NCBI RefSeq assembly: GCF_004340875.1
Contig: NZ_SLXQ01000003.1
Location: 124,001 to 188,000 of the forward strand
DNA: 64,000 bases
Direction of reading: 5' to 3'
Source of the DNA: Tamaricihabitans halophyticus
GTDB lineage: Bacteria > Actinomycetota > Actinomycetes > Mycobacteriales > Pseudonocardiaceae
This document shows positions 1 to 64,000 of this stretch, piece by piece; the first letter of the stretch is position 1, and every line of letters starts with the position of its first letter. The position numbers and the translations under genes were made by a program. The notes below the pieces were generated by a model. That model made no database searches. It had not been told where the DNA came from and saw nothing but the letters and a program-made list of their open reading frames with translations.

Positions 1-1062
1 ATGACCGTTCCCGCGGGCAATATCGTGGTCTTCGTCGGTCCGTCCGGCTGCGGTAAGACCACCACGATGCGGATGATCAACCGGTTGATCGAACCAACCT
101 CCGGAAAGATCACGATCGGTGGCGAGGACGCGCTTTCGCTCGATCCCGACCAGCTGCGCCGGCGGGTCGGCTACGCGATCCAGCAAGCAGGGTTGTTCCC
201 GCATTTCACCGTCACGCAGAACATCGCGGTGGTTCCCGGGCTGCTTGGCTGGGACAAGAAGAAGATCAGCGACCGGGTCGAGGAGATGATGGACCTGGTC
301 GGGCTAGACCCGAGCGTGTTCCGGGACCGCTTCCCGCGCCAGCTCTCCGGTGGCCAGCAGCAGCGCGTCGGGGTAGCAAGGGCGCTGGCGGCGGACCCGC
401 CGGTGCTGCTGATGGACGAGCCGTTCGGCGCGGTTGACCCGATTACCCGAGGCAACCTGCAGGACGAGCTGCTTCGGCTGCAGGAGGAGCTGCACAAGAC
501 GATCGTGTTCGTCACGCACGACTTCGACGAGGCGGTCAAGCTCGGCGACCGGATCGCGGTGCTCGGCAACCAGTCCAAGATCCTGCAGTACGACACTCCC
601 GACGCGATCCTGGCGAACCCCGCCGATGACACCGTCGCCGGCTTTGTTGGCGCGGGTGCCTCGCTGAAGCAGCTGACCCTGCTGCGGGTGCACGAGGTGG
701 AGATGACCCAGGCGGTCACCGCCAAGACCTCGGAATCCGTCGAGGAGATGCGCAAGCGGATCGACGCACGCGGCGGCCGGCCGTTCGGTCTGGTACTCGA
801 CGAGCGCGGGCGCCCACTGCGCTGGGTGCACAAACGTGACCTCGCCAGCGGGCGCCGGCTTTCCGAGGCTGGGCGCCCGGTTGGCGACCTAGTCAGCAAG
901 CAGTCCACGCTGCAGGACGCGTTGGAGGCGATGCTCACCGAGGGCGGCGGTGTCGCGGTGACCGGCGGGCGCGGCGAGTACGCCGGCGTGCTCGAGATGG
1001 AAACCGTGATGAACAAGATTCGGGAGCTGCGCGAAGAACACGGCGACGGGGCGGACGAATGA
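1..1062 (+). CDS. opuCA: Osmoprotectant (glycine betaine/choline) ABC transporter ATPase, 5'-truncated by window edge
   Basis: This is the ATPase of a quaternary-amine (OpuC/ProV-type) importer. The visible 353 residues show Walker A GPSGCGKT at about residues 13-20, the signature LSGGQQQRV near 116, Walker B LLMDEPFGAVDP near 137 and the H-loop VTHDFDEA. They continue into a C-terminal CBS-type region, which senses ionic strength in this family. The usual first beta strands (about 25 residues before Walker A) are missing, so the first ATG is probably an internal methionine and the true start lies left of the window. The gene overlaps the next by 4 nt (ATGA), which marks an operon with the permease and binding protein. 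Confidence 0.9.
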   Translation: MTVPAGNIVVFVGPSGCGKTTTMRMINRLIEPTSGKITIGGEDALSLDPDQLRRRVGYAIQQAGLFPHFTVTQNIAVVPGLLGWDKKKISDRVEEMMDLVGLDPSVFRDRFPRQLSGGQQQRVGVARALAADPPVLLMDEPFGAVDPITRGNLQDELLRLQEELHKTIVFVTHDFDEAVKLGDRIAVLGNQSKILQYDTPDAILANPADDTVAGFVGAGASLKQLTLLRVHEVEMTQAVTAKTSESVEEMRKRIDARGGRPFGLVLDERGRPLRWVHKRDLASGRRLSEAGRPVGDLVSKQSTLQDALEAMLTEGGGVAVTGGRGEYAGVLEMETVMNKIRELREEHGDGADE

Positions 1063-1820
1063 GCGCTTTTACCGCGGAATCCGGCTCGCGTTCGGCGGAG
1101 CGCGGCCGACTTTTCGCCCAGCCGGTCGCCGTGCTGCTCATCGTGGCCGCGGTACTGGTCTGGGCGTTTACCACTGATCTGGACACCGTTGAACAAGAGA
1201 GCATCAACGCCTCGTCGATCCTGACGTATACCTGGCAGCATCTGGTGCTTTCCGTGGTGATCACCATCCTCGTTCTGGTGATCGCGTTGCCGTTGGGCGT
1301 AATGCTCACCAGGCGCTGGGCAAAACCAGCCGCGCCGGTCTTCCTGGCGATCGCGAATATCGGGCAGGCCGCGCCGGCCGTCGGTGTACTGGTGCTGTTC
1401 TTCCTGTGGACCGGGCTGGAAGGGGTCGCGGCAGCCGCGCCGCCGATCGCCTTCTATGCCTTGCTTCCCGTGCTGCGCAACACGATCGTCGGCATCCAGC
1501 AGGTGGATCCGGCGCTTGTGGACGCTGGCAGGGGGATCGGCATGTCCTCCGGCGCGGTGTTGCGGCGAATCGAGCTACCACTGGCGATCCCGTTGATTCT
1601 GGCCGGTTTGCGGACCTCGTTGGTGCTCGCGGTGGGTACTGCCACGCTGGCGCAGTTCGTGAACGGCGGTGGACTCGGCGAGATGATCGACACCGGGTAC
1701 AAGCTGGACCGGGTCTCGGTGCTCACCGTCGGCGCGGTGCTCGCCGTTGCGCTCGCATTGCTGGTGGACTGGCTGGGCGCGGTGGCCGAACGCTACTTTG
1801 GACCGAAGGGGATCGGATGA
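1059..1820 (+). CDS. opuCB: Osmoprotectant ABC transporter permease
   Basis: This 253-aa membrane protein is of the OpuC/ProW permease type. It has a first hydrophobic helix around residues 25-43 and about five more. The cytoplasmic coupling loop, with the pattern DAGRGIGMSS...LRRIELPLA near residue 150-175, contacts the ATPase. The ATG overlaps the ATPase stop by 4 nt, and its own stop overlaps the binding-protein start. Many actinobacterial OpuC operons carry two permeases; only one is visible, so the transporter may use a homodimer or a second permease gene left of the window. Substrate specificity is inferred from family only. Confidence 0.9.
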   Translation: MSAFTAESGSRSAERGRLFAQPVAVLLIVAAVLVWAFTTDLDTVEQESINASSILTYTWQHLVLSVVITILVLVIALPLGVMLTRRWAKPAAPVFLAIANIGQAAPAVGVLVLFFLWTGLEGVAAAAPPIAFYALLPVLRNTIVGIQQVDPALVDAGRGIGMSSGAVLRRIELPLAIPLILAGLRTSLVLAVGTATLAQFVNGGGLGEMIDTGYKLDRVSVLTVGAVLAVALALLVDWLGAVAERYFGPKGIG

Positions 1821-2800
1821 GGTTGCCACGACTGAAAACCCGGCTCGCGGCGCTCGCACTGGCCGGTTCGGCGTTCGCGGTGTCCGCCTGTGGACTCGAG
1901 GCCACCGCCGCGCTGCCGTTCTCCGTCGAGCCGGGCAGCATCAAGCATCAACCCGAGCTGGAAGGCGTGCAGATCACCGTGGCGTCCAAGGACTTCACGG
2001 AGCAGATAATCCTGTCGTACATCACGCAGCTGGCGCTGCAGGCCGCGGGCGCCGATGTGGTGGACTTCAGCAATATCGCCGGTTCGGCAAGTGCCCGGCA
2101 GGCGCTGGAAAAGGGCGAGGTCGACGTCACCTGGGAGTACACCGGCACCGGTTGGCTGAACTACCTTGGCCAGGACGAGCAGATCCCGGACGAGCAGGAG
2201 ATGTACGACCGGGTCAAGGCAGCCGACCTGCGGGAGAACGGCATCGTCTGGCTGGACTATTCGGAACTGAACAACACCTACGCATTCGCGCTGAGCAAGA
2301 AGTCGGCGAAGCAGTTGGATGTGGACACGGTTTCCGAGTTGGCTGAGGAGCTGCGGAAGCGGCCGAATCAGGCGGTGTACTGCCTGGAGACGGAGTTCGC
2401 CTCCCGGCCGGACGGCATGCCGGGCGCGGTGAACACCTACGACCTGCCGGTCACCGAGACCAAGAACTTCGGGACCGGTGCGGTGTACGCGGCGCTCAAC
2501 GATGGCAACTGCCAGGTCGGCGAGGTGTTCACCACCGACGGCCGGATCCTGGCGCTCGGGTTGAAGGTACTCGAGGACGACAAGCAGTTCTTCCCGCAGT
2601 ACAACGCGGCGCCGACGCTGCGCGAGGACTTCTACCAGGAGAATCCGAAGATCGCCGAAGTGCTCAAACCGATCAGCGACGCGTTGAACAACGACGAGAT
2701 GATCAAGATGGGTGCGCGGGTGGACGTGGACGGCGAGTCCGCGCCCGACGTGGCCAGGGACTGGCTGGTGGACAAGGGCTTCGTCACCAACCCCAGCTGA
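1817..2800 (+). CDS. opuCC: Osmoprotectant ABC transporter substrate-binding lipoprotein
   Basis: This 327-aa extracytoplasmic binding protein starts at the ATG overlapping the permease stop. The N-terminus has basic residues, a hydrophobic segment and a VSAC lipobox with Cys25, so it should be lipid-anchored outside the membrane. The mature part has the OpuAC/type 2 periplasmic fold, including the typical ITVASKDFTEQIILSYITQL opening and the VTWEYTGTGW segment that contributes aromatic residues to the quaternary-ammonium cage. It is the last gene of the operon and is followed by a strong hairpin at 2806-2838. Confidence 0.92.
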   Translation: MRLPRLKTRLAALALAGSAFAVSACGLEATAALPFSVEPGSIKHQPELEGVQITVASKDFTEQIILSYITQLALQAAGADVVDFSNIAGSASARQALEKGEVDVTWEYTGTGWLNYLGQDEQIPDEQEMYDRVKAADLRENGIVWLDYSELNNTYAFALSKKSAKQLDVDTVSELAEELRKRPNQAVYCLETEFASRPDGMPGAVNTYDLPVTETKNFGTGAVYAALNDGNCQVGEVFTTDGRILALGLKVLEDDKQFFPQYNAAPTLREDFYQENPKIAEVLKPISDALNNDEMIKMGARVDVDGESAPDVARDWLVDKGFVTNPS

Positions 2801-2805
2801 GTCAG

Positions 2806-2838
2806 GTCGGGCTCGCGCTACCGCGGCGCGAGCCCGAC
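2806..2838 (+). terminator. Strong hairpin after the osmoprotectant operon
   Basis: A perfect 13-bp stem (GTCGGGCTCGCGC at 2806-2818 with its complement at 2826-2838) closes on a 7-nt loop, starting 5 nt after the binding-protein stop. There is no U tract, as is common for actinobacterial intrinsic terminators. Confidence 0.75.
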
Positions 2839-2844
2839 ACTCTC

Positions 2845-2868
2845 GCTAACCTTAAAGAACGCGGTTAC
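2845..2868. repeat. Stop-linked palindromic repeat, copy a (type 1)
   Basis: This 24-nt element is the exact reverse complement of copy b at 5115-5138. It carries short TAACC/GGTTA inverted arms around a TTCTTTAA core. It lies between the convergent osmoprotectant operon and the 2875-3345 gene, 6 nt from the latter's stop. Confidence 0.75.
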
Positions 2869-2874
2869 GGGGCG

Positions 2875-3345
2875 TTACTGCACGCCGAAACGGTGCAGCA
2901 GCTCCGACTCGAGCTCGTCGAGCTGCGCCGCTACCGCCCGGTGCGCCGCCTTACGGCGCGCCGTTGGCATCCGCTCCGCTGCCCGCACCGCGGCGGCCAA
3001 CTGCCGCAACGTGGACGTGCGCTGGTCCACCAAGCCCGCATCGCTGTCCCGCAACACGGTCAGCGACTCACCGATCCCGGCGATCCGGGCATGTAGCGCC
3101 GCACCCCTTCCGGTGAACTCGGCCAGTCGCTCGACTGGCACGCCCAGCTGGTGCGCGCGGTAGCGGTCATACCGATCCCGCACCACGCCAGCGGCTTGCA
3201 CGGCGAGCGGCGCGAGCACCGGAATTACCGCCGGTCCGAGCACCTTTGCGACTTTCAGGTAGTTCTTGGCCTTCGCCGGCGTGATCCGTGGCTCGTCCAC
3301 CGCGTGCTCCGCAGCCTCGCTGGCAGCGCGCTTCTTCCTGGTCAT
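2875..3345 (-). CDS. Conserved actinobacterial protein of unknown function (DUF6474-like)
   Basis: This is a 156-aa, strongly basic and helical protein. The chosen ATG at 3345 is preceded by AGGAGA with good spacing; an in-frame ATG at 3378 lacks such a site. Near residues 27-57 there is a conserved-looking stretch (PAKAKNYLKVAKVLGPAVIPVLAPLA, given here as a pattern) that could be an amphipathic or membrane-associated helix. The C-terminal half is Arg/Ala/Glu-rich and may form a helical bundle. It resembles actinobacterial proteins annotated as DUF6474, but that name is from memory. No function is proposed. It is transcribed divergently from the nuclease gene at 3472. Confidence 0.7.
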   Translation of the reverse strand: MTRKKRAASEAAEHAVDEPRITPAKAKNYLKVAKVLGPAVIPVLAPLAVQAAGVVRDRYDRYRAHQLGVPVERLAEFTGRGAALHARIAGIGESLTVLRDSDAGLVDQRTSTLRQLAAAVRAAERMPTARRKAAHRAVAAQLDELESELLHRFGVQ

Positions 3346-3459
3346 CGCTGGTCTCCTCTGCCGCATGCGGGTACCCATGGAAACCTACTTGGCCGACGAA
3401 TGCTCAGCATTATGGGCACCCTTCGGCTCGCCGGCGGCAAGGTTGTCGGCGATGGGTCG

Positions 3460-3474
3460 TACAGTTTGGCTGTG
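3460..3474 (+). promoter_or_regulatory. Possible leaderless promoter (-10 TACAGT) for the RecB-like nuclease gene
   Basis: TACAGT at 3460-3465 fits the actinobacterial TANNNT -10 pattern and ends 6 nt before the GTG at 3472. No Shine-Dalgarno sequence is present. This is the spacing expected when transcription begins at the start codon. Confidence 0.35.
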
Positions 3475-5103
3475 AACTCCGAGGTGCTGCTTGATGCCGG
3501 CGCGGTCACCCGTTGCCGGCGGCGAGTGCATTTGGAGCACGACCAGACCATGGTTGATGTCGAACTCGCGCCCCCAGACCCGGCCGGTGAACAGCGCAAA
3601 GCCGATGCCGCCGCGCACCGCAGGTCTGTTGCGGACGAGCTCGCGGCTGGCAGGGAAGGCTGGGTCGAGATCCCCAGCGCTCGGCCGGCCGAACGGGCCC
3701 GCGCCACCCTGGCCGCGCTCGCCGAGGGCGTCCCGTACATCTGGGGTGGCCTGCTGCCCGCCGACCGGGAGGACGGCCGCAAGGGCGGCGCCGAGCTACT
3801 GCTACGCACCGAACACGGTTACGTGCCGCTGATCGTGGTGCGACACAAGGTGTCCGATCCAGGGGAAGGCGCGAACACCAGCTCGCTCGCGGATCTGCAC
3901 CCGGACAAGGCCGGCGTGGATGCCCAGCGCAAGGTTCGTCCGCAGCCGCGGGACCAGCTCAGGCTGGCGCATCTGTACCGCATGCTGGAGGCCTGCGGAT
4001 ACGCCGAACGGGGGAGGGGTGTCGGTGGCGCGATCGGGCAGGAGCGCGACGCTGTCATCTGGCATGACCTGACCGCGAACACCTGGCCGGGCGACCGCTG
4101 CGCGCTGGACGAGTACGACGCGCGGTTCGCGGACCGGATCGCGATCGCCAATGCCGCCGTAACCCAGGCGCAAGCGCTTGCCCAGCCGTCCAGGGTGGTG
4201 GAATGCCGGCGCTGCCCCTGGTGGCCGGTCTGCAGCGCCGACCTGCGGGCCAGCAGGGATGTCAGCCTGGTGGTGCGCGGCGAGGACGCGAGCGAGTTGC
4301 GCGCCGTCGGCGTGTCCACCGTGGACGCGCTCGCCACCGTCGATCCAGATGCCCCGGACGCGCCCGCGCTGAGCGGGCTCGCGCTGCACGACGCGGTGGC
4401 ACTGGCGCGTGCCTGGCTGCATGACCTCACCGTGGTGCGCAAGGTGGAAGAGGTCGCCGTGCCGCGCGCCGATGTCGAGGTCGACGTGGATATGGAGAGC
4501 TTCGGTGACGGCGGCGCCTACCTGTGGGGCTGTTTGCTTTCCGGCGTGGATATCGGCGTGCCGCACGGTTATCACGCGTTCGCCACCTGGGAGCCGGTGC
4601 CGACCCCGGACGAGGGGCGCTCGTTCGCGGAGTTCTGGGCTTGGCTGACCGGGGTGCGGTCGCGGACCGCCGCGCGCGGGCTGAGCTTTCGCGCCTACTG
4701 CTACAACGAGATGGCGGAAAACCGCTGGATGCTTTCCTCGGCCGAGCGGTTCGCCGACCAGGCGGGGGTGCCGAGCAAAGCGGCGATCAACCAGTTCATC
4801 CGGTCGGCCGAATGGGTCGACCTGTTCCGCTCGGTGAACGACCAGTTCCTGTGCGCGCACGGTAAGGGGTTGAAGGTGGTCGCACCGGTCGCCGGATTCG
4901 CCTGGCGGGATGCCGAGGCCGGCGGGGAGAACTCGATGCGCTGGTACCGCGATGCGGTGGGGATGGACGGGGACAGTCCCGCGGCGGCCCAGCGCGAACG
5001 ACTGTTGCAGTACAACGAGGACGACGTGCGTGCCACCTTCGCGCTGCGCGAATGGATGGACTCGCCCGAGGTGCACAACATCCCCTACGTCCGCGACCTC
5101 TAG
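3472..5103 (+). CDS. TM0106-family RecB-like putative nuclease
   Basis: This 543-aa protein has a RecB/Cas4-like nuclease half followed by a YprB-type RNase H-like half. Four cysteines (Cys15, then Cys245-x2-Cys248-x5-Cys254) are laid out as in the iron-sulfur nuclease domains of AddB and Cas4. The C-terminal half contains acidic motifs DVDMES and YNEDDVRATFALREW that match a DEDD-type exonuclease fold. The GTG at 3472 is chosen because similarity begins right after it; a longer frame open upstream to 3151 looks non-coding. It stands alone, not next to helicase or CRISPR genes, so its pathway (probably DNA repair or processing) is inferred. Confidence 0.82.
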   Translation: MNSEVLLDAGAVTRCRRRVHLEHDQTMVDVELAPPDPAGEQRKADAAAHRRSVADELAAGREGWVEIPSARPAERARATLAALAEGVPYIWGGLLPADREDGRKGGAELLLRTEHGYVPLIVVRHKVSDPGEGANTSSLADLHPDKAGVDAQRKVRPQPRDQLRLAHLYRMLEACGYAERGRGVGGAIGQERDAVIWHDLTANTWPGDRCALDEYDARFADRIAIANAAVTQAQALAQPSRVVECRRCPWWPVCSADLRASRDVSLVVRGEDASELRAVGVSTVDALATVDPDAPDAPALSGLALHDAVALARAWLHDLTVVRKVEEVAVPRADVEVDVDMESFGDGGAYLWGCLLSGVDIGVPHGYHAFATWEPVPTPDEGRSFAEFWAWLTGVRSRTAARGLSFRAYCYNEMAENRWMLSSAERFADQAGVPSKAAINQFIRSAEWVDLFRSVNDQFLCAHGKGLKVVAPVAGFAWRDAEAGGENSMRWYRDAVGMDGDSPAAAQRERLLQYNEDDVRATFALREWMDSPEVHNIPYVRDL

Positions 5104-5114
5104 TGTTACCCTCC

Positions 5115-5138
5115 GTAACCGCGTTCTTTAAGGTTAGC
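5115..5138. repeat. Stop-linked palindromic repeat, copy b (type 1)
   Basis: This is an identical, inverted copy of the 2845-2868 element. It sits in the 44-nt gap between the convergent nuclease (stop at 5103) and esterase (stop at 5148) genes. Confidence 0.75.
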
Positions 5139-5147
5139 GGTGAGGGG

Positions 5148-6287
5148 CTAGAGCCAGCGGTCGAAGAAGCCGGCGATCCAGGCATGCTGGATGCGGATGG
5201 ACACTGTCGGATCGATCGTGCCGATCTTGTCCTCGCGTTCGTCCGGTGGCAGGTCGAACTGCGGTACCACCGCCTGCGCATCGGTGAACGAGGAATGCGC
5301 CGAGCCGCGCAGCACACGTTCTTGCGTCCAGCCTTTCGTATTCTCGCGAAACGCCGTCCACCCCGGCCCGGTATCAGTGGGGCCACCCTGACCAAGGAGC
5401 AGCAGTGGCCGATCAAGGCCATCCTCGGCCACCGGCATCAGGCTGCCGTCCAGCCAGGTGAGATTGCCGTCCATATTGATGCCTGCGCGGATCCGCGGGT
5501 CGGCGTGCATCGCGGTGGCCGCGGTCGAGCCGCCCGCGGACTGGCCGAACATCCCGACCCTGGTCAGGTCCAACGTGCCAGCGAACCCGGCCGGTACGCC
5601 AGTCATCCTGGCGCCGTCGTTCAGCCGAGTCAGTTCGTCGAGCACGAAACTCGTGTCCGCGACCCGCACGTCAACCGCCTTCTTCAGGTACGCGTTCACG
5701 TCATCACCCGGCGGCAGCATCGTGATAAGCGAGCCGTCCGGGAACTCGACCTCGGGCGACTCGTAGGTGTTATCGATGGTGATCACGACGTAACCCCGAC
5801 TGGCCAGCTCCGCGACCATGCCGGTGTTCCAGGTGCGTGGATCCCCGGCGCCCGGGGAGTAGAGCAGTACGGGCCGCTCGCCCGGGGCGACCGGCGCGCC
5901 CAGTACCGCATGGGTTTCGGTGCGGGCCCAGTCCACCTTCCCGCTCGGCAGCCCGCTGGTCTCCGCATCGAAATGCGCTGCGGCGCGAGGGCGCATATAC
6001 GGTGCCGACGGGTAGCCAGCCGTCCGCGAAGCCGGGTAGAAAACGCTGACCATCAGCTCCCGGTCGACCTGGTCGCCAGGCCACGGGTTAGCCCGGGACT
6101 CGTCAACCAGGTGCAGTTCGGTGGTACCGACCGGATATGGCCCGGTGGGTTCCGGCAGGCTCAGCTGGGCCAGGTCCGAGGTTACCGCGCTTGCGGCGCT
6201 GACCGGAAGGGTGGCAGCCAGCATGCCAACGGCGGCCACCGCGCTCCCAGCGGCGATCCACCTGCCCAACTTATGGCTAGTTCGCAT
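5148..6287 (-). CDS. Secreted alpha/beta hydrolase, platelet-activating-factor acetylhydrolase-like
   Basis: This 379-aa secreted esterase begins with an N-terminal signal peptide (about residues 1-34, ending near VSAASA). The nucleophile elbow GQSAGG places the catalytic serine at Ser250, and a histidine in GSAHSSF lies near the C-terminus. The overall layout matches bacterial PAF-acetylhydrolase-like esterases (the group that also includes plastic-degrading cutinase relatives). The ATG at 6287 follows AGGA; a longer frame extending to 7172 only shadows the SDR gene. It probably hydrolyses short-chain esters outside the cell. It lies 53 nt downstream of the SDR gene on the same strand. Confidence 0.85.
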   Translation of the reverse strand: MRTSHKLGRWIAAGSAVAAVGMLAATLPVSAASAVTSDLAQLSLPEPTGPYPVGTTELHLVDESRANPWPGDQVDRELMVSVFYPASRTAGYPSAPYMRPRAAAHFDAETSGLPSGKVDWARTETHAVLGAPVAPGERPVLLYSPGAGDPRTWNTGMVAELASRGYVVITIDNTYESPEVEFPDGSLITMLPPGDDVNAYLKKAVDVRVADTSFVLDELTRLNDGARMTGVPAGFAGTLDLTRVGMFGQSAGGSTAATAMHADPRIRAGINMDGNLTWLDGSLMPVAEDGLDRPLLLLGQGGPTDTGPGWTAFRENTKGWTQERVLRGSAHSSFTDAQAVVPQFDLPPDEREDKIGTIDPTVSIRIQHAWIAGFFDRWL

Positions 6288-6340
6288 GCCGCCATCCTCG
6301 CCGGCTTCGGATGGCGGCACCATCGGGCAAACCCCCGAGA

Positions 6341-7099
6341 TCAGCGGGGAGCCATCCGGAGCGCGCCGTCCATCCGGACCACCTCGCCGTTCAGGTAATC
6401 GTGGTCGATCAGCGAGACGGCGAGCTGCGCGTACTCCTCCGGCCGGCCCAGCCGCTGCGGGAACGGCACGCCTTCGGCCAGCTTCGCGCGGAACTCCTCG
6501 GCCACCCCTGCCAGCATTGGAGTGTCCACAATGCCCGGTGCGATGGTGAGCACCCGGATGCCGTACTGCGCGAGGTCGCGCGCGGCTGGCAGCGTCAACC
6601 CGACCACCCCGCTCTTCGACGACGCGTAGGCGGCCTGGCCGATCTGGCCCTCGAACGCCGCGACCGAGGCGGTGTTGATCACCACGCCGCGCTGCTCGTG
6701 TTCGAGCGGTTCGGTAGCCGCGATCGCCTCGGCGGCCAGCCGGAGCACGTTGAATGTGCCGATCAGATTGACCTCGATCACCTTGCGGTACAGGTCGAGA
6801 TCGTGCGGCCCCTTCTTGGAAAGCACCCGCCCCGCCGTGCCGACGCCAGCGCAGTTCACCGCGACGCGCAGCGGGACCCCGGCCTGCGCTGCCTGCTGCA
6901 CCGCGGACTGCACCTGCTCCACGTCGGTCACATCGGTCGGCAGGTAGCTCACCCCGGCGACCTCCGGAGCCTGCTCGATCGAGGCCGCGAGATCCAGGGC
7001 AAACACCGTGGCGCCGCGCTCGGCCAGTGCTGCCGCGGTCGCGCCGCCAAGTCCTGAAGCGCCGCCAGTGACGATCGCCGCCGTGTCGGTGAGCCGCAT
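6341..7099 (-). CDS. SDR-family dehydrogenase, 3-hydroxyacyl-CoA dehydrogenase type 2-like
   Basis: This 252-aa short-chain dehydrogenase has the NAD-binding motif TGGASGLG near residue 11, the NCAG motif near 83, and the catalytic Ser/Tyr/Lys set (NTAS, then AAYASSK). Segments such as [20 protein letters not shown] and the [17 protein letters not shown] stretch are close to the HSD10 / type 2 3-hydroxyacyl-CoA dehydrogenase group. NAD-linked oxidation of 3-hydroxyacyl-CoA or a hydroxysteroid-like substrate is therefore the best guess. A TAAGTT -10-like box and a GTTAG/CTAAC inverted repeat lie upstream at 7128-7147. Confidence 0.85.
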
Positions 7100-7127
7100 C
7101 CGTTCGTTCCTTTCGCCAGTTGTAGAC

Positions 7128-7147
7128 GTTAGTAGTCGCTAACTTAG
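7128..7147 (-). promoter_or_regulatory. Promoter/operator-like site upstream of the HSD10-like SDR
   Basis: An inverted repeat (GTTAG at 7128-7132 and CTAAC at 7139-7143) overlaps a minus-strand TAAGTT box matching TANNNT. The nonamer GCTAACTTA (plus strand, 7138-7146) recurs upstream of the SDR gene that starts at 55094. Function is inferred. Confidence 0.3.
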
Positions 7148-7213
7148 CCGATGTGCCCGGCGCGATAACCAACGCCGTCGTTAGCAGGGGTAACTATTTA
7201 CCGATCTGGCCGC

Positions 7214-7229
7214 TACGCTCGGCCCCGTG
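7214..7229 (+). promoter_or_regulatory. Possible leaderless promoter (-10 TACGCT) for gamma-glutamyltransferase gene
   Basis: TACGCT at 7214-7219 fits TANNNT and lies 7 nt before the GTG at 7227, with no Shine-Dalgarno in between. This suggests a leaderless transcript. Confidence 0.35.
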
Positions 7230-9008
7230 TTCACCACGCGCCCTGAACTAGCTGGCATACATGGCATGGTCGCCTCCACGCACTGGCTCGCCTCGGCGGC
7301 GGGCATGGCGATGCTGGAGGACGGCGGCAACGCATTCGACGCGGCGGTTTCCGCCGGATTCGTACTCCAGGTCGTCGAGCCGCACCTGAACGGACCGGCC
7401 GGGCAGGTCCCGGCCATCTTCACCGAGGCCGGCTCCGCGCGGCCGCGGGTGCTCTGCGGCCAGGGCGTCGCACCGGCGGCGGCGAACCCGGAGCATTTCC
7501 GCGATCTCGGGCTTGACCTGATCCCGGGCAGCGGGCTGTTGCCGGCGACCGTGCCCGGCATGTGGGACGGCTGGTTGCTGTTGCTGCGCGACTACGGCAC
7601 GAAAACGTTGCGCGAGGTGCTTGAACGCGCGATCGGCTACGCCGAGCAGGGCATTCCGGTACTGGATCGGATCACCAGCACCATCGACAATGTTGCCCAG
7701 CTGTTCACCGAGCACTGGCCGAGTTCCGCGCAGCTCTGGTTGCCAGGAGGGCGCTCGCCGCAGCCGCGCACCTTGCACCGCAATCCGGTACTGGCCCAGA
7801 CCTGGCGACGGCTGCTCGCGGAGGCTGAAGCCGCTGGCTCCGATCGCGAGGCGCAGCTCGATGCTGGCCGGCGCGCCTGGTCCACCGGGTTTGTCGCCGA
7901 GGCAGTGGACCGGTTCTGCCGCAACGCATTCCGGGACGACTCGGGTCGGGAGCACGCCGGGTTGCTGACCGGTGCGGATATGGCCGGTTGGGAGGCCAGC
8001 TACGAGGATGCGCTCACCGTCCAACTTGGTGAGTGGACGCTGGTGAAATGCGGCAGGTGGACGCAGGGGCCGGCGCTTGCCCAGCAGCTGTTGCTGCTCG
8101 GCGGGCTGCGCGACGATCTGTCTTATGTGGATGGTGTACCGACCGAGCGGACCGTGCATCTTGCCGCGGAGTGCACCAAACTGGCGTTTGCCGACCGGGA
8201 AGCGTGGTACGGCGACACCGAGGTCCCGCTGGATGAACTGCTTTCCGCGGAGTACACCGATGCGCGGCGTGCATTGATCGACGAGCACGCGTCCTTGGAG
8301 CTACGGCCCGGTTCGCCGGGCGGGCGCCCGGCACGGCTGCCAGAGGTGCTGTCCAGTACCACGGAGCGGCCGGTCAGTGGCGCGGTCGGCGAGCCAACCG
8401 TTCGCGCGGACGGCACGATGCGCGGCGACACCGTGCATCTGGATGTGGTGGACGCGGCTGGCAACATGGTTTCGGCGACGCCTTCGGGTGGTTGGTTGCA
8501 CTCCTCGCCGACGATCCCGGAGCTGGGGTTCTGCCTGGATACCCGCGCGCAGATGTTCTGGGTGGAGCCGGGACTGCCGAACACGATCGCACCGGGCAAG
8601 CGGCCGCGGATCACCCTTTCACCGTCCATGGCCCTGCGTGACGGAGTGCCGCGGATGGCCTTTGGCACGCCCGGTGGGGACCAGCAGGACCAGTGGCAGC
8701 TGGCGTTCTGGCTGGCACACACCGTGGGTGGGTTGAACCTGCAGGAGGCCATCGACTCGCCGATGTGGCATTCGGCCGCGTTTCCCAGCTCGTTCTATCC
8801 GCGTGAGATGCGTCTCGGCGAGTTGTGCGTCGAATCCAGACTGGGGGCGGCAACCATCGAAGCCTTGCGCGAGCGCGGGCATCTGGTCGTGGACCAGGGT
8901 CCGTGGTCGCTCGGCCGGATGTCGGCGGTGTCCAGGGATCCGGAAACTGGCATGCTGCGTGCCGCGGCGAACCCGCGAGGCATGCAAGGCTACGCGGTCG
9001 GCAGGTGA
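7227..9008 (+). CDS. Gamma-glutamyltransferase family protein (YwrD-like), cytoplasmic
   Basis: This 593-aa Ntn-hydrolase is of the gamma-glutamyltranspeptidase family. Members are made as a proenzyme that cleaves itself before a threonine, which becomes the nucleophile. Thr402 in GDTVHLDVVD is the matching residue, followed by the conserved SATPSGGW segment. There is no signal peptide, so it is probably cytosolic, unlike classical secreted GGT, and closer to the YwrD/cephalosporin-acylase-like branch. It starts at a GTG with a -10-like box 7 nt upstream. The substrate cannot be read from sequence; gamma-glutamyl amides or acylated amines are possible. The secreted lipase gene follows 23 nt later. 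Confidence 0.85.
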   Translation: MFTTRPELAGIHGMVASTHWLASAAGMAMLEDGGNAFDAAVSAGFVLQVVEPHLNGPAGQVPAIFTEAGSARPRVLCGQGVAPAAANPEHFRDLGLDLIPGSGLLPATVPGMWDGWLLLLRDYGTKTLREVLERAIGYAEQGIPVLDRITSTIDNVAQLFTEHWPSSAQLWLPGGRSPQPRTLHRNPVLAQTWRRLLAEAEAAGSDREAQLDAGRRAWSTGFVAEAVDRFCRNAFRDDSGREHAGLLTGADMAGWEASYEDALTVQLGEWTLVKCGRWTQGPALAQQLLLLGGLRDDLSYVDGVPTERTVHLAAECTKLAFADREAWYGDTEVPLDELLSAEYTDARRALIDEHASLELRPGSPGGRPARLPEVLSSTTERPVSGAVGEPTVRADGTMRGDTVHLDVVDAAGNMVSATPSGGWLHSSPTIPELGFCLDTRAQMFWVEPGLPNTIAPGKRPRITLSPSMALRDGVPRMAFGTPGGDQQDQWQLAFWLAHTVGGLNLQEAIDSPMWHSAAFPSSFYPREMRLGELCVESRLGAATIEALRERGHLVVDQGPWSLGRMSAVSRDPETGMLRAAANPRGMQGYAVGR

Positions 9009-9031
9009 CGGCCGCTGCACGGGAGGCAGCG

Positions 9032-9919
9032 ATGGTAATGGGGAAGGCGGCGCGGTTACTGGCCACGGCGACGGCTGCGGTGTTGTTCGGTGGTGGTGCG
9101 TTGGTAGGTAGTGCGCAAGCCAGTACTACTGCGGACAATCCGGTGTTCTTCGTGCACGGGTACGGCTACGACGACGGTACGTCCGGTGGGAAGAACTGTG
9201 CGAACACCTGGGGTGACGCGGTCGACTACTTCGCCAAGCAGGGTTTGTCGGCAAGCTCGCTGAAGACCGTTGCCTACTACAAGGGCGATGTGAACTGCGA
9301 TGTCCGGATTGGCAAGGCAACCTTGGACACCCGGATCAAGGACGTCGCGGCCAAGTTGGCGAACTATATCTATGACAAGCACACCAGCGATGGGCAGTCG
9401 GTCGATATCGTCGCGCATTCGATGGGCGGCCTGATTACCCGGGTTGCACTGCTCGGTTCCGCCAAGGGGTGGGCAGGGTTCCCGAAGAAGCTGGACGTCG
9501 GCGATGTGGTCACGCTGGGCACGCCGCATCAGGGGATCAGCAAACCGGACGCGAACGACGATACCCAGTGGAAATCGATGCGGCCGGGCTCAACCTTCCT
9601 GGATGTGTTGCAGGAGCCGAAGAATCAGCTGGGCGAGAAGTGGGCGTCTGGGACGGATTGGACACTCCTGGCATCCGATGAGGACGCGACGGTTTCCGGG
9701 GAGTCCGCAATGGACAAGGGCAACCACGCGGACCACAAGTTCCGGTACAAGACCGGCAACGACGGCAAGGTCTCGCATTCCGGGTTGCGCAAGTTGACCA
9801 GTGGAAAGTACGAGCTGCGTTACTGGCACGCCAGCGAGGGCACCTCGCACGACACCTCGAACGGTTGGGCGCCGGTCAAGGCCGCCTACAACGCCGTCGC
9901 CAAGAACACCGACTGGTGA
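9032..9919 (+). CDS. Secreted triacylglycerol lipase / alpha/beta hydrolase
   Basis: This is a 295-aa secreted lipase. The start at ATG 9032 follows GGGAGG with 5-nt spacing. A signal peptide spans about residues 1-30 (cleavage after SAQA). The mature protein opens with the VFFVHGYG oxyanion region, has the nucleophile elbow AHSMGG with Ser130, and LGTPHQG further on, all typical of bacterial lipases with a PGAP1/esterase-EstA-like fold. Cys56 and Cys89 could form a disulfide. It probably hydrolyses extracellular esters or lipids. It is codirectional with the gamma-glutamyltransferase gene but may have its own promoter. Confidence 0.87.
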   Translation: MVMGKAARLLATATAAVLFGGGALVGSAQASTTADNPVFFVHGYGYDDGTSGGKNCANTWGDAVDYFAKQGLSASSLKTVAYYKGDVNCDVRIGKATLDTRIKDVAAKLANYIYDKHTSDGQSVDIVAHSMGGLITRVALLGSAKGWAGFPKKLDVGDVVTLGTPHQGISKPDANDDTQWKSMRPGSTFLDVLQEPKNQLGEKWASGTDWTLLASDEDATVSGESAMDKGNHADHKFRYKTGNDGKVSHSGLRKLTSGKYELRYWHASEGTSHDTSNGWAPVKAAYNAVAKNTDW

Positions 9920-9930
9920 CTCTTCGTCGC

Positions 9931-9974
9931 CGCGATCACCGGGCGCGGTGGACGGGTGACATTCCGTGATCGCG
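9931..9974 (+). terminator. Long-loop hairpin after the lipase gene
   Basis: Nine-bp perfect arms (CGCGATCAC at 9931-9939 and GTGATCGCG at 9966-9974) enclose a 26-nt loop just after the lipase stop. The right arm is the diverged left end of repeat copy c. Confidence 0.4.
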
Positions 9975-9989
9975 TCCTTCAAGGTTAGC
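9966..9989. repeat. Stop-linked palindromic repeat, copy c (diverged type 1)
   Basis: This 24-nt element differs from copy b at about four positions. It lies 9 nt from the stop of the convergent 9999-10205 gene. Confidence 0.6.
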
Positions 9990-9998
9990 GCGGGTGGG

Positions 9999-10205
9999 CT
10001 AGCGGATAAGCCCGGTTAGCTCGTCGCGGTAGGTGGCGATCGTGGCGCACGAGCAGGCGCGCGGATTGCCGGTCCGTTCGGTGACCCTGCAGAATCGTGC
10101 GGCGATCGTGTCATGTGCGGACCATGGGTGCGGGCATACCGGACAGCCGTCCTCCACGGCCGGCGGGTCGGGCGTGGGTTGTTCCAGTGGTTCTGCCGAT
10201 GTCAT
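9999..10205 (-). CDS. Small cysteine-rich protein, RGCVC-like family
   Basis: This 68-aa protein has a Cys/His pattern C-x2-C-x-H ... FC ... ACSC that matches the short actinobacterial RGCVC family, whose name-giving motif appears here as RACSC. Five or six Cys/His residues suggest a bound metal, probably zinc. The N-terminus is Pro/Glu-rich and looks disordered. The ATG at 10205 follows AGGAG with normal spacing. It is divergent from the sigma-factor operon. No function is known to me. Confidence 0.7.
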   Translation of the reverse strand: MTSAEPLEQPTPDPPAVEDGCPVCPHPWSAHDTIAARFCRVTERTGNPRACSCATIATYRDELTGLIR

Positions 10206-10344
10206 GGCAGATCTCCTGCCCCCGGCCGATGGGCCGGCGTGGAAACATCGGGACGCGCGGCGGCCCCGACGACGTTAACTGTACGCCCGTGGCACCCGTC
10301 CTTGGTGGCTCGTGATCGAGTGTCGCATTCGCGGCGCAATTGAC

Positions 10345-10358
10345 GTGACGGGAGTCAC
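10345..10358 (+). promoter_or_regulatory. Inverted repeat overlapping the sigma-factor ribosome-binding site
   Basis: GTGAC (10345-10349) and GTCAC (10354-10358) flank GGGA. The likely Shine-Dalgarno GGGAG (10350-10354) for the GTG at 10365 lies in and beside the loop, so this could be an operator or a hairpin that limits translation. Confidence 0.35.
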
Positions 10359-10364
10359 CTTCGA

Positions 10365-10952
10365 GTGAAAACCGTGGGCAGGATGGCCCGCGTCTTGCTG
10401 GGTGTGCAGGGTAACCGGATGGTCGACGAGGCACAGCTCGTCCGCAGGGTCGCCAAGGGCGACCGGGCGGCGTTCGAGGAGCTGTACCGGCGCACCTCGC
10501 CGTGGCTGGCCACGCGGCTGCGCCGGCGCTGCGCGGACGAGCAGCTGGTCGCCGAGGTGATGCAGGAGACCTACCTCGCGGTCTGGCGAGCGGCCGGCTC
10601 CTTCGCGGGTGCCGCGCTGGACGGCAGTGCCGTCGGTTGGTTGTGGACGATCGCGGCCCGCCGCCTCGTCGACGCGTTTCGCCGCCGTGCGCGGCATGCC
10701 GAACAACCGATACCGCTGGCCGAAGCGGTGCCCTCACCCGAAGACGAGGTGCTGGCTGGCGTAGTGGGCGGGGAAGTCGGGGGCGCACTACGCCAGCTGG
10801 CACCCGAACTGCGGGACGTGCTGCGGGCACTGGTCCTGGACGGCCTCACCGTCCGGGAAACCGCCACGCTGCTCGGCCTACCCGAAGGAACGGTGAAAAC
10901 CCGCGCGCGCCGGGCACGCGCCCAGCTGCGGGAAGCCTTGGAGCTGTCATGA
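10365..10952 (+). CDS. ECF-type RNA polymerase sigma factor
   Basis: This is a 195-aa group 4 sigma factor. Region 2 spans about residues 20-85 (including ELYRRTSPWLA and the acidic EVMQETYLAVWR stretch). Region 4 spans about 140-190, with the helix-turn-helix VRETATLLGLPEGTVKTRARRAR that reads the -35 element. The GTG at 10365 has GGGAG 10 nt upstream; ATG 10383 and ATG 10419 are alternative starts. Its stop overlaps the next start (ATGA), so it is co-translated with a zinc-finger membrane anti-sigma, the usual arrangement for a signal-gated ECF factor. The linked ABC genes suggest a membrane or peptide-stress response, which is inference. Confidence 0.88.
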   Translation: MKTVGRMARVLLGVQGNRMVDEAQLVRRVAKGDRAAFEELYRRTSPWLATRLRRRCADEQLVAEVMQETYLAVWRAAGSFAGAALDGSAVGWLWTIAARRLVDAFRRRARHAEQPIPLAEAVPSPEDEVLAGVVGGEVGGALRQLAPELRDVLRALVLDGLTVRETATLLGLPEGTVKTRARRARAQLREALELS

Positions 10953-11743
10953 CCGAACACATCTCCGCGACCCTGCTACGGCGCTACGCTCAGGGCGCGG
11001 CACCCATCGAGACCGACACGCTGTGGACGGTGGAAGCACACCTGGAGTCCTGCGCGAACTGCCGCGCCACCCTGGCCAGCCAGTACGCCGGCAGCGCCGA
11101 ATTGCTCGACGGTGTATGGGATCGGCTGAACTCGGAGATCGCGCGGAGCGTCCCCGCTCCTCGTCGCCGGCTCCGCTTCAGACTGGCACCGCCCGCGCTG
11201 CTGCCGTGGTTCGCGATGAGCGCACTGGTCATCGGTATGGCATTGGCCGCGGATCTGACCGCCCCGGCGGCGCTGGGCAGCTCCCCGCTTGTCGTGCTGC
11301 TGGCGCCGTTCCTACCGGTACTCGGGGTCGCGCTGAGCTGGTCGCGTGGGCTGGACCCGGCCCACGAGGTAGTGGTCGGCACGCCGATGGCCGGGCTACG
11401 GCTGGTGTTTCGGCGCACCCTCGCGGTGTTACTGCTCTGCCTGCCACTCGTCACCCTTGCTGGCTGGCTGGCGGCGGGAACACCGGTACTCGCCTTGCTT
11501 CCCGCGCTGGCCTTCACTATCGGCACGCTCGCGCTTGGCAGTGTCCTAGGTGTACAGCGGGCCGCACTGGCGCTCGGATTGGGCTGGCTGGCCCTGGTCG
11601 TACTGCCCAGCATCGCCCTCGGCGAGGTACTGCTCGTCCTACAGCCGGCGAGTGCCATTGGCTGGCTGCTTGCCGTACTCGGCTGCGGCGCGGTGCTACT
11701 CGCCCGCCCGAACTCATTTACCCAACTAGCAAGCCAACGCTAG
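10949..11743 (+). CDS. Zinc-finger anti-sigma factor, integral membrane
   Basis: This 264-aa protein has an N-terminal anti-sigma zinc-binding motif H31-x3-C35-x2-C38 (in HLESCANC). A basic linker follows, then about five or six hydrophobic helices from residue 78 onward. The cytosolic domain is expected to bind the upstream sigma factor, and the polytopic part may sense the signal. The membrane part is larger than in single-pass anti-sigma proteins, so it may also have a role of its own. The start overlaps the sigma stop by 4 nt. Confidence 0.85.
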   Translation: MTEHISATLLRRYAQGAAPIETDTLWTVEAHLESCANCRATLASQYAGSAELLDGVWDRLNSEIARSVPAPRRRLRFRLAPPALLPWFAMSALVIGMALAADLTAPAALGSSPLVVLLAPFLPVLGVALSWSRGLDPAHEVVVGTPMAGLRLVFRRTLAVLLLCLPLVTLAGWLAAGTPVLALLPALAFTIGTLALGSVLGVQRAALALGLGWLALVVLPSIALGEVLLVLQPASAIGWLLAVLGCGAVLLARPNSFTQLASQR

Positions 11744-11771
11744 GTCCATAGCAAGCGAAGGAGAACCCCGC

Positions 11772-12566
11772 ATGGTTCGTGCGGTAGGCGCTGCTGAACT
11801 CGCGCCGACAAGCTACGCCGCCGAGGTTCGCGCCGAACGGCTCGACATCCGGGCCGGGCGCCGGATGGTGATCAAGGAACTGGATCTGTCCTTGAGCACC
11901 GGCGTGCACGGTGTGCTCGGCCCGAACGGCGCCGGCAAGACCACGCTGATCAGGGCGATGGCCACGGTGCAGCGGCCGGCCGGCGGAACCCTCGAATTAC
12001 TTGGCGAAGCCATCGGCAACCGGCTCGACCTGCGTGCGGTGCGCCGCCAACTCGGCTACCTGCCCCAGGAATTCGGCTACTACAAGCGGTTCACCGTCCG
12101 CGAGTTCGTTGAATACCTTGCCTGGCTCAAGGAAGTACCGAAAGCGGGGGTGCCCGACGCGGTGCAACACGCCATCGAACGGGTGGGACTCGCTGACCGC
12201 GCGGACGATCGGCTGAAAACACTTTCCGGTGGGATGATCCGCCGGGTGGGGATCGCGCAGGCGATCGTGAACGACCCAAGGGTGCTGCTGCTTGATGAGC
12301 CAACCGTGGGGTTGGATCCGGCGCAACGGATGAGTTTCCGGGAACTACTACAGGATCTCGGCAAACAGTGCTGCGTGGTGGTCTCCACGCACCTGGTTGA
12401 GGATGTTGCGGCCGCGTGCACCGAAGTACTGCTTGTCGACGACGGCCGCCTGGTGTTTCAGGGCACCCCCGGCCAGCTCGCCGAAGCCGGCTCTGCCGAG
12501 GACGTCGGCGATAACCCGACCGAGCGCGGCTACACCGCACTGCTCGCGCGCGGGAGGTCCTGGTGA
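11772..12566 (+). CDS. ABC transporter ATP-binding protein (ABC-2 / drug-export type)
   Basis: This 264-aa ATPase has Walker A GPNGAGKT at residues 50-57, the Q-loop in GYLPQEFGYY, the signature LSGGM and Walker B LLLDEPTVGLDP followed by the H-loop STHLVEDV. This architecture is typical of CcmA/NodI-like exporter ATPases. GAAGGAGA precedes the ATG. It overlaps the following membrane gene by 4 nt. Together with the sigma/anti-sigma pair it likely forms one operon, so the transporter is probably induced by the signal the sigma factor responds to. Confidence 0.88.
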   Translation: MVRAVGAAELAPTSYAAEVRAERLDIRAGRRMVIKELDLSLSTGVHGVLGPNGAGKTTLIRAMATVQRPAGGTLELLGEAIGNRLDLRAVRRQLGYLPQEFGYYKRFTVREFVEYLAWLKEVPKAGVPDAVQHAIERVGLADRADDRLKTLSGGMIRRVGIAQAIVNDPRVLLLDEPTVGLDPAQRMSFRELLQDLGKQCCVVVSTHLVEDVAAACTEVLLVDDGRLVFQGTPGQLAEAGSAEDVGDNPTERGYTALLARGRSW

Positions 12567-13978
12567 GCCTGCGAATCCTGCGTATCGAGCTGCGCCGGTC
12601 GATGGCGCGCGTAGTTGGCCCACTGTTCGTCGTGGCCGCATTGTTGCTCGGCTATCTGTTGACCCCGCTACTCTTCCGGGGCAGCGGCGCATGGGATCTA
12701 CAGTGGAATGGATTGGTCATCCAGCCGCGACACCTGTTGACGTTCATCTGGGCGTTCATTGTCGGTTTCGGTGCGCTGCAAGGCATGCGGGACAAACGCA
12801 GCAAGGTCGGCGAGCTGTTCGATTCGACACCACGGCCGCAATGGCAACGCGCCGGACAGCTTGCGGGCGCGTTCTCGCTGTCCCTGCTCGGCGGCTACCT
12901 GGCCTTCCTGCTGGTCGGTGCGATCCAGGTGGCCACCAATGCGACCTACTTTCCCCTTGGCGTGCTGTTGATCGGCCTGGTCGGCGCGGCGATCATCGTG
13001 GCGGGTGGTTTGCTCGGCCTGGGGATCGGCCGGCTACTGCCATCGTTCCTTACCCCGCCGGCCGCCGCGATGCTCGGTATGGTGGCCCTGGCCTTCGTGG
13101 AGACCGAGCGGGAAAGTGGGTTCGCGCTACTCAGCCCATCCCTTGCGCGGATACATGACGTGCAGGCATTCCACACGCTGCTGCCAAGTGTTTCGGTGGC
13201 ACAACTGGTGTGGTTCACCGCTATCGCGGCGACCGGCCTGCTGCTTTTCGTTGCTCGCCGGCGCTGGATTCGCGCGATCGCAGTCGTGCCGCCGCTCGTC
13301 GGCGTGTTGATCGCGGTGCCGCTGTTGCCCGGCGATCCCGGTAAGGCACTGGCTGTCGATCGAGGCGCCGTGGAACTGGTGTGCGCCGATGGGCAGCCTC
13401 GGGTATGCGTGACCAGGGTGCACGAGGCGAAGCTGGCCGAACTTGTTGAGCCGGCCAGGGAGGCGCTGGCTCTGCTTGGCAAGCTGCCCGATGCGCCAAC
13501 GGCGGTAATGGAGAGCACGGCACAGGCCGAGGACGGGGTGCAGGAGTTTGTGCCCGAAGCCTCCGGGCCGGTCGAGTCGCGACCGGCGGATTTCGTGCCG
13601 ATCAGCTACGACTCGCTCATTCCGGCGATCTCGCTGAACGATGCGGCTGGACCGGTAGACGAACGATTCTCGTTGCTGCTCGGCGCCGGAACACCCGCCT
13701 GCCGTCCGCACGACGAGGATCGGGAGCGGGAACTTGGCGCGCGCCAGGCCGTAGCGTCCTGGTTGGACGGTGAACTGCGCCTGAAGGACGCGTCGGATGT
13801 GGACTATGCCGCCGCTGTCCAGGAGATCGAATCGGCGAACAGCTGGGCGAAGCGTGCCTGGGCCGCGTTGCGCGAGTTGCCGGCTGATGTGCAGCTGGAA
13901 CGCGTTGCCGCGTATCGCTCGGCCTCGCTTACCTGTTCCGGTGATCTGTATTCGGTGCTTGTGGACGGTGCACGGTGA
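12563..13978 (+). CDS. ABC-type membrane protein with large extracytoplasmic C-terminal domain
   Basis: This 471-aa protein starts at a GTG overlapping the ATPase stop. The first 255 residues or so hold about six membrane helices, as in ABC-2 permeases. Residues from about 265 to the end form a soluble domain with several cysteines (VELVCADGQPRVCVTR, TPACRPHD, SLTCSGDLY) that probably lies outside the membrane and may be disulfide-bonded. This domain is not part of a standard ABC-2 permease. I recognise no enzyme motif in it; it may bind a peptide, a cell-wall component or an antibiotic. Confidence 0.78.
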   Translation: MSLRILRIELRRSMARVVGPLFVVAALLLGYLLTPLLFRGSGAWDLQWNGLVIQPRHLLTFIWAFIVGFGALQGMRDKRSKVGELFDSTPRPQWQRAGQLAGAFSLSLLGGYLAFLLVGAIQVATNATYFPLGVLLIGLVGAAIIVAGGLLGLGIGRLLPSFLTPPAAAMLGMVALAFVETERESGFALLSPSLARIHDVQAFHTLLPSVSVAQLVWFTAIAATGLLLFVARRRWIRAIAVVPPLVGVLIAVPLLPGDPGKALAVDRGAVELVCADGQPRVCVTRVHEAKLAELVEPAREALALLGKLPDAPTAVMESTAQAEDGVQEFVPEASGPVESRPADFVPISYDSLIPAISLNDAAGPVDERFSLLLGAGTPACRPHDEDRERELGARQAVASWLDGELRLKDASDVDYAAAVQEIESANSWAKRAWAALRELPADVQLERVAAYRSASLTCSGDLYSVLVDGAR

Positions 13979-14550
13979 CTCGCTGGGCTGTGCTTTACCT
14001 CCGGAGCAGGCAGGTGCCCGGCGCCCTCGGGGTGCTCGTGTTGCTCACCGGGTTGATCGGGGGGCTTTCGTGGCTTTCCGCCGGCGACATCAGCCAGGGG
14101 CCGGGGGTGCTCGTACTCGCAATGGGCGTCGCCGTCATGTCCGTCACGCTCGGTCCGGTGGATATCGACCTGGAGCGCACCGCCGGGTTCGCCTGGTTGC
14201 CGCGCAGAGTAGTCCATGTGCTGCTTGCCGGGGCGATGACGATCGGGGTGACGGCGGCGATGTACCTGGCACTGGCCGATGCCGTGCCCGGTTCGTCGTT
14301 GCTGCGCAACGGGATCGGGTTGCTCGGCCTGGCGACCTTCGGGGTCGCCGTGCTTGGGGTGCGGTTCGGTTGGGCACTGCCGATCGGCTGGGCGATCCTC
14401 GCGGTGTTTGCTCCTGGCGATGCCGGGGCAGTGGTGCGCTGGCCGATGGAACCGGTGGACGCGCCGAGTGCCCTGGTGACCGCGCTGGTCTGTGGGCTGC
14501 TCGGCGCGGGAAGCTATGCCGTCAGCGGTGCGCGCCGCGTGCTCGCTTAG
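13975..14550 (+). CDS. Hydrophobic membrane protein of the ABC/ECF operon
   Basis: This 191-aa protein with about six membrane helices starts at a GTG overlapping the previous stop by 4 nt. It has little soluble sequence beyond short loops. Position and size suggest a second permease-like subunit of the exporter, but no family motif is evident. Its stop is interlocked with that of the convergent methyltransferase (4-nt overlap at 14547-14550). Confidence 0.72.
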   Translation: MTRWAVLYLRSRQVPGALGVLVLLTGLIGGLSWLSAGDISQGPGVLVLAMGVAVMSVTLGPVDIDLERTAGFAWLPRRVVHVLLAGAMTIGVTAAMYLALADAVPGSSLLRNGIGLLGLATFGVAVLGVRFGWALPIGWAILAVFAPGDAGAVVRWPMEPVDAPSALVTALVCGLLGAGSYAVSGARRVLA

Positions 14551-15362
14551 AAGCGGTAGCGGAGCAGCATGGCGGAGTTCCGCCGGGACGGCGAACGGCG
14601 GGTCAGCCGGGCAGCCAGCCGGGACCACAGCGGCAGTTTGTGCTGCCGGGGCATATCGCAACCGCTCAGCTGGTCAACCAGATCCAGCCTCGGGTGCAGC
14701 GATTCCAGCTCCTGCGGGTTGTCGATGGCCCAGCGCGGTGCCGCGTCCGTGCCACGGGTGGTGAAGTTGTGCTTGAACTGGCGTAGCCCACGCGTGTTGC
14801 ACGCGCCAAGCAACAACTGTCCACTGAGGAAATGCGTGGTGAACCGCTGGATCAGCTGGCGACCCTCGTCCTCGGTCAGCAGCGCGGAGGCGTTGTCCAT
14901 CACCAGGACAGCCGGCCGATCAGTCGGTAGCTTCTCCAGCCAGCCGTCCGCGCCCGGCTTGGTGCCGATGACCTTGCAGCCGTCCCGAGGCGAGTAAAGC
15001 TGTTTGCGTACCTCGACGATTTCCGGCAGGTCGACGTCGTGCCAGCGCACGATGGGCGCCGCGCCAAGCCGGAAGACCCGGGTGTCCAACCCGCAGCCCA
15101 GATTCACCACGGTGGCATCCGGGTACTCGGCGAGGAACTCGACGACCCAGTCGTCGAGCTGACGTGCGCGCATCGCCTCGCCGACCTGCTCAGCGTTGTT
15201 GATCTTCGTCTTACTGAAGTCGTAGTCGATGCGGTTCAACACGTCCGCCGCGATCCGATCACAGAGGATCGGGTCCTTGTCCCTGCTGTCGATCGCCCGG
15301 CCGTACAGGCTGGCTAACAGGGTCTCCTTGTCTTCGGAGAGGCGCACTTTTTCGGCGACCAT
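14547..15362 (-). CDS. Class I SAM-dependent methyltransferase, LCM-like family (paralog 1)
   Basis: This is a 271-aa methyltransferase of the leucine-carboxyl-methyltransferase-like family (PF04072 type). The SAM-binding motif is NLGCGLDTR near residue 88. The N-terminal signature KETLLASLYGRA...RIDYDFSK is shared with the two other copies at 20145-20967 and 21039-21860. The ATG at 15362 is preferred over the upstream GTG/ATG because homology with the paralogs begins just after it. In related clusters such enzymes methylate small molecules, often carboxylates or hydroxyls; the substrate here is unknown. It is the most divergent of the three copies. Confidence 0.82.
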   Translation of the reverse strand: MVAEKVRLSEDKETLLASLYGRAIDSRDKDPILCDRIAADVLNRIDYDFSKTKINNAEQVGEAMRARQLDDWVVEFLAEYPDATVVNLGCGLDTRVFRLGAAPIVRWHDVDLPEIVEVRKQLYSPRDGCKVIGTKPGADGWLEKLPTDRPAVLVMDNASALLTEDEGRQLIQRFTTHFLSGQLLLGACNTRGLRQFKHNFTTRGTDAAPRWAIDNPQELESLHPRLDLVDQLSGCDMPRQHKLPLWSRLAARLTRRSPSRRNSAMLLRYRF

Positions 15363-15555
15363 GCTTCCGAAGCTACCTACCCACAACGACATTGCGTAGT
15401 TAAAAAAGTATCAACGCGAGGCGTGGGGTATTGCGTACCGTAGCTAACTGTCTGCGACACGTATTAGTGACGCCCTGATCTGCGAACTTCGTCCCGAATG
15501 TCGCACGAATTGGTGCAGCGGTCGCACTAAGTTATCGGTTCGGCTGTGCTCGGCG

Positions 15556-16518
15556 TTACACAGTCGCGGACAGGAAGTCACCGGTGTACCGGTTCGCGCT
15601 GCGCGCTTCCGGCAGGTTCGCCCAGGTCTGGAACACATGGATCTGCCCGGGCCACACCTGCAACTCCACGGAAATCCCGGCCGCACGCAACGAATCCGCC
15701 ATCCGTGCGGCGTCCCCGCGTAGGCACTCCGCGCCGCCTGCCTGGATGAGCGTGCGCGGCCACCCGGCCTTCGGCGCGGCGAGCACGTCCAGCCGGGGAT
15801 CGGTGCTGTCGACCGAACGCAGATAGGCGGCGCACACCCGCCGGCAGGCCACCGGCGGGATGAACGGATCACGGATGAGCCGGTCGAGCTCGTCCAGCTC
15901 CGCGCAGGTCAGGTCGAGCATCGGGGAGTAGAGCGCGAGCGCGTTCGGCATCGGCAGCCCCACCCGAGCAAGGTCCGCGATCAAGCCGGCGGCGAGCTGC
16001 CCGCCAGCCGAGTCGCCGACCACCCGAATGCGCTCGGCGGGAACACCGCGATCGAGCAACATCCGGTACGCGGCAAGACAATCATCGGGCGCGGCTGGAT
16101 ACGGATGCTCCGGTGCCCTGCGATAGTCCGGCAGGAACACCGGCATGCCACTCGCCTTGGACAGCTGGAAGGCCAGCGCCCGGTGCGAACGTGGCGAGCC
16201 GAAGACGAAGCCACCGCCGTGCAGATGCAGCAGTACGCCGTTGGCCGGATCGGCACCGTCCGTGCGCAACCAGTGCCCGCGCACTCTTCCATACTCCGCT
16301 GATCGAGCCTGGGCTGGCCAAACCTGGGCGCTACGTGGGAGCCGGATGAAACCGGCGGCATCGGCGCATTGCCGGAGCGCGAACAACTGGGCCCCGCGTG
16401 GTTGCCACAGCTCGGCGAGCGGACGGATATTGCGGCCGAAGAACTTCGCCAGCCGCATACTGGGCGCACTCGGCCGTTCCGGAACCGGCGAGGTCCGCGG
16501 CGAAACCAGCTCCGTCAC
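15556..16518 (-). CDS. Alpha/beta hydrolase, hormone-sensitive-lipase (HSL) family
   Basis: This 320-aa esterase has the HSL oxyanion motif HGGGF (residues 100-104), the nucleophile elbow GDSAGG (Ser170) and a C-terminal catalytic-type histidine in PGQIHVF. There is no signal peptide, so it should act in the cytosol on ester substrates such as acylglycerols or acetylated small molecules. It overlaps the TetR regulator stop by 4 nt and is therefore co-translated with it, so it is probably controlled by the same two operators as the MFS pump. An exporter plus an esterase suggests handling of one foreign or self-made ester compound. Confidence 0.85.
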   Translation of the reverse strand: MTELVSPRTSPVPERPSAPSMRLAKFFGRNIRPLAELWQPRGAQLFALRQCADAAGFIRLPRSAQVWPAQARSAEYGRVRGHWLRTDGADPANGVLLHLHGGGFVFGSPRSHRALAFQLSKASGMPVFLPDYRRAPEHPYPAAPDDCLAAYRMLLDRGVPAERIRVVGDSAGGQLAAGLIADLARVGLPMPNALALYSPMLDLTCAELDELDRLIRDPFIPPVACRRVCAAYLRSVDSTDPRLDVLAAPKAGWPRTLIQAGGAECLRGDAARMADSLRAAGISVELQVWPGQIHVFQTWANLPEARSANRYTGDFLSATV

Positions 16519-17069
16519 GTCCGCTCTTCCTCCAGCACGTCGAGCCGGCTGAGCACCTCGTCGACATTGTCCTGGATAACGGTGGTTGGTACGCCGAGTA
16601 CGGCGTTCAGGTAGATCCCGTCGCCGACCATCGCGACCAGCTCGGCGGTGAGTGGATCCGCGATATGTTCGCGAAGCAGCTCCCGCCAGGACTCGAACTG
16701 GTTGCGCAACGCCTCCGCTGCCCTGCTGTCGTGGGCCAGCATCTGGATTGCCGCGAGCACGCTGCGGTGCAGCTGGACTTCCTGGGTGACATCCGAGAAC
16801 GAAGTGCGCAGGTAGTAACGCAGCACGCCATCCGGGCTGCTGCGCGCATTGGCCAGATCGCGCTCGTTCACCTCGGAAAGCCGGTCGAGTAAACCCTGAA
16901 GTAAGGCGTCCTTCGAGCCGAAGTGGTAGAGCAGTCCGCCCTTGGACACCCCTGCTCGTTTCGCGACGGCTTCCAGGGTGACCGCGGTCGGCCCGGACTC
17001 AACCAGCATCTCCTCGTAGGCGTTCAGGATCTGCTCGCGCGCGGTTGCGCGGGGAGTCGTCTCGGACAT
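16515..17069 (-). CDS. TetR-family transcriptional repressor
   Basis: This 184-aa regulator has an N-terminal helix-turn-helix (VTLEAVAKRAGVSKGGLLYH, residues about 25-44) and a helical C-terminal ligand domain. It is divergent from the MFS gene across 70 nt that contain two palindromes built on ACCGTCC-GGACGGT. It is co-transcribed with the HSL esterase. The simplest model is autorepression plus repression of the pump, relieved by a pump substrate. Confidence 0.9.
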   Translation of the reverse strand: MSETTPRATAREQILNAYEEMLVESGPTAVTLEAVAKRAGVSKGGLLYHFGSKDALLQGLLDRLSEVNERDLANARSSPDGVLRYYLRTSFSDVTQEVQLHRSVLAAIQMLAHDSRAAEALRNQFESWRELLREHIADPLTAELVAMVGDGIYLNAVLGVPTTVIQDNVDEVLSRLDVLEEERT

Positions 17070-17080
17070 GGCTTGACTAT

Positions 17081-17094
17081 ACCGTCCAGACGGT
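17081..17094. promoter_or_regulatory. TetR operator 1
   Basis: The near-perfect palindrome ACCGTCCAGACGGT lies 12 nt from the TetR start codon. Its centre is 29 bp from that of operator 2, so the two sites lie on nearly the same face of the helix. Confidence 0.7.
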
Positions 17095-17109
17095 CTACCT
17101 TCAAGCTGT

Positions 17110-17123
17110 ACCGTCCGGACGGT
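17110..17123. promoter_or_regulatory. TetR operator 2
   Basis: The perfect palindrome ACCGTCCGGACGGT lies 16 nt before the MFS start and just upstream of its Shine-Dalgarno GGAGG (17129-17133). It is well placed to block MFS transcription. Confidence 0.75.
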
Positions 17124-17139
17124 TTATTGGAGGGAAACC

Positions 17140-18687
17140 GTGGCTACCCGTCGCGACTGGTTCGCGCTCGGCGTTCTTGTCCTGCCCGTACTGCTGATCA
17201 GCATCGATATGACGGTGCTTGGCTTCGCGCTGCCGTTCCTCGCGGAGGATCTGGCGCCGAGCAGTGCGCAGCAGTTGTGGATTGTGGACATTTATTCGTT
17301 CGTGCTCGCCGGGCTGCTCGTGTTGATGGGCACCGTTGGCGATCGGATCGGCCGGCGGCGGCTGCTGTACCTCGGCGCGCTCGCCTTCGGTATCGCTTCG
17401 GCGCTCGCCGCGTACTCGACCAGCGCCGAGATGCTGATCGTGGCGAGGGCGTTGCTCGGCCTCGGCGGCGCGACGCTGATGCCGTCCACGCTGTCGCTGA
17501 TCCGGAACATCTTCACCGACCGGGCGCAGCGCCGGCTGGCGATCGGGATCTGGAGCGCGGCGTTTTCCGGCGGTATGGCGCTCGGCCCGGTGGTCGGCGG
17601 TTGGTTGCTCGAGCACTTCTGGTGGGGCTCGGTATTCCTGATCAACGTGCCGGTGATGGCCGTGTTGCTGATCGCGCTGGTTGCCGTGCCGGAATCGCGC
17701 GATCCGAAGCCAGGCAAGTTCGACCCACTTTCCGCGGTACTCTCGCTCGCCACCTTGTTGCCGGTGATCTACGGCGTGAAGAAGATGGCCGAGCAGCAGG
17801 CGGTTTCGCTGCTTCCGGCGCTCAGTATCGTGCTCGGCCTCGCGTTCGGCGCGGCTTTCGTACGCCGGCAGTGGTCGCTCGAGCAGCCGATGCTGGACCT
17901 GAACCTGTTCCGGGAGCGGCGGTTCAGCGTTTCGGTGCTGACCAACATGCTTGGCGTGTTCGCGATGATCGGGCTGCTGTTCCTGCTGCCGCAGTATCTA
18001 CAGCTGGTGCTTGGGCTATCCCCGATGACCGCCGCGCTGTGGATCCTGCCGCAGGCGCTCGCGGCCGTGCTTGGCGCACTGCTCGCCGCCAGGCTCGCTC
18101 AGCGGTTCAGCGTGCCGGCGCTGGTCGGTATCGGTCTGCTGGTTGCCGCCGCTGGTTTTCTGGCGATCACCCAGCTCGGCGTGGATTCCGGGCTTGCCTA
18201 CGTGGTCGTCGGCTTCGCGGTCGTCGGATTCGGCGTTGCGCTTTCCGAGACGCTGACCAACGACATGATCATCGCGACCGCGCCGCCGGCACGGGCCGGT
18301 GCCGCCTCGGCGATCTCGGAGACCGGTTTCGAGCTGGGCGGCGCGCTCGGCGTGGCGCTACTCGGCAGCCTGTCCTCGATGCTCTACCGGGCTGATCTTG
18401 GCGCACTCGACGGGCTGTCCGCCTCGGCGAGCGATGCCGCGCGGGAGACGCTTGGCGGCGCGGTTGCGGTCGCCGACGGGGTTTCCGGGCCGGCAGGTGC
18501 GGCACTGCACGCCTCGGCGAGTGGCGCGTTCGTGCACAGCGTGCAGCTGACCGCGCTGGTCGGGGCCGCGATCCTCGCGTACACGGGTATCCAGGCGATG
18601 GTCTTGCTCCGCAAGAAGAAGCAGACGGGTGCCGGCGGGGTAGGGGGTGACTCAACTACCCCCGATCGAACTACGGTGGAGGCATGA
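17140..18687 (+). CDS. MFS efflux transporter, DHA2 (14-TM, EmrB/QacA) family
   Basis: This 515-aa protein has about 14 hydrophobic helices. It carries the DHA2 signatures: an acidic residue in helix 1 (SIDMTVLGFALP), motif A GDRIGRRRLL between helices 2 and 3, and the antiporter motif GPVVGGWLLEHF in helix 5. The GTG start follows GGAGGG. It is predicted to export a drug-like or self-made small molecule by proton antiport. It is divergent from its likely TetR repressor and overlaps the GlcD-type flavoprotein gene by 4 nt. Confidence 0.9.
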   Translation: MATRRDWFALGVLVLPVLLISIDMTVLGFALPFLAEDLAPSSAQQLWIVDIYSFVLAGLLVLMGTVGDRIGRRRLLYLGALAFGIASALAAYSTSAEMLIVARALLGLGGATLMPSTLSLIRNIFTDRAQRRLAIGIWSAAFSGGMALGPVVGGWLLEHFWWGSVFLINVPVMAVLLIALVAVPESRDPKPGKFDPLSAVLSLATLLPVIYGVKKMAEQQAVSLLPALSIVLGLAFGAAFVRRQWSLEQPMLDLNLFRERRFSVSVLTNMLGVFAMIGLLFLLPQYLQLVLGLSPMTAALWILPQALAAVLGALLAARLAQRFSVPALVGIGLLVAAAGFLAITQLGVDSGLAYVVVGFAVVGFGVALSETLTNDMIIATAPPARAGAASAISETGFELGGALGVALLGSLSSMLYRADLGALDGLSASASDAARETLGGAVAVADGVSGPAGAALHASASGAFVHSVQLTALVGAAILAYTGIQAMVLLRKKKQTGAGGVGGDSTTPDRTTVEA

Positions 18688-20084
18688 CCGCTGCGCTGCT
18701 GGACCGGCCCGCGTTGGTGGAACGACTGCGGGCCGAGCTGGGTAAGGACGCCGTACTGACCGATGCGGATGTGACGGCCAGTTACGCCCGCGACATGATG
18801 CCGCTCGCGCCGGCAGGGACCCCGCTGGCGGTGGCCCTGCCGTCGAACACCGCGCAGGTGCAGGCGGTGGTGCGGGCGTGTGCGGCGGCGCGGGTGCCGG
18901 TCGTGCCGCGTGGCGCGGGCAGCGGGCTCTCTGGTGCGGCCAATGCGCTGGACGGTTGCGTGATGCTGGTGCTGACCAGGATGAACGAGATCGTGGACGT
19001 CGATCCGGACAACCGGCTCGCGGTGGTGCAACCGGGCGTGGTGAACCTGGACTTTCGCGGCGCGGTGGAAAAGCACGGGCTGTTCTATCCGCCGGATCCG
19101 TCGAGCTACGACTGGTGCACGATCGGCGGCAACCTCGCCACCAACGCCGGCGGGCTGTGTTGCGTGAAGTACGGCGTGACCACCGATTCCGTGCTCGGCC
19201 TCGAAGTGGTGCTCGCAGATGGGGAGGTGCTGCGCACCGGGCGTCGCACGGTGAAGGGCGTGGCCGGCTACGACCTGGCGAAGCTGTTCATCGGCAGTGA
19301 GGGCACGCTCGGGGTGATCACCGAGGCGACCGTGGCGTTGCGGCCGCTGCCGCAGGCGCCGGGGACGCTGGTCGCCGGGTTCAGTGATACCGAGGCAGCG
19401 GGTGAAGCGGTTGCCAAGGTGGTGCGCGAGGGGATCGTGCCCTCGTTGATGGAGATCATGGACGCGACCTCGATCAAGGCGGCCGAGGCTTACCTGAAGA
19501 CCGAGCTCGGTGCCGGTTCGGATTGCCGCGCGCTGCTGCTCTGCCAGTCGGACTCCGGTGGCGAGGTGGCGCAGCGGGAGCTGACCGCGATCGAGCAGGT
19601 GTGCCAGGACGCCGGCGCGGATATGACCTTCGTGACCGATGACATCGCCGAGGGCAATATGTTGCTGCAGGCGCGGCGGGTGGTGCTGACCGCGCTCGAG
19701 CTGTACGGCGTGTGGCTGACCGACGATGTGTGCGTGCCGCGGACGCGGATTGCCGAGCTGATCCATGAATGCGAGCGGATCAGCGCGGAGGTGGGGCTGC
19801 GGATCGCGGTGGTCGGCCATGCCGGAGACGGCAATATGCACCCGACGATCGTGTACGACGGGTCCTCGGCCGAGGAGTTCGCGCGGGCGCAGCGGGCCTT
19901 CGACGATATTCTCGATGCGGGGATGCGCCTTGGCGGCACGATCACCGGCGAGCACGGCGTCGGCAAGATCAAGCGCGAATGGCTGGCCAAGGAGATCGGT
20001 CCGATCGGGCTACGGGTGCATCAGCAGATCAAGGCCGCGCTGGACCCGGACAACCTGTTCAACCCCGGCTCGATGTTCAGCTAG
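18684..20084 (+). CDS. FAD-linked oxidase, glycolate/D-lactate dehydrogenase type (GlcD-like)
   Basis: This 466-aa flavoenzyme is of the VAO/GlcD family. The FAD-binding half contains PRGAGSGLSGAA and the TIGGNLATNAGG stretch followed by the GSEGTLGVIT loop. The C-terminal half has GHAGDGNMHP and the GEHGVG motif typical of D-2-hydroxyacid dehydrogenases. It likely oxidises a D-2-hydroxy acid to the 2-oxo acid. It is co-translated with the MFS pump (4-nt overlap), so its control probably follows the TetR. No partner GlcE or GlcF gene is present. It is not MftD, which belongs to the FMN-dependent lactate oxidase family. Confidence 0.88.
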   Translation: MTAALLDRPALVERLRAELGKDAVLTDADVTASYARDMMPLAPAGTPLAVALPSNTAQVQAVVRACAAARVPVVPRGAGSGLSGAANALDGCVMLVLTRMNEIVDVDPDNRLAVVQPGVVNLDFRGAVEKHGLFYPPDPSSYDWCTIGGNLATNAGGLCCVKYGVTTDSVLGLEVVLADGEVLRTGRRTVKGVAGYDLAKLFIGSEGTLGVITEATVALRPLPQAPGTLVAGFSDTEAAGEAVAKVVREGIVPSLMEIMDATSIKAAEAYLKTELGAGSDCRALLLCQSDSGGEVAQRELTAIEQVCQDAGADMTFVTDDIAEGNMLLQARRVVLTALELYGVWLTDDVCVPRTRIAELIHECERISAEVGLRIAVVGHAGDGNMHPTIVYDGSSAEEFARAQRAFDDILDAGMRLGGTITGEHGVGKIKREWLAKEIGPIGLRVHQQIKAALDPDNLFNPGSMFS

Positions 20085-20104
20085 CGCTCACTTGCGCTCG
20101 CCTG

Positions 20105-20137
20105 GTGACCGCATTCTCCACGGATCTTGCGATTACC
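20105..20137. repeat. Stop-linked palindromic repeat, copy d (diverged type 2)
   Basis: A degenerate copy with ACCGCATTCT on the left and ATCTTGCGATTAC on the right. It lies between the convergent GlcD-like gene (stop at 20084) and the methyltransferase pseudogene (end at 20145). Confidence 0.55.
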
Positions 20138-20144
20138 GGGAGTG

Positions 20145-20967
20145 TCAGAAGCGCAGGCGGATCAGCCGGTGGCAGGTGCGCAGGCCGGGTATGAGCGAGG
20201 CGACCTTGAGTGCGGTTTGGTGTGCCTTTGGGAGCTGCGCGTAGTCGGCGGCTTCTTTGCTCAGGGCGAGCAGCACGCCGCGTAGTCCCAGCTTTTCGTG
20301 TGCTGCGGTCAGGGCGAGTGGGTCATCGGCTCCCCAGTGCAGTGTCGAACCCCGAGTTACGCACCGCCGGCACCAGCTTCTGCATCCGAATGGCACCCCG
20401 GCTGTACATATCGAAGATCAGCTGCCCGCTGGGGAAGTGTTCGGCGACCCGGCTCAGCAGGCGCATGCCTTCGGGTTCGGTGAGGTACATGGTCAGTCCC
20501 TCGGCGACGACGAGAGTTGGCCGGTCGTTCGGCAGTTGCTCCAGCCAGTCGTCCGCGGTGACCGAGGTGCCCAGCGTCGTGTAGTTGTCCCGCTCGGGGA
20601 ACAGCTTGCCGCGTAGTTCGATGACATCCGGATAGTCCACATCGAACCAGCGCACTCCGGGTCCCGGGTTGAGCCGCTGCGCGCGGGTGTCCAGCCCGCA
20701 GGCCAAGTGCAGCACGGTTGCGTTCGGGTGGCTGTCCAGGAACTCGGCAGTCCACCGGTCGAGCAACTTGGCGCGCAGCGCGACGCCCAAGGCGCTGCGC
20801 TCGTTGATCCGCATCTTGCTGAAGTCGTAGTCGATGCGTTCGACCGCGGCAGCGGCGGCGTCGTCGCCCAGAATCGGGCGTGGGTTCTTACTGTCCAGTG
20901 CCCTGCCGTACAGCGTGGCGAGCAGCGTCTCCCGCTCCCTGGTGAACTGCACTTTCTCGGTCTGCAT
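20145..20967 (-). pseudogene. SAM-dependent methyltransferase, LCM-like (paralog 2), frameshifted
   Basis: The first 200 or so residues (from ATG 20967) read as an intact LCM-like methyltransferase with HLACGLDTR and strong identity to the downstream paralog. The frame then stops at 20323 after NSGFDTALGSR. In the +1 frame the sequence resumes with STLHWGADDPLALTAAHEK and runs to a normal RLRF end at 20145. The break sits in the AACCCC run at 20348-20353. Removing one base gives 273 residues, exactly the length of the paralog at 21039-21860. It could be a recent inactivating insertion or a homopolymer sequencing error. The SAM motif is retained, but the C-terminal third is lost if the shift is real. 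Confidence 0.82.
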
Positions 20968-21038
20968 GACCGAAATCTACAGCGACTTCATAAAGTTGTG
21001 AAGTTAAGGAAATGTCAGGACGGATTGACTCTTGCTGG

Positions 21039-21860
21039 CTAGAAGTTCAGGCGGACTGCCCGGTGCTGGTTGCGCATCCGCCGGAGAGTCGACGCCGCTT
21101 TCAGCGCGACCCTGCGCGTCCTCGGCAGGTGGGCGTCGTTTGCCACCAGTTGATTCAGCGTAGGGATCACCGAGCGGATGGCGAGCTTCGGATGGGCCCC
21201 GGTGAGCTCGAACGGATTACCGACTCCCCAGCGCATCCGCGCTCCGGTGGCGCGTAGCAAGTGCATATGGCCCTGCGTGCGAATCGTGTCTGGGCCACAG
21301 ATATCGAGCAGTACCTGTCCGGTGTGGAAGTGTTCGGCGATCCGGTTCAGCAGGCGCATGCCTTCGTGCTCGGTGAGGTACATGGTCAGTCCCTCGGCGA
21401 CGACGAGGGTGGGCCGGTCGTTCGGTAACTGTTCCAGCCAGTCGTCCTCGGTGACCGAGGTGGCCAGCATCGTGTACCGAGGGCGTGCCGGGAAGAGCTT
21501 GCCGCGCAGGTCAATGACTTCTGTCTGGTCCACATCGAACCAGCGCACTCGTTCGCCGGGATCGATCCGCTGCACGCGGGTGTCCAGCCCGCAGGCAAGA
21601 TGCAGCACGGTCGCATCTGGATGGTCGGCAAGGAACTCGGCGGTCCAGCGATCCAGTAGTTTCGCGCGCAGGGCAACCCCCGAAGCGACCATCGTACTGA
21701 CCCGCATCTTGCTGAAGTCGTAGTCGATGCGCTCGACGGTGGCCATGGCAGCGGAATCGCCAAGGATGGGTTCGGTTCGCTTACTGTCCATGGCTCGGCC
21801 GTACAGGGTGCCCAGCAGCGTTTCCTTCTCTTCGGTAAACGTTATCTTTTCGGTCTGCAC
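21039..21860 (-). CDS. SAM-dependent methyltransferase, LCM-like (paralog 3)
   Basis: This is a 273-aa methyltransferase with the motif HLACGLDTR near residue 90 and the family core WFDVDQTEVIDLRGKLF. It is a tandem neighbour of the frameshifted copy, 71 nt away, and much more similar to it than to the 14547-15362 copy, so the pair looks like a local duplication. The start is a GTG at 21860; a TTCGGTCTGCA-like context is shared by both copies. Substrate unknown. The gene is divergent from the PQQ-repeat lipoprotein. Confidence 0.83.
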   Translation of the reverse strand: MQTEKITFTEEKETLLGTLYGRAMDSKRTEPILGDSAAMATVERIDYDFSKMRVSTMVASGVALRAKLLDRWTAEFLADHPDATVLHLACGLDTRVQRIDPGERVRWFDVDQTEVIDLRGKLFPARPRYTMLATSVTEDDWLEQLPNDRPTLVVAEGLTMYLTEHEGMRLLNRIAEHFHTGQVLLDICGPDTIRTQGHMHLLRATGARMRWGVGNPFELTGAHPKLAIRSVIPTLNQLVANDAHLPRTRRVALKAASTLRRMRNQHRAVRLNF

Positions 21861-21972
21861 ATCTGAAACGTACGCTTTTCGATCGGTTGCGGGAACCGAC
21901 TAAGGTTTATTACCTGCGGAAACTAAATGTCCGTTTCGTAATGTAAGCGCGACGAAAGCATGGTTCGCCAGA

Positions 21973-23715
21973 ATGCTGGGTATGCGAAAGACCGGTCTGA
22001 TCGTAGCCATCCTGTGTTGCCTTGGCCTGCTCGCCAGCGCATGTGGGGGAGCGGACTTCGAGTCCGGCACCGCGCCGGCGCCAAAGCCACTGCCGGATCG
22101 CGGGCCGGTGGCTGGCAGTTATCAGCAGGACTGGCAGATCGAGCCGGAGACCGGAACCGAGCGGGCCGGATTCCAGCTGATCGCCGGGCATCTGGTGGTG
22201 GCAAGCAAGACCGGGCTGCGCGCCTACGATGCCCGGACCGGCAAGCCAACCTGGCACTACCGCGAACCGGGCAGGCAACTGTGGTCCTGGGCTACCACCG
22301 ACGACGCGATCGTGTATGGCAGCTACCGCGAGGAAGGCGACCAGATCCACGACCGGCAAATGACCGGTTTGGACGCGCGTACCGGCGAACCGCTCTGGGA
22401 TGCGGCCGAGGAGTGGCAGGTGATGTCGGATGGGCGGGGCGGTAGCTCGTCGTCGCCGCCGGAGCCAGGGGATGCCGCCGCCGGTACCGTGCTTGTCCAA
22501 GATGGACCGCTGGCCCGGGCCGGCATCGATGCGCGTACCGGGGACGTCCGCTGGCGGATCGAGCAGGGCGACGTTACGGACGAATGCGCCGTTGGCAAGC
22601 CGTCGACCGGCAACGGTGACTCGTCGGGTGGCAAATTGCTGCTCGCTGAACTGAGTTGCAAGGTGCCGGACCAGATTCTCGCCGGGATCGATGCCGAGTC
22701 GGGGGAGATCCGATGGCATCGACCGATACCCCGGTTCAGTGCGAGCGGGGCAGTCATGCGCGGTGGGGTGACCTTGCTGGACGACGTGCGCGAGGATGGC
22801 CCGCCGGTGTTGCTCGGGCCGGACGGCAGCGAGATCTTTACCGGCCCTGATGGCACGAGTTGTAGCTGCGAGCTTCGCGAGGCTGGCGAGGATGTGCTGC
22901 TCAGCTACCGCGGCGAGGGTGAGGTCGAGCCGGGGCTGGTTCGGATAGATCCGCGTAGCGGTGACGTGCGCGAGGTGTCCAATTGGCCAGGCAGGTCGCT
23001 GTCCGAGGAGTCGGTGACGGTTGGCGATAGCCTCTATGAACTGGGCGATACTGCCTCGGGCGGTCAGGCGCTGCCGATGATGCTCAGTGTTACGGATACC
23101 GCGAAAGATCAGGCGAAGTTCGCGCATCTACCCCGTACCGGTGTGCAACCAACCGGCGACCTGGGCCAGGTGCAGCAAAGCTGGTTCGGCGTCGCCGGTG
23201 ACCGGCTCTACCTGGCGGAACAACCGGTCGATCCGGAAACCGAGTCGAACAAGCCGCCGACGATCCGTGCCTACTCGGTCGCGGACGCCACGGAGCCGAC
23301 CGCGCTCGGCGGCGTGCAGCCCAGCGATTGGCCGGACCCGTGCGCGGCGCTTGCCGGGGTGGTGCGTGGCGAGGACGTCAGCACGGAACCGGGCGGGTCG
23401 GTGGACATTGGCGATGTGACGATTCCAGCCGTCCAGTGCCGCAGTATCAGTGAACTGCGCAGCGTTGAACTACAGGTCTGGTGGATGTCCGGCGACGCCA
23501 AGCAGGCCAGGCAGCTGTTCGACCACATGGACGGTGCCGGTAAATCGACTGTCGGCGCGGACCGCGAGCTGACCACCGACGAACCGGACCAGGTCTGGCT
23601 GCAAGTTGGCCCGGCGATTGTTTCGGTCGGGATGGACGCGCTGGACAGTGGTTTCTCCACCAAAACTCGTGAGCAAGCTTTGCGCAAGATCGTCAGCAAC
23701 TTGCGCAAGAGCTAA
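21973..23715 (+). CDS. Lipoprotein with PQQ-like beta-propeller repeats
   Basis: This 580-aa protein has an N-terminal signal with lipobox LASAC (Cys24), so it should be anchored outside the membrane. Repeated blades carry the motif D-A-R/E-T/S-G-x-x-x-W (YDARTGKPTWHY, LDARTGEPLWDA, IDARTGDVRWRI, IDAESGEIRWHR), as in PQQ-type or BamB-like propellers. The catalytic residues of quinoprotein dehydrogenases are not apparent, so it is probably a binding or structural propeller. The last 130 or so residues (from CAALAG onward) form a separate Cys-containing domain like those of actinobacterial DUF3558-type lipoproteins. ATG 21982 is an alternative start. The stop is interlocked with the convergent small gene at 23712. 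Confidence 0.78.
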   Translation: MLGMRKTGLIVAILCCLGLLASACGGADFESGTAPAPKPLPDRGPVAGSYQQDWQIEPETGTERAGFQLIAGHLVVASKTGLRAYDARTGKPTWHYREPGRQLWSWATTDDAIVYGSYREEGDQIHDRQMTGLDARTGEPLWDAAEEWQVMSDGRGGSSSSPPEPGDAAAGTVLVQDGPLARAGIDARTGDVRWRIEQGDVTDECAVGKPSTGNGDSSGGKLLLAELSCKVPDQILAGIDAESGEIRWHRPIPRFSASGAVMRGGVTLLDDVREDGPPVLLGPDGSEIFTGPDGTSCSCELREAGEDVLLSYRGEGEVEPGLVRIDPRSGDVREVSNWPGRSLSEESVTVGDSLYELGDTASGGQALPMMLSVTDTAKDQAKFAHLPRTGVQPTGDLGQVQQSWFGVAGDRLYLAEQPVDPETESNKPPTIRAYSVADATEPTALGGVQPSDWPDPCAALAGVVRGEDVSTEPGGSVDIGDVTIPAVQCRSISELRSVELQVWWMSGDAKQARQLFDHMDGAGKSTVGADRELTTDEPDQVWLQVGPAIVSVGMDALDSGFSTKTREQALRKIVSNLRKS

Positions 23716-24014
23716 CCGGGATTGAGTGGCTGCCAGCGCATCCGGATGGAGCCGCGCAGCGTGCGTGGGCCATCCGATGTCTCGCCGGTGTGGTAGACGG
23801 CGACAATCCAGGTGCCCGGGGTGGCACGGACGCGACCGAGGAAATCCCGCGCGCAGGCCTGCGTGTAGTAGGTGAAGTACTCCTCTTTGGACATACCACG
23901 GCGTTGCAGGACCCAGCCCTGATCCTCCACGACTTCGGTGTACTCGTGCAGGTAATGGCCCTTGCGCAGCACGCGGCGGTACTCGAGGCGGTGCCAGTAG
24001 TTCCAGGTCGGCAT
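23712..24014 (-). CDS. Small aromatic-rich protein of unknown function
   Basis: This is a 100-aa protein rich in Tyr, Trp and Arg (it opens MPTWNYWHRLEYRR), with GC-rich third positions throughout, so it looks genuinely coding. It is divergent from the XRE regulator across 90 nt, and its stop is interlocked with the lipoprotein stop (4-nt overlap). An in-frame ATG at 24116 would lengthen it to 134 aa but overlap the regulator start; neither ATG has a clear Shine-Dalgarno. I do not recognise the family. Position suggests control by the adjacent XRE/DUF397 pair. Confidence 0.55.
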   Translation of the reverse strand: MPTWNYWHRLEYRRVLRKGHYLHEYTEVVEDQGWVLQRRGMSKEEYFTYYTQACARDFLGRVRATPGTWIVAVYHTGETSDGPRTLRGSIRMRWQPLNPG

Positions 24015-24104
24015 TGCCGGAAGGGTCCGGACGGAACGGCGCGGCGGAATTCCGTTGCGGTATTTCGCGGGGATGATGGGTACGCCGCGTTCCGGGAGGT
24101 AACC

Positions 24105-24956
24105 GTGGGTGAACATGACTCGCCGCCGTTCTGGCGGCGCAGACTTGGCAAGGTGCTGCGTGAGCTGCGGGAGAGCGCGCGAATTAGTCCGAGCGAGGCC
24201 TGTACCCGGCTGGATTTCTCGCCCGCGCGGTTGAGTCGAATGGAAAGCGGGCAGACCGCGCCCGAACCGGTGGTACTCAAGGCGATGCTGGACGTCTACG
24301 GGGTGCCTGCCAGTGACTGGACCTGGTATCTGGACCTGGGCAGGGAGGCACGAAAGAAGGGCTGGTGGCAGGCCTACGGCCTGTCCGCGATGGGTTATGT
24401 CGCGCTGGAGGAAGCGGCCAGCTCGGTACGCGACTTCGGGTTGGCCTACATCCCCGGCCTGCTCCAAACCGAGGACTACGTACGTGCTGTCCTTCGGGAC
24501 TCGCCCGCACGGTTTACCAAGGTTCGGTTCGAGAACGAGGTCGATGTCCGACTGATCCGGCAGCGGCGGCTGGTATCCGACGCCGATGCGCTCGACCTGA
24601 CTGCGTTCGTTGACGAAGGAGCGCTGCGGCGTCCCGTCGGCGGCCCCCAGGTCATGCGTACCCAACTGCATTGGTTGGTTGCGCGGGCCGAGCTGCCGAA
24701 TGTCACGCTCCGCGTCGTTCCGACGGCGGTTGGCCAGCATGCCGGCATGATGAGCGCGTTCACCGTGCTCAGTTTCCCCAGTCTGCAGGACCCCGATATC
24801 GCCTACGTCGAGCACGCCGCTGGATCGGTGTTCTTGGAAAAAGCGGACGAGGTTCGCGCTTGTACACTGAGGTTCGATCGGTTGGATGCGCTGGCGCTGC
24901 CCGTCGATGAGTCGGTTGAACTGATCGAACGGATCGCCGCTGAAGGTAGTACGTGA
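24105..24956 (+). CDS. XRE-family regulator with DUF5753 domain
   Basis: This 283-aa regulator has an N-terminal helix-turn-helix (LGKVLRELRESARISPSEAC ... FSPARLSRMESG, residues about 12-50). A C-terminal DUF5753 domain follows, including WYLDLGREARKKGWW, FGLAYIPGLLQTEDY and the LPNVTLRVVP stretch. The GTG at 24105 follows GGGAGG with 5-nt spacing. It is directly followed by a DUF397 gene; such pairs are abundant in Streptomyces and relatives (WhiJ-like systems), where the small partner modulates the regulator. The targets are not known. Confidence 0.88.
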   Translation: MGEHDSPPFWRRRLGKVLRELRESARISPSEACTRLDFSPARLSRMESGQTAPEPVVLKAMLDVYGVPASDWTWYLDLGREARKKGWWQAYGLSAMGYVALEEAASSVRDFGLAYIPGLLQTEDYVRAVLRDSPARFTKVRFENEVDVRLIRQRRLVSDADALDLTAFVDEGALRRPVGGPQVMRTQLHWLVARAELPNVTLRVVPTAVGQHAGMMSAFTVLSFPSLQDPDIAYVEHAAGSVFLEKADEVRACTLRFDRLDALALPVDESVELIERIAAEGST

Positions 24957-24972
24957 GTCGAGGCGAGGTGCG

Positions 24973-25164
24973 TTGTCCACTATGGACTTTCTAGGTGCTC
25001 CGTGGCGGAAGAGCTCCTTTAGCGGAGACGGCGGCCAAGCCAACTGCGTCGAGGTCGCCCTGGCGCCGGGCGCAGTCGCTGTGCGTGATTCGAAGAACCC
25101 GCGTGGCCCGCACCTGCTCATCGCCCCGTCCAGCTGGCGCTCCTTCACCAACCGCATTCTTTAG
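24973..25164 (+). CDS. DUF397 protein, partner of the XRE regulator
   Basis: This 63-aa protein has the DUF397 hallmarks WRKSSFSGDGG, NCVEVA and VAVRDSKNP. The reading frame opens at TTG 24973, 4 nt after GAGG. ATG 24982 would give the more typical 60-aa form, so the start is uncertain. It follows the XRE gene by 16 nt and is certainly co-transcribed. Its last residues (NRIL) and stop codon are encoded by repeat copy e, so the repeat has become part of the coding sequence. Confidence 0.85.
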   Translation: MSTMDFLGAPWRKSSFSGDGGQANCVEVALAPGAVAVRDSKNPRGPHLLIAPSSWRSFTNRIL

Positions 25165-25177
25165 CAATCTTGCGGAA
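25150..25177. repeat. Stop-linked palindromic repeat, copy e (type 2)
   Basis: A 28-nt element starting AACCGCATTCTTTA and ending AATCTTGCGGAA. Its left half encodes the last codons and the TAG stop of the DUF397 gene. Confidence 0.7.
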
Positions 25178-25249
25178 CCTTGCTTGTCGAAATCCGCGGT
25201 CGTCGTACGACGTACTGGTGTATCCCCGACAGCTAAGGAGACAACGCGA

Positions 25250-25849
25250 ATGAGCAAGGTCATCACCGGCGCAACCATGTCGCTCGACGGTTACATCGCT
25301 GGCCCGGAAGAAAGCGGCTTTGACCTGCTGTTTCAGTGGTACGGCAACGGCGACGTTGAGCTCCCCTCGGCGAGTCCCGACGTACCGGCGCCGCAGATCT
25401 CGGCGGCTAGCGCGGAGCTGATCAAACCAGAGTGGGCGAACACCGGCGCGTTGGTCGTCGGCCGGTATCTCTACGACATGACGAAGGCCTGGGGTGGACG
25501 CCACCCGATGAACGTGACCACGGTTGTGCTCACCCATCGGCGCCCCGACGGCCGGCCGGCGGACGATGAAAACTTCGTCTTCGTCACCGAGGGCATCGAG
25601 GCGGCGGTGGCCAAGGCAAAGCAGCTCGCCGGGAACAAGGACGTGGTAGTCAACGGCGGGCAGATGGCCCGGCAGTGCCTGGAGGTAGGGCTACTCGACG
25701 AGGTTGGTGTCGAGTTGGTGCCGGTCGTACTTGGCGCAGGGAAGACGCTGTTCGGTGAGCTCAGTGCGACACCGGTGCAGTTCGATGGTCCGGTAACCGT
25801 GGTCCACGGCACTGGCGTCACTCACCTGCGTTACCGAGTCAAGCAGTAA
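25250..25849 (+). CDS. Dihydrofolate-reductase-fold protein (RibD C-terminal family)
   Basis: This 199-aa NADPH-type reductase domain is of the RibD_C family. It starts with the typical MSKVITGATMSLDGYIA strand and has ALVVGRYLYD near residue 66 and a GGQMARQCLE stretch near 139. AAGGAG lies 9 nt before the ATG. Stand-alone members are common in actinomycetes and usually have no known substrate; a role in riboflavin synthesis is unlikely without rib genes nearby. A 12-bp palindrome CGTCGTACGACG at 25201-25212 lies upstream and could be an operator. Confidence 0.85.
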   Translation: MSKVITGATMSLDGYIAGPEESGFDLLFQWYGNGDVELPSASPDVPAPQISAASAELIKPEWANTGALVVGRYLYDMTKAWGGRHPMNVTTVVLTHRRPDGRPADDENFVFVTEGIEAAVAKAKQLAGNKDVVVNGGQMARQCLEVGLLDEVGVELVPVVLGAGKTLFGELSATPVQFDGPVTVVHGTGVTHLRYRVKQ

Positions 25850-25877
25850 AACCGCAATCCTTAGGAATCTTGCGGTT
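25850..25877. repeat. Stop-linked palindromic repeat, copy f (best type 2)
   Basis: This 28-nt copy has perfect 8-bp arms, AACCGCAA and TTGCGGTT, around a TCCTTAGGA-containing loop. It begins 1 nt after the RibD-like stop and ends 3 nt before the convergent gene's stop. Confidence 0.78.
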
Positions 25878-25880
25878 CTA

Positions 25881-26186
25881 CTAGAGGAGCGTGGCGAGTG
25901 CGACGGCGGCGCCGGCGGCTAGGCCGAGCAGCAGCGCGCCAAGTAGCAGCCAGCCGCCGCCACTCGCGCGCCGAGGTGCCGTTCGCTCGGGCGTCGGTAC
26001 CGCTCTGGTCGGTGCCACCGGTTCGGGAACCCCGACCTCGGCGCGCACCTCCGCGATGGTGTTCGCGTCCGCGCCGGAAAGCAGGCCGTAGGAGGCGCGT
26101 TGTGCCGGTGGCTCATGTGTCTGGTTCGCCTGTGCGCGCAGCGCCTCGGAAAGCAGTCGCTCCGGATCGCGCTCGGCCCTACCCAT
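25881..26186 (-). CDS. Small tail-anchored membrane protein
   Basis: This 101-aa protein has a polar, Pro/Arg-rich cytosolic part and a single hydrophobic helix at about residues 78-101 ending the protein. This suggests tail-anchoring with the N-terminus in the cytosol. I recognise no family motif; short proteins of this form are common hypotheticals in Pseudonocardiales. It lies 22 nt downstream of the DedA gene on the same strand and may share its transcript. Confidence 0.65.
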   Translation of the reverse strand: MGRAERDPERLLSEALRAQANQTHEPPAQRASYGLLSGADANTIAEVRAEVGVPEPVAPTRAVPTPERTAPRRASGGGWLLLGALLLGLAAGAAVALATLL

Positions 26187-26208
26187 CTGCCCAGCGTATC
26201 GCGCCGAC

Positions 26209-26859
26209 TCAGTCCGGCGGGCTCGCCGGCTGCCGCCGGTTCCGGGCGTACTCCACGACGATCGGCAGCACGGATATCACCACGATCAGCATGAAGATCG
26301 CTTCGACGTTGTTCTTGATGAACGGGATATCCCCAAGCAAGGCGCCAAGGATGATCAACCCGGTGGCCCACAGAATTCCGCCGAGAATTGTGTACGTAAG
26401 GTACTTTCGGGGCGACATCCGGCCAATTCCGGCAATCCAGGTGATAAATGTGCGCACAAACGGGACGAACCGAGCCAAAATCACCGCCTTTGGTCCATGC
26501 TTTTCCAGGAAGGCATGCGTCTTGTCCACGTATTCCTGTTTGAAGAATCGCGAATCCGGCCGGTTGAACAGCTTCGGGCCGATTTTCCAGCCTATGCCGT
26601 AACCAAGCACGTTACCGATGATCGCGGCCAGCGTAGCCAGCACGCAGGTCAACCACAGTGGTACATCGAGACTGCCGTTCGCGATGAACAGGCCCGCGGT
26701 GAACAGCAGGGAATCACCGGGAAGTACCGGGAAAATGCTGCTCTCCGCAAACAGGATCACGCAAAGTATGGTGATCACCGTCGGGCCAAGTCCGGACAAC
26801 AGGTATTCCGGGTCAAGCCAACTTGGGAGTAATGCGAGGTTCGCGGTCGGATTCGCCAC
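26209..26859 (-). CDS. DedA-family membrane protein
   Basis: This 216-aa polytopic protein has the DedA signatures: an acidic FAESSIFPVLPGD motif near residue 40 and the RFVPFVRTFITWIAG motif near 130, followed by two hydrophobic helices. DedA proteins are lipid scramblase-type transporters; bacterial members such as DedA/UptA homologues recycle undecaprenyl phosphate or keep the membrane in order. The C-terminus is basic and cytosolic. It is followed by the small membrane protein, perhaps in one operon. Confidence 0.9.
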   Translation of the reverse strand: MANPTANLALLPSWLDPEYLLSGLGPTVITILCVILFAESSIFPVLPGDSLLFTAGLFIANGSLDVPLWLTCVLATLAAIIGNVLGYGIGWKIGPKLFNRPDSRFFKQEYVDKTHAFLEKHGPKAVILARFVPFVRTFITWIAGIGRMSPRKYLTYTILGGILWATGLIILGALLGDIPFIKNNVEAIFMLIVVISVLPIVVEYARNRRQPASPPD

Positions 26860-26894
26860 ACGGCAACAGTACTCCGCCCGAATTCAGTTTCGGA

Positions 26895-26922
26895 AACCGC
26901 GTTCTTTAGGAATCTTGCGGTT
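26895..26922. repeat. Stop-linked palindromic repeat, copy g (type 2)
   Basis: A 28-nt copy, AACCGCGTTCTTTA on the left and AATCTTGCGGTT on the right. It overlaps the first two bases of the nagA stop codon (26921-26923) and lies between two minus-strand genes. Confidence 0.75.
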
Positions 26923-28078
26923 ACTGGATCCAGGATCCGTTGTGCAGTACGCGGGAAACCTGCAACTGATCGTCCAGCACCACCAGGTCGGCGGCCAGGC
27001 CAACGCGTAGCGCGCCCACTCGCTGGTCGAGCCCGAGTAGCCGAGCTGGTTGCGTCGCGGTCGCGGCCACCGCCTCGGTCATCCCCATCCCGACGTCCTG
27101 GACAAAATGCCGGAAGGCGCGATCCATGGTCAGGGTGCTGCCCGCGATCGCGCCCGCTGTGCCATCCGCACCAGCAAGCGTGGGTACGCCTTCTCGCACG
27201 GTGACCGCCAACCCGCCGATGTCGTAGTCACCATCGCCCGCGCCAGCGGCGGCAATCGCGTCGGTGATCAGCACCGTGCGCTGTGGCCCGGCATGTGTCG
27301 CCATCATCCGCACGATTTCCGGGTGCAGGTGCACCAGATCGCAGATCAGTTCCACGGTGACCCGCTCGTCCTGAATCAATGCGCCAATAGGGCCGGGCTC
27401 CCGGTGATGCAGCGGCCGCATCCCGTTGAACAGGTGCGTAGCCACGGTTGCCCCGGCCTCGATCGCGGCGCGCACCTGATCGTGCGTGGCATCGGTATGC
27501 CCGACCGCGGCGAGTACCCGGTGCTCCGCGAGCTGGCGAATCGCCGCCAATGCGCCATCCAGCTCGGGCGCCAAGGTGACCATCCGGACCGTGCCGCGCC
27601 CGGCATCAAGCAGGGTTTCGACATCCGCACGTGCCGGCGGCGCGAGCACCGCTGGGTCATGTGCGCCACAACGGGCCGAGGAGATGAACGGTCCCTCCAG
27701 ATGTACTCCGGCGATCAGCCCGTCCTGGGTGAGCTCGGCAAGCGCCGCGGTTTGCTTGGCCAGCTCATCGACCGGTCGAGAGACCAGGCTGGCCAGCATC
27801 GTGGTGGTGCCGTGCGCGCGATGGGTGCGCACCCCGGTGGCCACGGTTTCCTGGTCGGCATGCCAGAAGGCCGCGCCCCCGCCGCCGTGACAGTGGATAT
27901 CCACGAAACCAGGAACCAGCCACCCGGACACCGGAATCACCGGCACATCGGCTCCAGCGTCCGCGGGCTCGCCCGCCCCGACCTCGCTGATCACGCCGTC
28001 GGTCACGGCCAGCCAACCAGGATCCAGAACCCCGGAGTCGGTGACGACTTTCCCGCCCGTGAGGACGAATGTGCCCAT
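26921..28078 (-). CDS. nagA: N-acetylglucosamine-6-phosphate deacetylase
   Basis: This 385-aa amidohydrolase removes the acetyl group from GlcNAc-6-phosphate, feeding amino-sugar and cell-wall recycling. The metal-binding VDIHCHGGGG motif lies near residue 57, with HLEGPFIS near 128, GHTDAT and HLFNGMRPLHHREPG in the core and the catalytic aspartate in LITDAI. The ATG at 28078 follows GGAG with 9-nt spacing; an upstream in-frame GTG at 28093 is less likely. No nagB or transporter gene is adjacent. Confidence 0.92.
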   Translation of the reverse strand: MGTFVLTGGKVVTDSGVLDPGWLAVTDGVISEVGAGEPADAGADVPVIPVSGWLVPGFVDIHCHGGGGAAFWHADQETVATGVRTHRAHGTTTMLASLVSRPVDELAKQTAALAELTQDGLIAGVHLEGPFISSARCGAHDPAVLAPPARADVETLLDAGRGTVRMVTLAPELDGALAAIRQLAEHRVLAAVGHTDATHDQVRAAIEAGATVATHLFNGMRPLHHREPGPIGALIQDERVTVELICDLVHLHPEIVRMMATHAGPQRTVLITDAIAAAGAGDGDYDIGGLAVTVREGVPTLAGADGTAGAIAGSTLTMDRAFRHFVQDVGMGMTEAVAATATQPARLLGLDQRVGALRVGLAADLVVLDDQLQVSRVLHNGSWIQ

Positions 28079-28182
28079 CGAGATCCGCTCCACGTTGTCG
28101 CGTGCCGGTGCTTACCCCGTTCAGCGTATTGGTCTAAACCAGCGAAGGCATCCGGATGTGACGCGGGCGCCGTGTGTCGCGC

Positions 28183-28758
28183 TCAGCGCGAGGCGTTCAG
28201 GATCTGCTGGAGTGCTTCCAGTGCCCGGCTGGCCGTCGATTTCACGGTGCCCTTCGAGATGCCCGTGGCCTCGGCAATCTCGGCTTCGGTGAGGCCGCCG
28301 TAGTAGCGCAGCACCAGCACCTCGCGCTGCCGGGGCGGGAGCTGCCCGAGCGCGCCGACCACTGCCTGGTGCTCCGCGGACAACATCGCCAGGCTCTCCG
28401 CCGAGCGCGCGTTCACCTGGTGCGGCGGGTTGTACTCGCGGGCCGTTTTACGGCGGCGCAACACGCTGCGTGAGCCGTTCACCACCGCGGTGCGCAGGTA
28501 GCCAACCGCGGCGGCACCATCGCGCAGCTTGCCCCAGTTCCGGTACAGGCCAGCGAAAGCTTCCTGCACCACGTCCTCGGCGGTGGCCTGCTCGTCCACA
28601 AGCAAGATCGCCAGCCGGATCAGCCGCATCCGGTGCGCGCGGTACAGGTCCTCGAGGGTCAGCGGGGTTGGTTGGCTGGGCGCGGCTGGCGCATCCAGTT
28701 TGCGCAGCTGGCCAAGCGTCATCTCGACGCTGCGTTCTGCCTGCCGCTCGGGCTTCAC
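28183..28758 (-). CDS. SigE-family ECF RNA polymerase sigma factor
   Basis: This is a 191-aa sigma factor of the actinobacterial SigE family. Region 2 includes the LTLEDLYRAHRMRLIRLAIL stretch and DVVQEAFAGLYRNW. Region 4 has LPPRQREVLVLRYYGGLTEA and the helix-turn-helix EIAEATGISKGTVKSTASRAL. The GTG at 28758 has GGGAG 6 nt upstream and is preferred; an in-frame ATG at 28809 has no clear ribosome site. No anti-sigma gene is adjacent, so its control is either separate or by level. Confidence 0.86.
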   Translation of the reverse strand: MKPERQAERSVEMTLGQLRKLDAPAAPSQPTPLTLEDLYRAHRMRLIRLAILLVDEQATAEDVVQEAFAGLYRNWGKLRDGAAAVGYLRTAVVNGSRSVLRRRKTAREYNPPHQVNARSAESLAMLSAEHQAVVGALGQLPPRQREVLVLRYYGGLTEAEIAEATGISKGTVKSTASRALEALQQILNASR

Positions 28759-28880
28759 CGGAATCTCCCGCTGTCTCGTCGGCTGACCGCTATGGCCACG
28801 GTCACGCATGGCAACCCTATCGGGTCTGCCGCCCGGCTAGGCTGCCCAGTGCAACGTGTGCGGTCGGACTTGGAGGACGG

Positions 28881-29162
28881 ATGGCCTGGTACCTGGTGGA
28901 GATTCGGTACGTGCCGGAGAAGCTGGCCGAGGTGCGCCCGAAGCACCGCGCTTACCTAGCCGAACTGGCCGAACAGGGCGTGGTGGCGATGGCCGGCCCG
29001 CTCGCCGATGACACTGGCGGGATCCTGCTGATCCAGGCCGAGCAGGAGCAGGAGCTCTACGAGCGGCTGAACGCGGATCCGTACTACACCGAGGGCGTGA
29101 TCGCCGAGCGCACCGTGCGCGGCTACCGTCCGCTGCTCGGCTCCTGGGTACCGGCCAGCTGA
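28881..29162 (+). CDS. YciI-family protein
   Basis: This 93-aa protein has the dimeric alpha/beta-barrel (ferredoxin-like) YciI fold: the MAWYLVEIRYVP strand, the HRAYLAELAEQG helix with the conserved histidine, MAGPLADD and the DPYYTEGV segment with the conserved aspartate. Family members lack a settled function; some bind or convert small aromatic compounds. GGAGG precedes the ATG. It converges on the mycofactocin operon with only 11 nt between stops, the space occupied by repeat copy h. Confidence 0.85.
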   Translation: MAWYLVEIRYVPEKLAEVRPKHRAYLAELAEQGVVAMAGPLADDTGGILLIQAEQEQELYERLNADPYYTEGVIAERTVRGYRPLLGSWVPAS

Positions 29163-29166
29163 GCTC

Positions 29167-29190
29167 GCTAACCTCAAAGAACGCGATTAC
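29167..29190. repeat. Stop-linked palindromic repeat, copy h (type 1)
   Basis: This 24-nt element differs from copy a at two positions. It encodes the last codons (NRVL) and stop of mftF and starts 5 nt after the YciI stop. It is the rightmost copy found. Confidence 0.72.
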
Positions 29191-30625
29191 GGGCTGTCAC
29201 CAGTCGGGGTCGCAGCGGGGCGCTGGTTCGGGCGCGCAGCGCGCCCAGCCACAGGCCGTAGCCGTAGCCGAGGTCGTCCAGCCGGTGCAACAGCAGGTAG
29301 CGCAGCGGGTCGGTGCCGGTGGCACCATCGCGATGCGTCAGCCAATCGACGATGCCTTCGGCAACCGCGGCGAACAGCAGCAGCCGGCGTAGCCGGCGAG
29401 ACACCAGCGAGCCGAGCACGGCAAGCGGCCACCAGTGCCTGGTCAGCGCGTGCGCGGCCTGGGCGAGTGCGCCATTCGTCAACTGCGCGTTCAGCCGCAA
29501 CGACAGGGCCATTGGCGCCGGCATGGACCGTAACGAGCGCGCCGTTCGTAGCACGTTCCCGCCGAGTAGCGCTGCCGCGCCGAGCGCGCCCCACCGCCGC
29601 TGCGTGCCCAGTAGTACACAGGCAAGTGCCGCCCATTCCGGCATGTTGACGGGTGGCACGGTCTGTGGATGGCGGAGCGCGAGTGCCGCCGCGCCCGTCC
29701 CGTAGAAAGCCTTCCGCGCCAACCATGGCCCGAACTCGGTGCGATGCTCATGGGCCACCCGCGCGGCCGGCTCGTAGCGCAGCCGCCAGCCGGCGGCGTG
29801 CAGCCGGCAGACCAGATCCACGTCCTCGGCCACCCGCAACTGTTCCGCGAACCCGTCAGCCACCGCAGCGGCTCGGACCACCATGGCCGCACTCGGCACA
29901 TAGGAAACCGGGCTACGCGGCACGATCAGCGCCGGCCGCGCGCCGAGATCCAATGAGGACCGCAGCCGTTCGTACTCGGCGAGCGCACCAGGGGTGGCCG
30001 GCAGCGCGACGATCCGGGGTGCGGCGAGCGCGACCGAGGGATCGTCGAACTGCGCCAGCAGCGGGCCCAACCAGCCGGGCTCGGGCACCACGTCGGAGTC
30101 GAGGAAGGCGACGAACTCGTGCTTGGCGGCGGCAAGGCCGGTGTTGCGTGCCGCGGCCGGTCCCCTGCTGTGCGGATGCCGGAGCAGCAGCGCGCCGTGC
30201 GCGGCCGCGGCGATCGCGGCCGGCTCCGTTGAACCGTCGTCTACCACGATCAACTCCGCGGCCGCCGGCAGTTGCAGCGCGGCAAGCAGCCGGCGCAGTT
30301 CGGTCGGCCGGTCGCGAACCGGGATGACCACTGATACCGGACGTTCCAGCGACTCGGACGGTAACGGATGCGCCAGTCCGGCGTCCAGCAGCCGGCGGGC
30401 AAGCGCGGCGCCGCGCCGGTCCCGAACCACCAGCCGGTCCCCGGTGAACAGCGCGCGAGCGGTGGCGTGCAGCCGCAACACCCTCGGCGGGGAACCGCCG
30501 AGCACGGTGTCCTCGGCCAGCCGGCGTACCCGTTCGTCCAGCCGTACCGCGAAACCGAGCGGCAGCCGCGCATCCGGTGGCCCCGGCAACCCGGGCGGCG
30601 GCGTGAGATGGGCAGGGCGGGTCAT
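29174..30625 (-). CDS. mftF: Mycofactocin glycosyltransferase MftF
   Basis: This 483-aa protein is the family 2 glycosyltransferase that adds a glucan chain to (pre)mycofactocin. After an N-terminal domain (about residues 1-95), the GT-A domain opens with RPVSVVIPVRDRPTEL. It has LIVVDDGSTEP near 125, the metal-binding FLDSDVVPEPG near 173 and an ED-type acceptor-site motif in VAEDVDLVCRLHAAGW. The C-terminal part is hydrophobic and likely membrane-associated. It is the last gene of the twelve-gene operon and its start overlaps the SDR stop by 4 nt. Its final codons come from repeat copy h. Confidence 0.9.
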   Translation of the reverse strand: MTRPAHLTPPPGLPGPPDARLPLGFAVRLDERVRRLAEDTVLGGSPPRVLRLHATARALFTGDRLVVRDRRGAALARRLLDAGLAHPLPSESLERPVSVVIPVRDRPTELRRLLAALQLPAAAELIVVDDGSTEPAAIAAAAHGALLLRHPHSRGPAAARNTGLAAAKHEFVAFLDSDVVPEPGWLGPLLAQFDDPSVALAAPRIVALPATPGALAEYERLRSSLDLGARPALIVPRSPVSYVPSAAMVVRAAAVADGFAEQLRVAEDVDLVCRLHAAGWRLRYEPAARVAHEHRTEFGPWLARKAFYGTGAAALALRHPQTVPPVNMPEWAALACVLLGTQRRWGALGAAALLGGNVLRTARSLRSMPAPMALSLRLNAQLTNGALAQAAHALTRHWWPLAVLGSLVSRRLRRLLLFAAVAEGIVDWLTHRDGATGTDPLRYLLLHRLDDLGYGYGLWLGALRARTSAPLRPRLVTARNRVL

Positions 30626-31407
30626 CCGGTGAACCCACCGTCGGCGTGCACCACACTGCCGGTGAGTGCGGCCGATTCCGCGCCGCACAGCCAATGCAGG
30701 ACCGCGGCGATCTCCTCGGGGTCGAGAATCCGCTCGATCAGCTGGTGCTGGGCGAACTCGGTCACCGACGGCAGGTCGTAGAGTCGCGCGGTGGCCGCGA
30801 GCATGGGCGTATCGGTGGAACCAGGGGATACCGCGACGGCGCACACCCCACTGCCACGTAGATCCGCCGCCAGCCCCTTGATCAGCCCGACCACGGCGTG
30901 TTTCGCCGCGCTGTACGCACCGAGGTGCCACAGTCCGCGATGCGCGGCGGCGGAAGCCAGTGCGATGAACCGGCCATATCCCGCGTCGAGCATGCCGGGC
31001 ACCGTGGCACGTGCCAGGTTCGCCACCCCGCGCACGCCGATATCCAGTAGCGCGTCCCAATCGCCGTCGCTGGTTTCCCACACCGGCGTGCCACCGGCGA
31101 TCACCGAAGCGGCGGCGATCGCCGCGGTTACTCCACCGAACTCGCGCTCGGCGAGCGCAACGGCGTCCCGGAGCGCCTCGGTGTCCCGCACATCCGCGGC
31201 CACATCCAGCACCACACCCGGCCAAGCCTCGGCAAGTGCGGTCAGTTCGGCCCTGCTGGCCAGTGGGTAGGACACGTTCGGATCGTCCGCGCACCGGTCC
31301 AGCGCAACCACCCGCCAGCCGGCACTGGCCAGCCGGGCCACGGTTGCCCGCCCGATACCGCGCGCCGCACCGGTCACCAGCGCCACGTTGCCGGTTTGCT
31401 CGGTCAC
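30622..31407 (-). CDS. Mycofactocin-coupled SDR-family oxidoreductase
   Basis: This 261-aa short-chain dehydrogenase starts at a GTG with GGGAGG 6 nt upstream; an in-frame start at 31437 is less likely. It has ALVTGAARGIGRAT for nucleotide binding, the catalytic set Ser (LASAAAHRG) and Tyr/Lys (AYSAAKHAV), and an SPGSTDTPM loop. SDRs encoded inside mycofactocin loci carry a tightly bound NAD that is re-oxidised by mycofactocin rather than exchanged. This one lies between mftE and mftF with 4-nt overlaps on both sides. The substrate is unknown. Confidence 0.85.
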   Translation of the reverse strand: MTEQTGNVALVTGAARGIGRATVARLASAGWRVVALDRCADDPNVSYPLASRAELTALAEAWPGVVLDVAADVRDTEALRDAVALAEREFGGVTAAIAAASVIAGGTPVWETSDGDWDALLDIGVRGVANLARATVPGMLDAGYGRFIALASAAAHRGLWHLGAYSAAKHAVVGLIKGLAADLRGSGVCAVAVSPGSTDTPMLAATARLYDLPSVTEFAQHQLIERILDPEEIAAVLHWLCGAESAALTGSVVHADGGFTG

Positions 31408-32081
31408 CGCAACCTCCCGTGCTCGTCGAGTTCCCACCGCGTCACCGCGGCGCGTAGCCCATCGACCAGCTGGGCGAGCAGTTCGGCGCCCTCGGCCGCA
31501 GTCGCCCCAGCCGGATCGCCAAGTATCCCGTTTGGACTAAGCTCCCGCAGCCGCCCTGCGCGCAGTTGCGGTAGCAGCTCGGCGATCGGGGTCCGGTTAC
31601 CAGGTTCCGCCCGACTCATGACCACCTGCTCCGGCGCGATGTGCCGGAGCAGCGCCGTCTCCGTGCGGCCGGCATGCGCGTCTACATTGGCCGAGCTCGT
31701 GCAGGCGAACCAGGCGAGCTCCCTACCTTCCGCGCGCAGCAGCCGTACGGCAGCGACCAGTGCACTGGCGTTACCGCCGTGCCCGTTGACGAACACCAAC
31801 CTGCTTGCCCAGCGGGAAGCTGACCGGCCGTACTCCACCAGGACAGTGCGCAGCGCCTCGGTTCCGATCGACACCGTACCGGGAAACGCTTCGTGTTCCC
31901 CGGACGAGCCATAGGGGATCGCCGGTGCCACCGGGATCCCGGTGCCGTGCGCAACGGCGTTGGCGATCCGCGTGTCGGTGTCCAGCGGTAGATGCGGCCC
32001 GTGCTGCTCGCAGGAGCCCACCGGAACCAGCAGCGTGTGCCCTGGGTCCACCGCGGGCCAGGGTGTGTTGGCCAGCTTCAT
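31404..32081 (-). CDS. mftE: Mycofactocin peptidase MftE (creatininase family)
   Basis: This 225-aa metallopeptidase has the creatininase-family metal motif GSCEQHGPHLPLDTD near residue 22, FVNGHGGN near 97 and the HAGRTET segment with a further metal-ligand-type pair near 134. MftE releases the C-terminal Val-Tyr dipeptide core (AHDP) from MftC-modified MftA. It overlaps both neighbours by 4 nt. In most loci mftD sits directly before mftE; here the ETF beta gene does. Confidence 0.92.
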   Translation of the reverse strand: MKLANTPWPAVDPGHTLLVPVGSCEQHGPHLPLDTDTRIANAVAHGTGIPVAPAIPYGSSGEHEAFPGTVSIGTEALRTVLVEYGRSASRWASRLVFVNGHGGNASALVAAVRLLRAEGRELAWFACTSSANVDAHAGRTETALLRHIAPEQVVMSRAEPGNRTPIAELLPQLRAGRLRELSPNGILGDPAGATAAEGAELLAQLVDGLRAAVTRWELDEHGRLR

Positions 32082-32917
32082 GGCAGGTAGCCGCGTTGCT
32101 CGAGGTAGTCGAGTAGTTCGCTGGCCGCCGCGGCGGCGTTCGCCGGGAAGACCAGCCTGGGTGGTTCGTGTTCCGTCAGTGCACCGGTTAACGCTCGCAC
32201 TCGCTGCCCGGGCGCCGCGCCAGCTGGCGCGGCTATCGCTCGGGTGCGCGGCCGGTAGGCGGTTCGTGCCCGGCGCCGGATACGAGTGTCCACAAAGGAC
32301 TCAGCAGGGCTGGCGACCGGGATCTCCGCCTCCCGCGCGGCAAGTAGACCGGGGAGCGAGGCCCGCCGTAGCCGCACGGTGCTCGGTTCCACTGAGCACA
32401 CGGCGGGCAGTTCGATCGCGAGCCGTTCCCTGCGGCCGCAGTCCAGCCTGCGTTCGGCCCGCAGTCCACCGTTGTGGCTGGTCAGCTCCACCAGGCCGAG
32501 TGCCTGGCTGGCACCGAACCGAGCGGCGAGCAACGCAGGGGTGGCACCGGTGCCCCGATCCATCGAGTAGTCACCGCAGAGCAGTAACGCGGGATCGGCA
32601 TACCGGGCGCGGATGGCCTCGGTGAGTAGCCGCGCGGTATGCCCTTCCGAGGCCGGCTCGCCAGCAACCCGCAGCGCTTCGGTCGCGCCGGCGGCAAGTG
32701 CGGTGCGCAGTACCTCGTCCGCCTCCTGCGGACCAACCGTGCAGGCAAGGCAGCGCGCGTCAAGGGATTCGGCCATCCGTAGGGCGTGTTCCAGTGCGCA
32801 TTCGTCCGCCGTGCTCAGGCCGCCACGGGGCTGCGCGTACACGGTGCCGGTCAGCGGGTCCACGGTGGCGAACGGGTCCACCTGGCGCAGTGCCACCACG
32901 ACTAATGCCTTGCCCAT
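32078..32917 (-). CDS. Electron-transfer flavoprotein beta subunit, mycofactocin-associated
   Basis: This 279-aa protein is an ETF beta/FixA homologue. It begins MGKALVVVALRQVDPFATVD, has DECALEHALRMAE near residue 37, and LLLCGDYSMDRGTGATPALLAARFG in the AMP-binding region (normally G-x-x-D-x-x-x-x-x-x-P). It is 10-20 residues longer than the usual ETF beta and its C-terminus is basic. Together with the ETF alpha at 34565-35488 it should form a soluble FAD-containing electron carrier. The two subunits are separated by the quinone-reductase and ferredoxin genes, an unusual order. It overlaps the mftE start by 4 nt. Confidence 0.82.
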   Translation of the reverse strand: MGKALVVVALRQVDPFATVDPLTGTVYAQPRGGLSTADECALEHALRMAESLDARCLACTVGPQEADEVLRTALAAGATEALRVAGEPASEGHTARLLTEAIRARYADPALLLCGDYSMDRGTGATPALLAARFGASQALGLVELTSHNGGLRAERRLDCGRRERLAIELPAVCSVEPSTVRLRRASLPGLLAAREAEIPVASPAESFVDTRIRRRARTAYRPRTRAIAAPAGAAPGQRVRALTGALTEHEPPRLVFPANAAAAASELLDYLEQRGYLP

Positions 32918-32921
32918 CGCG

Positions 32922-33212
32922 TCACCCCTTCCGGAAGGCGACGCCCGTGCCGCCGTCCGGGTAGCTCCAGCTGATCGCGCCCGCCTTGTTGCACAACAGA
33001 TAGCAGCTGCCGCATTCGAAACACTGCTCGTAGTTGAACAGGATGCCGCCGTCGTTGGTGGGTACGAACAGGTTCGCCGGACAGGCGGTAACGCATTCCC
33101 TTGTCGTACAGGAACGGCAGATCTCGGTGTCCACTTCGATATGCGCGCGCTCGCCAACCCGGAAGTTCACCGTGGACATCCGGTCTTCGAAGGAGATCTC
33201 GTCGTAGCGCAT
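32922..33212 (-). CDS. FixX-like ferredoxin
   Basis: This is a 96-aa iron-sulfur protein. Two cysteine sets are visible: Cys32, 35, 40, 44 (in CRSCTTRECVTACP) and Cys64, 67, 70, 74 (in CFECGSCYLLC), followed by the FixX-type ending SWSYPDGGTGV. It corresponds to the ferredoxin-like domain that is fused to ETF:quinone oxidoreductase in eukaryotes and separate in FixX/YdiT systems. The ATG at 33212 follows GAGG; an adjacent ATG at 33215 is possible. It lies 7 nt after the FixC-like gene, with which it should form one quinone-reducing unit. Confidence 0.88.
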   Translation of the reverse strand: MRYDEISFEDRMSTVNFRVGERAHIEVDTEICRSCTTRECVTACPANLFVPTNDGGILFNYEQCFECGSCYLLCNKAGAISWSYPDGGTGVAFRKG

Positions 33213-33219
33213 CATCACC

Positions 33220-34572
33220 TCATCCGTACGAACGTATGCCGCTGATCGCATCCCTGGCCAGGTCGCGCAACCGGACACCATGCCGTTTCGCGCTGCGCAG
33301 CAGTAGTTTCCGGAATCCGGGTTTTGGTTGCGGGTTTGTCACCTGGAATACGCCCTCAACCAGATCGCAGAGCATCGCCGGGTACTTCCGCTGTACTCGC
33401 TCGGACATCAGCAGGCCCGGCGCGCCACGCAACTTGTGGTGATCGGCAAGGACGAAGGAGCTGGCCAACCGCTCACGGTAACCGGCAAGGCCACGCGTCG
33501 AGGTGTCCCCGGCGGCGAGCGCGGCGGCAGCGGCCCTGCCCGCATACATCCCGGAGCCGATCGCGAAGTTCACCCCCTCCAGCCAGATTCCCGCGGCCAG
33601 GCACATGGCGGCAGCGTCCCCAGCGATCAACAGTCCGTTTCCGGTCAGCGTGGGCATGCTGTGGTATCCGCCCTCGGGGATCAGATGCGCGGCGTATTCG
33701 ACGATCTCGCCGCCACGCACCAGCGGCGCGATCGATGGATGCCGCTTCAGCTCAGCGATCAGTTCTTCCGGGCGCACCTTGGCTTTACCCAGCTCGGTCA
33801 AGTCGACGACGACGCCGATGCTCAGCGAGTCCAGATTGGTGTACAGGAAACCACCGCCGGGAATTCCCTTGGTGGCGCCGATCATCTCGATGTCCACCCC
33901 GTCGGTGCCGCGGACGCCGAACCGTTCCTCGATGGTTTCCCTTGGTAGCGCGAGGGTTTCCTTCACGCCGAGCGTGCTGTTTGCCAGCTGGTCCTCGGCG
34001 TAGAGCCCAGCCTGTTTGGCCAGAAACGAGTTGACCCCGTCCGCGGCGATCACCACCCCGGCATCCAGGTCACCGTCCGGGCGGTCCGTTCGCACCCCGA
34101 CGATCCGGCCGCCCGGATCCGTGCGCAACGCGGTGACCAGTGTCGAGGTGAGTAGTTTCGCGCCTGCCTCTTCGGCTTTACCGGCCAGCCACGCGTCGAA
34201 GTCCGCGCGATGGGTGGTGGCTCCATTATATGGTGGCTTTCCCCAGTTTTCGGTGCGAAAGTCCACGGTGAGTGCCTGGCCGGGCGTGAGCAGCATGGTC
34301 TGCCTGCGGGTGACCCAGCGCTGGATCGGGGCTTCGGTCCACCAGTTCGGGATCAACTCATCGAGCACCCGGCCGTAAACCACGCCGCCGTAAACGTTCT
34401 TCGCGCCGGGAAAGCTGCCACGCTCCAGCAGCGCTACCCGGCGGCCGGCCCTGGCGAGCTCGATAGCCGCGGCCGAACCGGCCGGCCCAGCGCCGACGAT
34501 CACCGCGTCGAAGCTCGCCACGCCACGTTCTCCCTCGGCCACCCGCACCGGGCTCGACATTGGACTAGTCAT
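33220..34572 (-). CDS. FAD-dependent oxidoreductase, ETF:quinone oxidoreductase (FixC) type
   Basis: This 450-aa flavoprotein is of the FixC/ETF-QO family. The Rossmann FAD motif VIVGAGPAGSAAAIELA lies near residue 24. The region NVYGGVVYGRVLDELIP and the GDAAAMCLAAGIWLEGVNFAI segment near the second FAD motif are typical. The C-terminal region is amphipathic and could touch the membrane. It probably takes electrons from the locus-encoded ETF and, with the FixX-like ferredoxin, reduces menaquinone. It overlaps the ETF alpha stop by 8 nt. ATG 34560 is an alternative start. Confidence 0.88.
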   Translation of the reverse strand: MTSPMSSPVRVAEGERGVASFDAVIVGAGPAGSAAAIELARAGRRVALLERGSFPGAKNVYGGVVYGRVLDELIPNWWTEAPIQRWVTRRQTMLLTPGQALTVDFRTENWGKPPYNGATTHRADFDAWLAGKAEEAGAKLLTSTLVTALRTDPGGRIVGVRTDRPDGDLDAGVVIAADGVNSFLAKQAGLYAEDQLANSTLGVKETLALPRETIEERFGVRGTDGVDIEMIGATKGIPGGGFLYTNLDSLSIGVVVDLTELGKAKVRPEELIAELKRHPSIAPLVRGGEIVEYAAHLIPEGGYHSMPTLTGNGLLIAGDAAAMCLAAGIWLEGVNFAIGSGMYAGRAAAAALAAGDTSTRGLAGYRERLASSFVLADHHKLRGAPGLLMSERVQRKYPAMLCDLVEGVFQVTNPQPKPGFRKLLLRSAKRHGVRLRDLARDAISGIRSYG

Positions 34573-35488
34573 CCGTCGTCCCCTTCACGCCGAGCCGATC
34601 GGCAAGCTCGGCGAGCAGTGCTGCCGCATCGGTGACAATGCCGAGATCGGCCATGGTGGTCATCGGGCAGCTCGGATCCGTGTTCACGCTGACCAGATGG
34701 CGTGTCCCGGCAATCCCGCCGATATGTTGCGCCGCACCGGAAATCCCGAAGGCGATGTAGAGATCCGGGTGGATAACCACACCGGTGGTGCCGATCTGCC
34801 GTGCGTAGTCCGCGAAACCGGCATCGGTGACCACCCTGGTGGCGCCGACCGAGGCGCCAAGCATCTCGCCGACGGCCTGTAGCATGGCCACCGCCTCGGC
34901 TCCGGCCGGCGCGGTGCCCGTGGTGAGTCCGGCGCCGGCGCCAAGAATCCGTGGTGCCTCGGCAAGGTCAGCGGTCCGCGGATCAGGCGGCAGCACCGCG
35001 ACGACCGTAGGATCGGCCGAATCCACAGGGGACCAGGCAAGTTCGGTGAGCCGCGGAGCATCGGGCGCTGGGCTCGCGGTACGGGTTCCCGGCAGCAGTG
35101 TCGCGACAAACGGCCCGGTGACGGCGAGATCGTCGATTACCCGGGATCCCCAGCGGGCGAGCGCCGCGCCCTCCTCGGTGACTTCGATCGCTCCGGCGAG
35201 CAGCGGCACATCGAGCTCATCGGCCAGCCGGGGAGCCAGATCGCGTCCATCGGGTGCGGCCGGTAGCACCACCACCTGGTCCCGGAGTAGATCGGCCAGG
35301 CCGGTCGCCCAGCCAGCCGGGGCGAAAGCGCCCGCTTCGATCAGCCGGCAGTCACGCAGGGCGCTGAGTTCGTCGGCGGCTTGCGCCGTGCCAGAACCGA
35401 TCAGCACCGCATGCCCGGCGGCCTCGGCCACCGTCTCGTTGGCGCCGAGTGGCGCGGTTGCGTCCCGGACCGGGATGACCGCGATCAT
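34565..35488 (-). CDS. Electron-transfer flavoprotein alpha subunit, mycofactocin-associated
   Basis: This 307-aa protein has the ETF alpha/FixB C-terminal FAD domain. It contains ILGAGAGLTTG, the GASVGATRVVTDAGF loop and the signature IAFGISGAAQHIGGI followed by VNTDPSCPMTTMADLGIV. The N-terminal half is divergent from housekeeping EtfA proteins. It partners with the ETF beta at 32078-32917. It overlaps the OYE-type gene by 4 nt and lies between the FadH/OYE flavoproteins and the quinone reductase, which suggests the direction of electron flow. Confidence 0.87.
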   Translation of the reverse strand: MIAVIPVRDATAPLGANETVAEAAGHAVLIGSGTAQAADELSALRDCRLIEAGAFAPAGWATGLADLLRDQVVVLPAAPDGRDLAPRLADELDVPLLAGAIEVTEEGAALARWGSRVIDDLAVTGPFVATLLPGTRTASPAPDAPRLTELAWSPVDSADPTVVAVLPPDPRTADLAEAPRILGAGAGLTTGTAPAGAEAVAMLQAVGEMLGASVGATRVVTDAGFADYARQIGTTGVVIHPDLYIAFGISGAAQHIGGIAGTRHLVSVNTDPSCPMTTMADLGIVTDAAALLAELADRLGVKGTTDD

Positions 35489-37446
35489 ACCGCCACCCCC
35501 GCTCGATGCCCCTCGACCACCGCGGCATGCGCCCTGCGCGGGGTCAGGCAGTCGCCAATCCGGTGTACCGGTACGTCCAATGTAGCTAGTTCAGCGACCA
35601 GCTCATCGCACGGGCGCGGGTGCGTCGCGCAGACCACCCAGTCCGCGGCCAGCTCGGTCGCTTCTCCCGTGGTGTGCCGCAGGATCTGTAGCACTACCTG
35701 CTCACCAGCGGATTCCGCGCCGAGCACAACCAGGTCGGTGTCCTGCGCGATCTCCTTCGCATCCGCGCGGATCTGCCAGGTTTCCATATCCAGGGTTATC
35801 CCGAGATCCTGGCCAACAACCATTCCGGAGGTGATCACCCGAACCGTGCACCCCCGGTCCGCGAGCAGTTCGGCAACCGAAGTTGCCTGGTGAAAGCCGA
35901 GGTCATCCACGAGCACCACGGTCCCCTGTGGACTCGCCGCACCGGTGAGTACATCTCGGATATCCACCACTTTCGGAATATCGCCCGCCCACCACGGACG
36001 GTCCGCGATTGCCCCGGTGGCAAGTACCACCGCATCCGGTTTTTCCGCGCGTACCAGGTCGAGATCGCCAACCACCCCGGTACGGATCCGCACGCCGTAG
36101 CGCTGACATTCGGCGAGCAGATTGCGTGTGATGTCAAGGAATTCCGCCCTGCTTGGCACGCTGGCGGCCAGCGCGACCTGCCCGCCGGTCCGCTCCGCGC
36201 GTTCGACCAGTGTCACCAGCTGCCCGGACTGCGCGGCGGTGGACGCGGCCTGCAACCCCGCCGGGCCACCACCGATTACCAGTACCCGTTTCGGTCGTTG
36301 CGTGGGTACTGGCAGTGGCAGGCTGCTTTCCTTGCCGGTTCGCGGATTCTCGATACAACCAAGCCAGCGGTTCAGCCCCATCCGGCCAACGCACTCCTGG
36401 TTACAGGAAAGGCAGGTGCGGATATCCGTGGCGTGCCCGGCGCGTGCTTTGGCGGCGAAATCCGGGTCCGCGATCTGGCCGCGCACCACGCCAATCAGAT
36501 CGCACTGGCCATCCGCGAGTGCCCGCTCGGCCTGCACCGGATCCTTGAACCGGCCGACCCCAACGACCGGTAGCCGCACGTTCTCCCGGATGGTGCTCGG
36601 GATGAACATCGCGTAGCCGGGCGGGATATGCATGGATGCTTCGATCATGAACAGCGTCGCGGTCGCCACGCCGATCGAGGTGTTCAGATAATCCACCTTG
36701 CCGGTTCGTTCCACCAGCTTGGCAACCTCGACGGCCTCGTCGATGGTGGTGCCGTGCTCGATCAGCTCATCCCCGCAGATCCGGACACCGAGCGCGGCGC
36801 GCGGGCCGATCGCCTCGCGTACCGCCCCGACGATCTCCAGCAGGATTCGTGCCCGGTTGGCGAGCGATCCGCCGTAGGCGTCGGTGCGGATGTTCGTCGC
36901 GGGGGACAGGAAACCGCGCACGATCGAGGAATGTGAGCACTGGAGTTCCACGCCGTCGAATCCGCCGGAGATACAGTGTTCCGCGACGGTCGCGTAGCCG
37001 CGCACGATCTCCGCGATCTCGTCGCTGGTCACGGCTTTCGGTACCTCGCGGAAGAGCGGGTCGGCCACCGCGCTCGGCGCCCATACCGGCAACCGCGAGT
37101 ACATACTGGACGCCTGACCGCCGTTGTGGTTGAGCTGCGCGAGGATCGGCACATCATGCGCGTGTACCGCCTCGGTGATCCGGCGGTAGCCGGGCACAAC
37201 CGAGGGATTGAAGCCATGGATCAGTTTCTCGTACGGCCAGTCGGTCGGATGGGTGGAGTGTTCCTCGGTGATGATCAGCCCGGCGCCGCCGGCCGCGCGT
37301 GCCGCGTAGTAGGCCGCGTGCTGCTCGCTCGGCAAACCGTCTTCTGCGTAGTTCGTCAGATGCGCGGCGAACACCACGCGGTTGCGCAGGGTCAGTGGGC
37401 CCAGCCGGAGCGGGCTGAACAGGTACCGGTACCGGCCGCCCGTCAT
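35485..37446 (-). CDS. Mycofactocin-system FadH/OYE-family oxidoreductase (copy B, complete iron-sulfur motif)
   Basis: This 653-aa iron-sulfur flavoprotein resembles 2,4-dienoyl-CoA reductase. The N-terminal old-yellow-enzyme barrel (FMN) keeps the SPATNIRTDAYGGSLANR segment near 181-198. The [4Fe-4S] motif is complete, with Cys345-x2-Cys348-x3-Cys352-x11-Cys364. The second half has an FAD/NAD fold beginning RVLVIGGGPAGLQAA near 390. The family passes electrons through FAD, [4Fe-4S] and FMN. Its role in mycofactocin loci is unproven; exchange between mycofactocin, NAD(H) and ETF is a reasonable guess. It overlaps both neighbours by 4 nt. Confidence 0.87.
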   Translation of the reverse strand: MTGGRYRYLFSPLRLGPLTLRNRVVFAAHLTNYAEDGLPSEQHAAYYAARAAGGAGLIITEEHSTHPTDWPYEKLIHGFNPSVVPGYRRITEAVHAHDVPILAQLNHNGGQASSMYSRLPVWAPSAVADPLFREVPKAVTSDEIAEIVRGYATVAEHCISGGFDGVELQCSHSSIVRGFLSPATNIRTDAYGGSLANRARILLEIVGAVREAIGPRAALGVRICGDELIEHGTTIDEAVEVAKLVERTGKVDYLNTSIGVATATLFMIEASMHIPPGYAMFIPSTIRENVRLPVVGVGRFKDPVQAERALADGQCDLIGVVRGQIADPDFAAKARAGHATDIRTCLSCNQECVGRMGLNRWLGCIENPRTGKESSLPLPVPTQRPKRVLVIGGGPAGLQAASTAAQSGQLVTLVERAERTGGQVALAASVPSRAEFLDITRNLLAECQRYGVRIRTGVVGDLDLVRAEKPDAVVLATGAIADRPWWAGDIPKVVDIRDVLTGAASPQGTVVLVDDLGFHQATSVAELLADRGCTVRVITSGMVVGQDLGITLDMETWQIRADAKEIAQDTDLVVLGAESAGEQVVLQILRHTTGEATELAADWVVCATHPRPCDELVAELATLDVPVHRIGDCLTPRRAHAAVVEGHRAGVAV

Positions 37447-39395
37447 ACCGTGCTCACCGGCAGCTGGTGCGATGTCATGAGGGCAAGCGCGGCACGCCTG
37501 CCCTCGAGTACCGCCTCGTGCACGGTACGTGGCGCGACGCAGTCGCCTGCCTTCGGCAGCTCCGGGCGCTCGCCGGCGAGGGTTTCCTCGGGCAGCCGGT
37601 GTCCACAGTGCAGTACGGCCGCGCAGTCGATCTCCCGTGTTGCTCCAGTAAACCGGTTCTCCAGGACGGCTCGATCCGGGGACACCTCGCGAAGCAGGGT
37701 GCCCTTGTGCAGGACCACGCCGGCTCGCTGTAGCCGGGCGTTTGCCTCCGCCAGATCCCCGGTGATCGCCAGCTGGGTGCCAACCACCTGATCCGGGGTG
37801 ACGATCGCGGTGGGTAGCCCGTGGCTGGCCAGCAACTCGGCGGTGCCGACGCCGACTGGACCGCCAACCGGATCATGCACCAGGATCGACCCGGACGGCA
37901 GCAGCTCCCGTGGTTCATACCCGGCCAGTATCCGGGTATAGAACTCGGCGTCGTCGAGCACGACCGCATCCGCGAGCGCGGTGAACTCCCTACGTCCAGG
38001 TGAGCTGCCGGTTGCCAGCAACACCAGCTCAGCATTGTCCACATCAGACAATGTTGCTTCAGTTCCGGTGTGGATCTCGACGCCCAGTTCGGTGACCCGA
38101 TCAACCAGCCAGTCGGCGAAGCCGGCAAGTCGAGCGCGCCCGCCGACCAGGGCGGCGAGTCGTAGTGCCCCGCCAAGCTGGCCGGTACGCTCAACCAACC
38201 GGACGCGGTGCCCGGCCGTTGCGAGTACCCGCGCGGCCTCCAGCCCGGCCGGCCCGCCGCCAACCACCAGCGCCTCAGTCGCTTGCGCCGGCACGACAGG
38301 CTCTGGGTCGACGGTCTCGTAGCCGGTGCGCGGTTCCACCGCACAGCTGATGATCGGGTTGCGGTTATCCCGTACCAGGCATTTCGCGTTGCTCAACCCG
38401 CACGGCCGTGGCTGGATCCCGGCGCGGGTTTTGCGCACCAGGTCCGGATCGGCGAGCTGCGCGCGGGTCATCTCGACCAGATCGGCCACACCGTCATCCA
38501 GGGCCCATTGCGCCTGACCGGGATCGACCACACTGCCCTGTAGTACGACTGGAACGGTGTTGCCGACCGCCGCACGCAGTTGGCGGCACAGCTCGATATT
38601 GAAGCCCGGTTCGGTGTGCAGATCCGGCCGGGTGGCCGAACCGGCCATCGCCGAGCCGCGCACCACAACGAGATAATCGATCGAGTCAGCGAGCTCGCGC
38701 ACCTGATCGACCGCGTGTTCCGGGGTTATCCCGGCCCACGGGGCCAGCTCGTCACCGCAGAACCGGAGCCCGAGCAGTCGATCACCGAGCCGGTGGCGTA
38801 CCGCGCCGATCACCTCGCGGAGCAGCTTGAGTTTGTCCGTCCCCCATTCGTCGCCGCGCAGGTTGGTGAGACCGGAGCCGAACTGCCGCAGCAAGCTGTG
38901 CTGTCCCGCGTTCAGTTCCACCCCGTCCATGCCCGCCTCGACGGCGATCGCGGCTGCCGAACCGAAACCGCCGATCAGCGCGGTGATCTCGGTGCCAGTG
39001 AGCTCCATCGGCAGCTCGCGGCTCGCCACATCGGGCACTCTGGACGGTGCCCAGAGCGCGGACTGGGAGTATGCCGATGATCCCTGCGAGCCGGTGTGGC
39101 CGAGGCCGGCGATCGCCAGGCTGCCGTGCTCATGGACCGCCTGCGCGATCTCCGCCCAACCAGGGCCACATCCGGCGGCGAGCGGCGCTCGCTCGTAGGG
39201 CCAGTCGGATGCGTGCACGCTGGCCGTCTCGGTGACGATAACGCCACAGCCACCTGCGGCGCGTCGCAGGTAGTAAGCGGTATGCCGGCCGGAGAACGCC
39301 CGGCCACGCCCGAGGTTCGTCTCGTGTGGACCGAACAGTACCCTGCTCGGCGCGCTCCGGTCGCCGATAGTGCAGGGCTCGACAAGGGAGTTCAC
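37443..39395 (-). CDS. Mycofactocin-system FadH/OYE-family oxidoreductase (copy A, variant iron-sulfur motif)
   Basis: This 650-aa paralog of copy B has the same barrel-plus-Rossmann layout (ALVVGGGPAGLEAARVLA near 380). Two features differ from FadH. The usual YGGSxxNR segment reads EWGTDKLK. In the iron-sulfur motif the second ligand is Ser335, so the set is Cys332, Ser335, Cys339, Cys351. The enzyme may bind an altered or serine-ligated cluster and may have lost ordinary enoate-reductase chemistry. It follows mftC directly (4-nt overlap). Function is inferred only from context. Confidence 0.85.
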   Translation of the reverse strand: MNSLVEPCTIGDRSAPSRVLFGPHETNLGRGRAFSGRHTAYYLRRAAGGCGVIVTETASVHASDWPYERAPLAAGCGPGWAEIAQAVHEHGSLAIAGLGHTGSQGSSAYSQSALWAPSRVPDVASRELPMELTGTEITALIGGFGSAAAIAVEAGMDGVELNAGQHSLLRQFGSGLTNLRGDEWGTDKLKLLREVIGAVRHRLGDRLLGLRFCGDELAPWAGITPEHAVDQVRELADSIDYLVVVRGSAMAGSATRPDLHTEPGFNIELCRQLRAAVGNTVPVVLQGSVVDPGQAQWALDDGVADLVEMTRAQLADPDLVRKTRAGIQPRPCGLSNAKCLVRDNRNPIISCAVEPRTGYETVDPEPVVPAQATEALVVGGGPAGLEAARVLATAGHRVRLVERTGQLGGALRLAALVGGRARLAGFADWLVDRVTELGVEIHTGTEATLSDVDNAELVLLATGSSPGRREFTALADAVVLDDAEFYTRILAGYEPRELLPSGSILVHDPVGGPVGVGTAELLASHGLPTAIVTPDQVVGTQLAITGDLAEANARLQRAGVVLHKGTLLREVSPDRAVLENRFTGATREIDCAAVLHCGHRLPEETLAGERPELPKAGDCVAPRTVHEAVLEGRRAALALMTSHQLPVSTV

Positions 39396-40582
39396 CGCAG
39401 GTCCGCGAGGGGGCTCTCGTCGCAGGCTCGGTCCGGCATGCGCATCGATGGCAAGCCGAGCGAGACGGGTTTACGCTTACCGGTCCGCGAGTGGTCCTGG
39501 CTCGGCCTCGGCAGCGCCGTCGAATCCCTAGTGGACAGTCCGTGCTCGCCGTGGCCCTTGACACACTCCGGATCGGGGCCGTCCAGTGGCAGGCCGGTGA
39601 AGAACTTCGCCGCCATGCAGCCACCCTGGCAACTGTCATAGGCAGGGCAGGCGGTGCACACCCCACCGGTCTGTGGTTGGCGCAGCTCCTGGAACAGCTC
39701 TGATTCCCGCCACACCTTCGCGAATCCAGCTGTGCGGACGTTTCCCGCCTTGAACAGGTCATGGATGGTGAACGGGCAGGCGTAGACATCACCGACCGGA
39801 TCAATCAGACACACCACGCGTCCCGCTCCGCAGAGGTTCAGTCCGGGCAGGGTTTCCGTGCCCATCGCATTGAGATGGAAGAACGAGTCGCCGGTGAGTA
39901 CTCCCTCGCCGTGCGCGAGCAACCATTGGTAGAGCACGCGCTGCTGCTCGACGGTCGGATGCAGCTCGTCCCAGACGTCCGCGCCACGGCCGGACGGGCG
40001 GAGCCTGGTGATCCGCAACTGCGCGCCGAACGAGTCCGCGATGCGTTTGAACTCGTCGAGCTGGCCGATGTTCTGCCTGGTCAGCACCACGGAGATCTTG
40101 GCGTCCCGGAATCCGGCTTCGGCAAGATTGGCCAACGCGCGCATTGCCATCTCGTAGGAACCCGGCCCGCGGATCGCGTCATTGACTTCGGGCGTGGCCC
40201 CGTCAAGGGAAACCTGTACGTCCACATAGTCGGTTGCCGCGAGCTGCCTGGCACGCTCTTGGGTGATCCGCACGCCGTTGGTGGAGAACTTCACGCCAAC
40301 CCGGTGCGCGATGGCGTACTCGAGCAGTTCCCAGAAGTCCGCGCGTACCGTGGGTTCGCCGCCGCCCACGTTGACATAGAACACCTGCATGCGTTCCAGC
40401 TCGTCGATGATTCGCTTCATCTCTACTGTGGACAGCTCGTTTGGATCGCGTTTTCCCGATGAGGAAAGGCAATGCGTGCAAGCGAGATTGCAGGCATAGG
40501 TCCATTCCCAGGTCAGGCAGATCGGCGCGTCGAGCCCGTACTTGAACTGCTCGACCAGCGACGGCACGGTTGCGGTGGTCAT
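39392..40582 (-). CDS. mftC: Mycofactocin radical SAM maturase MftC
   Basis: This 396-aa radical SAM protein decarboxylates the C-terminal tyrosine of MftA and forms the Val-Tyr cross-link. The SAM-cluster motif is Cys31-x3-Cys35-x2-Cys38 in CNLACTHC, followed by VNVGGGEPTVR. The C-terminal SPASM region carries many cysteines (LNLCGAG, YACPF, GVCTACPAYDSCQGGC) for auxiliary clusters. A longer frame is open upstream, but the ATG at 40582 overlaps the mftB stop by 4 nt and gives the usual family length. Confidence 0.95.
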   Translation of the reverse strand: MTTATVPSLVEQFKYGLDAPICLTWEWTYACNLACTHCLSSSGKRDPNELSTVEMKRIIDELERMQVFYVNVGGGEPTVRADFWELLEYAIAHRVGVKFSTNGVRITQERARQLAATDYVDVQVSLDGATPEVNDAIRGPGSYEMAMRALANLAEAGFRDAKISVVLTRQNIGQLDEFKRIADSFGAQLRITRLRPSGRGADVWDELHPTVEQQRVLYQWLLAHGEGVLTGDSFFHLNAMGTETLPGLNLCGAGRVVCLIDPVGDVYACPFTIHDLFKAGNVRTAGFAKVWRESELFQELRQPQTGGVCTACPAYDSCQGGCMAAKFFTGLPLDGPDPECVKGHGEHGLSTRDSTALPRPSQDHSRTGKRKPVSLGLPSMRMPDRACDESPLADLR

Positions 40583-40860
40583 GGATCCTGCTCCACGATC
40601 ATGTCGGTGGCTGCGAGTGAGTTGAGCGCGCGCAGATAGTTCGCGCGGGTCCGCTCCGGCAGGCCGGCCAGCGCCGCGCCGAGGCTGGGGTGGGAACCGA
40701 GCTCCCGGACGAAGGTGACCAGCTCCGGGGCCTTCAGGAAAGACAGCCTCCGGTTGCCGAAATGGTAGGCGAGCGCGCCGAACGGCTCGGGGCGTAGCGC
40801 CACACTCGGGTTGAGTTGATATGGCCGATCGAGGTGGAGATCGGTGCCAGTGGCGGGCAT
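40579..40860 (-). CDS. mftB: Mycofactocin precursor chaperone MftB
   Basis: This 93-aa RiPP recognition element protein presents the MftA precursor to MftC. It shows the PqqD-like pattern with YQLNPSVALRPEPFGALAYH, then RRLSFLKAPELVTFVREL. It starts 6 nt after the mftA stop and overlaps mftC by 4 nt. Size and position are canonical. Confidence 0.93.
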   Translation of the reverse strand: MPATGTDLHLDRPYQLNPSVALRPEPFGALAYHFGNRRLSFLKAPELVTFVRELGSHPSLGAALAGLPERTRANYLRALNSLAATDMIVEQDP

Positions 40861-40866
40861 CGGAGA

Positions 40867-40980
40867 TCAGTACACGCCGCACATGCCGTCGATCGACACC
40901 TCTTCGACCAGCAGCTCATCGGCATCGTCCACGTTCGCGGTATCGTCGGTCGCCCGCTCGACGGTGATGTCCTGCGCCAT
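40867..40980 (-). CDS. mftA: Mycofactocin precursor peptide MftA
   Basis: This 37-aa precursor has an acidic leader and the invariant C-terminal core IDGMCGVY. The final Val and Tyr are the residues that MftC modifies and MftE later releases. GAGGAGG lies just before the ATG at 40980. It is the first gene of the operon, and its 85-nt upstream region is shared with mftR. Confidence 0.96.
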   Translation of the reverse strand: MAQDITVERATDDTANVDDADELLVEEVSIDGMCGVY

Positions 40981-40994
40981 GGTGAACCTCCTCG

Positions 40995-41021
40995 TTGAGA
41001 TTTGCCGCTGGTTATTCTCAA
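40995..41021. promoter_or_regulatory. Candidate MftR operator between mftA and mftR
   Basis: Inverted arms TTGAGA (40995-41000) and TCTCAA (41016-41021) are 15 nt apart in the divergent gap. This is a plausible binding site for the TetR-family MftR, by position only. Confidence 0.4.
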
Positions 41022-41064
41022 GGTAATGGCACTCGGTGTCGATTGGAAGGGGTGAGCGCGAATC

Positions 41065-41664
41065 GTGGCCGAAAGCAGTAACGTCGCGGTGCGCCGCGGC
41101 GGCCGCCGGCGCAGTACTTCCCGTGCCGCACTGGAACATCTGGCCTTCGAACTGTTCGACGAGCGCGGTTTCGAGGACACCACGATCGAGGACATCGCGG
41201 CCGCTGCCGGGATCGGCCGGCGAACCTTTTTCCGCTACTTCCCGTCCAAAAATGACGTTCCGTGGGGCAGCTTCGACGAGCAGCTCGACGTGATGCGCGC
41301 GCGTTTCGCCGCCTGTCCAGCGGAGATGCCGTTGCTGGACGCGGTAAGGGAAGTCGTCGTTGACTTCAATCGGGTGGACCAAGCCGAGGTTCCCTGGCTG
41401 CGCCGGCGGATGCGATTCATCCTCACCGTGCCCGCGCTGCAGGCGCATTCCACGCTGCGCTACGCGGATTGGCGCCTGGTGGTCGCCGAGTTCGTTGGCG
41501 AACGCCTTGGTGAACCGGCGGATGCGCTACGCCCGCAGGCGATCGCACACGCCACCCTCGGCGTGGCGATCGCCGCATACCAGCAGTGGTTGGCCGACCC
41601 CACGGTCGAGCTGACCCAGCTGCTGGATACCGCGCTGCGCGCGCTGTCCACCGGCTTCGCCTAA
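41065..41664 (+). CDS. mftR: Mycofactocin regulator MftR (TetR family)
   Basis: This 199-aa TetR regulator has an N-terminal basic stretch and the helix-turn-helix TTIEDIAAAAGIGRRTFFRYFPSK at about residues 39-62. The GRRTFFRYF segment is typical of MftR. In mycobacteria MftR represses the locus and is released by long-chain acyl-CoA. It is divergent from mftA, as usual. The GTG at 41065 has only a distant GGAAGGGG upstream. It converges with the alcohol dehydrogenase gene, 9 nt apart. Confidence 0.9.
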   Translation: MAESSNVAVRRGGRRRSTSRAALEHLAFELFDERGFEDTTIEDIAAAAGIGRRTFFRYFPSKNDVPWGSFDEQLDVMRARFAACPAEMPLLDAVREVVVDFNRVDQAEVPWLRRRMRFILTVPALQAHSTLRYADWRLVVAEFVGERLGEPADALRPQAIAHATLGVAIAAYQQWLADPTVELTQLLDTALRALSTGFA

Positions 41665-41673
41665 GAGCCCGTA

Positions 41674-42786
41674 TCAGCTGTCGTGCACGATCACGCCGCG
41701 GATGTTCTTGCCATCGCGTAGATCCTGGTAGCCCTGGTTGACCTGCTCGAGCGTGTACTTGTTGGTCACCAGTTCATCCAGCTTGAGCTGGCCGGCGTCG
41801 TAGAGCCGGAGCAGTCGCACGATGTCGTACTGCGGGTTCGCCGAACCGAACAGGGTGCCCTTGATCGTCTTCTCGAACAGCGTCATCGCGCCGCCGGAGA
41901 CGTGCACGGTCAACTTCTCCGGATTCGCCAACCCGGTGATCACGACCGTGCCGCCCTTGCCGATCGCGTCGAACGCCGCGCTCACCACGGCTTCCTCCAC
42001 GATGCCCACCGTGACCAGCGCCTGATCGGCGCCCTGGCCCCAGGTCAGCTCCTCCACCTTCGCGGCGGCTTCCTCGGCCGACTGGAATGCGTGCGTGGCA
42101 CCGAGTTTCAGTGCGGTGTCCAGTTTGAACTGCACGGGATCGACAGCAACCACGTGCTTGGCGCCCGCATGTGCCGCGCCCTGTACGGCGTTGATGCCGA
42201 TACCGCCGATGCCATAGATGATCGCGGTGTCCCCGGCGCGCACGCCGCCCGCGTAGTTCGCCGTCGCCCAACCAGTCGGTACCCCGCAGCCGACAAGCAC
42301 CGCCGTCTCCAGCGGCAGCCAATCGTCCACTTTCACCACCGAGTGCTGGGAGATCGTGGCGCGCTCGGAGAACGTACCGAGCATGCACATCGCGCCGTAG
42401 TCCGTGCCGTTCGCGGAGAACCGGAAGGACCCGTCCGGCATGAACCCGTCCAGTATCGTCGCGCCCATATCGCACAGGTTCTGCCGGCCGGTCGAGCAGT
42501 ACCGGCAGGTGCCGCAGTTCGGGATGAAGCTGCAGACCACGTGATCGCCCGGCTTGACCTTGGTGACCCCGGGGCCAACATCCTCGATGATCCCCGCGCC
42601 TTCGTGCCCACCAACGCAGGGGAAGCGCGGCACGAGGTCGCCATCGGTCAGGTGCAGATCGGAGTGGCACAGCCCCGCCGCGGTGTATTTGATCAACACT
42701 TCGCCCGCACGTGGACCTTCCAGATCCAGCTCGACGAGCTCGAACGGCTGGTTCGCCCCGTAAAGCACCGCTGCCTTCGTCTTCAC
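41674..42786 (-). CDS. NDMA-dependent (mycofactocin-dependent) zinc alcohol dehydrogenase
   Basis: This is a 370-aa medium-chain alcohol dehydrogenase. Catalytic zinc ligands are in GLCHSDLH and GGHEGAGI; the structural zinc loop is CGTCRYCSTGRQNLC. The coenzyme fold has IIYGIGGIGINAVQGA. The sequence belongs to the Rxyl_3153/NDMA-dependent group, whose NAD stays bound and is re-oxidised by mycofactocin (by the dye NDMA in vitro). The GTG at 42786 has AGGAGG 8 nt upstream; an in-frame GTG at 42795 is too close to it. It probably oxidises primary or secondary alcohols and supplies the electrons that the mft/ETF locus handles. Confidence 0.92.
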   Translation of the reverse strand: MKTKAAVLYGANQPFELVELDLEGPRAGEVLIKYTAAGLCHSDLHLTDGDLVPRFPCVGGHEGAGIIEDVGPGVTKVKPGDHVVCSFIPNCGTCRYCSTGRQNLCDMGATILDGFMPDGSFRFSANGTDYGAMCMLGTFSERATISQHSVVKVDDWLPLETAVLVGCGVPTGWATANYAGGVRAGDTAIIYGIGGIGINAVQGAAHAGAKHVVAVDPVQFKLDTALKLGATHAFQSAEEAAAKVEELTWGQGADQALVTVGIVEEAVVSAAFDAIGKGGTVVITGLANPEKLTVHVSGGAMTLFEKTIKGTLFGSANPQYDIVRLLRLYDAGQLKLDELVTNKYTLEQVNQGYQDLRDGKNIRGVIVHDS

Positions 42787-42912
42787 TACCGCCACCTCCT
42801 GTGCGCTGACCCACTTGGTTATCGCTCATTGTGAGCCGGCGCACAGTTGGCTAAGTGTGCAAATCCTGGACAGTGCCCTGCGACCTCCTTCGTCAGGTAT
42901 TGATGCCCATCC

Positions 42913-44559
42913 TCAGGTGTTAATGCCCAGTGTGCGAATGCGGTTGTACAGGGTGGATCGGCTGATTCCCAGGTCGCGGGCGGCGTGCACCTTGTTGCCG
43001 CGGGCAGCCCGCAGCGCACGGGTGATCGCGTCGTATTCGGCCTGTTCCCAGCCGGTACGCGGGTGTATCGCCGCCTGCTGATACGCGGGCGGCAGATCGC
43101 GCGGGGTGATATCGCCAGCCGAGCGGCGTTCGACGCATTGCCGTAGTACCGCCGAAAGCTCCCGGAGATTGCCCGGCCATGGCTGCGTCGCGAGTATCTC
43201 CAGTGCACTCGGGGTGAGTCGCAGGGACCGGCCCGGCGCCATTGTGGACAGCATCGTTCTGGCAAGCGCCGGCAGTTCAGCGCGCCGGGTCCGCAGCGGG
43301 GGTAATTCAACCCGGTGTGGCAGCCGGGCGAGTAGCGCGGCAAGTTCACCCGTTTGCCCCGGCTCAGTGTGTTCGGGTGTGCCGGTCAGGGCCAGCCAGG
43401 CATCCGTGCTGTCCAGCAGGTGGCTCAGCCGGGTGGCGAGCATCCTCGGCAACAGGTGCACGTCCTCCACCACGACTAATCCCGGATGGGTAGCGATGAG
43501 CGTGTCCAGCCGGGCGCACCAGGCGGAGGCCCCAAGCGTGGGTAGGTCCGCGCCGGGCAGCCAGGCGAGCGGTGCCGCGCCGGCCAGCAGCGCCGCGGTG
43601 CTGCTGCGCCCGGTACCTGGCTCACCGGCGATCAGTACCCGGTCCCTGTTCCGCGTGTACCTGGCGATGTCCTGCTCGATCTGGCTGGGCAGCAGCCGGG
43701 TATCGGTGCGGCCACGGGGGATGGCCTCGGCGGTTTCGGTCAGTGGCGTCAGGGTGAACAGGGTGCCGACCTCGCTGCCGATCGGTTCGGCGCAGACTCG
43801 CACGCTGGTGCCGCCAGCTAGTCGCAGCCGTTTCGCGCTCGGTGACGGGCGTCTGGCCAGTTCCCGAAACAGGGCGTGATCCGTTGGATCGACCAGATCG
43901 ATCGCCGCGGTGTTGGCGAACACCACGCCTGGTCCGAGCGCGAGTAATGCACTAGTACGGTGTTGCGCGGCTTGAAACGCGGCGAGTAGCAGCCGCTCGC
44001 CGTCCGCGGCGGAGGCGCACAGGCGCTGCTCGATATCCGCCACGGCGCGCACCACGAACGGGGCAAGCAACGGGTTGTCGTCCTTGGTGAGCCCGGTGAT
44101 GTCCAGCACCCCGGCCAGCTGCTTGCTGACCGGATGGAAGATCGGCTGGCCGTAGCAGGTGAACTGTTTGAAGCTGTGCAGAAAGTGTTCCGCGCCGTGA
44201 ATCGCGACGCCCCTGCGTAGCACGAACGGCGTAGCGATGGCATTTGTCCCGGTGCTCGCCTCGTCGAACTTGCTCCCCGGCAGTGCGCCGATCGAATCCA
44301 GTGCCTGTTCCACGTTTCGGCCGCCGAAACGCCTTGCCACGATATGGCAGTCCCGGTCGGCGAGCGCGACACAGTAACCGGTGTCCGCGAGGTGTCGTGC
44401 CATCTCGTCGAGCACCGGGCGCGCGGCGCGCACCAGCTCGGTGTCCTGGTCGATATCGTGCACCGGTAGCCGGTCGGTGCCGGCGGCTGGATCTAGCCCG
44501 CTGCGTTCCGATCGACGCCAGGAGTCCGCAATCTCGGTGCGCAGGCTGGCCTCGGTCAC
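42913..44559 (-). CDS. GAF/AAA+/Fis-type transcriptional regulator, sigma54-independent (AcoR/MimR-like)
   Basis: This 548-aa regulator sits just upstream of the alcohol dehydrogenase gene on the same strand. A GAF-type sensor region spans about residues 55-180 (including GSKFDEASTGTNAI and TCYGQPIFHPV). A degenerate AAA+ domain follows: Walker A reads GEPGTGRS (312-319) with Arg in place of Lys, and there is no GAFTGA loop. The C-terminus is a Fis helix-turn-helix (GNKVHAARDLGISRSTLYNR). Actinobacteria lack sigma54, so it should activate by another route. The GTG at 44559 has GAGGAG upstream. It likely senses an alcohol or ketone and controls the dehydrogenase. Confidence 0.85.
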   Translation of the reverse strand: MTEASLRTEIADSWRRSERSGLDPAAGTDRLPVHDIDQDTELVRAARPVLDEMARHLADTGYCVALADRDCHIVARRFGGRNVEQALDSIGALPGSKFDEASTGTNAIATPFVLRRGVAIHGAEHFLHSFKQFTCYGQPIFHPVSKQLAGVLDITGLTKDDNPLLAPFVVRAVADIEQRLCASAADGERLLLAAFQAAQHRTSALLALGPGVVFANTAAIDLVDPTDHALFRELARRPSPSAKRLRLAGGTSVRVCAEPIGSEVGTLFTLTPLTETAEAIPRGRTDTRLLPSQIEQDIARYTRNRDRVLIAGEPGTGRSSTAALLAGAAPLAWLPGADLPTLGASAWCARLDTLIATHPGLVVVEDVHLLPRMLATRLSHLLDSTDAWLALTGTPEHTEPGQTGELAALLARLPHRVELPPLRTRRAELPALARTMLSTMAPGRSLRLTPSALEILATQPWPGNLRELSAVLRQCVERRSAGDITPRDLPPAYQQAAIHPRTGWEQAEYDAITRALRAARGNKVHAARDLGISRSTLYNRIRTLGINT

Positions 44560-44665
44560 ATCACACTCCTCGTTGAGTGGCTGTGAGCCTGTCGGGATCC
44601 CGAACACCCATCATGGCAGCGCGCGGCCGAACTATGAAGCCCCGCGCATATGTCTGGTTCGCGGT

Positions 44666-45130
44666 TCAGTACACCCCGGCGAGCTTGCGGTGATCCCAGC
44701 TCACCACTTTGGTCGGGGTGCACACCAGGCCAACGCGCTTGCTCGCCTGCGCGCGCAGGAACTCCTGGGCATCGCCGTTGCCGGCGCCGAGCCCGGAATA
44801 GCGCTCGGTGAGCCCGGTGCCGATCGCCAGCACCTCAGCAGGGTCTTCGATGATCGACACATCGCATTCCATCGATACGCCGGTGAGCCGCTCGTAGCTG
44901 TCGCCGTCCTCGACAAGCACGGTGGCCTGGGCAAGCCGGCGTAGGTTCGCCACCTTCTGGGAGCTGCCGTAGGTCCAGGTGGCCAGGCCGGTATCGCGCG
45001 GTACGTACCAGACCGGCGCCAGATGCGGACGGCCGTTCGGTCCGATCGTGGCGATATTGGCTACCCGCTGTTCGGCAAGGTAGGCAACTACTTCGTCTGG
45101 CGTCATCTTGATTTGCGCCCGTCGGGACAC
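44666..45130 (-). CDS. Pyridoxamine 5'-phosphate oxidase-fold protein (possible F420-dependent)
   Basis: This 154-aa split beta-barrel protein of the PPOX superfamily has VANIATIGPNGRPHLAPVWY near residue 22, the KVANLRRLAQATVLVED stretch in the middle and RVGLVCTPTKVVSWDHRKL at the end. Actinobacterial members often bind F420 or heme/FMN and reduce or bind small molecules. The GTG start at 45130 follows GGGAGG; ATG 45106 is an alternative. It lies 106 nt before the GAF/Fis gene (same strand). A direct role in alcohol metabolism is not evident. Confidence 0.78.
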   Translation of the reverse strand: MSRRAQIKMTPDEVVAYLAEQRVANIATIGPNGRPHLAPVWYVPRDTGLATWTYGSSQKVANLRRLAQATVLVEDGDSYERLTGVSMECDVSIIEDPAEVLAIGTGLTERYSGLGAGNGDAQEFLRAQASKRVGLVCTPTKVVSWDHRKLAGVY

Positions 45131-45210
45131 CGTGCCTCCCGTATGCGTTATCTGGATCTCCTCGTGTCCGAGGCTACGTCAGGAACGTACGCGTACTGGC
45201 CCAACTGGTT

Positions 45211-46374
45211 TCAGGATTTTGCCAGCACGGTGCATGCCGCGACGCCTGGAGCGCCGTAGACCTGGGTGAAGCCGACCTGGGGATCGTTCGGTACCTGGCG
45301 TTGGCCAGCCTGTCCGCGAAGTTGGAGTACGGTCTCGTGTACCTGTCGAAGGCCGTTGGCGCCAACTGGTTCGCCGTTAGCGATCAGCCCACCGTCGGTG
45401 TTCACCGGGAGTGAGCCGTCGAGCTCGGTCTGGCCTTGCTGAATCAACTCCTCCTGCGCGCCGTGTGCGCACAGGCCGGTCTCGGCCATGCCCATCACCT
45501 CGGCACCTGCCTCGCCGTCGGACAGTTGTGCGATGTCCACATCCGTCGGGGTCAGTCCTGCCTGGGCAAAGGCCGCCTCGGCCGCGGGCGTCGTTGGTGG
45601 CGGCGTGTCCGCGAGTGACACCGAGGTGCCGAACACTTCGAGCGAACCGTACGAACGGGTGCGAAGTGCGACACTGCGCAGGTAGATCGGTTCGACGCCG
45701 AGCTCGGCAGCCTTGCGCTCGGTCGCGAGGACGGCGGCGACCGCACCTTCGTCGGGCGAGCAGTACATGTACTGGGTCAGTGGCGGGGTGATCATGGCTG
45801 AGGAAGCGATATGTCGCTCACTCATGGGTGTCCGCCGGAACGCTGTCGGGTTGAGTGCGCCGTTCCGGTACGCCTTCGCGGCCACCTTGGCCAAGGTGCT
45901 GGCGCTGATTCCGTAATCGTGCATGTAGCGCTGGATTTTCATGGCGAAGAACTGCGGGGTGAGCATGAGTCCCTGTGCCGCGTACCAGTCAGCGACGCCC
46001 AGCAACTCCGGCGGCGCGCTGAAGGCGCCACGTTCGTGCTTGTCGTAGCCGACTACGACCGCGAGTTCGGCGTCTCCCGCGCGCAACGCCGTACTGGCGG
46101 CCAGCAGGGTCGAAGCGCCGGTTGCGCATGCATTGCGGACGTTGATGAACGGCACGCCGGTGAGGCCGAGATCGCCAACGACACTGTCCGGCATACCCGA
46201 AACCATCGAACCGCCTGCCGCGAACTCGATCTCGCCCCAGGTCACGCCGGCGTCGGCGAGTGCCTTCCGGATGGCATCGATACCCATCGTGGCCGCCGAA
46301 ACACCCGGGTGCCGGCCGTGTGGGTAGATGCCGATGCCAATTATTGCGACCCTGTCGCCGTCACTGCGCGGCAT
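45211..46374 (-). CDS. Thiolase-like enzyme (SCP-x/lipid-transfer protein family), likely DUF35 partner
   Basis: This 387-aa thiolase-fold protein keeps the nucleophile-type Cys83 in NACATGAS and a C-terminal Cys381 in GAPGVAAC. The conserved GHP of thiolases reads GEP (334-336). Together with the adjacent DUF35 gene this resembles thiolase-like/DUF35 pairs such as steroid aldolase Ltp2 with ChsH2. It may cleave a beta-ketoacyl-CoA (thiolysis) or act as a retro-aldolase. The ATG at 46374 has AGGAG 9 nt upstream and overlaps the DUF35 stop. It is the last gene of the carboxylase operon. Confidence 0.82.
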   Translation of the reverse strand: MPRSDGDRVAIIGIGIYPHGRHPGVSAATMGIDAIRKALADAGVTWGEIEFAAGGSMVSGMPDSVVGDLGLTGVPFINVRNACATGASTLLAASTALRAGDAELAVVVGYDKHERGAFSAPPELLGVADWYAAQGLMLTPQFFAMKIQRYMHDYGISASTLAKVAAKAYRNGALNPTAFRRTPMSERHIASSAMITPPLTQYMYCSPDEGAVAAVLATERKAAELGVEPIYLRSVALRTRSYGSLEVFGTSVSLADTPPPTTPAAEAAFAQAGLTPTDVDIAQLSDGEAGAEVMGMAETGLCAHGAQEELIQQGQTELDGSLPVNTDGGLIANGEPVGANGLRQVHETVLQLRGQAGQRQVPNDPQVGFTQVYGAPGVAACTVLAKS

Positions 46375-46813
46375 GACTGTCATCTCCTTCGTAGATTGGC
46401 TGGAAGGCATAGGTGATGAGCTCGTGGTCGCCATCTCGCCAGAGCGGCACGGTGGTGAGCTCCATGGGCATGCCGATGGCGAGTCGGGCTGAGTCTGACT
46501 CGGTAAGCCGTGCTTCGACCCGAGTCTGTCCGGCCAGTTCGATATACCCAACACCGAACGGTTCGAAGTGTTGCTGTTCCGGCAGTCCGAACGGCGGTTT
46601 GGGGCGGAAGCCCTGTATGGTCCAGGTCCACAGGGTGCCGCGGGTGGCGAGTAGGTGCTGCTCAACGTCCATCCCCATACAGCGCGGGCAGGTCGTACGC
46701 GCGGGGAAGACGATCTCGGCGCACCCGGCGCACCGCGAACCGATGAGCTGTGGTTGGTCGGCTGGCCAGGTGAACAGCCCTGGCTCGATCGGTCGTTGCG
46801 GCAGGATCGTCAT
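46361..46813 (-). CDS. DUF35 OB-fold/zinc-ribbon protein
   Basis: This 150-aa acyl-CoA-associated protein has a rubredoxin-like zinc ribbon with Cys28, Cys31, Cys42 and Cys45, then an OB-fold domain beginning near the WTWTIQGF segment with FGVGYIELAG. DUF35 proteins bind thiolase-like or hydratase-like partners and CoA thioesters and are often essential for their activity. Its ATG overlaps the stop of the preceding 123-aa gene, and its stop overlaps the thiolase start, which supports a complex with the latter. Confidence 0.88.
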   Translation of the reverse strand: MTILPQRPIEPGLFTWPADQPQLIGSRCAGCAEIVFPARTTCPRCMGMDVEQHLLATRGTLWTWTIQGFRPKPPFGLPEQQHFEPFGVGYIELAGQTRVEARLTESDSARLAIGMPMELTTVPLWRDGDHELITYAFQPIYEGDDSHAAQ

Positions 46814-47184
46814 TAGGGTTCCCCTCGCGCATCGGATTCGCTGTCATTGCCGGCACTGGCCGGCTCCGTCCGCCGCTTACGGTTTTCGGCCATGCCCCGT
46901 AGTAGCGCCCACGCCAGGTTGTCCTCCGTCACGTAGAAGACTCGCCTGATCGACTGGATGCCGGGATGATCCCGGAGGTACTCGGCGAGTTCGTGCTCGT
47001 CTGGGGCGGACATCAGCATGTGCCATTCTTTACGTTCCAGATCCGCGCAGCCCCACAGCCACTGCACCGTCGCTGATTCGGGGTCGAGTAACTGGTCGGC
47101 CAGTGCCGCCGCGCCGGGCTCGAGGTGGTCCTCCACGACCTTGCCGCCCTCGGGCAGCATCTGGTGGACGAGATATTTAGGCAT
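46813..47184 (-). CDS. Small protein of unknown function in the ketone-carboxylase operon
   Basis: This is a 123-aa protein. The first 95 residues look like a compact alpha/beta domain (MPKYLVHQMLPEGG, then QWLWGCADLERKEWHMLMSA and HELAEYLRDHPGIQSIRRVFYV), possibly a ferredoxin-like dimeric barrel such as those of small isomerases. The last 25 residues are polar and probably disordered. It is translationally coupled to both neighbours (1- to 3-nt overlaps), so it should act with the CoA ligase and the thiolase. I do not recognise the family. Confidence 0.72.
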   Translation of the reverse strand: MPKYLVHQMLPEGGKVVEDHLEPGAAALADQLLDPESATVQWLWGCADLERKEWHMLMSAPDEHELAEYLRDHPGIQSIRRVFYVTEDNLAWALLRGMAENRKRRTEPASAGNDSESDARGEP

Positions 47185-48779
47185 TACTTCGCTCCGTCCG
47201 CGACAGGTTCGGCATCCTCGATGCCCTGGCATTTGAGCTCGACCTTCCGGACCTTTCCGGTCGCCGTTTTGGGTAGCTCGGGCACGAAGCGCAGGTAGGT
47301 CGGCACGGCGAAACGCGGCAGCGTGTCGGCGCATTCGCGGATGATCTCGGTGGCGGTGAGGTCGACGTCGGGCCGGCGGACGATGGCGACCGCCACCTCG
47401 TCCTCGCCGTGTGCCGACGGAACCGCGTAGGCAGCAGATTCGAGTACGCCGTCGATCGCGTTCACGGCGGATTCAACTTGTGTTGCCGATATGTTCTCGC
47501 CTCGACGACGGATGACGTCCTTGATCCGGTCGACGAACCACAGGTACCCGTTCTCGTCGGCATACGCGGCGTCGCCGGTATGGAAACCGAAATTGCGCAG
47601 CGCTTCGACGGTGTCCCGTTGTCGACCCCAATAGCCGGTGAACATGGACCACGGTTCGTCGCAGGCGACAACCAACTCGCCTACCTCGCCCGGCCGAAGT
47701 GGCTGGTCGTGTTGATCGACGATCCAGGCGCGGTACGGCGGCGTCGGGCGCCCCATGGAATCGATCGGGCCGTCCTGGTTGAGCATCGGCAGGTTTGCCT
47801 CGGTACTGCCGTAGCCGCCGACGGTCGCCGTGCCGAACCGGCTGGCGAACGCATCGGCGGTATCGCGGGTCGGCGGCCCGATGATGCCCCGGCTAACCCG
47901 ATGGTCGCGGTCGAGTGGAGATGGCTCCTGGGCGAGGATGAAGTGTGCCATCGCGAGCACGATGTGAAAGCCCGTCGCTTCGTGGTCGCGAGCTTGCTGC
48001 CAGAACGATCCTGGGCTGAACCGGCGGATGAGCACGCAACAGCTGCCGGTGAGCAGGCAGCTGATCAGATCCATGCCGCGACCGCCGACGTGAAACAGCG
48101 GCAGGGTCGTGAGTAGCCGGTCCGCGCTGGTCAGCCCCAGCGCAGTGGTGGTCCGTTCGCCGTACCGGATGAGATGCCGGTGGGGCAGGATGGCCCCTTT
48201 GGGCAGCCCAGTCGTGCCCGAGGTGTACATAATCGCCGCGGTGTCGCTGCCGGAGGCGACCGTGTCGACATCCCCGGTCGGTCGAGCGAGCAGTTCGTCC
48301 AGACTGACCTCGCCGGTTGCCCCACCGCCGGCCACGCTTGACACGATGGTTACCAGTTGAGTGCCGCTGGGCACGGCCGCGGTGAGGCTGTCGAGTAGTG
48401 AACTATCCACAATGGCTGCTCGCGGCTCAACCTCGGCGAGTACCTGAGTCAGACTCGAACCCACCAGTGCCGGATTGACCGGGACCTCGACGGCGCCCAG
48501 CTTGCTCAAGGCCGTTGCGGCATAGACGACGCGAAACCCGTTATCAGCGAATAACGTGATCACTCGATCACCCGAGCCGATACCGTGCTCGCGCAGCCCG
48601 GCGGCGAGCGCATTGGCGCGTTGATTGAGCTGCGCATAGCTGAGCTTCGTGCCGTCCTCGCTAACCGCGCATTCTCGGTCGGGCGAGTGCTCGGTCCAAC
48701 GCTCGATCACCGTGCTGAGCACGTAGTCCTTGGCCGCCAACTCGAACGGTGGGCCGTCGGCCGGGCTGGCAGATCGCAT
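47184..48779 (-). CDS. Acyl-CoA synthetase (AMP-forming), CaiC-like
   Basis: This 531-aa ANL-superfamily ligase activates a carboxylic acid with ATP and CoA. Visible motifs are the P-loop YTSGTTGLPKGAI near residue 177, GYGSTE near 317, GFHTGD near 408, the hinge region VDRIKDVIRRRGENIS near 425 and the catalytic lysine region PKTATGKVRK near 510. Its place directly after the carboxylase genes suggests that it loads CoA onto the beta-keto acid product, as the benzoylacetate-CoA ligase does in acetophenone degradation. This is inference. Confidence 0.88.
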   Translation of the reverse strand: MRSASPADGPPFELAAKDYVLSTVIERWTEHSPDRECAVSEDGTKLSYAQLNQRANALAAGLREHGIGSGDRVITLFADNGFRVVYAATALSKLGAVEVPVNPALVGSSLTQVLAEVEPRAAIVDSSLLDSLTAAVPSGTQLVTIVSSVAGGGATGEVSLDELLARPTGDVDTVASGSDTAAIMYTSGTTGLPKGAILPHRHLIRYGERTTTALGLTSADRLLTTLPLFHVGGRGMDLISCLLTGSCCVLIRRFSPGSFWQQARDHEATGFHIVLAMAHFILAQEPSPLDRDHRVSRGIIGPPTRDTADAFASRFGTATVGGYGSTEANLPMLNQDGPIDSMGRPTPPYRAWIVDQHDQPLRPGEVGELVVACDEPWSMFTGYWGRQRDTVEALRNFGFHTGDAAYADENGYLWFVDRIKDVIRRRGENISATQVESAVNAIDGVLESAAYAVPSAHGEDEVAVAIVRRPDVDLTATEIIRECADTLPRFAVPTYLRFVPELPKTATGKVRKVELKCQGIEDAEPVADGAK

Positions 48780-48820
48780 AACTGACTCCGGGTGATTTCA
48801 TGGATGGACTGGGACAGGTT

Positions 48821-49030
48821 TTAGCTCGCCTCATCGGCAAGTGCCGGCGAGGCGATCGGCTCGCTTGATGTGATCCAGAGACATTCCCGGCATTTCGTCA
48901 CCCGAAGCCACCCGCGCCAGCCGACGGCGGTGTATCGCGACAGATATGCCGCTTCGCACCGCTCACATGCTTGGTCAACCTGCTCGACTGGTTCTGCCAC
49001 GGTGGTAGTTGTGGGCTGGGGATAAAGCAT
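48821..49030 (-). CDS. Small zinc-ribbon protein, candidate gamma-like subunit of the carboxylase
   Basis: This 69-aa protein has two CxxC pairs (Cys22/Cys25 and Cys47/Cys50) about 21 residues apart, an expected zinc ribbon. It lies 6 nt after the HyuB stop and 41 nt before the CoA ligase start. Acetone and acetophenone carboxylases have a small zinc-containing subunit besides the HyuA- and HyuB-like ones, so this is a natural candidate for that part, although it is much shorter than acetone carboxylase gamma. Confidence 0.68.
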   Translation of the reverse strand: MLYPQPTTTTVAEPVEQVDQACERCEAAYLSRYTAVGWRGWLRVTKCRECLWITSSEPIASPALADEAS

Positions 49031-49036
49031 TGGCCA

Positions 49037-50887
49037 CTACCTTCCGTCATGTCCGTAGGTCGTACGCGCCGTTTCCGAGGTGAGGATCTCGTTGCGCACG
49101 TCCGCGCGGACGGCTTCGGGGTCCCGTGCGGACGGATCACCGCAGCCCGCGCCGCCGGCAACCTGGTACAGCACGAGATCTCGCGCTTGGAAACGCACGC
49201 CGGCACGTTTACTCAGTCGGAACTCGGCGCCGGGTTCGTCCTCCGAGTCGGTAAGCCTTCCGCTGGCGTCCGCGATGCCGGCGAGTACTTCCGGGTCGCC
49301 GAGTTCGCGTCCGGCCAGCCAGTCATCGAGCCCGTTTCGGTGGACGGTAATAGCTGCTTTCGCGCCGCCTGTGCCGCCGAGAACGCCAATGGTCTCCTGT
49401 CTACATTGGTCTAGTTGGTAGAAGCTTTCCGCGTCGACGAGCGGGCTCAACAACACCCTCGTGGCTGGCCCGCCTCGATGCTTTCCAGCGCCCGCGGTAT
49501 CCGTGACGAACTCGCGGGCCAGTTGCAGAATGGGGTAGGTTTCCTCATCCAGCTCGACCGATGGCTCGACGCAATTGCCGCCCTCCACGAACATGTACCC
49601 GCAGCCGTCCCCTTCGGCATGTCCGCCGAACGGGCCCATGAAGATACGTAGATAGACAAAAGGTGTGGGCATGCCAGCCCGGTCGTCGACGCCAGCGAAG
49701 CTGAACAGTGCGACATCGTCGTAGTGCTCGGCCACGGCGAGTTCGGGCATCGCCTTGGCGAAGGCCGCCTTCGTGACGCTGATGGCTTTCTGGCCGAACA
49801 TCACGTGCCCTGCGTTGGTCGACATTGGCGGCAGGGCGTGCAGGCAGTTGCCCGCCGGGGTGACGACCTGCACCGGCCGGTATGCGCCAGCGTTGGCACT
49901 GATGGTCTCCGGCACGACTACCTGTAGGCCGAGGTGTGCTGCGGTAACCGCGTCCGACCAGGTGCAGGCGTAACCACCCCATTCCTCGCGGGAGGAGCCG
50001 GAGAAGTCCACCTCGACTTCCATGCCGCGTTTGCGGACGGTGCAACGTATCGGCATCGGGTCGCCGTCCATGTTGTTGTCGAGCTGGTCTTCGGCCGTAT
50101 AGTCGCCATCCGGGATCCGAGCAAGCGCCAGCCGCATGGCTCGCTCGTTGTAGTCCAATGTGTACCGAATTGCGCCGGTGTAGGCGGCCGGTCCGTAACG
50201 CCGGACGTAGCCGGAGATCATGTCCACGCCCATCGCGAGCGCAGCCTTGATCACCTGTAGGTCGTTGACGCTGATGTCCGGTATCCGGGTTTGTGTAGTG
50301 AACAGTTCCAACGTCTCGCGGACCAGCTCGCCTTCTTGATACAGCAATCGCGGCGAGATACGCAGACCCTCGGCGTACATATCGTGTTGTACGCCGGGCC
50401 CGAAACCGGTGGGGACCGGGCCGCCGATGTCCAGCCAATGCGTGATCGCGGCGGCGAATCCCATCAGCGCGCCATCGACGAAGATCGGCATCACCGTGCC
50501 GACATCATTGATGTGACTACCGCCGCGGAACGGGTCGTTGTAGAGCAACACATCGCCAGGTCTGAACCGCTCCGCACCCCAGTGCTCGATCGCCATCCTG
50601 GCGTAGAACTGGTTGATCACGTAATGGCCCGGCGCGGCCGTACCCATCGCGATCGCGTCGAAGTCCAGATCGGCCGCTTCGTCACGGGGCGCGAGCAGGC
50701 CGATGCCGAAGTCGTTCATCTCACTGAGCGCCGGGCTCAGCGAACCAGTGTTGATCTTGATCTGCATCTGCACGGCGATGTGTTCCAGTGCGTGCCGGAT
50801 CACCTCGGCGGTGGTGCGGTCGGTACCGTAGTGCTCCTGAATTTCCGTTGCGCTCAGTGCTGCGGAGCGGGACACGGTGCTGCTCAT
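49037..50887 (-). CDS. HyuB-type subunit of hydantoinase/ketone carboxylase
   Basis: This 616-aa protein of the hydantoinase B/oxoprolinase family has NDFGIGLLAPRDEAAD near residue 58, then LYNDPFRGGSHINDV near 115 with the usual metal-site residues, and AGAGKHRGGPATRV in the C-terminal half. In acetone and acetophenone carboxylases the HyuB-like subunit binds the metal and joins bicarbonate-derived CO2 to the activated ketone. Its start overlaps the HyuA stop (ATGA). Hydantoin or oxoproline hydrolysis is an alternative, but the CoA ligase and thiolase neighbours favour carboxylation. Confidence 0.87.
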   Translation of the reverse strand: MSSTVSRSAALSATEIQEHYGTDRTTAEVIRHALEHIAVQMQIKINTGSLSPALSEMNDFGIGLLAPRDEAADLDFDAIAMGTAAPGHYVINQFYARMAIEHWGAERFRPGDVLLYNDPFRGGSHINDVGTVMPIFVDGALMGFAAAITHWLDIGGPVPTGFGPGVQHDMYAEGLRISPRLLYQEGELVRETLELFTTQTRIPDISVNDLQVIKAALAMGVDMISGYVRRYGPAAYTGAIRYTLDYNERAMRLALARIPDGDYTAEDQLDNNMDGDPMPIRCTVRKRGMEVEVDFSGSSREEWGGYACTWSDAVTAAHLGLQVVVPETISANAGAYRPVQVVTPAGNCLHALPPMSTNAGHVMFGQKAISVTKAAFAKAMPELAVAEHYDDVALFSFAGVDDRAGMPTPFVYLRIFMGPFGGHAEGDGCGYMFVEGGNCVEPSVELDEETYPILQLAREFVTDTAGAGKHRGGPATRVLLSPLVDAESFYQLDQCRQETIGVLGGTGGAKAAITVHRNGLDDWLAGRELGDPEVLAGIADASGRLTDSEDEPGAEFRLSKRAGVRFQARDLVLYQVAGGAGCGDPSARDPEAVRADVRNEILTSETARTTYGHDGR

Positions 50888-52926
50888 GCTTGCCCCCTGG
50901 TATCGATCACGATGTCGCCAACTTCGGTCACGCTGGCCACGTCGCCTGGGACGAGTGTTGTTGTCGAGGTCGGCGCCGCGATGATTCCGGGGCCGGTGAG
51001 GACTTGACCGGGTGTCAGTTTGTCGGCTTGGTAGATGGGCGTGTCGACGTGCCGTTTGCCGGCGATCGTCACGTCCCGGTGCTGGATATGGCTATCCCCG
51101 TCGTTCGACGACGGCAGTGGTGGCGGCAGCAGTTCTCGGTTGTCGCTGGCTATCGCCCGAACGCGCAACGTCTGCACGTAGATCGGCGCCGGCAGTCGGT
51201 AGCCGTACTGTCGTTGGTGTGCGGCGCCGAAGGCGTCGGCCAGGTGCTTCATCGGATCGTCGTGGCCGGGATCGACCAGCGCGGCCAGTTCCCAGCGCTG
51301 ACCCAGGTAGGTCGCATCCACATGGCATTCGATGTGGATCTCACCGTTGGTGCGGTTCCTGAGCTGGTCACTGAGCCGGTGTGCACGGGCCTTGGCGCGC
51401 GCGAAGATGTCCCTGGCCAGCTCCTCCGTCACGATCGACATGATCGGCGTGACGTCCTCTTCGAAGGCGACGGCGGAAAGCAGGCCGTAGGCGGAGAACA
51501 CGCCGGAAAGCGCCGGAATCACCACTTGGGGGATTTCCAGTGTCCGAGCAACTTGGGTGGCGACGAGGCCGCCGGCGGCGCCGTAGGCGAGTAGGCCGAA
51601 CTCACGTGGATCGACACCGCGATAGATCGTCAGCCGTCGTACCGCTTCCGCCATATTGTGCACGGCGATATCGACTACGGTCCCAGCCAGTTCGGTCGGG
51701 CTGGCGTCGATCGCGGTGGCCAGCGTGGCGAAGACGCCTTCGGCCGCCGCCAGATCGGGTTCGATTTCCCCACCGATCGCGGCCGTTGGGTCGAGCATGC
51801 CGAGCAGCAGAAAGGCGTCGGTCACCGTCGGTTGCGTACCGCCACGGCCGTAGCAGGCCGGCCCCGGGTTGCTACCCGCGCTGTGCGGGCCGACGCTGAG
51901 TCCGCCAGCCTCGTCGATAGTGGCGATACTTCCGCCGCCGGCGCCGATGCTGTGCAGTTCCAGTACGGGCAGACTCACGATCAGGTCATGCTCGAGTTCG
52001 AGTTCGCGGTTGACCGATAGCCGGTTGTCGACGACCAGCCCCACGTCGGTACTCGTGCCGCCCATGTCAAAGCCGACCAGATGCGGCATCTGTAGCCGCT
52101 GCGCGTAAGCCTGCACGCCCATCAGGCCGCCGACGGGTCCACTGTTGAGTGTCGTGACTGGACGCGTGGTGACCTCGGCTGGGGAACTCAGGCCGCCGTC
52201 GTTTGTCATAAAGGTCAATGGCGCGTCCCGGCCAGTCGCGCGAAGACTTTCTTCGACCGTCGTCGTGTAGCCGGCCATCTCGGGTTGTACGTAGGCGTTC
52301 AGTGCACAGGTGGAGAACCGGTTGTACTCCCTGGGAAACGGCGCGATCTCGGCCGAAGAGCTCACGCTCACGTCCGGGAAGTGTTGGCGGACGAGTTCGA
52401 CGGCGCGCTGCTCGTGCCGGGGGTGCTTGTATGAATGGAGGAAGCCGATCGCGATGCTCCGACACCCATCCGCGACCAGGCGCCGAACCTGGTCAAGTAG
52501 GTCCTGTTCGTTGAGTTCGATGAGGGTTTCGCCGGTTGCCGTGACTCGTTCGTGGACGGTCCGGCGGCGAGCACGTTCCACGATCGGTCGCAGTTCGTGT
52601 GGCCGTCGCCAGCGCGCGTCGATCAGTGACTCGGCTGGTCGCCAACCTCGTGCCATATCAAGAAGGTCACGGAATCCGGTCGTGGTTACGAAGCCCACGT
52701 CCGCGCCGCGGCGCGTCAAGATGGCATTGAGCGCGACAGTGGTGCCATGCACGATCTCATCGATCCGCTGTCCTTCGGTCGTCGTCTTGTCGAGTGCCCG
52801 AAGTAATCCGTTGGCGAGTTCCCCGTGTGTTGTGGTGGATTTCGCGGCGGCTCGGACGCGGTTGCCCTCGGCGACAACAACGTCGGTGAAGGTCCCGCCG
52901 GTATCGATTCCCACTCGAAGGTTCAT
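50884..52926 (-). CDS. HyuA-type ATPase subunit of hydantoinase/ketone carboxylase
   Basis: This 680-aa ASKHA-fold protein of the hydantoinase A/oxoprolinase/acetone carboxylase beta family opens with RVGIDTGGTFTDVVV (phosphate-binding loop). It has VHGTTVALNAIL near 58, SGPVGGLMG near 270, GFDMGGTSTDV near 296 and SIGAGGGSIA near 337. It uses ATP to activate the substrate (enol or bicarbonate) for the HyuB partner. The ATG at 52926 has GGAG 8 nt upstream; an in-frame ATG at 52953 is less likely. It is the first gene of the seven-gene operon, divergent from the AraC regulator. Confidence 0.9.
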   Translation of the reverse strand: MNLRVGIDTGGTFTDVVVAEGNRVRAAAKSTTTHGELANGLLRALDKTTTEGQRIDEIVHGTTVALNAILTRRGADVGFVTTTGFRDLLDMARGWRPAESLIDARWRRPHELRPIVERARRRTVHERVTATGETLIELNEQDLLDQVRRLVADGCRSIAIGFLHSYKHPRHEQRAVELVRQHFPDVSVSSSAEIAPFPREYNRFSTCALNAYVQPEMAGYTTTVEESLRATGRDAPLTFMTNDGGLSSPAEVTTRPVTTLNSGPVGGLMGVQAYAQRLQMPHLVGFDMGGTSTDVGLVVDNRLSVNRELELEHDLIVSLPVLELHSIGAGGGSIATIDEAGGLSVGPHSAGSNPGPACYGRGGTQPTVTDAFLLLGMLDPTAAIGGEIEPDLAAAEGVFATLATAIDASPTELAGTVVDIAVHNMAEAVRRLTIYRGVDPREFGLLAYGAAGGLVATQVARTLEIPQVVIPALSGVFSAYGLLSAVAFEEDVTPIMSIVTEELARDIFARAKARAHRLSDQLRNRTNGEIHIECHVDATYLGQRWELAALVDPGHDDPMKHLADAFGAAHQRQYGYRLPAPIYVQTLRVRAIASDNRELLPPPLPSSNDGDSHIQHRDVTIAGKRHVDTPIYQADKLTPGQVLTGPGIIAAPTSTTTLVPGDVASVTEVGDIVIDTRGQA

Positions 52927-53195
52927 AACTCGAGCTCCAGTACTCGCCGTCATCGGCGCTTGCCCTACTGCGGATGACCGACCTCGGTCTTGCCGACGGA
53001 TGTTTCCCGGTGAAGACCTGCGAGTGGGACGGCTACGGCCGCACCTGGCGCATCAGCACAAGCGGTGGGCGCATGAGGCGAAGGGGATTTGTGGCATGGG
53101 CTATTCTCGCGGGAAGGTGGCGATGCAACGGCGCACGCTGACTGAGTGGTGCGCGCGAAAGGCTCGTCGATCTGACTAGCGGCGACATCGGAGGT
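52927..53195. other. Divergent intergenic region between HyuA and the AraC regulator
   Basis: This 269-nt gap should contain the promoters of both the carboxylase operon and the regulator. I see no clear gene, strong hairpin or repeat in it, and could not identify an AraC site with confidence. Confidence 0.5.
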
Positions 53196-54152
53196 GTGCC
53201 CGCGTTGTCCAGCGAAACCTACCTAGTTGATCGGGCTGCCACGGACGAGGTCGCGCCCCGTGACCGCCCCGAGTTCTGGAGTGAGTCGACCGCTGCCTAT
53301 CAGTGCCGAGCCAGTCACCGGTACATCCGGCCGCATGAGTTCACGGCACGGGCTACGCGACAGCGCACGACCAGTTACCAGCTTGTCGAATGGGAGGTTG
53401 ACCAGCCTGAATGGGTCTACCGCACCCGTTTGCAGGTTAGGCAGGACTGCGACGAGAACTATCGGCTCATGTTGCCGGTCTCCGGGACGATGCAGATTTT
53501 CGGTCAGCGGGGCGAGCTTGCCACGCCAGTCGGCCACGGTGCGGTATTCACGGTTGATACACCCTTTCGAATGATGCTTGGGCCTGCCAACCGTGGTGTC
53601 ATCCTGACCTTCTCGCGTCAGGAGTTGGAGCGCAAGTTGAACCGATCGGCGCCACCGATAGCGCTGCTGAACCTGCGCCTTGGCTTGGGCGGCGTTCTCG
53701 CTGACATGCTCACCAGGCTTGCCACCGAGCGCGAACACCTTGGCAGTTGGCAATTCGACGCGGTCTGCGAGCGGATCGTGGAGATACTGAGTCTGCTCGT
53801 ACTTGGCGACGATAGGCCGAGCGTGACCAGCTACTCAGTCGAGATTGAGCACGCGGTGCGGCGGTATGTTCGGGAGCATGCGGGCGATCGGTTGTTGACC
53901 GGGAGCAAGATCGCGATGGCGCTTGGCTGGTCCCTGCGCCACGTGCAGCGGTCTTTGCAGGAGGTTGGCACCACTCCGCAAGAGGTGATCAGGCAAGAGC
54001 GATTGGGCTTGGCGATGCGTATGGTGCAGGCTCCGAAAGACCGGTGCATGACGCTTACCGAGATCGCCAATCGTTGTGGCTTTACCTCGTTGAGTACGTT
54101 CAGTACCCAGTTCCGGCAGCAGTACGGCGCGGCGCCGCGGGAGTTTCGCTGA
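53196..54152 (+). CDS. AraC-family transcriptional regulator
   Basis: This is a 318-aa activator-type regulator. The N-terminal 180 residues form an AraC_binding_2-like sensing domain. The C-terminal 100 residues have two helix-turn-helix units (TGSKIAMALGWSLRHVQRSL and LTEIANRCGFTSLSTFSTQF, ending in GAAPREFR). It is divergent from the carboxylase operon and is its likely substrate-responsive activator. The start is uncertain: GTG 53196 is almost on top of GGAGG (53190-53194), whereas TTG 53205 has normal spacing. Confidence 0.87.
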   Translation: MPALSSETYLVDRAATDEVAPRDRPEFWSESTAAYQCRASHRYIRPHEFTARATRQRTTSYQLVEWEVDQPEWVYRTRLQVRQDCDENYRLMLPVSGTMQIFGQRGELATPVGHGAVFTVDTPFRMMLGPANRGVILTFSRQELERKLNRSAPPIALLNLRLGLGGVLADMLTRLATEREHLGSWQFDAVCERIVEILSLLVLGDDRPSVTSYSVEIEHAVRRYVREHAGDRLLTGSKIAMALGWSLRHVQRSLQEVGTTPQEVIRQERLGLAMRMVQAPKDRCMTLTEIANRCGFTSLSTFSTQFRQQYGAAPREFR

Positions 54153-54170
54153 ACGGACCTCGGGAGGGTG

Positions 54171-55094
54171 TCACGTATTTCGGTCGGAACCCATTCCCGC
54201 GGCGCCGCCGGGACCAACCGGTTGGGAAGCGGCCGCGCCCCTGGTGGCGATATCGGCAAGTGCCTCGCGATCGGCACGCGGAATCAACGGGCGGCTGCCC
54301 AGTTCGATGATCGCCGGGAGTGTCGATCTGATCAGCTTGAGCACGCCGACGATCCCCGGGGTGTGCACGGCGCGGGCGCGGTGCCGGATGCCGCGCGCCA
54401 GGTCGTCGACCACAGCGGACACCGGATGGGTTTTGCCGAGTGGGCCCGGCATGGCGGCCCGGAGCCTACCGAAGACCGGGTGCTCGTCCGCGCCGGTGAC
54501 CAGGTCCGTGCGAATCCACGATGGATGCGCGACCCCGACCGCGACGCCGAGGTGTCGGACCTCGGCGCGCAGGCTGTTCGCGAAGGCTTCCACGCCGGCT
54601 TTGGCCGCAGCGTAGGGCGCCATTCCCGGCGCGTGCGCGATTGCCGCGAGCGAGGAGATCGCGAGCAGGTACCCGCGCGCTTCGATGACATGCGGCAGGG
54701 CGACCCGGAAGGTGCGCCAGACGCCAAGCAGGTCGATCTCCACGGTGCGCTCAAACGCGGCTGGATCGATCGAGCGGACGAAACCAGTGGCGGCCACGCC
54801 CGCGTTGGCCACCACCACGTCCAGCCGGCCGAACCTCGCCACCGCCGCCTCGACGGCCGCCTCCAGTTCCGACCAGCTGGTGACATCCGCTTCCCAGGCC
54901 GCGGCCTCGGCGCCGCATTGCTTGGCCACCGCGCGCAGTTGTTCGCCCTCGAGGCCAACCAGCGCCAGCCGCGCGCCGTCCGCGGCGAGCCGTTTGGCGA
55001 GCTCCGCGCCGATCCCCCGTGCTGCCCCGGTGAGCAGCACAACCTTGCCGGCCATGCTGGGCGTCCTGCGCGGTAGGCGGAAAGGTGAACGCAT
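54171..55094 (-). CDS. SDR-family oxidoreductase
   Basis: This is a 307-aa short-chain dehydrogenase with VLLTGAARGIGAELAKRLA, the NAG motif in VVVANAGVAA, and the catalytic Ser (AISSLAAIAH) with Tyr/Lys (APYAAAKAG). A C-terminal extension of about 50 residues beyond the core ends in a Gly/Ala-rich tail. GGAGG lies 5 nt before the ATG. Similar enzymes sit in actinobacterial lipid or steroid catabolism; the substrate cannot be called. The upstream region carries operator-like repeats around 55117-55150. Confidence 0.84.
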   Translation of the reverse strand: MRSPFRLPRRTPSMAGKVVLLTGAARGIGAELAKRLAADGARLALVGLEGEQLRAVAKQCGAEAAAWEADVTSWSELEAAVEAAVARFGRLDVVVANAGVAATGFVRSIDPAAFERTVEIDLLGVWRTFRVALPHVIEARGYLLAISSLAAIAHAPGMAPYAAAKAGVEAFANSLRAEVRHLGVAVGVAHPSWIRTDLVTGADEHPVFGRLRAAMPGPLGKTHPVSAVVDDLARGIRHRARAVHTPGIVGVLKLIRSTLPAIIELGSRPLIPRADREALADIATRGAAASQPVGPGGAAGMGSDRNT

Positions 55095-55116
55095 GGCTAC
55101 CTCCTCGGTCGCCGAA

Positions 55117-55152
55117 GCTAACTTACTAGTAGTAACCTACCAATAGTAAGGT
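55117..55152. promoter_or_regulatory. Operator-like repeats upstream of the 54171-55094 SDR gene
   Basis: Imperfect inverted repeats (TTACTAGTAGTAA at 55123-55135, then ACCTACCAATAGTAAGGT) surround a minus-strand TAAGTT box. The nonamer GCTAACTTA is also found upstream of the SDR gene starting at 7099. A TetR-type site is possible. Confidence 0.35.
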
Positions 55153-55228
55153 ATCTGCTCGCTCGATGGAATGCATGCTTCGCGTGCGGTGTTCTTGCTG
55201 CGCGTAGGCCTACGTCGAGGAGGTGCCG

Positions 55229-56104
55229 GTGACATCCGCAATGCAGCGATATGACCTGGGACGGGTGGGGATCTGGAGCGGTGCACCGGATTGGAGTCGC
55301 CCGGAGGCCGCCGATGTCGCCGCGGAGCTCGACGAACTCGGCTTCGGCGCGCTCTGGCTCGGCCTGTCCCGCGCCGATCTCGCGGTGCACGAGCGGTTGC
55401 TCGCGGCCACCAGCAGGCTGACTCTGGCCACCGGGATCGTGAACATCTGGACCGAACCGAGCGCGCAGGTCGTCGGGAGCTATCACCGGGTGGTCACGGC
55501 GTATCCGGATCGGCTGCTGCTCGGGCTCGGTTCGGGGCACAAGGTGATGGTCGAGGCGATGACCTCGTACACCTACGAGCGCCCCTACTCCGCGCTTGCT
55601 TCCTATGTGGACGAGTTGGACAGCGCGGAAACGCCAGTCCCCAAGGAGAATCGGGTACTGGCCGCACTTGGTCCGCGCACATTGCGGTTGGCGGGGGCGC
55701 GCTCAGCCGGGGCCCACCCTTATCTGAGTACTGCCGAGCACACCCGAACGGCGCGGGAGATTCTTGGGCCCGAGCCGTTGCTCGCCCCGGAGTTGAAAGT
55801 GGTGCTGGATGCCGATCCGACCCGGGCAAGGGCGACCGCGCGGGCAGGCGTCGGTCCTTACCTCCAGCTGCCGAACTATACGAATAACCTGCTGCGGCTT
55901 GGTTTCTCGGTCGATGACTTCGCGGACGGTGGCAGCGATCGGTTGATCGACGCGTTGGTCGGTTGGGGTAAACCGGATGCGGTGCGCGCGAAGATCGCCG
56001 AGCACCACGATGCCGGCGCCGATCACGTCTGTGTCCAGGTGCTCAGTGACTCGGCGGGGCCGCCGGTCGCCGGGTACCGCGCTCTGGCCGAAGCGCTGGC
56101 CTGA
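55229..56104 (+). CDS. LLM-class F420-dependent oxidoreductase
   Basis: This is a 291-aa luciferase-like (TIM-barrel) oxidoreductase of the actinobacterial F420-binding type. It has GRVGIWSGAPDWS at the start, ELDELGFGALWLG near residue 32, ATGIVNIWTE near 71 and PDRLLLGLGSGH near 92. It is shorter than many LLM proteins, as in the TIGR03620 group. GAGGAGG precedes the GTG at 55229; an in-frame GTG at 55223 lies inside that site. Substrate unknown. Confidence 0.84.
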   Translation: MTSAMQRYDLGRVGIWSGAPDWSRPEAADVAAELDELGFGALWLGLSRADLAVHERLLAATSRLTLATGIVNIWTEPSAQVVGSYHRVVTAYPDRLLLGLGSGHKVMVEAMTSYTYERPYSALASYVDELDSAETPVPKENRVLAALGPRTLRLAGARSAGAHPYLSTAEHTRTAREILGPEPLLAPELKVVLDADPTRARATARAGVGPYLQLPNYTNNLLRLGFSVDDFADGGSDRLIDALVGWGKPDAVRAKIAEHHDAGADHVCVQVLSDSAGPPVAGYRALAEALA

Positions 56105-56174
56105 CCGGCCATCCGGCTCGGGTAGTCTTCGCGGCATTCAGGTCAACGGCGCCTGCCGGGAGGAAGGACACCCT

Positions 56175-57206
56175 ATGCCCATCGCTACTCCAGACGTTTA
56201 CGCCGAGATGCTGGACCGCGCGAAGGCGAATGAGTTCGCCTATCCCGCGATCAACGTCACATCGTCGGAAACGCTGAACGCCGCGCTGCGTGGTTTCGCG
56301 GAGGCGGAAAGCGACGGGATCATCCAGGTGTCCACCGGCGGCGCCGAGTTCGCCTCCGGCGGCAAGGTCAAGGACATGGTCACCGGTTCGGTGGCGCTTG
56401 CCGAGTTCGCGCACGTGGTCGCGGACAAGTACCCGGTCAACATCGCGCTGCACACCGACCACTGCCCGAAGGACAAGCTGGACGGCTTTGTGCGCCCGCT
56501 GATCGCGATCTCCCAGGATCGGGTGAACAGCGGCAAGAACCCGCTTTTCCAGTCGCATATGTGGGACGGCTCGGCGATTGATCTGGACGAGAACCTGTCC
56601 ATCGCGACCGAACTGCTTGCCGCCGCCGCGGCCGCGAAGATCATCCTCGAAGTGGAAATCGGCGTCGTCGGTGGCGAAGAAGACGGCGTCGCCAACGACA
56701 TCAACGAGAAGCTCTACACCGCCGAGGGCGACTTCACCAAGACCGTGGACGCGCTCGGTTCCGGTGAGCAGGGGCGCTATCTGCTTGCCGCGACCTTCGG
56801 CAACGTGCACGGCGTGTACAAGCCGGGCAATGTGCAGCTGCGGCCGGATGTGCTCAAGCGTGGGCAGGCTGTTGCCGCCGAGAAGCTGGGGCTGCCGGCC
56901 GACGCGAAGCCGTTCGAGCTGGTTTTCCACGGTGGTTCCGGATCACTGCTCGAGGAGATCCACGAAGCGGTCTCCTACGGCGTGATCAAGATGAACATCG
57001 ACACCGATACGCAGTACGCGTTCACCCGGCCGATCGCCGGGCATATGTTCAGCAACTACGACGGCGTGCTCAAGGTCGACGGCGAGGTCGGTAACAAGAA
57101 GACCTATGACCCGCGCAGTTACCTCAAGGTTGCCGAGCAGGCGATGGCCGAGCGCGTGGTCGGGGCCTGCAAGGACCTCAAGTCCGCCGGCCGCAAGATG
57201 GCCTAG
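56175..57206 (+). CDS. fbaA: Fructose-bisphosphate aldolase, class II
   Basis: This 343-aa zinc aldolase of glycolysis and gluconeogenesis cleaves fructose 1,6-bisphosphate. The TDHCPKDKLDG motif near residue 95 carries the catalytic aspartate and a zinc histidine, EVEIGVVGGEEDG near 158 holds the acidic motif, FGNVHGVYKPG near 210 and the FHGGSGSL phosphate/zinc loop near 255 follow, with NIDTDTQYAF near 276. AGGAAGGA precedes the ATG. It is followed by a TTCG-loop hairpin. Synteny with DUF3151 and purA downstream resembles Mycobacterium. Confidence 0.97.
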   Translation: MPIATPDVYAEMLDRAKANEFAYPAINVTSSETLNAALRGFAEAESDGIIQVSTGGAEFASGGKVKDMVTGSVALAEFAHVVADKYPVNIALHTDHCPKDKLDGFVRPLIAISQDRVNSGKNPLFQSHMWDGSAIDLDENLSIATELLAAAAAAKIILEVEIGVVGGEEDGVANDINEKLYTAEGDFTKTVDALGSGEQGRYLLAATFGNVHGVYKPGNVQLRPDVLKRGQAVAAEKLGLPADAKPFELVFHGGSGSLLEEIHEAVSYGVIKMNIDTDTQYAFTRPIAGHMFSNYDGVLKVDGEVGNKKTYDPRSYLKVAEQAMAERVVGACKDLKSAGRKMA

Positions 57207-57217
57207 CCCTCGGGCAT

Positions 57218-57233
57218 CCCGGCTTCGGCCGGG
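57218..57233 (+). terminator. Small GC hairpin after fbaA
   Basis: CCCGGC (57218-57223) pairs with GCCGGG (57228-57233) around a TTCG tetraloop, 11 nt after the fbaA stop. There is no U tract. Confidence 0.5.
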
Positions 57234-57261
57234 GCTTGCCTGGCAGAGACACCATGCGGTC

Positions 57262-58086
57262 ATGAGTACGCCGCATGACGGATTGCCGCAGCACGAGTAC
57301 CGGTCCGGGCAGCGCCAGGAATTCCAGGGCGCCAACGAGATGACGATCGAACTCGTCGATGCGGCTACCGGTGAGGTCGCCAAGCGGATCCTGTGGCGAG
57401 TGCTCGGTGGCGCTGTCGTGATATTCCTGGCGAGCGTGGCCGCGGCGTTTGTCGCCGAAGACGTTCCGGTCCTGAACATGCTGACCGAGGGGCTTGTCAT
57501 CGCTGCCCCGGTCGCGTGGGTTTGTCTCGCGTTACTCGTGCCGAAGACCGAAGCGCTCGGTGACTGGCAGTCGTCGTTGGCCGACCGGGCAGGGAGCGCG
57601 GATACCGTGTTCGGCGTGACCTATCGGTCGCTGCTGGATCACCACGCGGTGCCGGCCACGGTGCAGGCGCGCCGGGTTCGGACCGGTCCGCCGGTCCCTG
57701 GCGTACACAACGTGTTGTACACCAGGATTGGCACGTACCACGTGCTGATCCTGGCCTGCGCGTTCGGCAACGACCTCTACGCCGGTTGGACGCTCTGGCG
57801 GCGGCAAGTCCCGCTGCTTGTTGTGGCGCGCGGATTGCGCACCCTGCTGCGGGCCGATCGCCAGCTCGGCGGGCTGGTCGAGATGGCACCGGTCAAGGCG
57901 CTTCGCGCGGCGGTCCACGATGCGGTGCGGCAGGGCATTGCGGTGGCTGCCGTCGAGGAGGTCCCGATGTCTCAAACCTTCGGTCATGACGTCGATACTG
58001 TGGATGTGCGGAACCTGTCGGTCCTGACCAGGAAGCCACGAGTCGGGGGTCCGGCGCACTACCCGTTTCGTCACACGAACGGGTAG
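57262..58086 (+). CDS. Membrane protein of unknown function
   Basis: This is a 274-aa protein with two hydrophobic helices at about residues 46-66 and 72-92, followed by a soluble cytosolic domain of about 180 residues containing repeated DH/YR segments (VFGVTYRSLLDHHAVPATVQ, GTYHVLILACAFGNDLYAGW). The N-terminus is polar. I recognise no family. The ATG at 57262 gives a compact start just before EYRSGQRQEFQGANEM. It lies between fbaA and DUF3151 and is codirectional with both. Confidence 0.7.
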   Translation: MSTPHDGLPQHEYRSGQRQEFQGANEMTIELVDAATGEVAKRILWRVLGGAVVIFLASVAAAFVAEDVPVLNMLTEGLVIAAPVAWVCLALLVPKTEALGDWQSSLADRAGSADTVFGVTYRSLLDHHAVPATVQARRVRTGPPVPGVHNVLYTRIGTYHVLILACAFGNDLYAGWTLWRRQVPLLVVARGLRTLLRADRQLGGLVEMAPVKALRAAVHDAVRQGIAVAAVEEVPMSQTFGHDVDTVDVRNLSVLTRKPRVGGPAHYPFRHTNG

Positions 58087-58138
58087 CGCGGCCTGGTCAG
58101 TTTGCTGTTGACCACCTGGGCCGGGCATCCTCTGCGGC

Positions 58139-58225
58139 GTGAGATCCAAACGTGCGGTCGCGGTGGTCCTGATCTTTGCCCTGGTGCTTGGCGGGGCGAG
58201 CATGCTTGCCGCGGTGCTGATCTGA
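58139..58225 (+). CDS. Candidate 28-aa single-span membrane peptide
   Basis: A short frame from GTG 58139 encodes a peptide with basic N-terminal residues (MRSKRA) followed by a continuous hydrophobic segment ending AAVLI. It has the form of a membrane microprotein. There is no clear Shine-Dalgarno, so translation is uncertain. Confidence 0.3.
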   Translation: MRSKRAVAVVLIFALVLGGASMLAAVLI

Positions 58226-58271
58226 CGCCCGCTCGACGGCCGCCCCGCCGACTTACGGCAGGATTGGGGTC

Positions 58272-58688
58272 ATGAGCTTGCACGAGAACCTGCTTGGCCC
58301 TGAGCCGACCCAGCTACCGGAGCGTCCTGAACCGCAGGCAGCGCTGGCCGCCGGCACCGATCCCGCCGAGGTGGTTACCAAACATCCGGACTTCAGTGCC
58401 GGCTGGGCCACGCTTGCCGAGGTCGCGCTGGCCGCCGGTGAGTACGTCGCCGCGTACGCCTACGCGCGCACCGGTTACCACCGCGGGCTCGACCAGCTGC
58501 GCCGTGCGGGGTGGAAGGGGCACGGCCCCGTTCCGTGGGCGCACGAGCCGAACCAGGGCGTGCTGCGCGCGATCGGAGCGCTGGCCAAGGCCGCGCGGGC
58601 GATCGGTGAGTCCGCGGAGTTCGACCGCTGCGTTCAGCTGCTCAACGACTCCGATCCGGCCGCGACCGCCGCGCTCGAGTTGGCGTGA
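58272..58688 (+). CDS. DUF3151 family protein
   Basis: This 138-aa soluble protein is a full-length match to the actinobacterial DUF3151 family: NLLGPEPTQLPE at the start, ATLAEVALAAGEYVAAYAYA near 55, the highly conserved RTGYHRGLDQLRRAGWKG segment and VPWAHEPNQGVLRAI. Its alpha-helical repeats suggest a TPR-like fold. As I recall, the family member in M. tuberculosis lies between fba and purA, as here. Function unknown. Its stop overlaps the next gene's GTG. Confidence 0.9.
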   Translation: MSLHENLLGPEPTQLPERPEPQAALAAGTDPAEVVTKHPDFSAGWATLAEVALAAGEYVAAYAYARTGYHRGLDQLRRAGWKGHGPVPWAHEPNQGVLRAIGALAKAARAIGESAEFDRCVQLLNDSDPAATAALELA

Positions 58689-59503
58689 CGGACGTCGCTG
58701 CGCAACCGCGGCAGATCAGCCTGCCTGCCGGCGAGTACGCCTATCTGGACGTCGGCGAAGGGCAGCCGATTGTCGCGCTGCACGGGCATTTCGGCCGGGC
58801 AAGTATCTTCGCGCCGGTTGCCGTGGACATCGGCTGCCGGATACTCGCACTCGATCAGCGTGGGCACGGGCATAGCCCGAGCGACGGTGACTTCCGCCTT
58901 GATTCCTATGTGGACGATGCGGCGGCGTTTATTGCCGCGCTGGACCTTGCGCCGGTGCCGGTGCTCGGCCATTCGATGGGTGGGCTGGTGGCATACCGGC
59001 TCGCCGCGCGTTATCCGGAGCTGGTGCGGGTACTGCTGATCGAGGACGCCACGGTGCGCAACGATGCGCCGACCGTGCCGAACCCGGTGCTGGACCTCTC
59101 GGACTGGCCGCGCCGCGCGCCTACGCGGGACGCGCTCGCCACGGCGATCGAAGAGCGCGGTATCCCTTCCGGTTACTTCATGCACAGTGCGGCGGAGTTC
59201 GCCGACGGGTGGGGTTTGCTCTTCGACTACGCGGACATGGTCGACTCGCAGCGCGCGCACCTCGGCGACTACTGGTCCGACTGGCTTGCCTCGAGCTGCC
59301 CGGCGCTATTGCTGCACGGCAAGCACAGCACGATTCTGGCCAGCGAACTCGCGCGCGAGATGGCCGGTGCGCGACCGAACACGACGCTGCGCGAGTTCGC
59401 TGACTGCGGGCACTGGATCCACGACGACGACCCGGCTGGGTTCGCCGCCGCGATCCGCGACTATCTGGGTACCGACTGTCTGGACAGCGTTGCCGCGTCC
59501 TAA
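58685..59503 (+). CDS. Alpha/beta hydrolase
   Basis: This 272-aa cytosolic hydrolase has LHGHFGRAS as the oxyanion region, DQRGHGHS, the nucleophile elbow GHSMGG (Ser about 97) and the histidine in DCGHWIHDDDP. The GTG overlaps the DUF3151 stop by 4 nt, so the two are co-translated. The class includes esterases, lactonases and haloperoxidase-like proteins; the substrate is unknown. The stop is interlocked with that of the convergent nuclease gene. Confidence 0.84.
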   Translation: MTDVAAQPRQISLPAGEYAYLDVGEGQPIVALHGHFGRASIFAPVAVDIGCRILALDQRGHGHSPSDGDFRLDSYVDDAAAFIAALDLAPVPVLGHSMGGLVAYRLAARYPELVRVLLIEDATVRNDAPTVPNPVLDLSDWPRRAPTRDALATAIEERGIPSGYFMHSAAEFADGWGLLFDYADMVDSQRAHLGDYWSDWLASSCPALLLHGKHSTILASELAREMAGARPNTTLREFADCGHWIHDDDPAGFAAAIRDYLGTDCLDSVAAS

Positions 59504-60138
59504 CAGGTACCCAACATCTCCTCCAGCGCGCCCTTTTCGGCTTCGTTGACGGTGAGTTGCCACTTGTCCTTTACCGCGATCCAGCTCTTGCCGTAATCGC
59601 ACCAGTGCTCGCGCACCTCGGGCTTCCATTCGTCCGGCGAGGAGTCGCCCTTCGCTCCGTTTGACTCCGGGGTGACCGCGATCAGTTGCGGATCGTCCAG
59701 ATCGTTGGCGAACTGCTCGCGCTTGTCGCGGGTCCATTCGGCCGCGCCAGTGCGCCATGCGTTGGCCAGCGGGACCATGTGGTCGATGCTGATATCGGAC
59801 GGCTCGGACCTCGTTTCGCCGTCGAACGGGCTGAACCAGCTGCCGCTCGTCGGGTAGCAGTCCTCGCCGACCTCAACGCCTTCGCCATCGCGTTTGAGCA
59901 CTTCCTCGCGAGTGTTGCAGTTGTCGGAAACAGTGCTCCAGTGCGGGAACTCGTCCCGGTCGTAGCCGTCCATCGAACCGTCTGGGGCGACTTCCAGCTC
60001 GGTGAGCATCGTCTGCGCCGTTTCGGTATCGGGGATATTCGGCGGGACGGCGCTCGCGGCAGGAGCGAGGCCGAGCACCAGACCGCCGGATAACGCGACA
60101 ACGGTGAGTGCGGAGCGGAGGGTGCGGGATGTGGACAT
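59500..60138 (-). CDS. Secreted HNH endonuclease family protein (GmrSD/DUF1524-like)
   Basis: This 212-aa protein has a signal peptide (about residues 1-30, cleavage after ASA). The mature part carries the DUF1524-type HNH motif ISIDHMVPLANAW with Asp119-His120, the LIAVTPESN and GAKGDSSPDEW segments, with Asn160 and Lys163 in the usual N...KGD pattern. Three cysteines may form a disulfide. It is predicted to be an extracellular nuclease that degrades DNA, for nutrition or competition. GGAGG lies 5 nt before the ATG at 60138. Confidence 0.87.
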   Translation of the reverse strand: MSTSRTLRSALTVVALSGGLVLGLAPAASAVPPNIPDTETAQTMLTELEVAPDGSMDGYDRDEFPHWSTVSDNCNTREEVLKRDGEGVEVGEDCYPTSGSWFSPFDGETRSEPSDISIDHMVPLANAWRTGAAEWTRDKREQFANDLDDPQLIAVTPESNGAKGDSSPDEWKPEVREHWCDYGKSWIAVKDKWQLTVNEAEKGALEEMLGTC

Positions 60139-60372
60139 ATCGCCTCCGAGGCAGTTAGTTCGTGGGGACTTCACGACCTCCTCTGGACTTTGACGGATGA
60201 AGGTGACGAGAGCAACGCCTTCGGGTGGCGAGTTACTGACTGAACGTGAATTTGGCTCAACGAAAGATCGACGCTCTACCGTGCGTAGATCGGGTAGCCG
60301 GCCGAATGGGTGATAGTGTGGTTACTGATCGTTTCAGTAATCCGCTCCGTGTGGCCAGCTCGGCCAGTGCGC

Positions 60373-62479
<2,107 letters not shown>

Positions 62480-62495
62480 GCGGCCTCGGCGCGAC

Positions 62496-63146
62496 TCAGG
62501 CGTTCCGCGAGGTGACCGTGGTCTGGCTGCGATACCTGGCTTCGACCTCGGCCTCGGCCGCGTCTCGCCGGTGCAACATGGCGAGTGCGGCGACGGTCAC
62601 CAGACCGATGAGCGCGACGCTATGCACCGCCAGCTGGCCGGACAGTGCGCGGCCGGTAAGCAGATCGTTCACGCTCAACAAGGTGAGGATGGCAAGGCAA
62701 CCGGTCAGCGTTGGCAGCAGACCGGTTGCCCGATCGGTCCGGTAGGTAATCCAGGCGAAGCCGATGCCAAGCCCGATATTCCACGCCGCGTTCATGTTTC
62801 CGGCATGTGCGAATGCGGTATGGCCGGGCTCGCCAGGTGGCGCTTCGCCAAACACGATTTGCAGCGTGCCGATCACCAACTGGCCAACGGCCAGTACCGC
62901 GAGCAGTACCCGGAGTAGTAGCCGCAGGCGTTCCCTGCCCGGGTTTGGTGGCGCGAGAGTGTCGAGCCGCGGTACCGACTGCTCGGAGCTGGCTCTGGTG
63001 ATCCGCGTGATCCGCGCTATCTGTTCCGTCCACTGCCGACAGTCACGACAAGTGTCCAGATGTAGCTCCACGTCAATGGCGAAGGCGAACTCGTCCTCGC
63101 CATCCAAGCGCGCGGAAAGGTGTTCCCGGCATTCGGCGCATCCCAC
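62496..63146 (-). CDS. Zinc-finger (zf-HC2) membrane protein
   Basis: This is a 216-aa protein with an N-terminal anti-sigma-type zinc motif, with Cys3/Cys6 and His29-x3-Cys33-x2-Cys36, then about five hydrophobic helices from residue 75. No sigma factor gene is adjacent, so it may regulate one encoded elsewhere or serve another role. The start is a GTG with a weak ribosome site. It is convergent with purA. Confidence 0.8.
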   Translation of the reverse strand: MGCAECREHLSARLDGEDEFAFAIDVELHLDTCRDCRQWTEQIARITRITRASSEQSVPRLDTLAPPNPGRERLRLLLRVLLAVLAVGQLVIGTLQIVFGEAPPGEPGHTAFAHAGNMNAAWNIGLGIGFAWITYRTDRATGLLPTLTGCLAILTLLSVNDLLTGRALSGQLAVHSVALIGLVTVAALAMLHRRDAAEAEVEARYRSQTTVTSRNA

Positions 63147-63220
63147 CTACCCATAGTGATACCAGTGCCGGACCGTTTCCAGGGTTTCCGGGAATTTGCC
63201 GCGAATCTCGGCTGCCCGGG

Positions 63221-64000
63221 TTACCGCTGGTCCGCCCGCGCCTCCACCGCGGTGTCCGGATTGTCACTGAACACGCCATCGATCCCGGTGTCGATAAACC
63301 GCTGGTACTCCGCGAATGCGTCGCCATACGCGGCGGGATCGGTTGAGGAGACGTAGTCCGCCGGCAGGTACTCGTTCTCGTTGCGGAAGGTGAACGGCAC
63401 GACTTCCAGTCCGGCGGCGTGCGCGTCATCGACAAGGCTGGTCGGTTCGGTCAGCGCGCCCTGCGCGTCCCGAGGAATGATCTGGTCCTTTTCCGGGCCG
63501 ACCGAATCGGCGTAGCCGGCCATCTCGCGTAACCCCTGCGGGGTAACCAGATCGGCGTAGGTGCGCGGATCGCCGGAAGCCACGAAGTCGTAGGGCGCGC
63601 CATCGGCGAGGGTCAGCTGGACCATGTTCACGTTCAGCCATTCGTCCAGTGCCTGTAGATTGCCCACCTCGAAGGACTGCACGAGAACCTTTGACTCCGC
63701 GGTGTTCAACCCGTACTCGTTCAGCGCGGCGACCATCCCGGGTTCGATTGGCACCCCAAGTTCCCTGAAGTAGGTCGGATGCTTGGTTTCTGGCGCGATC
63801 CCGATCTCCCTGCCGAGGTCGTTGGACAGTCCTTCGCGCAGCTGCAGGATCTCGTCGAACGTTGGCACCTCGTAACGGCCGTTGTACATCGTGTTGTTCG
63901 GACGGATGTCCGGAACCCGCTCGATTGCCCGCAGCGTTTTCAGCTCGGCGAGCGTGAAGTCCTCGGTGAACCAGCCGGTCAGTTGCTGACCATCCACCGT
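63221..64000 (-). CDS. Glycerophosphodiester phosphodiesterase, N-terminus beyond window
   Basis: This is the C-terminal 259 residues or so of a GDPD/GlpQ-type enzyme, which releases glycerol 3-phosphate from glycerophosphodiesters. It shows TFDEILQLREG near the left, the ETKHPTYF motif, LVQSFE and the FTFRNENEYLPADY and GVFSDNPD segments characteristic of secreted GlpQ-like members. The frame is open through position 64000, so the catalytic N-terminal HRG motif and any signal peptide lie to the right of the window. Confidence 0.9.
   Translation of the reverse strand, partial: TVDGQQLTGWFTEDFTLAELKTLRAIERVPDIRPNNTMYNGRYEVPTFDEILQLREGLSNDLGREIGIAPETKHPTYFRELGVPIEPGMVAALNEYGLNTAESKVLVQSFEVGNLQALDEWLNVNMVQLTLADGAPYDFVASGDPRTYADLVTPQGLREMAGYADSVGPEKDQIIPRDAQGALTEPTSLVDDAHAAGLEVVPFTFRNENEYLPADYVSSTDPAAYGDAFAEYQRFIDTGIDGVFSDNPDTAVEARADQR

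Follow-up and report, generated by a model that had tools for sequence, protein, structure and literature searches.

MftD carries out the oxidative deamination of AHDP, and AHDP forms build up in an mftD mutant (PMC7491314). The paper on MftG treats the respiratory link in mycofactocin makers without MftG as an open question (PMC11778925). Among the closest described systems are those in BGCFlow, where 17 mycofactocin-like clusters from one genus, Saccharopolyspora, carry TIGR03997 and lack TIGR03966 (PMC11162802). Its authors list the FadH/OYE gene as of unknown function; the section on these clusters gives neither genome-wide co-occurrence with MftD or ETF nor a proposed role, and the word 'flavoprotein' is absent from the main text. 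The antiSMASH 6.1.1 rule, as described in the same paper, requires mftD for a mycofactocin cluster to be recognised.

The locus presented here has in common with those clusters an mft cluster in which TIGR03997 is present and TIGR03966 absent. Its proteins include members of NCBIfam TIGR03996, TIGR03997, NF038209 and TIGR04503, whose names give an association with mycofactocin and not a function. Others had already noted these families, as well as the lack of mftD from clusters of Saccharopolyspora, and no biochemistry or published function for the module proteins was found in the literature.

Gene content and order of the locus

The window is the whole 64-kb stretch of DNA that was analysed. 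The earlier note had described in it a twelve-gene mft operon with two FadH/OYE proteins, an ETF, a FixC-like protein and a FixX, and all twelve genes were located at 29174-40980 on the minus strand. They form one coupled run in the order mftA-B-C-OYE1-OYE2-etfA-fixC-fixX-etfB-mftE-SDR-mftF, with intergenic gaps of -8 to +7 bases, and ten of the twelve proteins exceed NCBIfam cut-offs.

40867..40980, minus: mftA, precursor peptide, C-terminus IDGMCGVY (TIGR03969 43.2 bits, cut-off 25; PF23709)
40579..40860, minus: mftB, peptide chaperone (TIGR03967 107 bits, cut-off 33)
39392..40582, minus: mftC, radical SAM maturase (TIGR03962 642 bits)
37443..39395, minus: OYE1, FadH/OYE family oxidoreductase 1 (TIGR03996 833 bits)
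35485..37446, minus: OYE2, FadH/OYE family oxidoreductase 2 (TIGR03997 972 bits)
34565..35488, minus: mycofactocin-associated ETF alpha, mft_etfA (NF038209 410 bits, cut-off 240; PF00766 FAD domain)
33220..34572, minus: FixC-like ETF:quinone oxidoreductase (NF007542 324 bits, cut-off 610; PF21162 ETFQO_UQ-bd 28.2 bits; 7KOE_C 262 bits)
32922..33212, minus: FixX-like ferredoxin, two 4Fe-4S motifs (7KOE_D 58 bits)
32078..32917, minus: mycofactocin-associated ETF beta, mft_etfB (TIGR04503 312 bits, cut-off 200)
31404..32081, minus: mftE, creatininase-like peptidase (TIGR03964 307 bits)
30622..31407, minus: mycofactocin-coupled SDR (TIGR04504 373 bits, cut-off 250)
29174..30625, minus: mftF, glycosyltransferase (TIGR03965 500 bits, cut-off 280)
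41065..41664, plus: mftR, TetR-type regulator, divergent from mftA (TIGR03968 281 bits)
41674..42795, minus: NDMA-dependent (mycofactocin-linked) alcohol dehydrogenase, adjoining the operon (TIGR03989 557 bits, cut-off 440)

The mftA profile matches the C-terminal part of the open reading frame 40867-41448, and an ATG was chosen as its start. Genome-wide, mftC is present in a single copy over cut-off. The canonical mycobacterial mftA-G locus shares with the window mftA, B, C, E, F and mftR, each of which scores above its curated cut-off, but here mftD and mftG are missing and two FadH/OYE genes, the ETF and FixCX (hereafter the module) lie between mftC and mftE. Profile search found no mftD among the twelve operon genes, and searching the window against Rfam with gathering thresholds gave no match. 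Chance assembly or misread frames were ruled out by the open frames, the ten families over cut-off and the conserved order.

The absence of mftD that the earlier note saw in the window holds there but not for the genome, where a drifted copy at C12:101375-102499 (525.8 bits) is the only TIGR03966 match over cut-off. This copy is placed within the MftD clade, where its branch is long. It deviates at 33 of the 148 positions that do not vary among 22 other MftDs; any one of those 22 differs from the rest at 0-13. The absence of mftG was borne out in both window and genome: no MftG over cut-off was found in a search of all contigs with TIGR03970 and TIGR04542 and of the two best GMC candidates with NF038210. 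The best candidate reached 215, 158 and 104 bits against cut-offs of 387, 400 and 300 (TIGR03970, TIGR04542 and NF038210). The candidate on contig C4 is instead a choline dehydrogenase (BetA 811 bits). The one on C12 clusters with choline-dehydrogenase-like GMCs, outside MftG, which rules out the MftD-GMC pair of that contig as a hidden mftDG.

Distribution of the module, MftD and MftG

The module is not unique to this genome; it recurs across Actinomycetota in mostly conserved order and also on Streptomyces plasmids. On the two plasmids that were read, the operon is present and the gene table, incomplete for these stretches, lists no mftD. The survey comprised a phylum sample of 396 genomes (53 mftC-positive), in which the module was called by mft_etfA over cut-off, an order sample of 328 genomes and 27 named genomes. 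In the phylum sample, mft_etfA exceeded its cut-off in eight genomes, all within the 53; the module is linked to mft and limited to mycofactocin makers there. OYE2 was over cut-off in nine of the 53, namely the eight module genomes and G186, which has a diverged MftC-OYE2-EtfA-FixC-FixX-EtfB-MftF cluster.

EtfA (at least 96 bits) lies beside OYE2 in 71 of 80 named loci; eight of the other nine are on contigs ending at most 1.4 kb after OYE2, and the last, L103, has 5 kb without EtfA. No mftD match of at least 120 bits was found in the examined flanks of the 80. Two genomes (G091 and G188) retain the module genes though split across contigs. On a quick MftC tree, from which the short rows L102, L104 and L108 were left out, the module label changes about 20 times, with at least 10 changes forced by supported branches.

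Module and MftD are anti-correlated. Among mftC-positive genomes, 183 of the 187 in which no module was called have MftD over cut-off, against 9 of the 43 that carry the module. The phylum sample gave 44/45 without mft_etfA versus 1/8 with it, and the order sample 153/156 without the module versus 6/14 with it (Fisher 4e-7 and 3e-8, respectively, both tests ignoring kinship). Within single families, MftD was found in 0/3 genomes with the module versus 7/7 without (f30), and in 0/8 versus 4/5 (f84). The four module-less genomes without MftD are one with a diverged module (G186) and three incomplete drafts, the three misses of the order sample being genomes 74-86% complete.

Since 9 of the 43 distinct module genomes keep MftD, the two are not mutually exclusive. 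These nine are six Saccharopolyspora, one more of that genus group, Amycolatopsis sacchari and the present genome with its drifted copy. A second mftB-C-D cluster was seen in only two of them (G402 and G410), and G532, G638, G709 and G725 have a single mftC each. A lactate-dehydrogenase paralogue as a hidden MftD in all module genomes was rejected, since 9 of 34 module genomes (8 from the phylum sample and 26 distinct named ones) gave no TIGR03966 match at all at E <= 1e-60; the top sub-cut-off score among the 34 was 359 bits.

The distribution of MftG is different. In the phylum sample, using TIGR03970 only (the Gordonia/Dietzia MftG types are TIGR04542 and NF038210), it was over cut-off in 12 of the 53 mftC-positive genomes, every one of them from a single family (f2), and in none of the 39 outside f2, of which 31 have no called module. 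MftG being confined to one family of the sample, its absence says little. The earlier note had drawn an ETF/FixCX route to menaquinone with a FadH/OYE protein as entry point, serving in place of MftG. The path fits the gene anatomy, but the purpose is not what the distribution favours, since it is MftD that anti-correlates with the module.

A mycofactocinol:menaquinone oxidoreductase chain, running from OYE1 or OYE2 through ETF and FixCX and standing in for MftG, is accordingly judged doubtful. A high-flux catabolic role would suit ETF plus FixCX, an NDMA-type alcohol dehydrogenase adjoins the operon, none of the eight module genomes has MftG (TIGR03970) over cut-off, and the transfer from PMFT/PMFTH2 (-255 mV) to menaquinone (-74 mV) is downhill (PMC11778925). 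The 31 module-less genomes outside f2 without TIGR03970 nevertheless mean that MftG absence needs no module, and the missing MftD would be left unexplained. One of the two OYE proteins may still have an MftG-like role.

OYE2 and the electron-transfer proteins

The predicted model of OYE2 gave full-length fold matches to NCR, TMADH, DCR (dienoyl-CoA reductase) and histamine dehydrogenase (2TMD: Z 38.9, rmsd 3.6, 613 aligned; 3K30: Z 37.7, rmsd 3.9, 617 aligned). The FMN barrel, 4Fe-4S and nucleotide-binding halves of TMADH/histamine dehydrogenase are spanned over the full length of the model. Its pLDDT is 75.6, falling below 50 at residues 346-382 around the cluster, and the fold comparison is best tested for residues 3-380 and less for the other half. 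The four 4Fe-4S cysteines are kept in 86/86 aligned OYE2 sequences; in OYE1, one is replaced by Ser here and is Cys in 55/74 aligned.

In TMADH, electrons pass from the 4Fe-4S cluster to ETF (PMC8097209), and besides the full-length fold and the cluster cysteines, OYE2 shares with TMADH/histamine dehydrogenase an ETF partner, encoded here in the operon. A degenerate NAD(P)H loop also appears common to them by alignment. At the place of the glycine-rich NAD(P)H-binding loop that marks the third domain of DCR and NCR, OYE2 reads D514-(D/E)-x-G517-F-H, with D514 and G517 in 86/86, and in pairwise alignments this stretch resembles 3K30/6L6J and not NCR, the DCR alignment ending at residue 514. The NAD(P)H-binding loop of OYE2 looks degenerate or lost.

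On the other hand, OYE2 scores higher by sequence against NCR (262 bits) and dienoyl-CoA reductase (256 bits) than against histamine dehydrogenase (183 bits) and TMADH (172 bits), and its cysteine spacing is of the dienoyl-CoA reductase type. Unlike TMADH, where Cys30 is the site of covalent flavin attachment, it has Leu30 in 86/86 (position via the 3K30 alignment); in the amine oxidase 6L6J this residue is Ala. Both the sequence affinity and the Leu are counterpoints to a replacement of MftD.

Enzymes of the OYE family typically act on C=C or C=O. Where the active site is expected, the conserved segments of OYE1 and of OYE2 are unlike the solved relatives in pairwise alignments. Together with the missing MftD, this would agree with a mycofactocin variant in which the AHDP amine is kept or another bond changed, making MftD unneeded. 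Such an end product is considered improbable, as operons on long enough contigs usually retain MftE, MftF and the mycofactocin-type SDR. Saccharopolyspora erythraea, moreover, makes methylated mycofactocin according to a report cited in the BGCFlow paper (PMC11162802), a point whose weight depends on the mftD status of that species.

The best PDB matches of the FixC-like and FixX-like proteins are T. maritima FixC (7KOE_C) and 7KOE_D; the quinone-reducing half of T. maritima EtfABCX (FixABCX) is homologous to FixC and FixX of the window. The FixABCX features, FixC and FixX partners with two 4Fe-4S motifs in FixX, are present, and eight FixX cysteines are invariant across 73 aligned sequences. 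The ETF subunits, in contrast, are far diverged from EtfABCX. Of the group-2 bifurcation motifs RPXFGG, RXGV and GXXSPTXV (PMC10734219), the first aligns in ETF alpha to R..WGSR and is not kept, and ETF beta has neither of the other two, all alignments being read by eye. A bifurcating FixABCX-type complex supplying a low-potential ferredoxin, e.g. for the radical SAM MftC, is therefore highly improbable despite these nearest relatives and FixX cysteines, the group-2 motifs being lost from both ETF subunits and the EtfX clusters of T. maritima sitting on the quinone branch (PMC10734219).

Proposed role of the module

The module is commonest where MftD is missing, which suggests that the chain performs the MftD step with electrons passed to the respiratory quinone. 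We infer the substrate, electron acceptor and direction as follows. The same MftA end, IDGMCGVY, and the presence of MftB, MftC and MftE indicate that the same AHDP core should form as in the canonical system. OYE2 is a flavoprotein of the FadH/TMADH type, with FMN, a single 4Fe-4S cluster and a nucleotide-binding half. It would oxidise AHDP, free or glycosylated, at the C-N bond to give the imine/alpha-keto amide (pre-mycofactocin). By analogy with TMADH-ETF, electrons would leave singly through the OYE2 cluster to the dedicated ETF and, by analogy with EtfABCX, reach menaquinone through FixX and FixC. OYE1 would be an accessory or a second substrate-oxidising subunit, possibly for mycofactocinol, in which case cofactor recycling, too, may run through this chain.

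This ETF-linked, FixCX/menaquinone-coupled replacement of MftD in AHDP oxidation, with OYE1 as accessory and the chain possibly recycling the cofactor, is the best explanation, and we favour it with moderate confidence. A whole respiratory chain seems lavish for one biosynthetic step. More tentatively, the operon could be self-contained and mobile, reaching even Streptomyces natural-product plasmids. It would encode a second, O2-independent pre-mycofactocin synthase, in which an ETF-linked OYE2 oxidatively deaminates AHDP with the electrons going to menaquinone, OYE2 together with OYE1 re-oxidises mycofactocinol and the chain replaces both MftD and MftG.

If true, the proposed role would account for completion of the cofactor in mycofactocin makers that lack mftD and, in some makers without MftG, for the link between mycofactocin and respiration. 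ETF-linked FadH/TMADH-type chemistry would extend to cofactor biosynthesis, and genome-mining rules that require mftD would be corrected.

The operon and the rest of its genome

Twelve minus-strand genes run from 40980 down to 29174 with a spacing of -8 to +7 bases. The curated NCBIfam cut-off was exceeded by 10 of the 12, each in its own family, while the FixC-like and FixX-like genes were over no named cut-off and found their best solved relatives in chains C and D of 7KOE (T. maritima EtfABCX).

Features of the operon and its upstream neighbors
40980-29174, minus strand: mftA, mftB, mftC, OYE1 (TIGR03996), OYE2 (TIGR03997), ETF alpha, FixC-like, FixX-like, ETF beta, mftE, mycofactocin-coupled SDR, mftF, in this order
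41065-41664, divergent from the operon: mftR
41674-42795: NDMA-dependent alcohol dehydrogenase
42913-52953, minus strand: gene set upstream of the alcohol dehydrogenase

The upstream set holds a regulator with DhaR as its best match, a thiolase/lipid-transfer protein with an acyl-CoA ligase, and a gene pair resembling subunits of caprolactamase/acetophenone carboxylase; none of these matches exceeds its cut-off. The set may encode breakdown of secondary alcohols or ketones that supplies the mycofactocin-linked dehydrogenase.

The assembly (6.39 Mb, 98.67% complete) contains a single mftC over cut-off. The earlier note had described the system as lacking mftD and mftG. For mftG this was borne out, since no gene in the genome exceeded the TIGR03970 or TIGR04542 cut-off. 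Of the two best GMC candidates, one is a choline dehydrogenase (BetA, 811 bits), and the other, on contig C12, scored 215 against a cut-off of 387 and clustered with choline-dehydrogenase-like GMC proteins (support 98/98). For mftD the description holds for the operon and fails, strictly, for the genome: the gene at C12:101375-102499 reached 525.8 bits against a cut-off of 470.85. A tree placed it among the MftDs (96/98), with a branch length of 1.92 changes per column. In 22 other MftDs 148 positions are invariant, and at 33 of these it deviated, while each of the 22 deviated from the rest at 0 to 13 positions in the same comparison. Judged by its sequence, it looks like a drifted copy. Immediately after it, in the C12 stretch L043 (9358-13376), come genes for a GMC oxidoreductase and for an aminotransferase resembling glutamate-1-semialdehyde aminomutase.

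Distribution of the module, MftG and MftD

The module, called by mft_etfA (NF038209) over cut-off, was found in 8 of 396 genomes sampled evenly across the phylum, all 8 among the 53 with mftC. MftG, counted here with TIGR03970 only, which is distinct from the models for the Gordonia and Dietzia types of MftG, exceeded its cut-off in 12 of the 53, all 12 in family f2, and in 0 of the 39 mftC genomes outside f2, module-bearing or not. Two f2 genomes, G288 and G298, have a weaker-scoring GMC gene about 12 kb and 7 kb from mftC, respectively. Since MftG is missing outside f2 with or without the module, its absence gives no clue to the module's role, which the earlier note had read as possibly standing in for MftG. 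The MftG paper reports about 25% of mftC genomes to be without MftG and leaves its replacement as a question (PMC11778925).

MftD behaved differently. In the phylum sample it was over cut-off in 44 of 45 mftC genomes without the module versus 1 of 8 with it (Fisher 4e-7), the one being the drifted copy of the window's own genome. In the order sample (328 genomes, 169 with mftC, 14 with the module), the counts were 153/156 and 6/14 (Fisher 3e-8), and since Fisher tests ignore kinship, the comparison was repeated inside families: MftD was present in 0/3 with the module versus 7/7 without in f30 (p 0.008), and in 0/8 versus 4/5 in f84 (p 0.007). The three misses among the 156 are genomes 74-86% complete; one module genome, G580 (completeness 75%), has no mftC call. 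Pooling both samples with 26 distinct named genomes, and dropping doubles by identical MftD positions, gave MftD in 9 of 43 module genomes versus 183 of 187 in which no module was called.

The only MftD-less genome of the 45, G186, encodes a distant MftC followed by OYE2, EtfA, FixC, FixX, EtfB (35 bits) and MftF, with no mft_etfA over cut-off in the genome. In this cluster (L167, 6990-14824) MftC has 41% identity and OYE1 was not seen; the genome has nine OYE2-like matches. It is possibly a neighboring peptide-cofactor system.

A quick tree built from 113 MftC sequences puts the number of changes in the module label at about 20 (gain or loss), with supported branches forcing at least 10. Near relatives in this tree show the same trend. 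G284 (module, no MftD) shares a three-row clade with G102 (MftD, no module), Prauserella muralis (module, no MftD) adjoins G662 (MftD), and G091, G188 and G252 (no MftD) adjoin G313 (MftD). Seven module-bearing Amycolatopsis, with MftD in A. sacchari and absent in five of six scanned, adjoin G545, G563, G666 and G705, all MftD-positive.

The nine module genomes keeping MftD are the window's own, six named Saccharopolyspora, A. sacchari and one that shares its genus group with two of the Saccharopolyspora. The MftDs of the other eight scored 682-710 bits and look intact. A second mftB-C-D cluster may account for MftD in two of the nine (G402, G410), while only one mftC is present in each of G532, G638, G709 and G725, so that in these four MftD and the module occur together with just one maturase. 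The swap, though strong, is not absolute.

The module as a recurrent unit

Scanning species genomes with the OYE2 alignment gave 266 stretches encoding a relative, of which the best 80 were used. EtfA accompanies OYE2 in 71 of these 80, in most cases in the order mftA-B-C-OYE1-OYE2-etfA-fixC-fixX-etfB, then mftE, SDR and mftF variously ordered. No MftD match of at least 120 bits or MftG match of at least 96 bits was found in the flanks of the 80, many of which end with the contig. Record labels place these loci in Pseudonocardiaceae, Frankiales, Streptosporangiaceae, Acidimicrobiales, Microthrixaceae and others, with one metagenome bin labelled Acidobacteriota. Inversions occur within loci L131, L134 and L135; in L131 and L135, etfB-FixX-FixC-EtfA plus mftE is reversed relative to OYE2 and mftF, so these genes are able to move as one block. 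Genomes G091 and G188 have the set spread over three contigs (mftBC-OYE1, OYE2, and ETF-FixCX-mftE-mftF), and the retention of every part despite splitting is an argument that the parts are tied by function and not just by linkage.

OYE2 also occurs on six Streptomyces plasmids (identity 73.6-75.1%). The two inspected, both linear, carry the operon amid natural-product genes, among them a polyketide synthase in L175 (operon at 10490-22170) and an aromatase/cyclase in L176 (operon at 8367-19708). An annotated SDR is absent from one, and RefSeq names on both include 'mycofactocin system FadH/OYE family oxidoreductase' and 'mycofactocin-associated electron transfer flavoprotein'. Mycofactocin may be used in tailoring steps there.

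The flavoproteins and the proposed electron path

OYE2 aligned near full length with 2-naphthoyl-CoA reductase (NCR), histamine dehydrogenase and the amine oxidase 6L6J, and up to residue 514 with dienoyl-CoA reductase (DCR) and 551 with trimethylamine dehydrogenase (TMADH). OYE1 aligned over its length with the first three. OYE2 as modelled by AlphaFold from 25 sequences (pLDDT 75.6, with a weak region around the cluster) matched the same five over about 600 residues, with no other kind among the matches listed and Z values lying near one another.

Structural matches of the OYE2 model
NCR: Z 40.0, rmsd 3.4, 614 aligned
TMADH: Z 38.9, rmsd 3.6, 613 aligned
6L6J: Z 37.9, rmsd 3.5, 616 aligned
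DCR: Z 37.9, rmsd 3.1, 606 aligned
Histamine dehydrogenase: Z 37.7, rmsd 3.9, 617 aligned

An alignment of 86 OYE2 sequences shows no variation in the cluster cysteines (C345, C348, C352 and C364), in the H29-L-T-N32 stretch or in E167, Q169, S171, H172, S173 and S174. At the position of the glycine-rich loop of NCR, OYE2 reads D514-(D/E)-x-G517-F-H (D514 and G517 in 86/86), which resembles the amine dehydrogenases in pairwise alignments; this unlike loop suggests that OYE2 does not exchange hydride with NAD(P)H. The flavin-linking cysteine of TMADH is leucine in OYE2. In the window's OYE1, serine replaces one cluster cysteine, kept in 55 of 74 aligned.

ETF alpha keeps R218 and H255 in 76/76 aligned. 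Its R112 (69/76) aligns with the arginine of RPXFGG, the rest of that motif not being kept, and neither RXGV nor GXXSPTXV was seen in the ETF beta alignments. Since these are group-2 bifurcation motifs (PMC10734219), the ETF is taken as a plain electron carrier. FixX has eight cysteines in 73/73 aligned, and its clusters are proposed to lie on the branch to quinone, by analogy with those of T. maritima EtfX (PMC10734219).

MftC and MftE would yield AHDP, which MftD converts to pre-mycofactocin by oxidative deamination, an mftD mutant accumulating AHDP forms (PMC7491314); the step is described as aerobic (PMC8406134). In module operons the place of MftD is usually taken by a flavoprotein whose family includes the ETF-linked amine dehydrogenases, and this protein comes with an ETF and a quinone reductase of its own. 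In TMADH, the 4Fe-4S cluster donates electrons to ETF (PMC8097209). The simplest reading is that OYE2 would oxidise AHDP or its glycosides, with electrons passing through ETF, FixX and FixC to menaquinone. The second flavoprotein, OYE1, may serve as a partner subunit, or mycofactocinol may enter the chain through it; the latter would make partly right the earlier proposal of a FadH/OYE protein oxidising mycofactocin. OYE2 is the likelier core of the module, because only an OYE2-like gene was seen in the G186 cluster.

In the open-licence literature, with print elsewhere possible, no paper was found on mycofactocin together with electron transfer flavoprotein, and for mycofactocin with TIGR03997 only BGCFlow, which reports 17 Saccharopolyspora clusters without mftD and with a FadH/OYE gene of unknown function (PMC11162802). 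The gene families were already known; the module-wide pattern and the reading of the module as a replacement of MftD are new.
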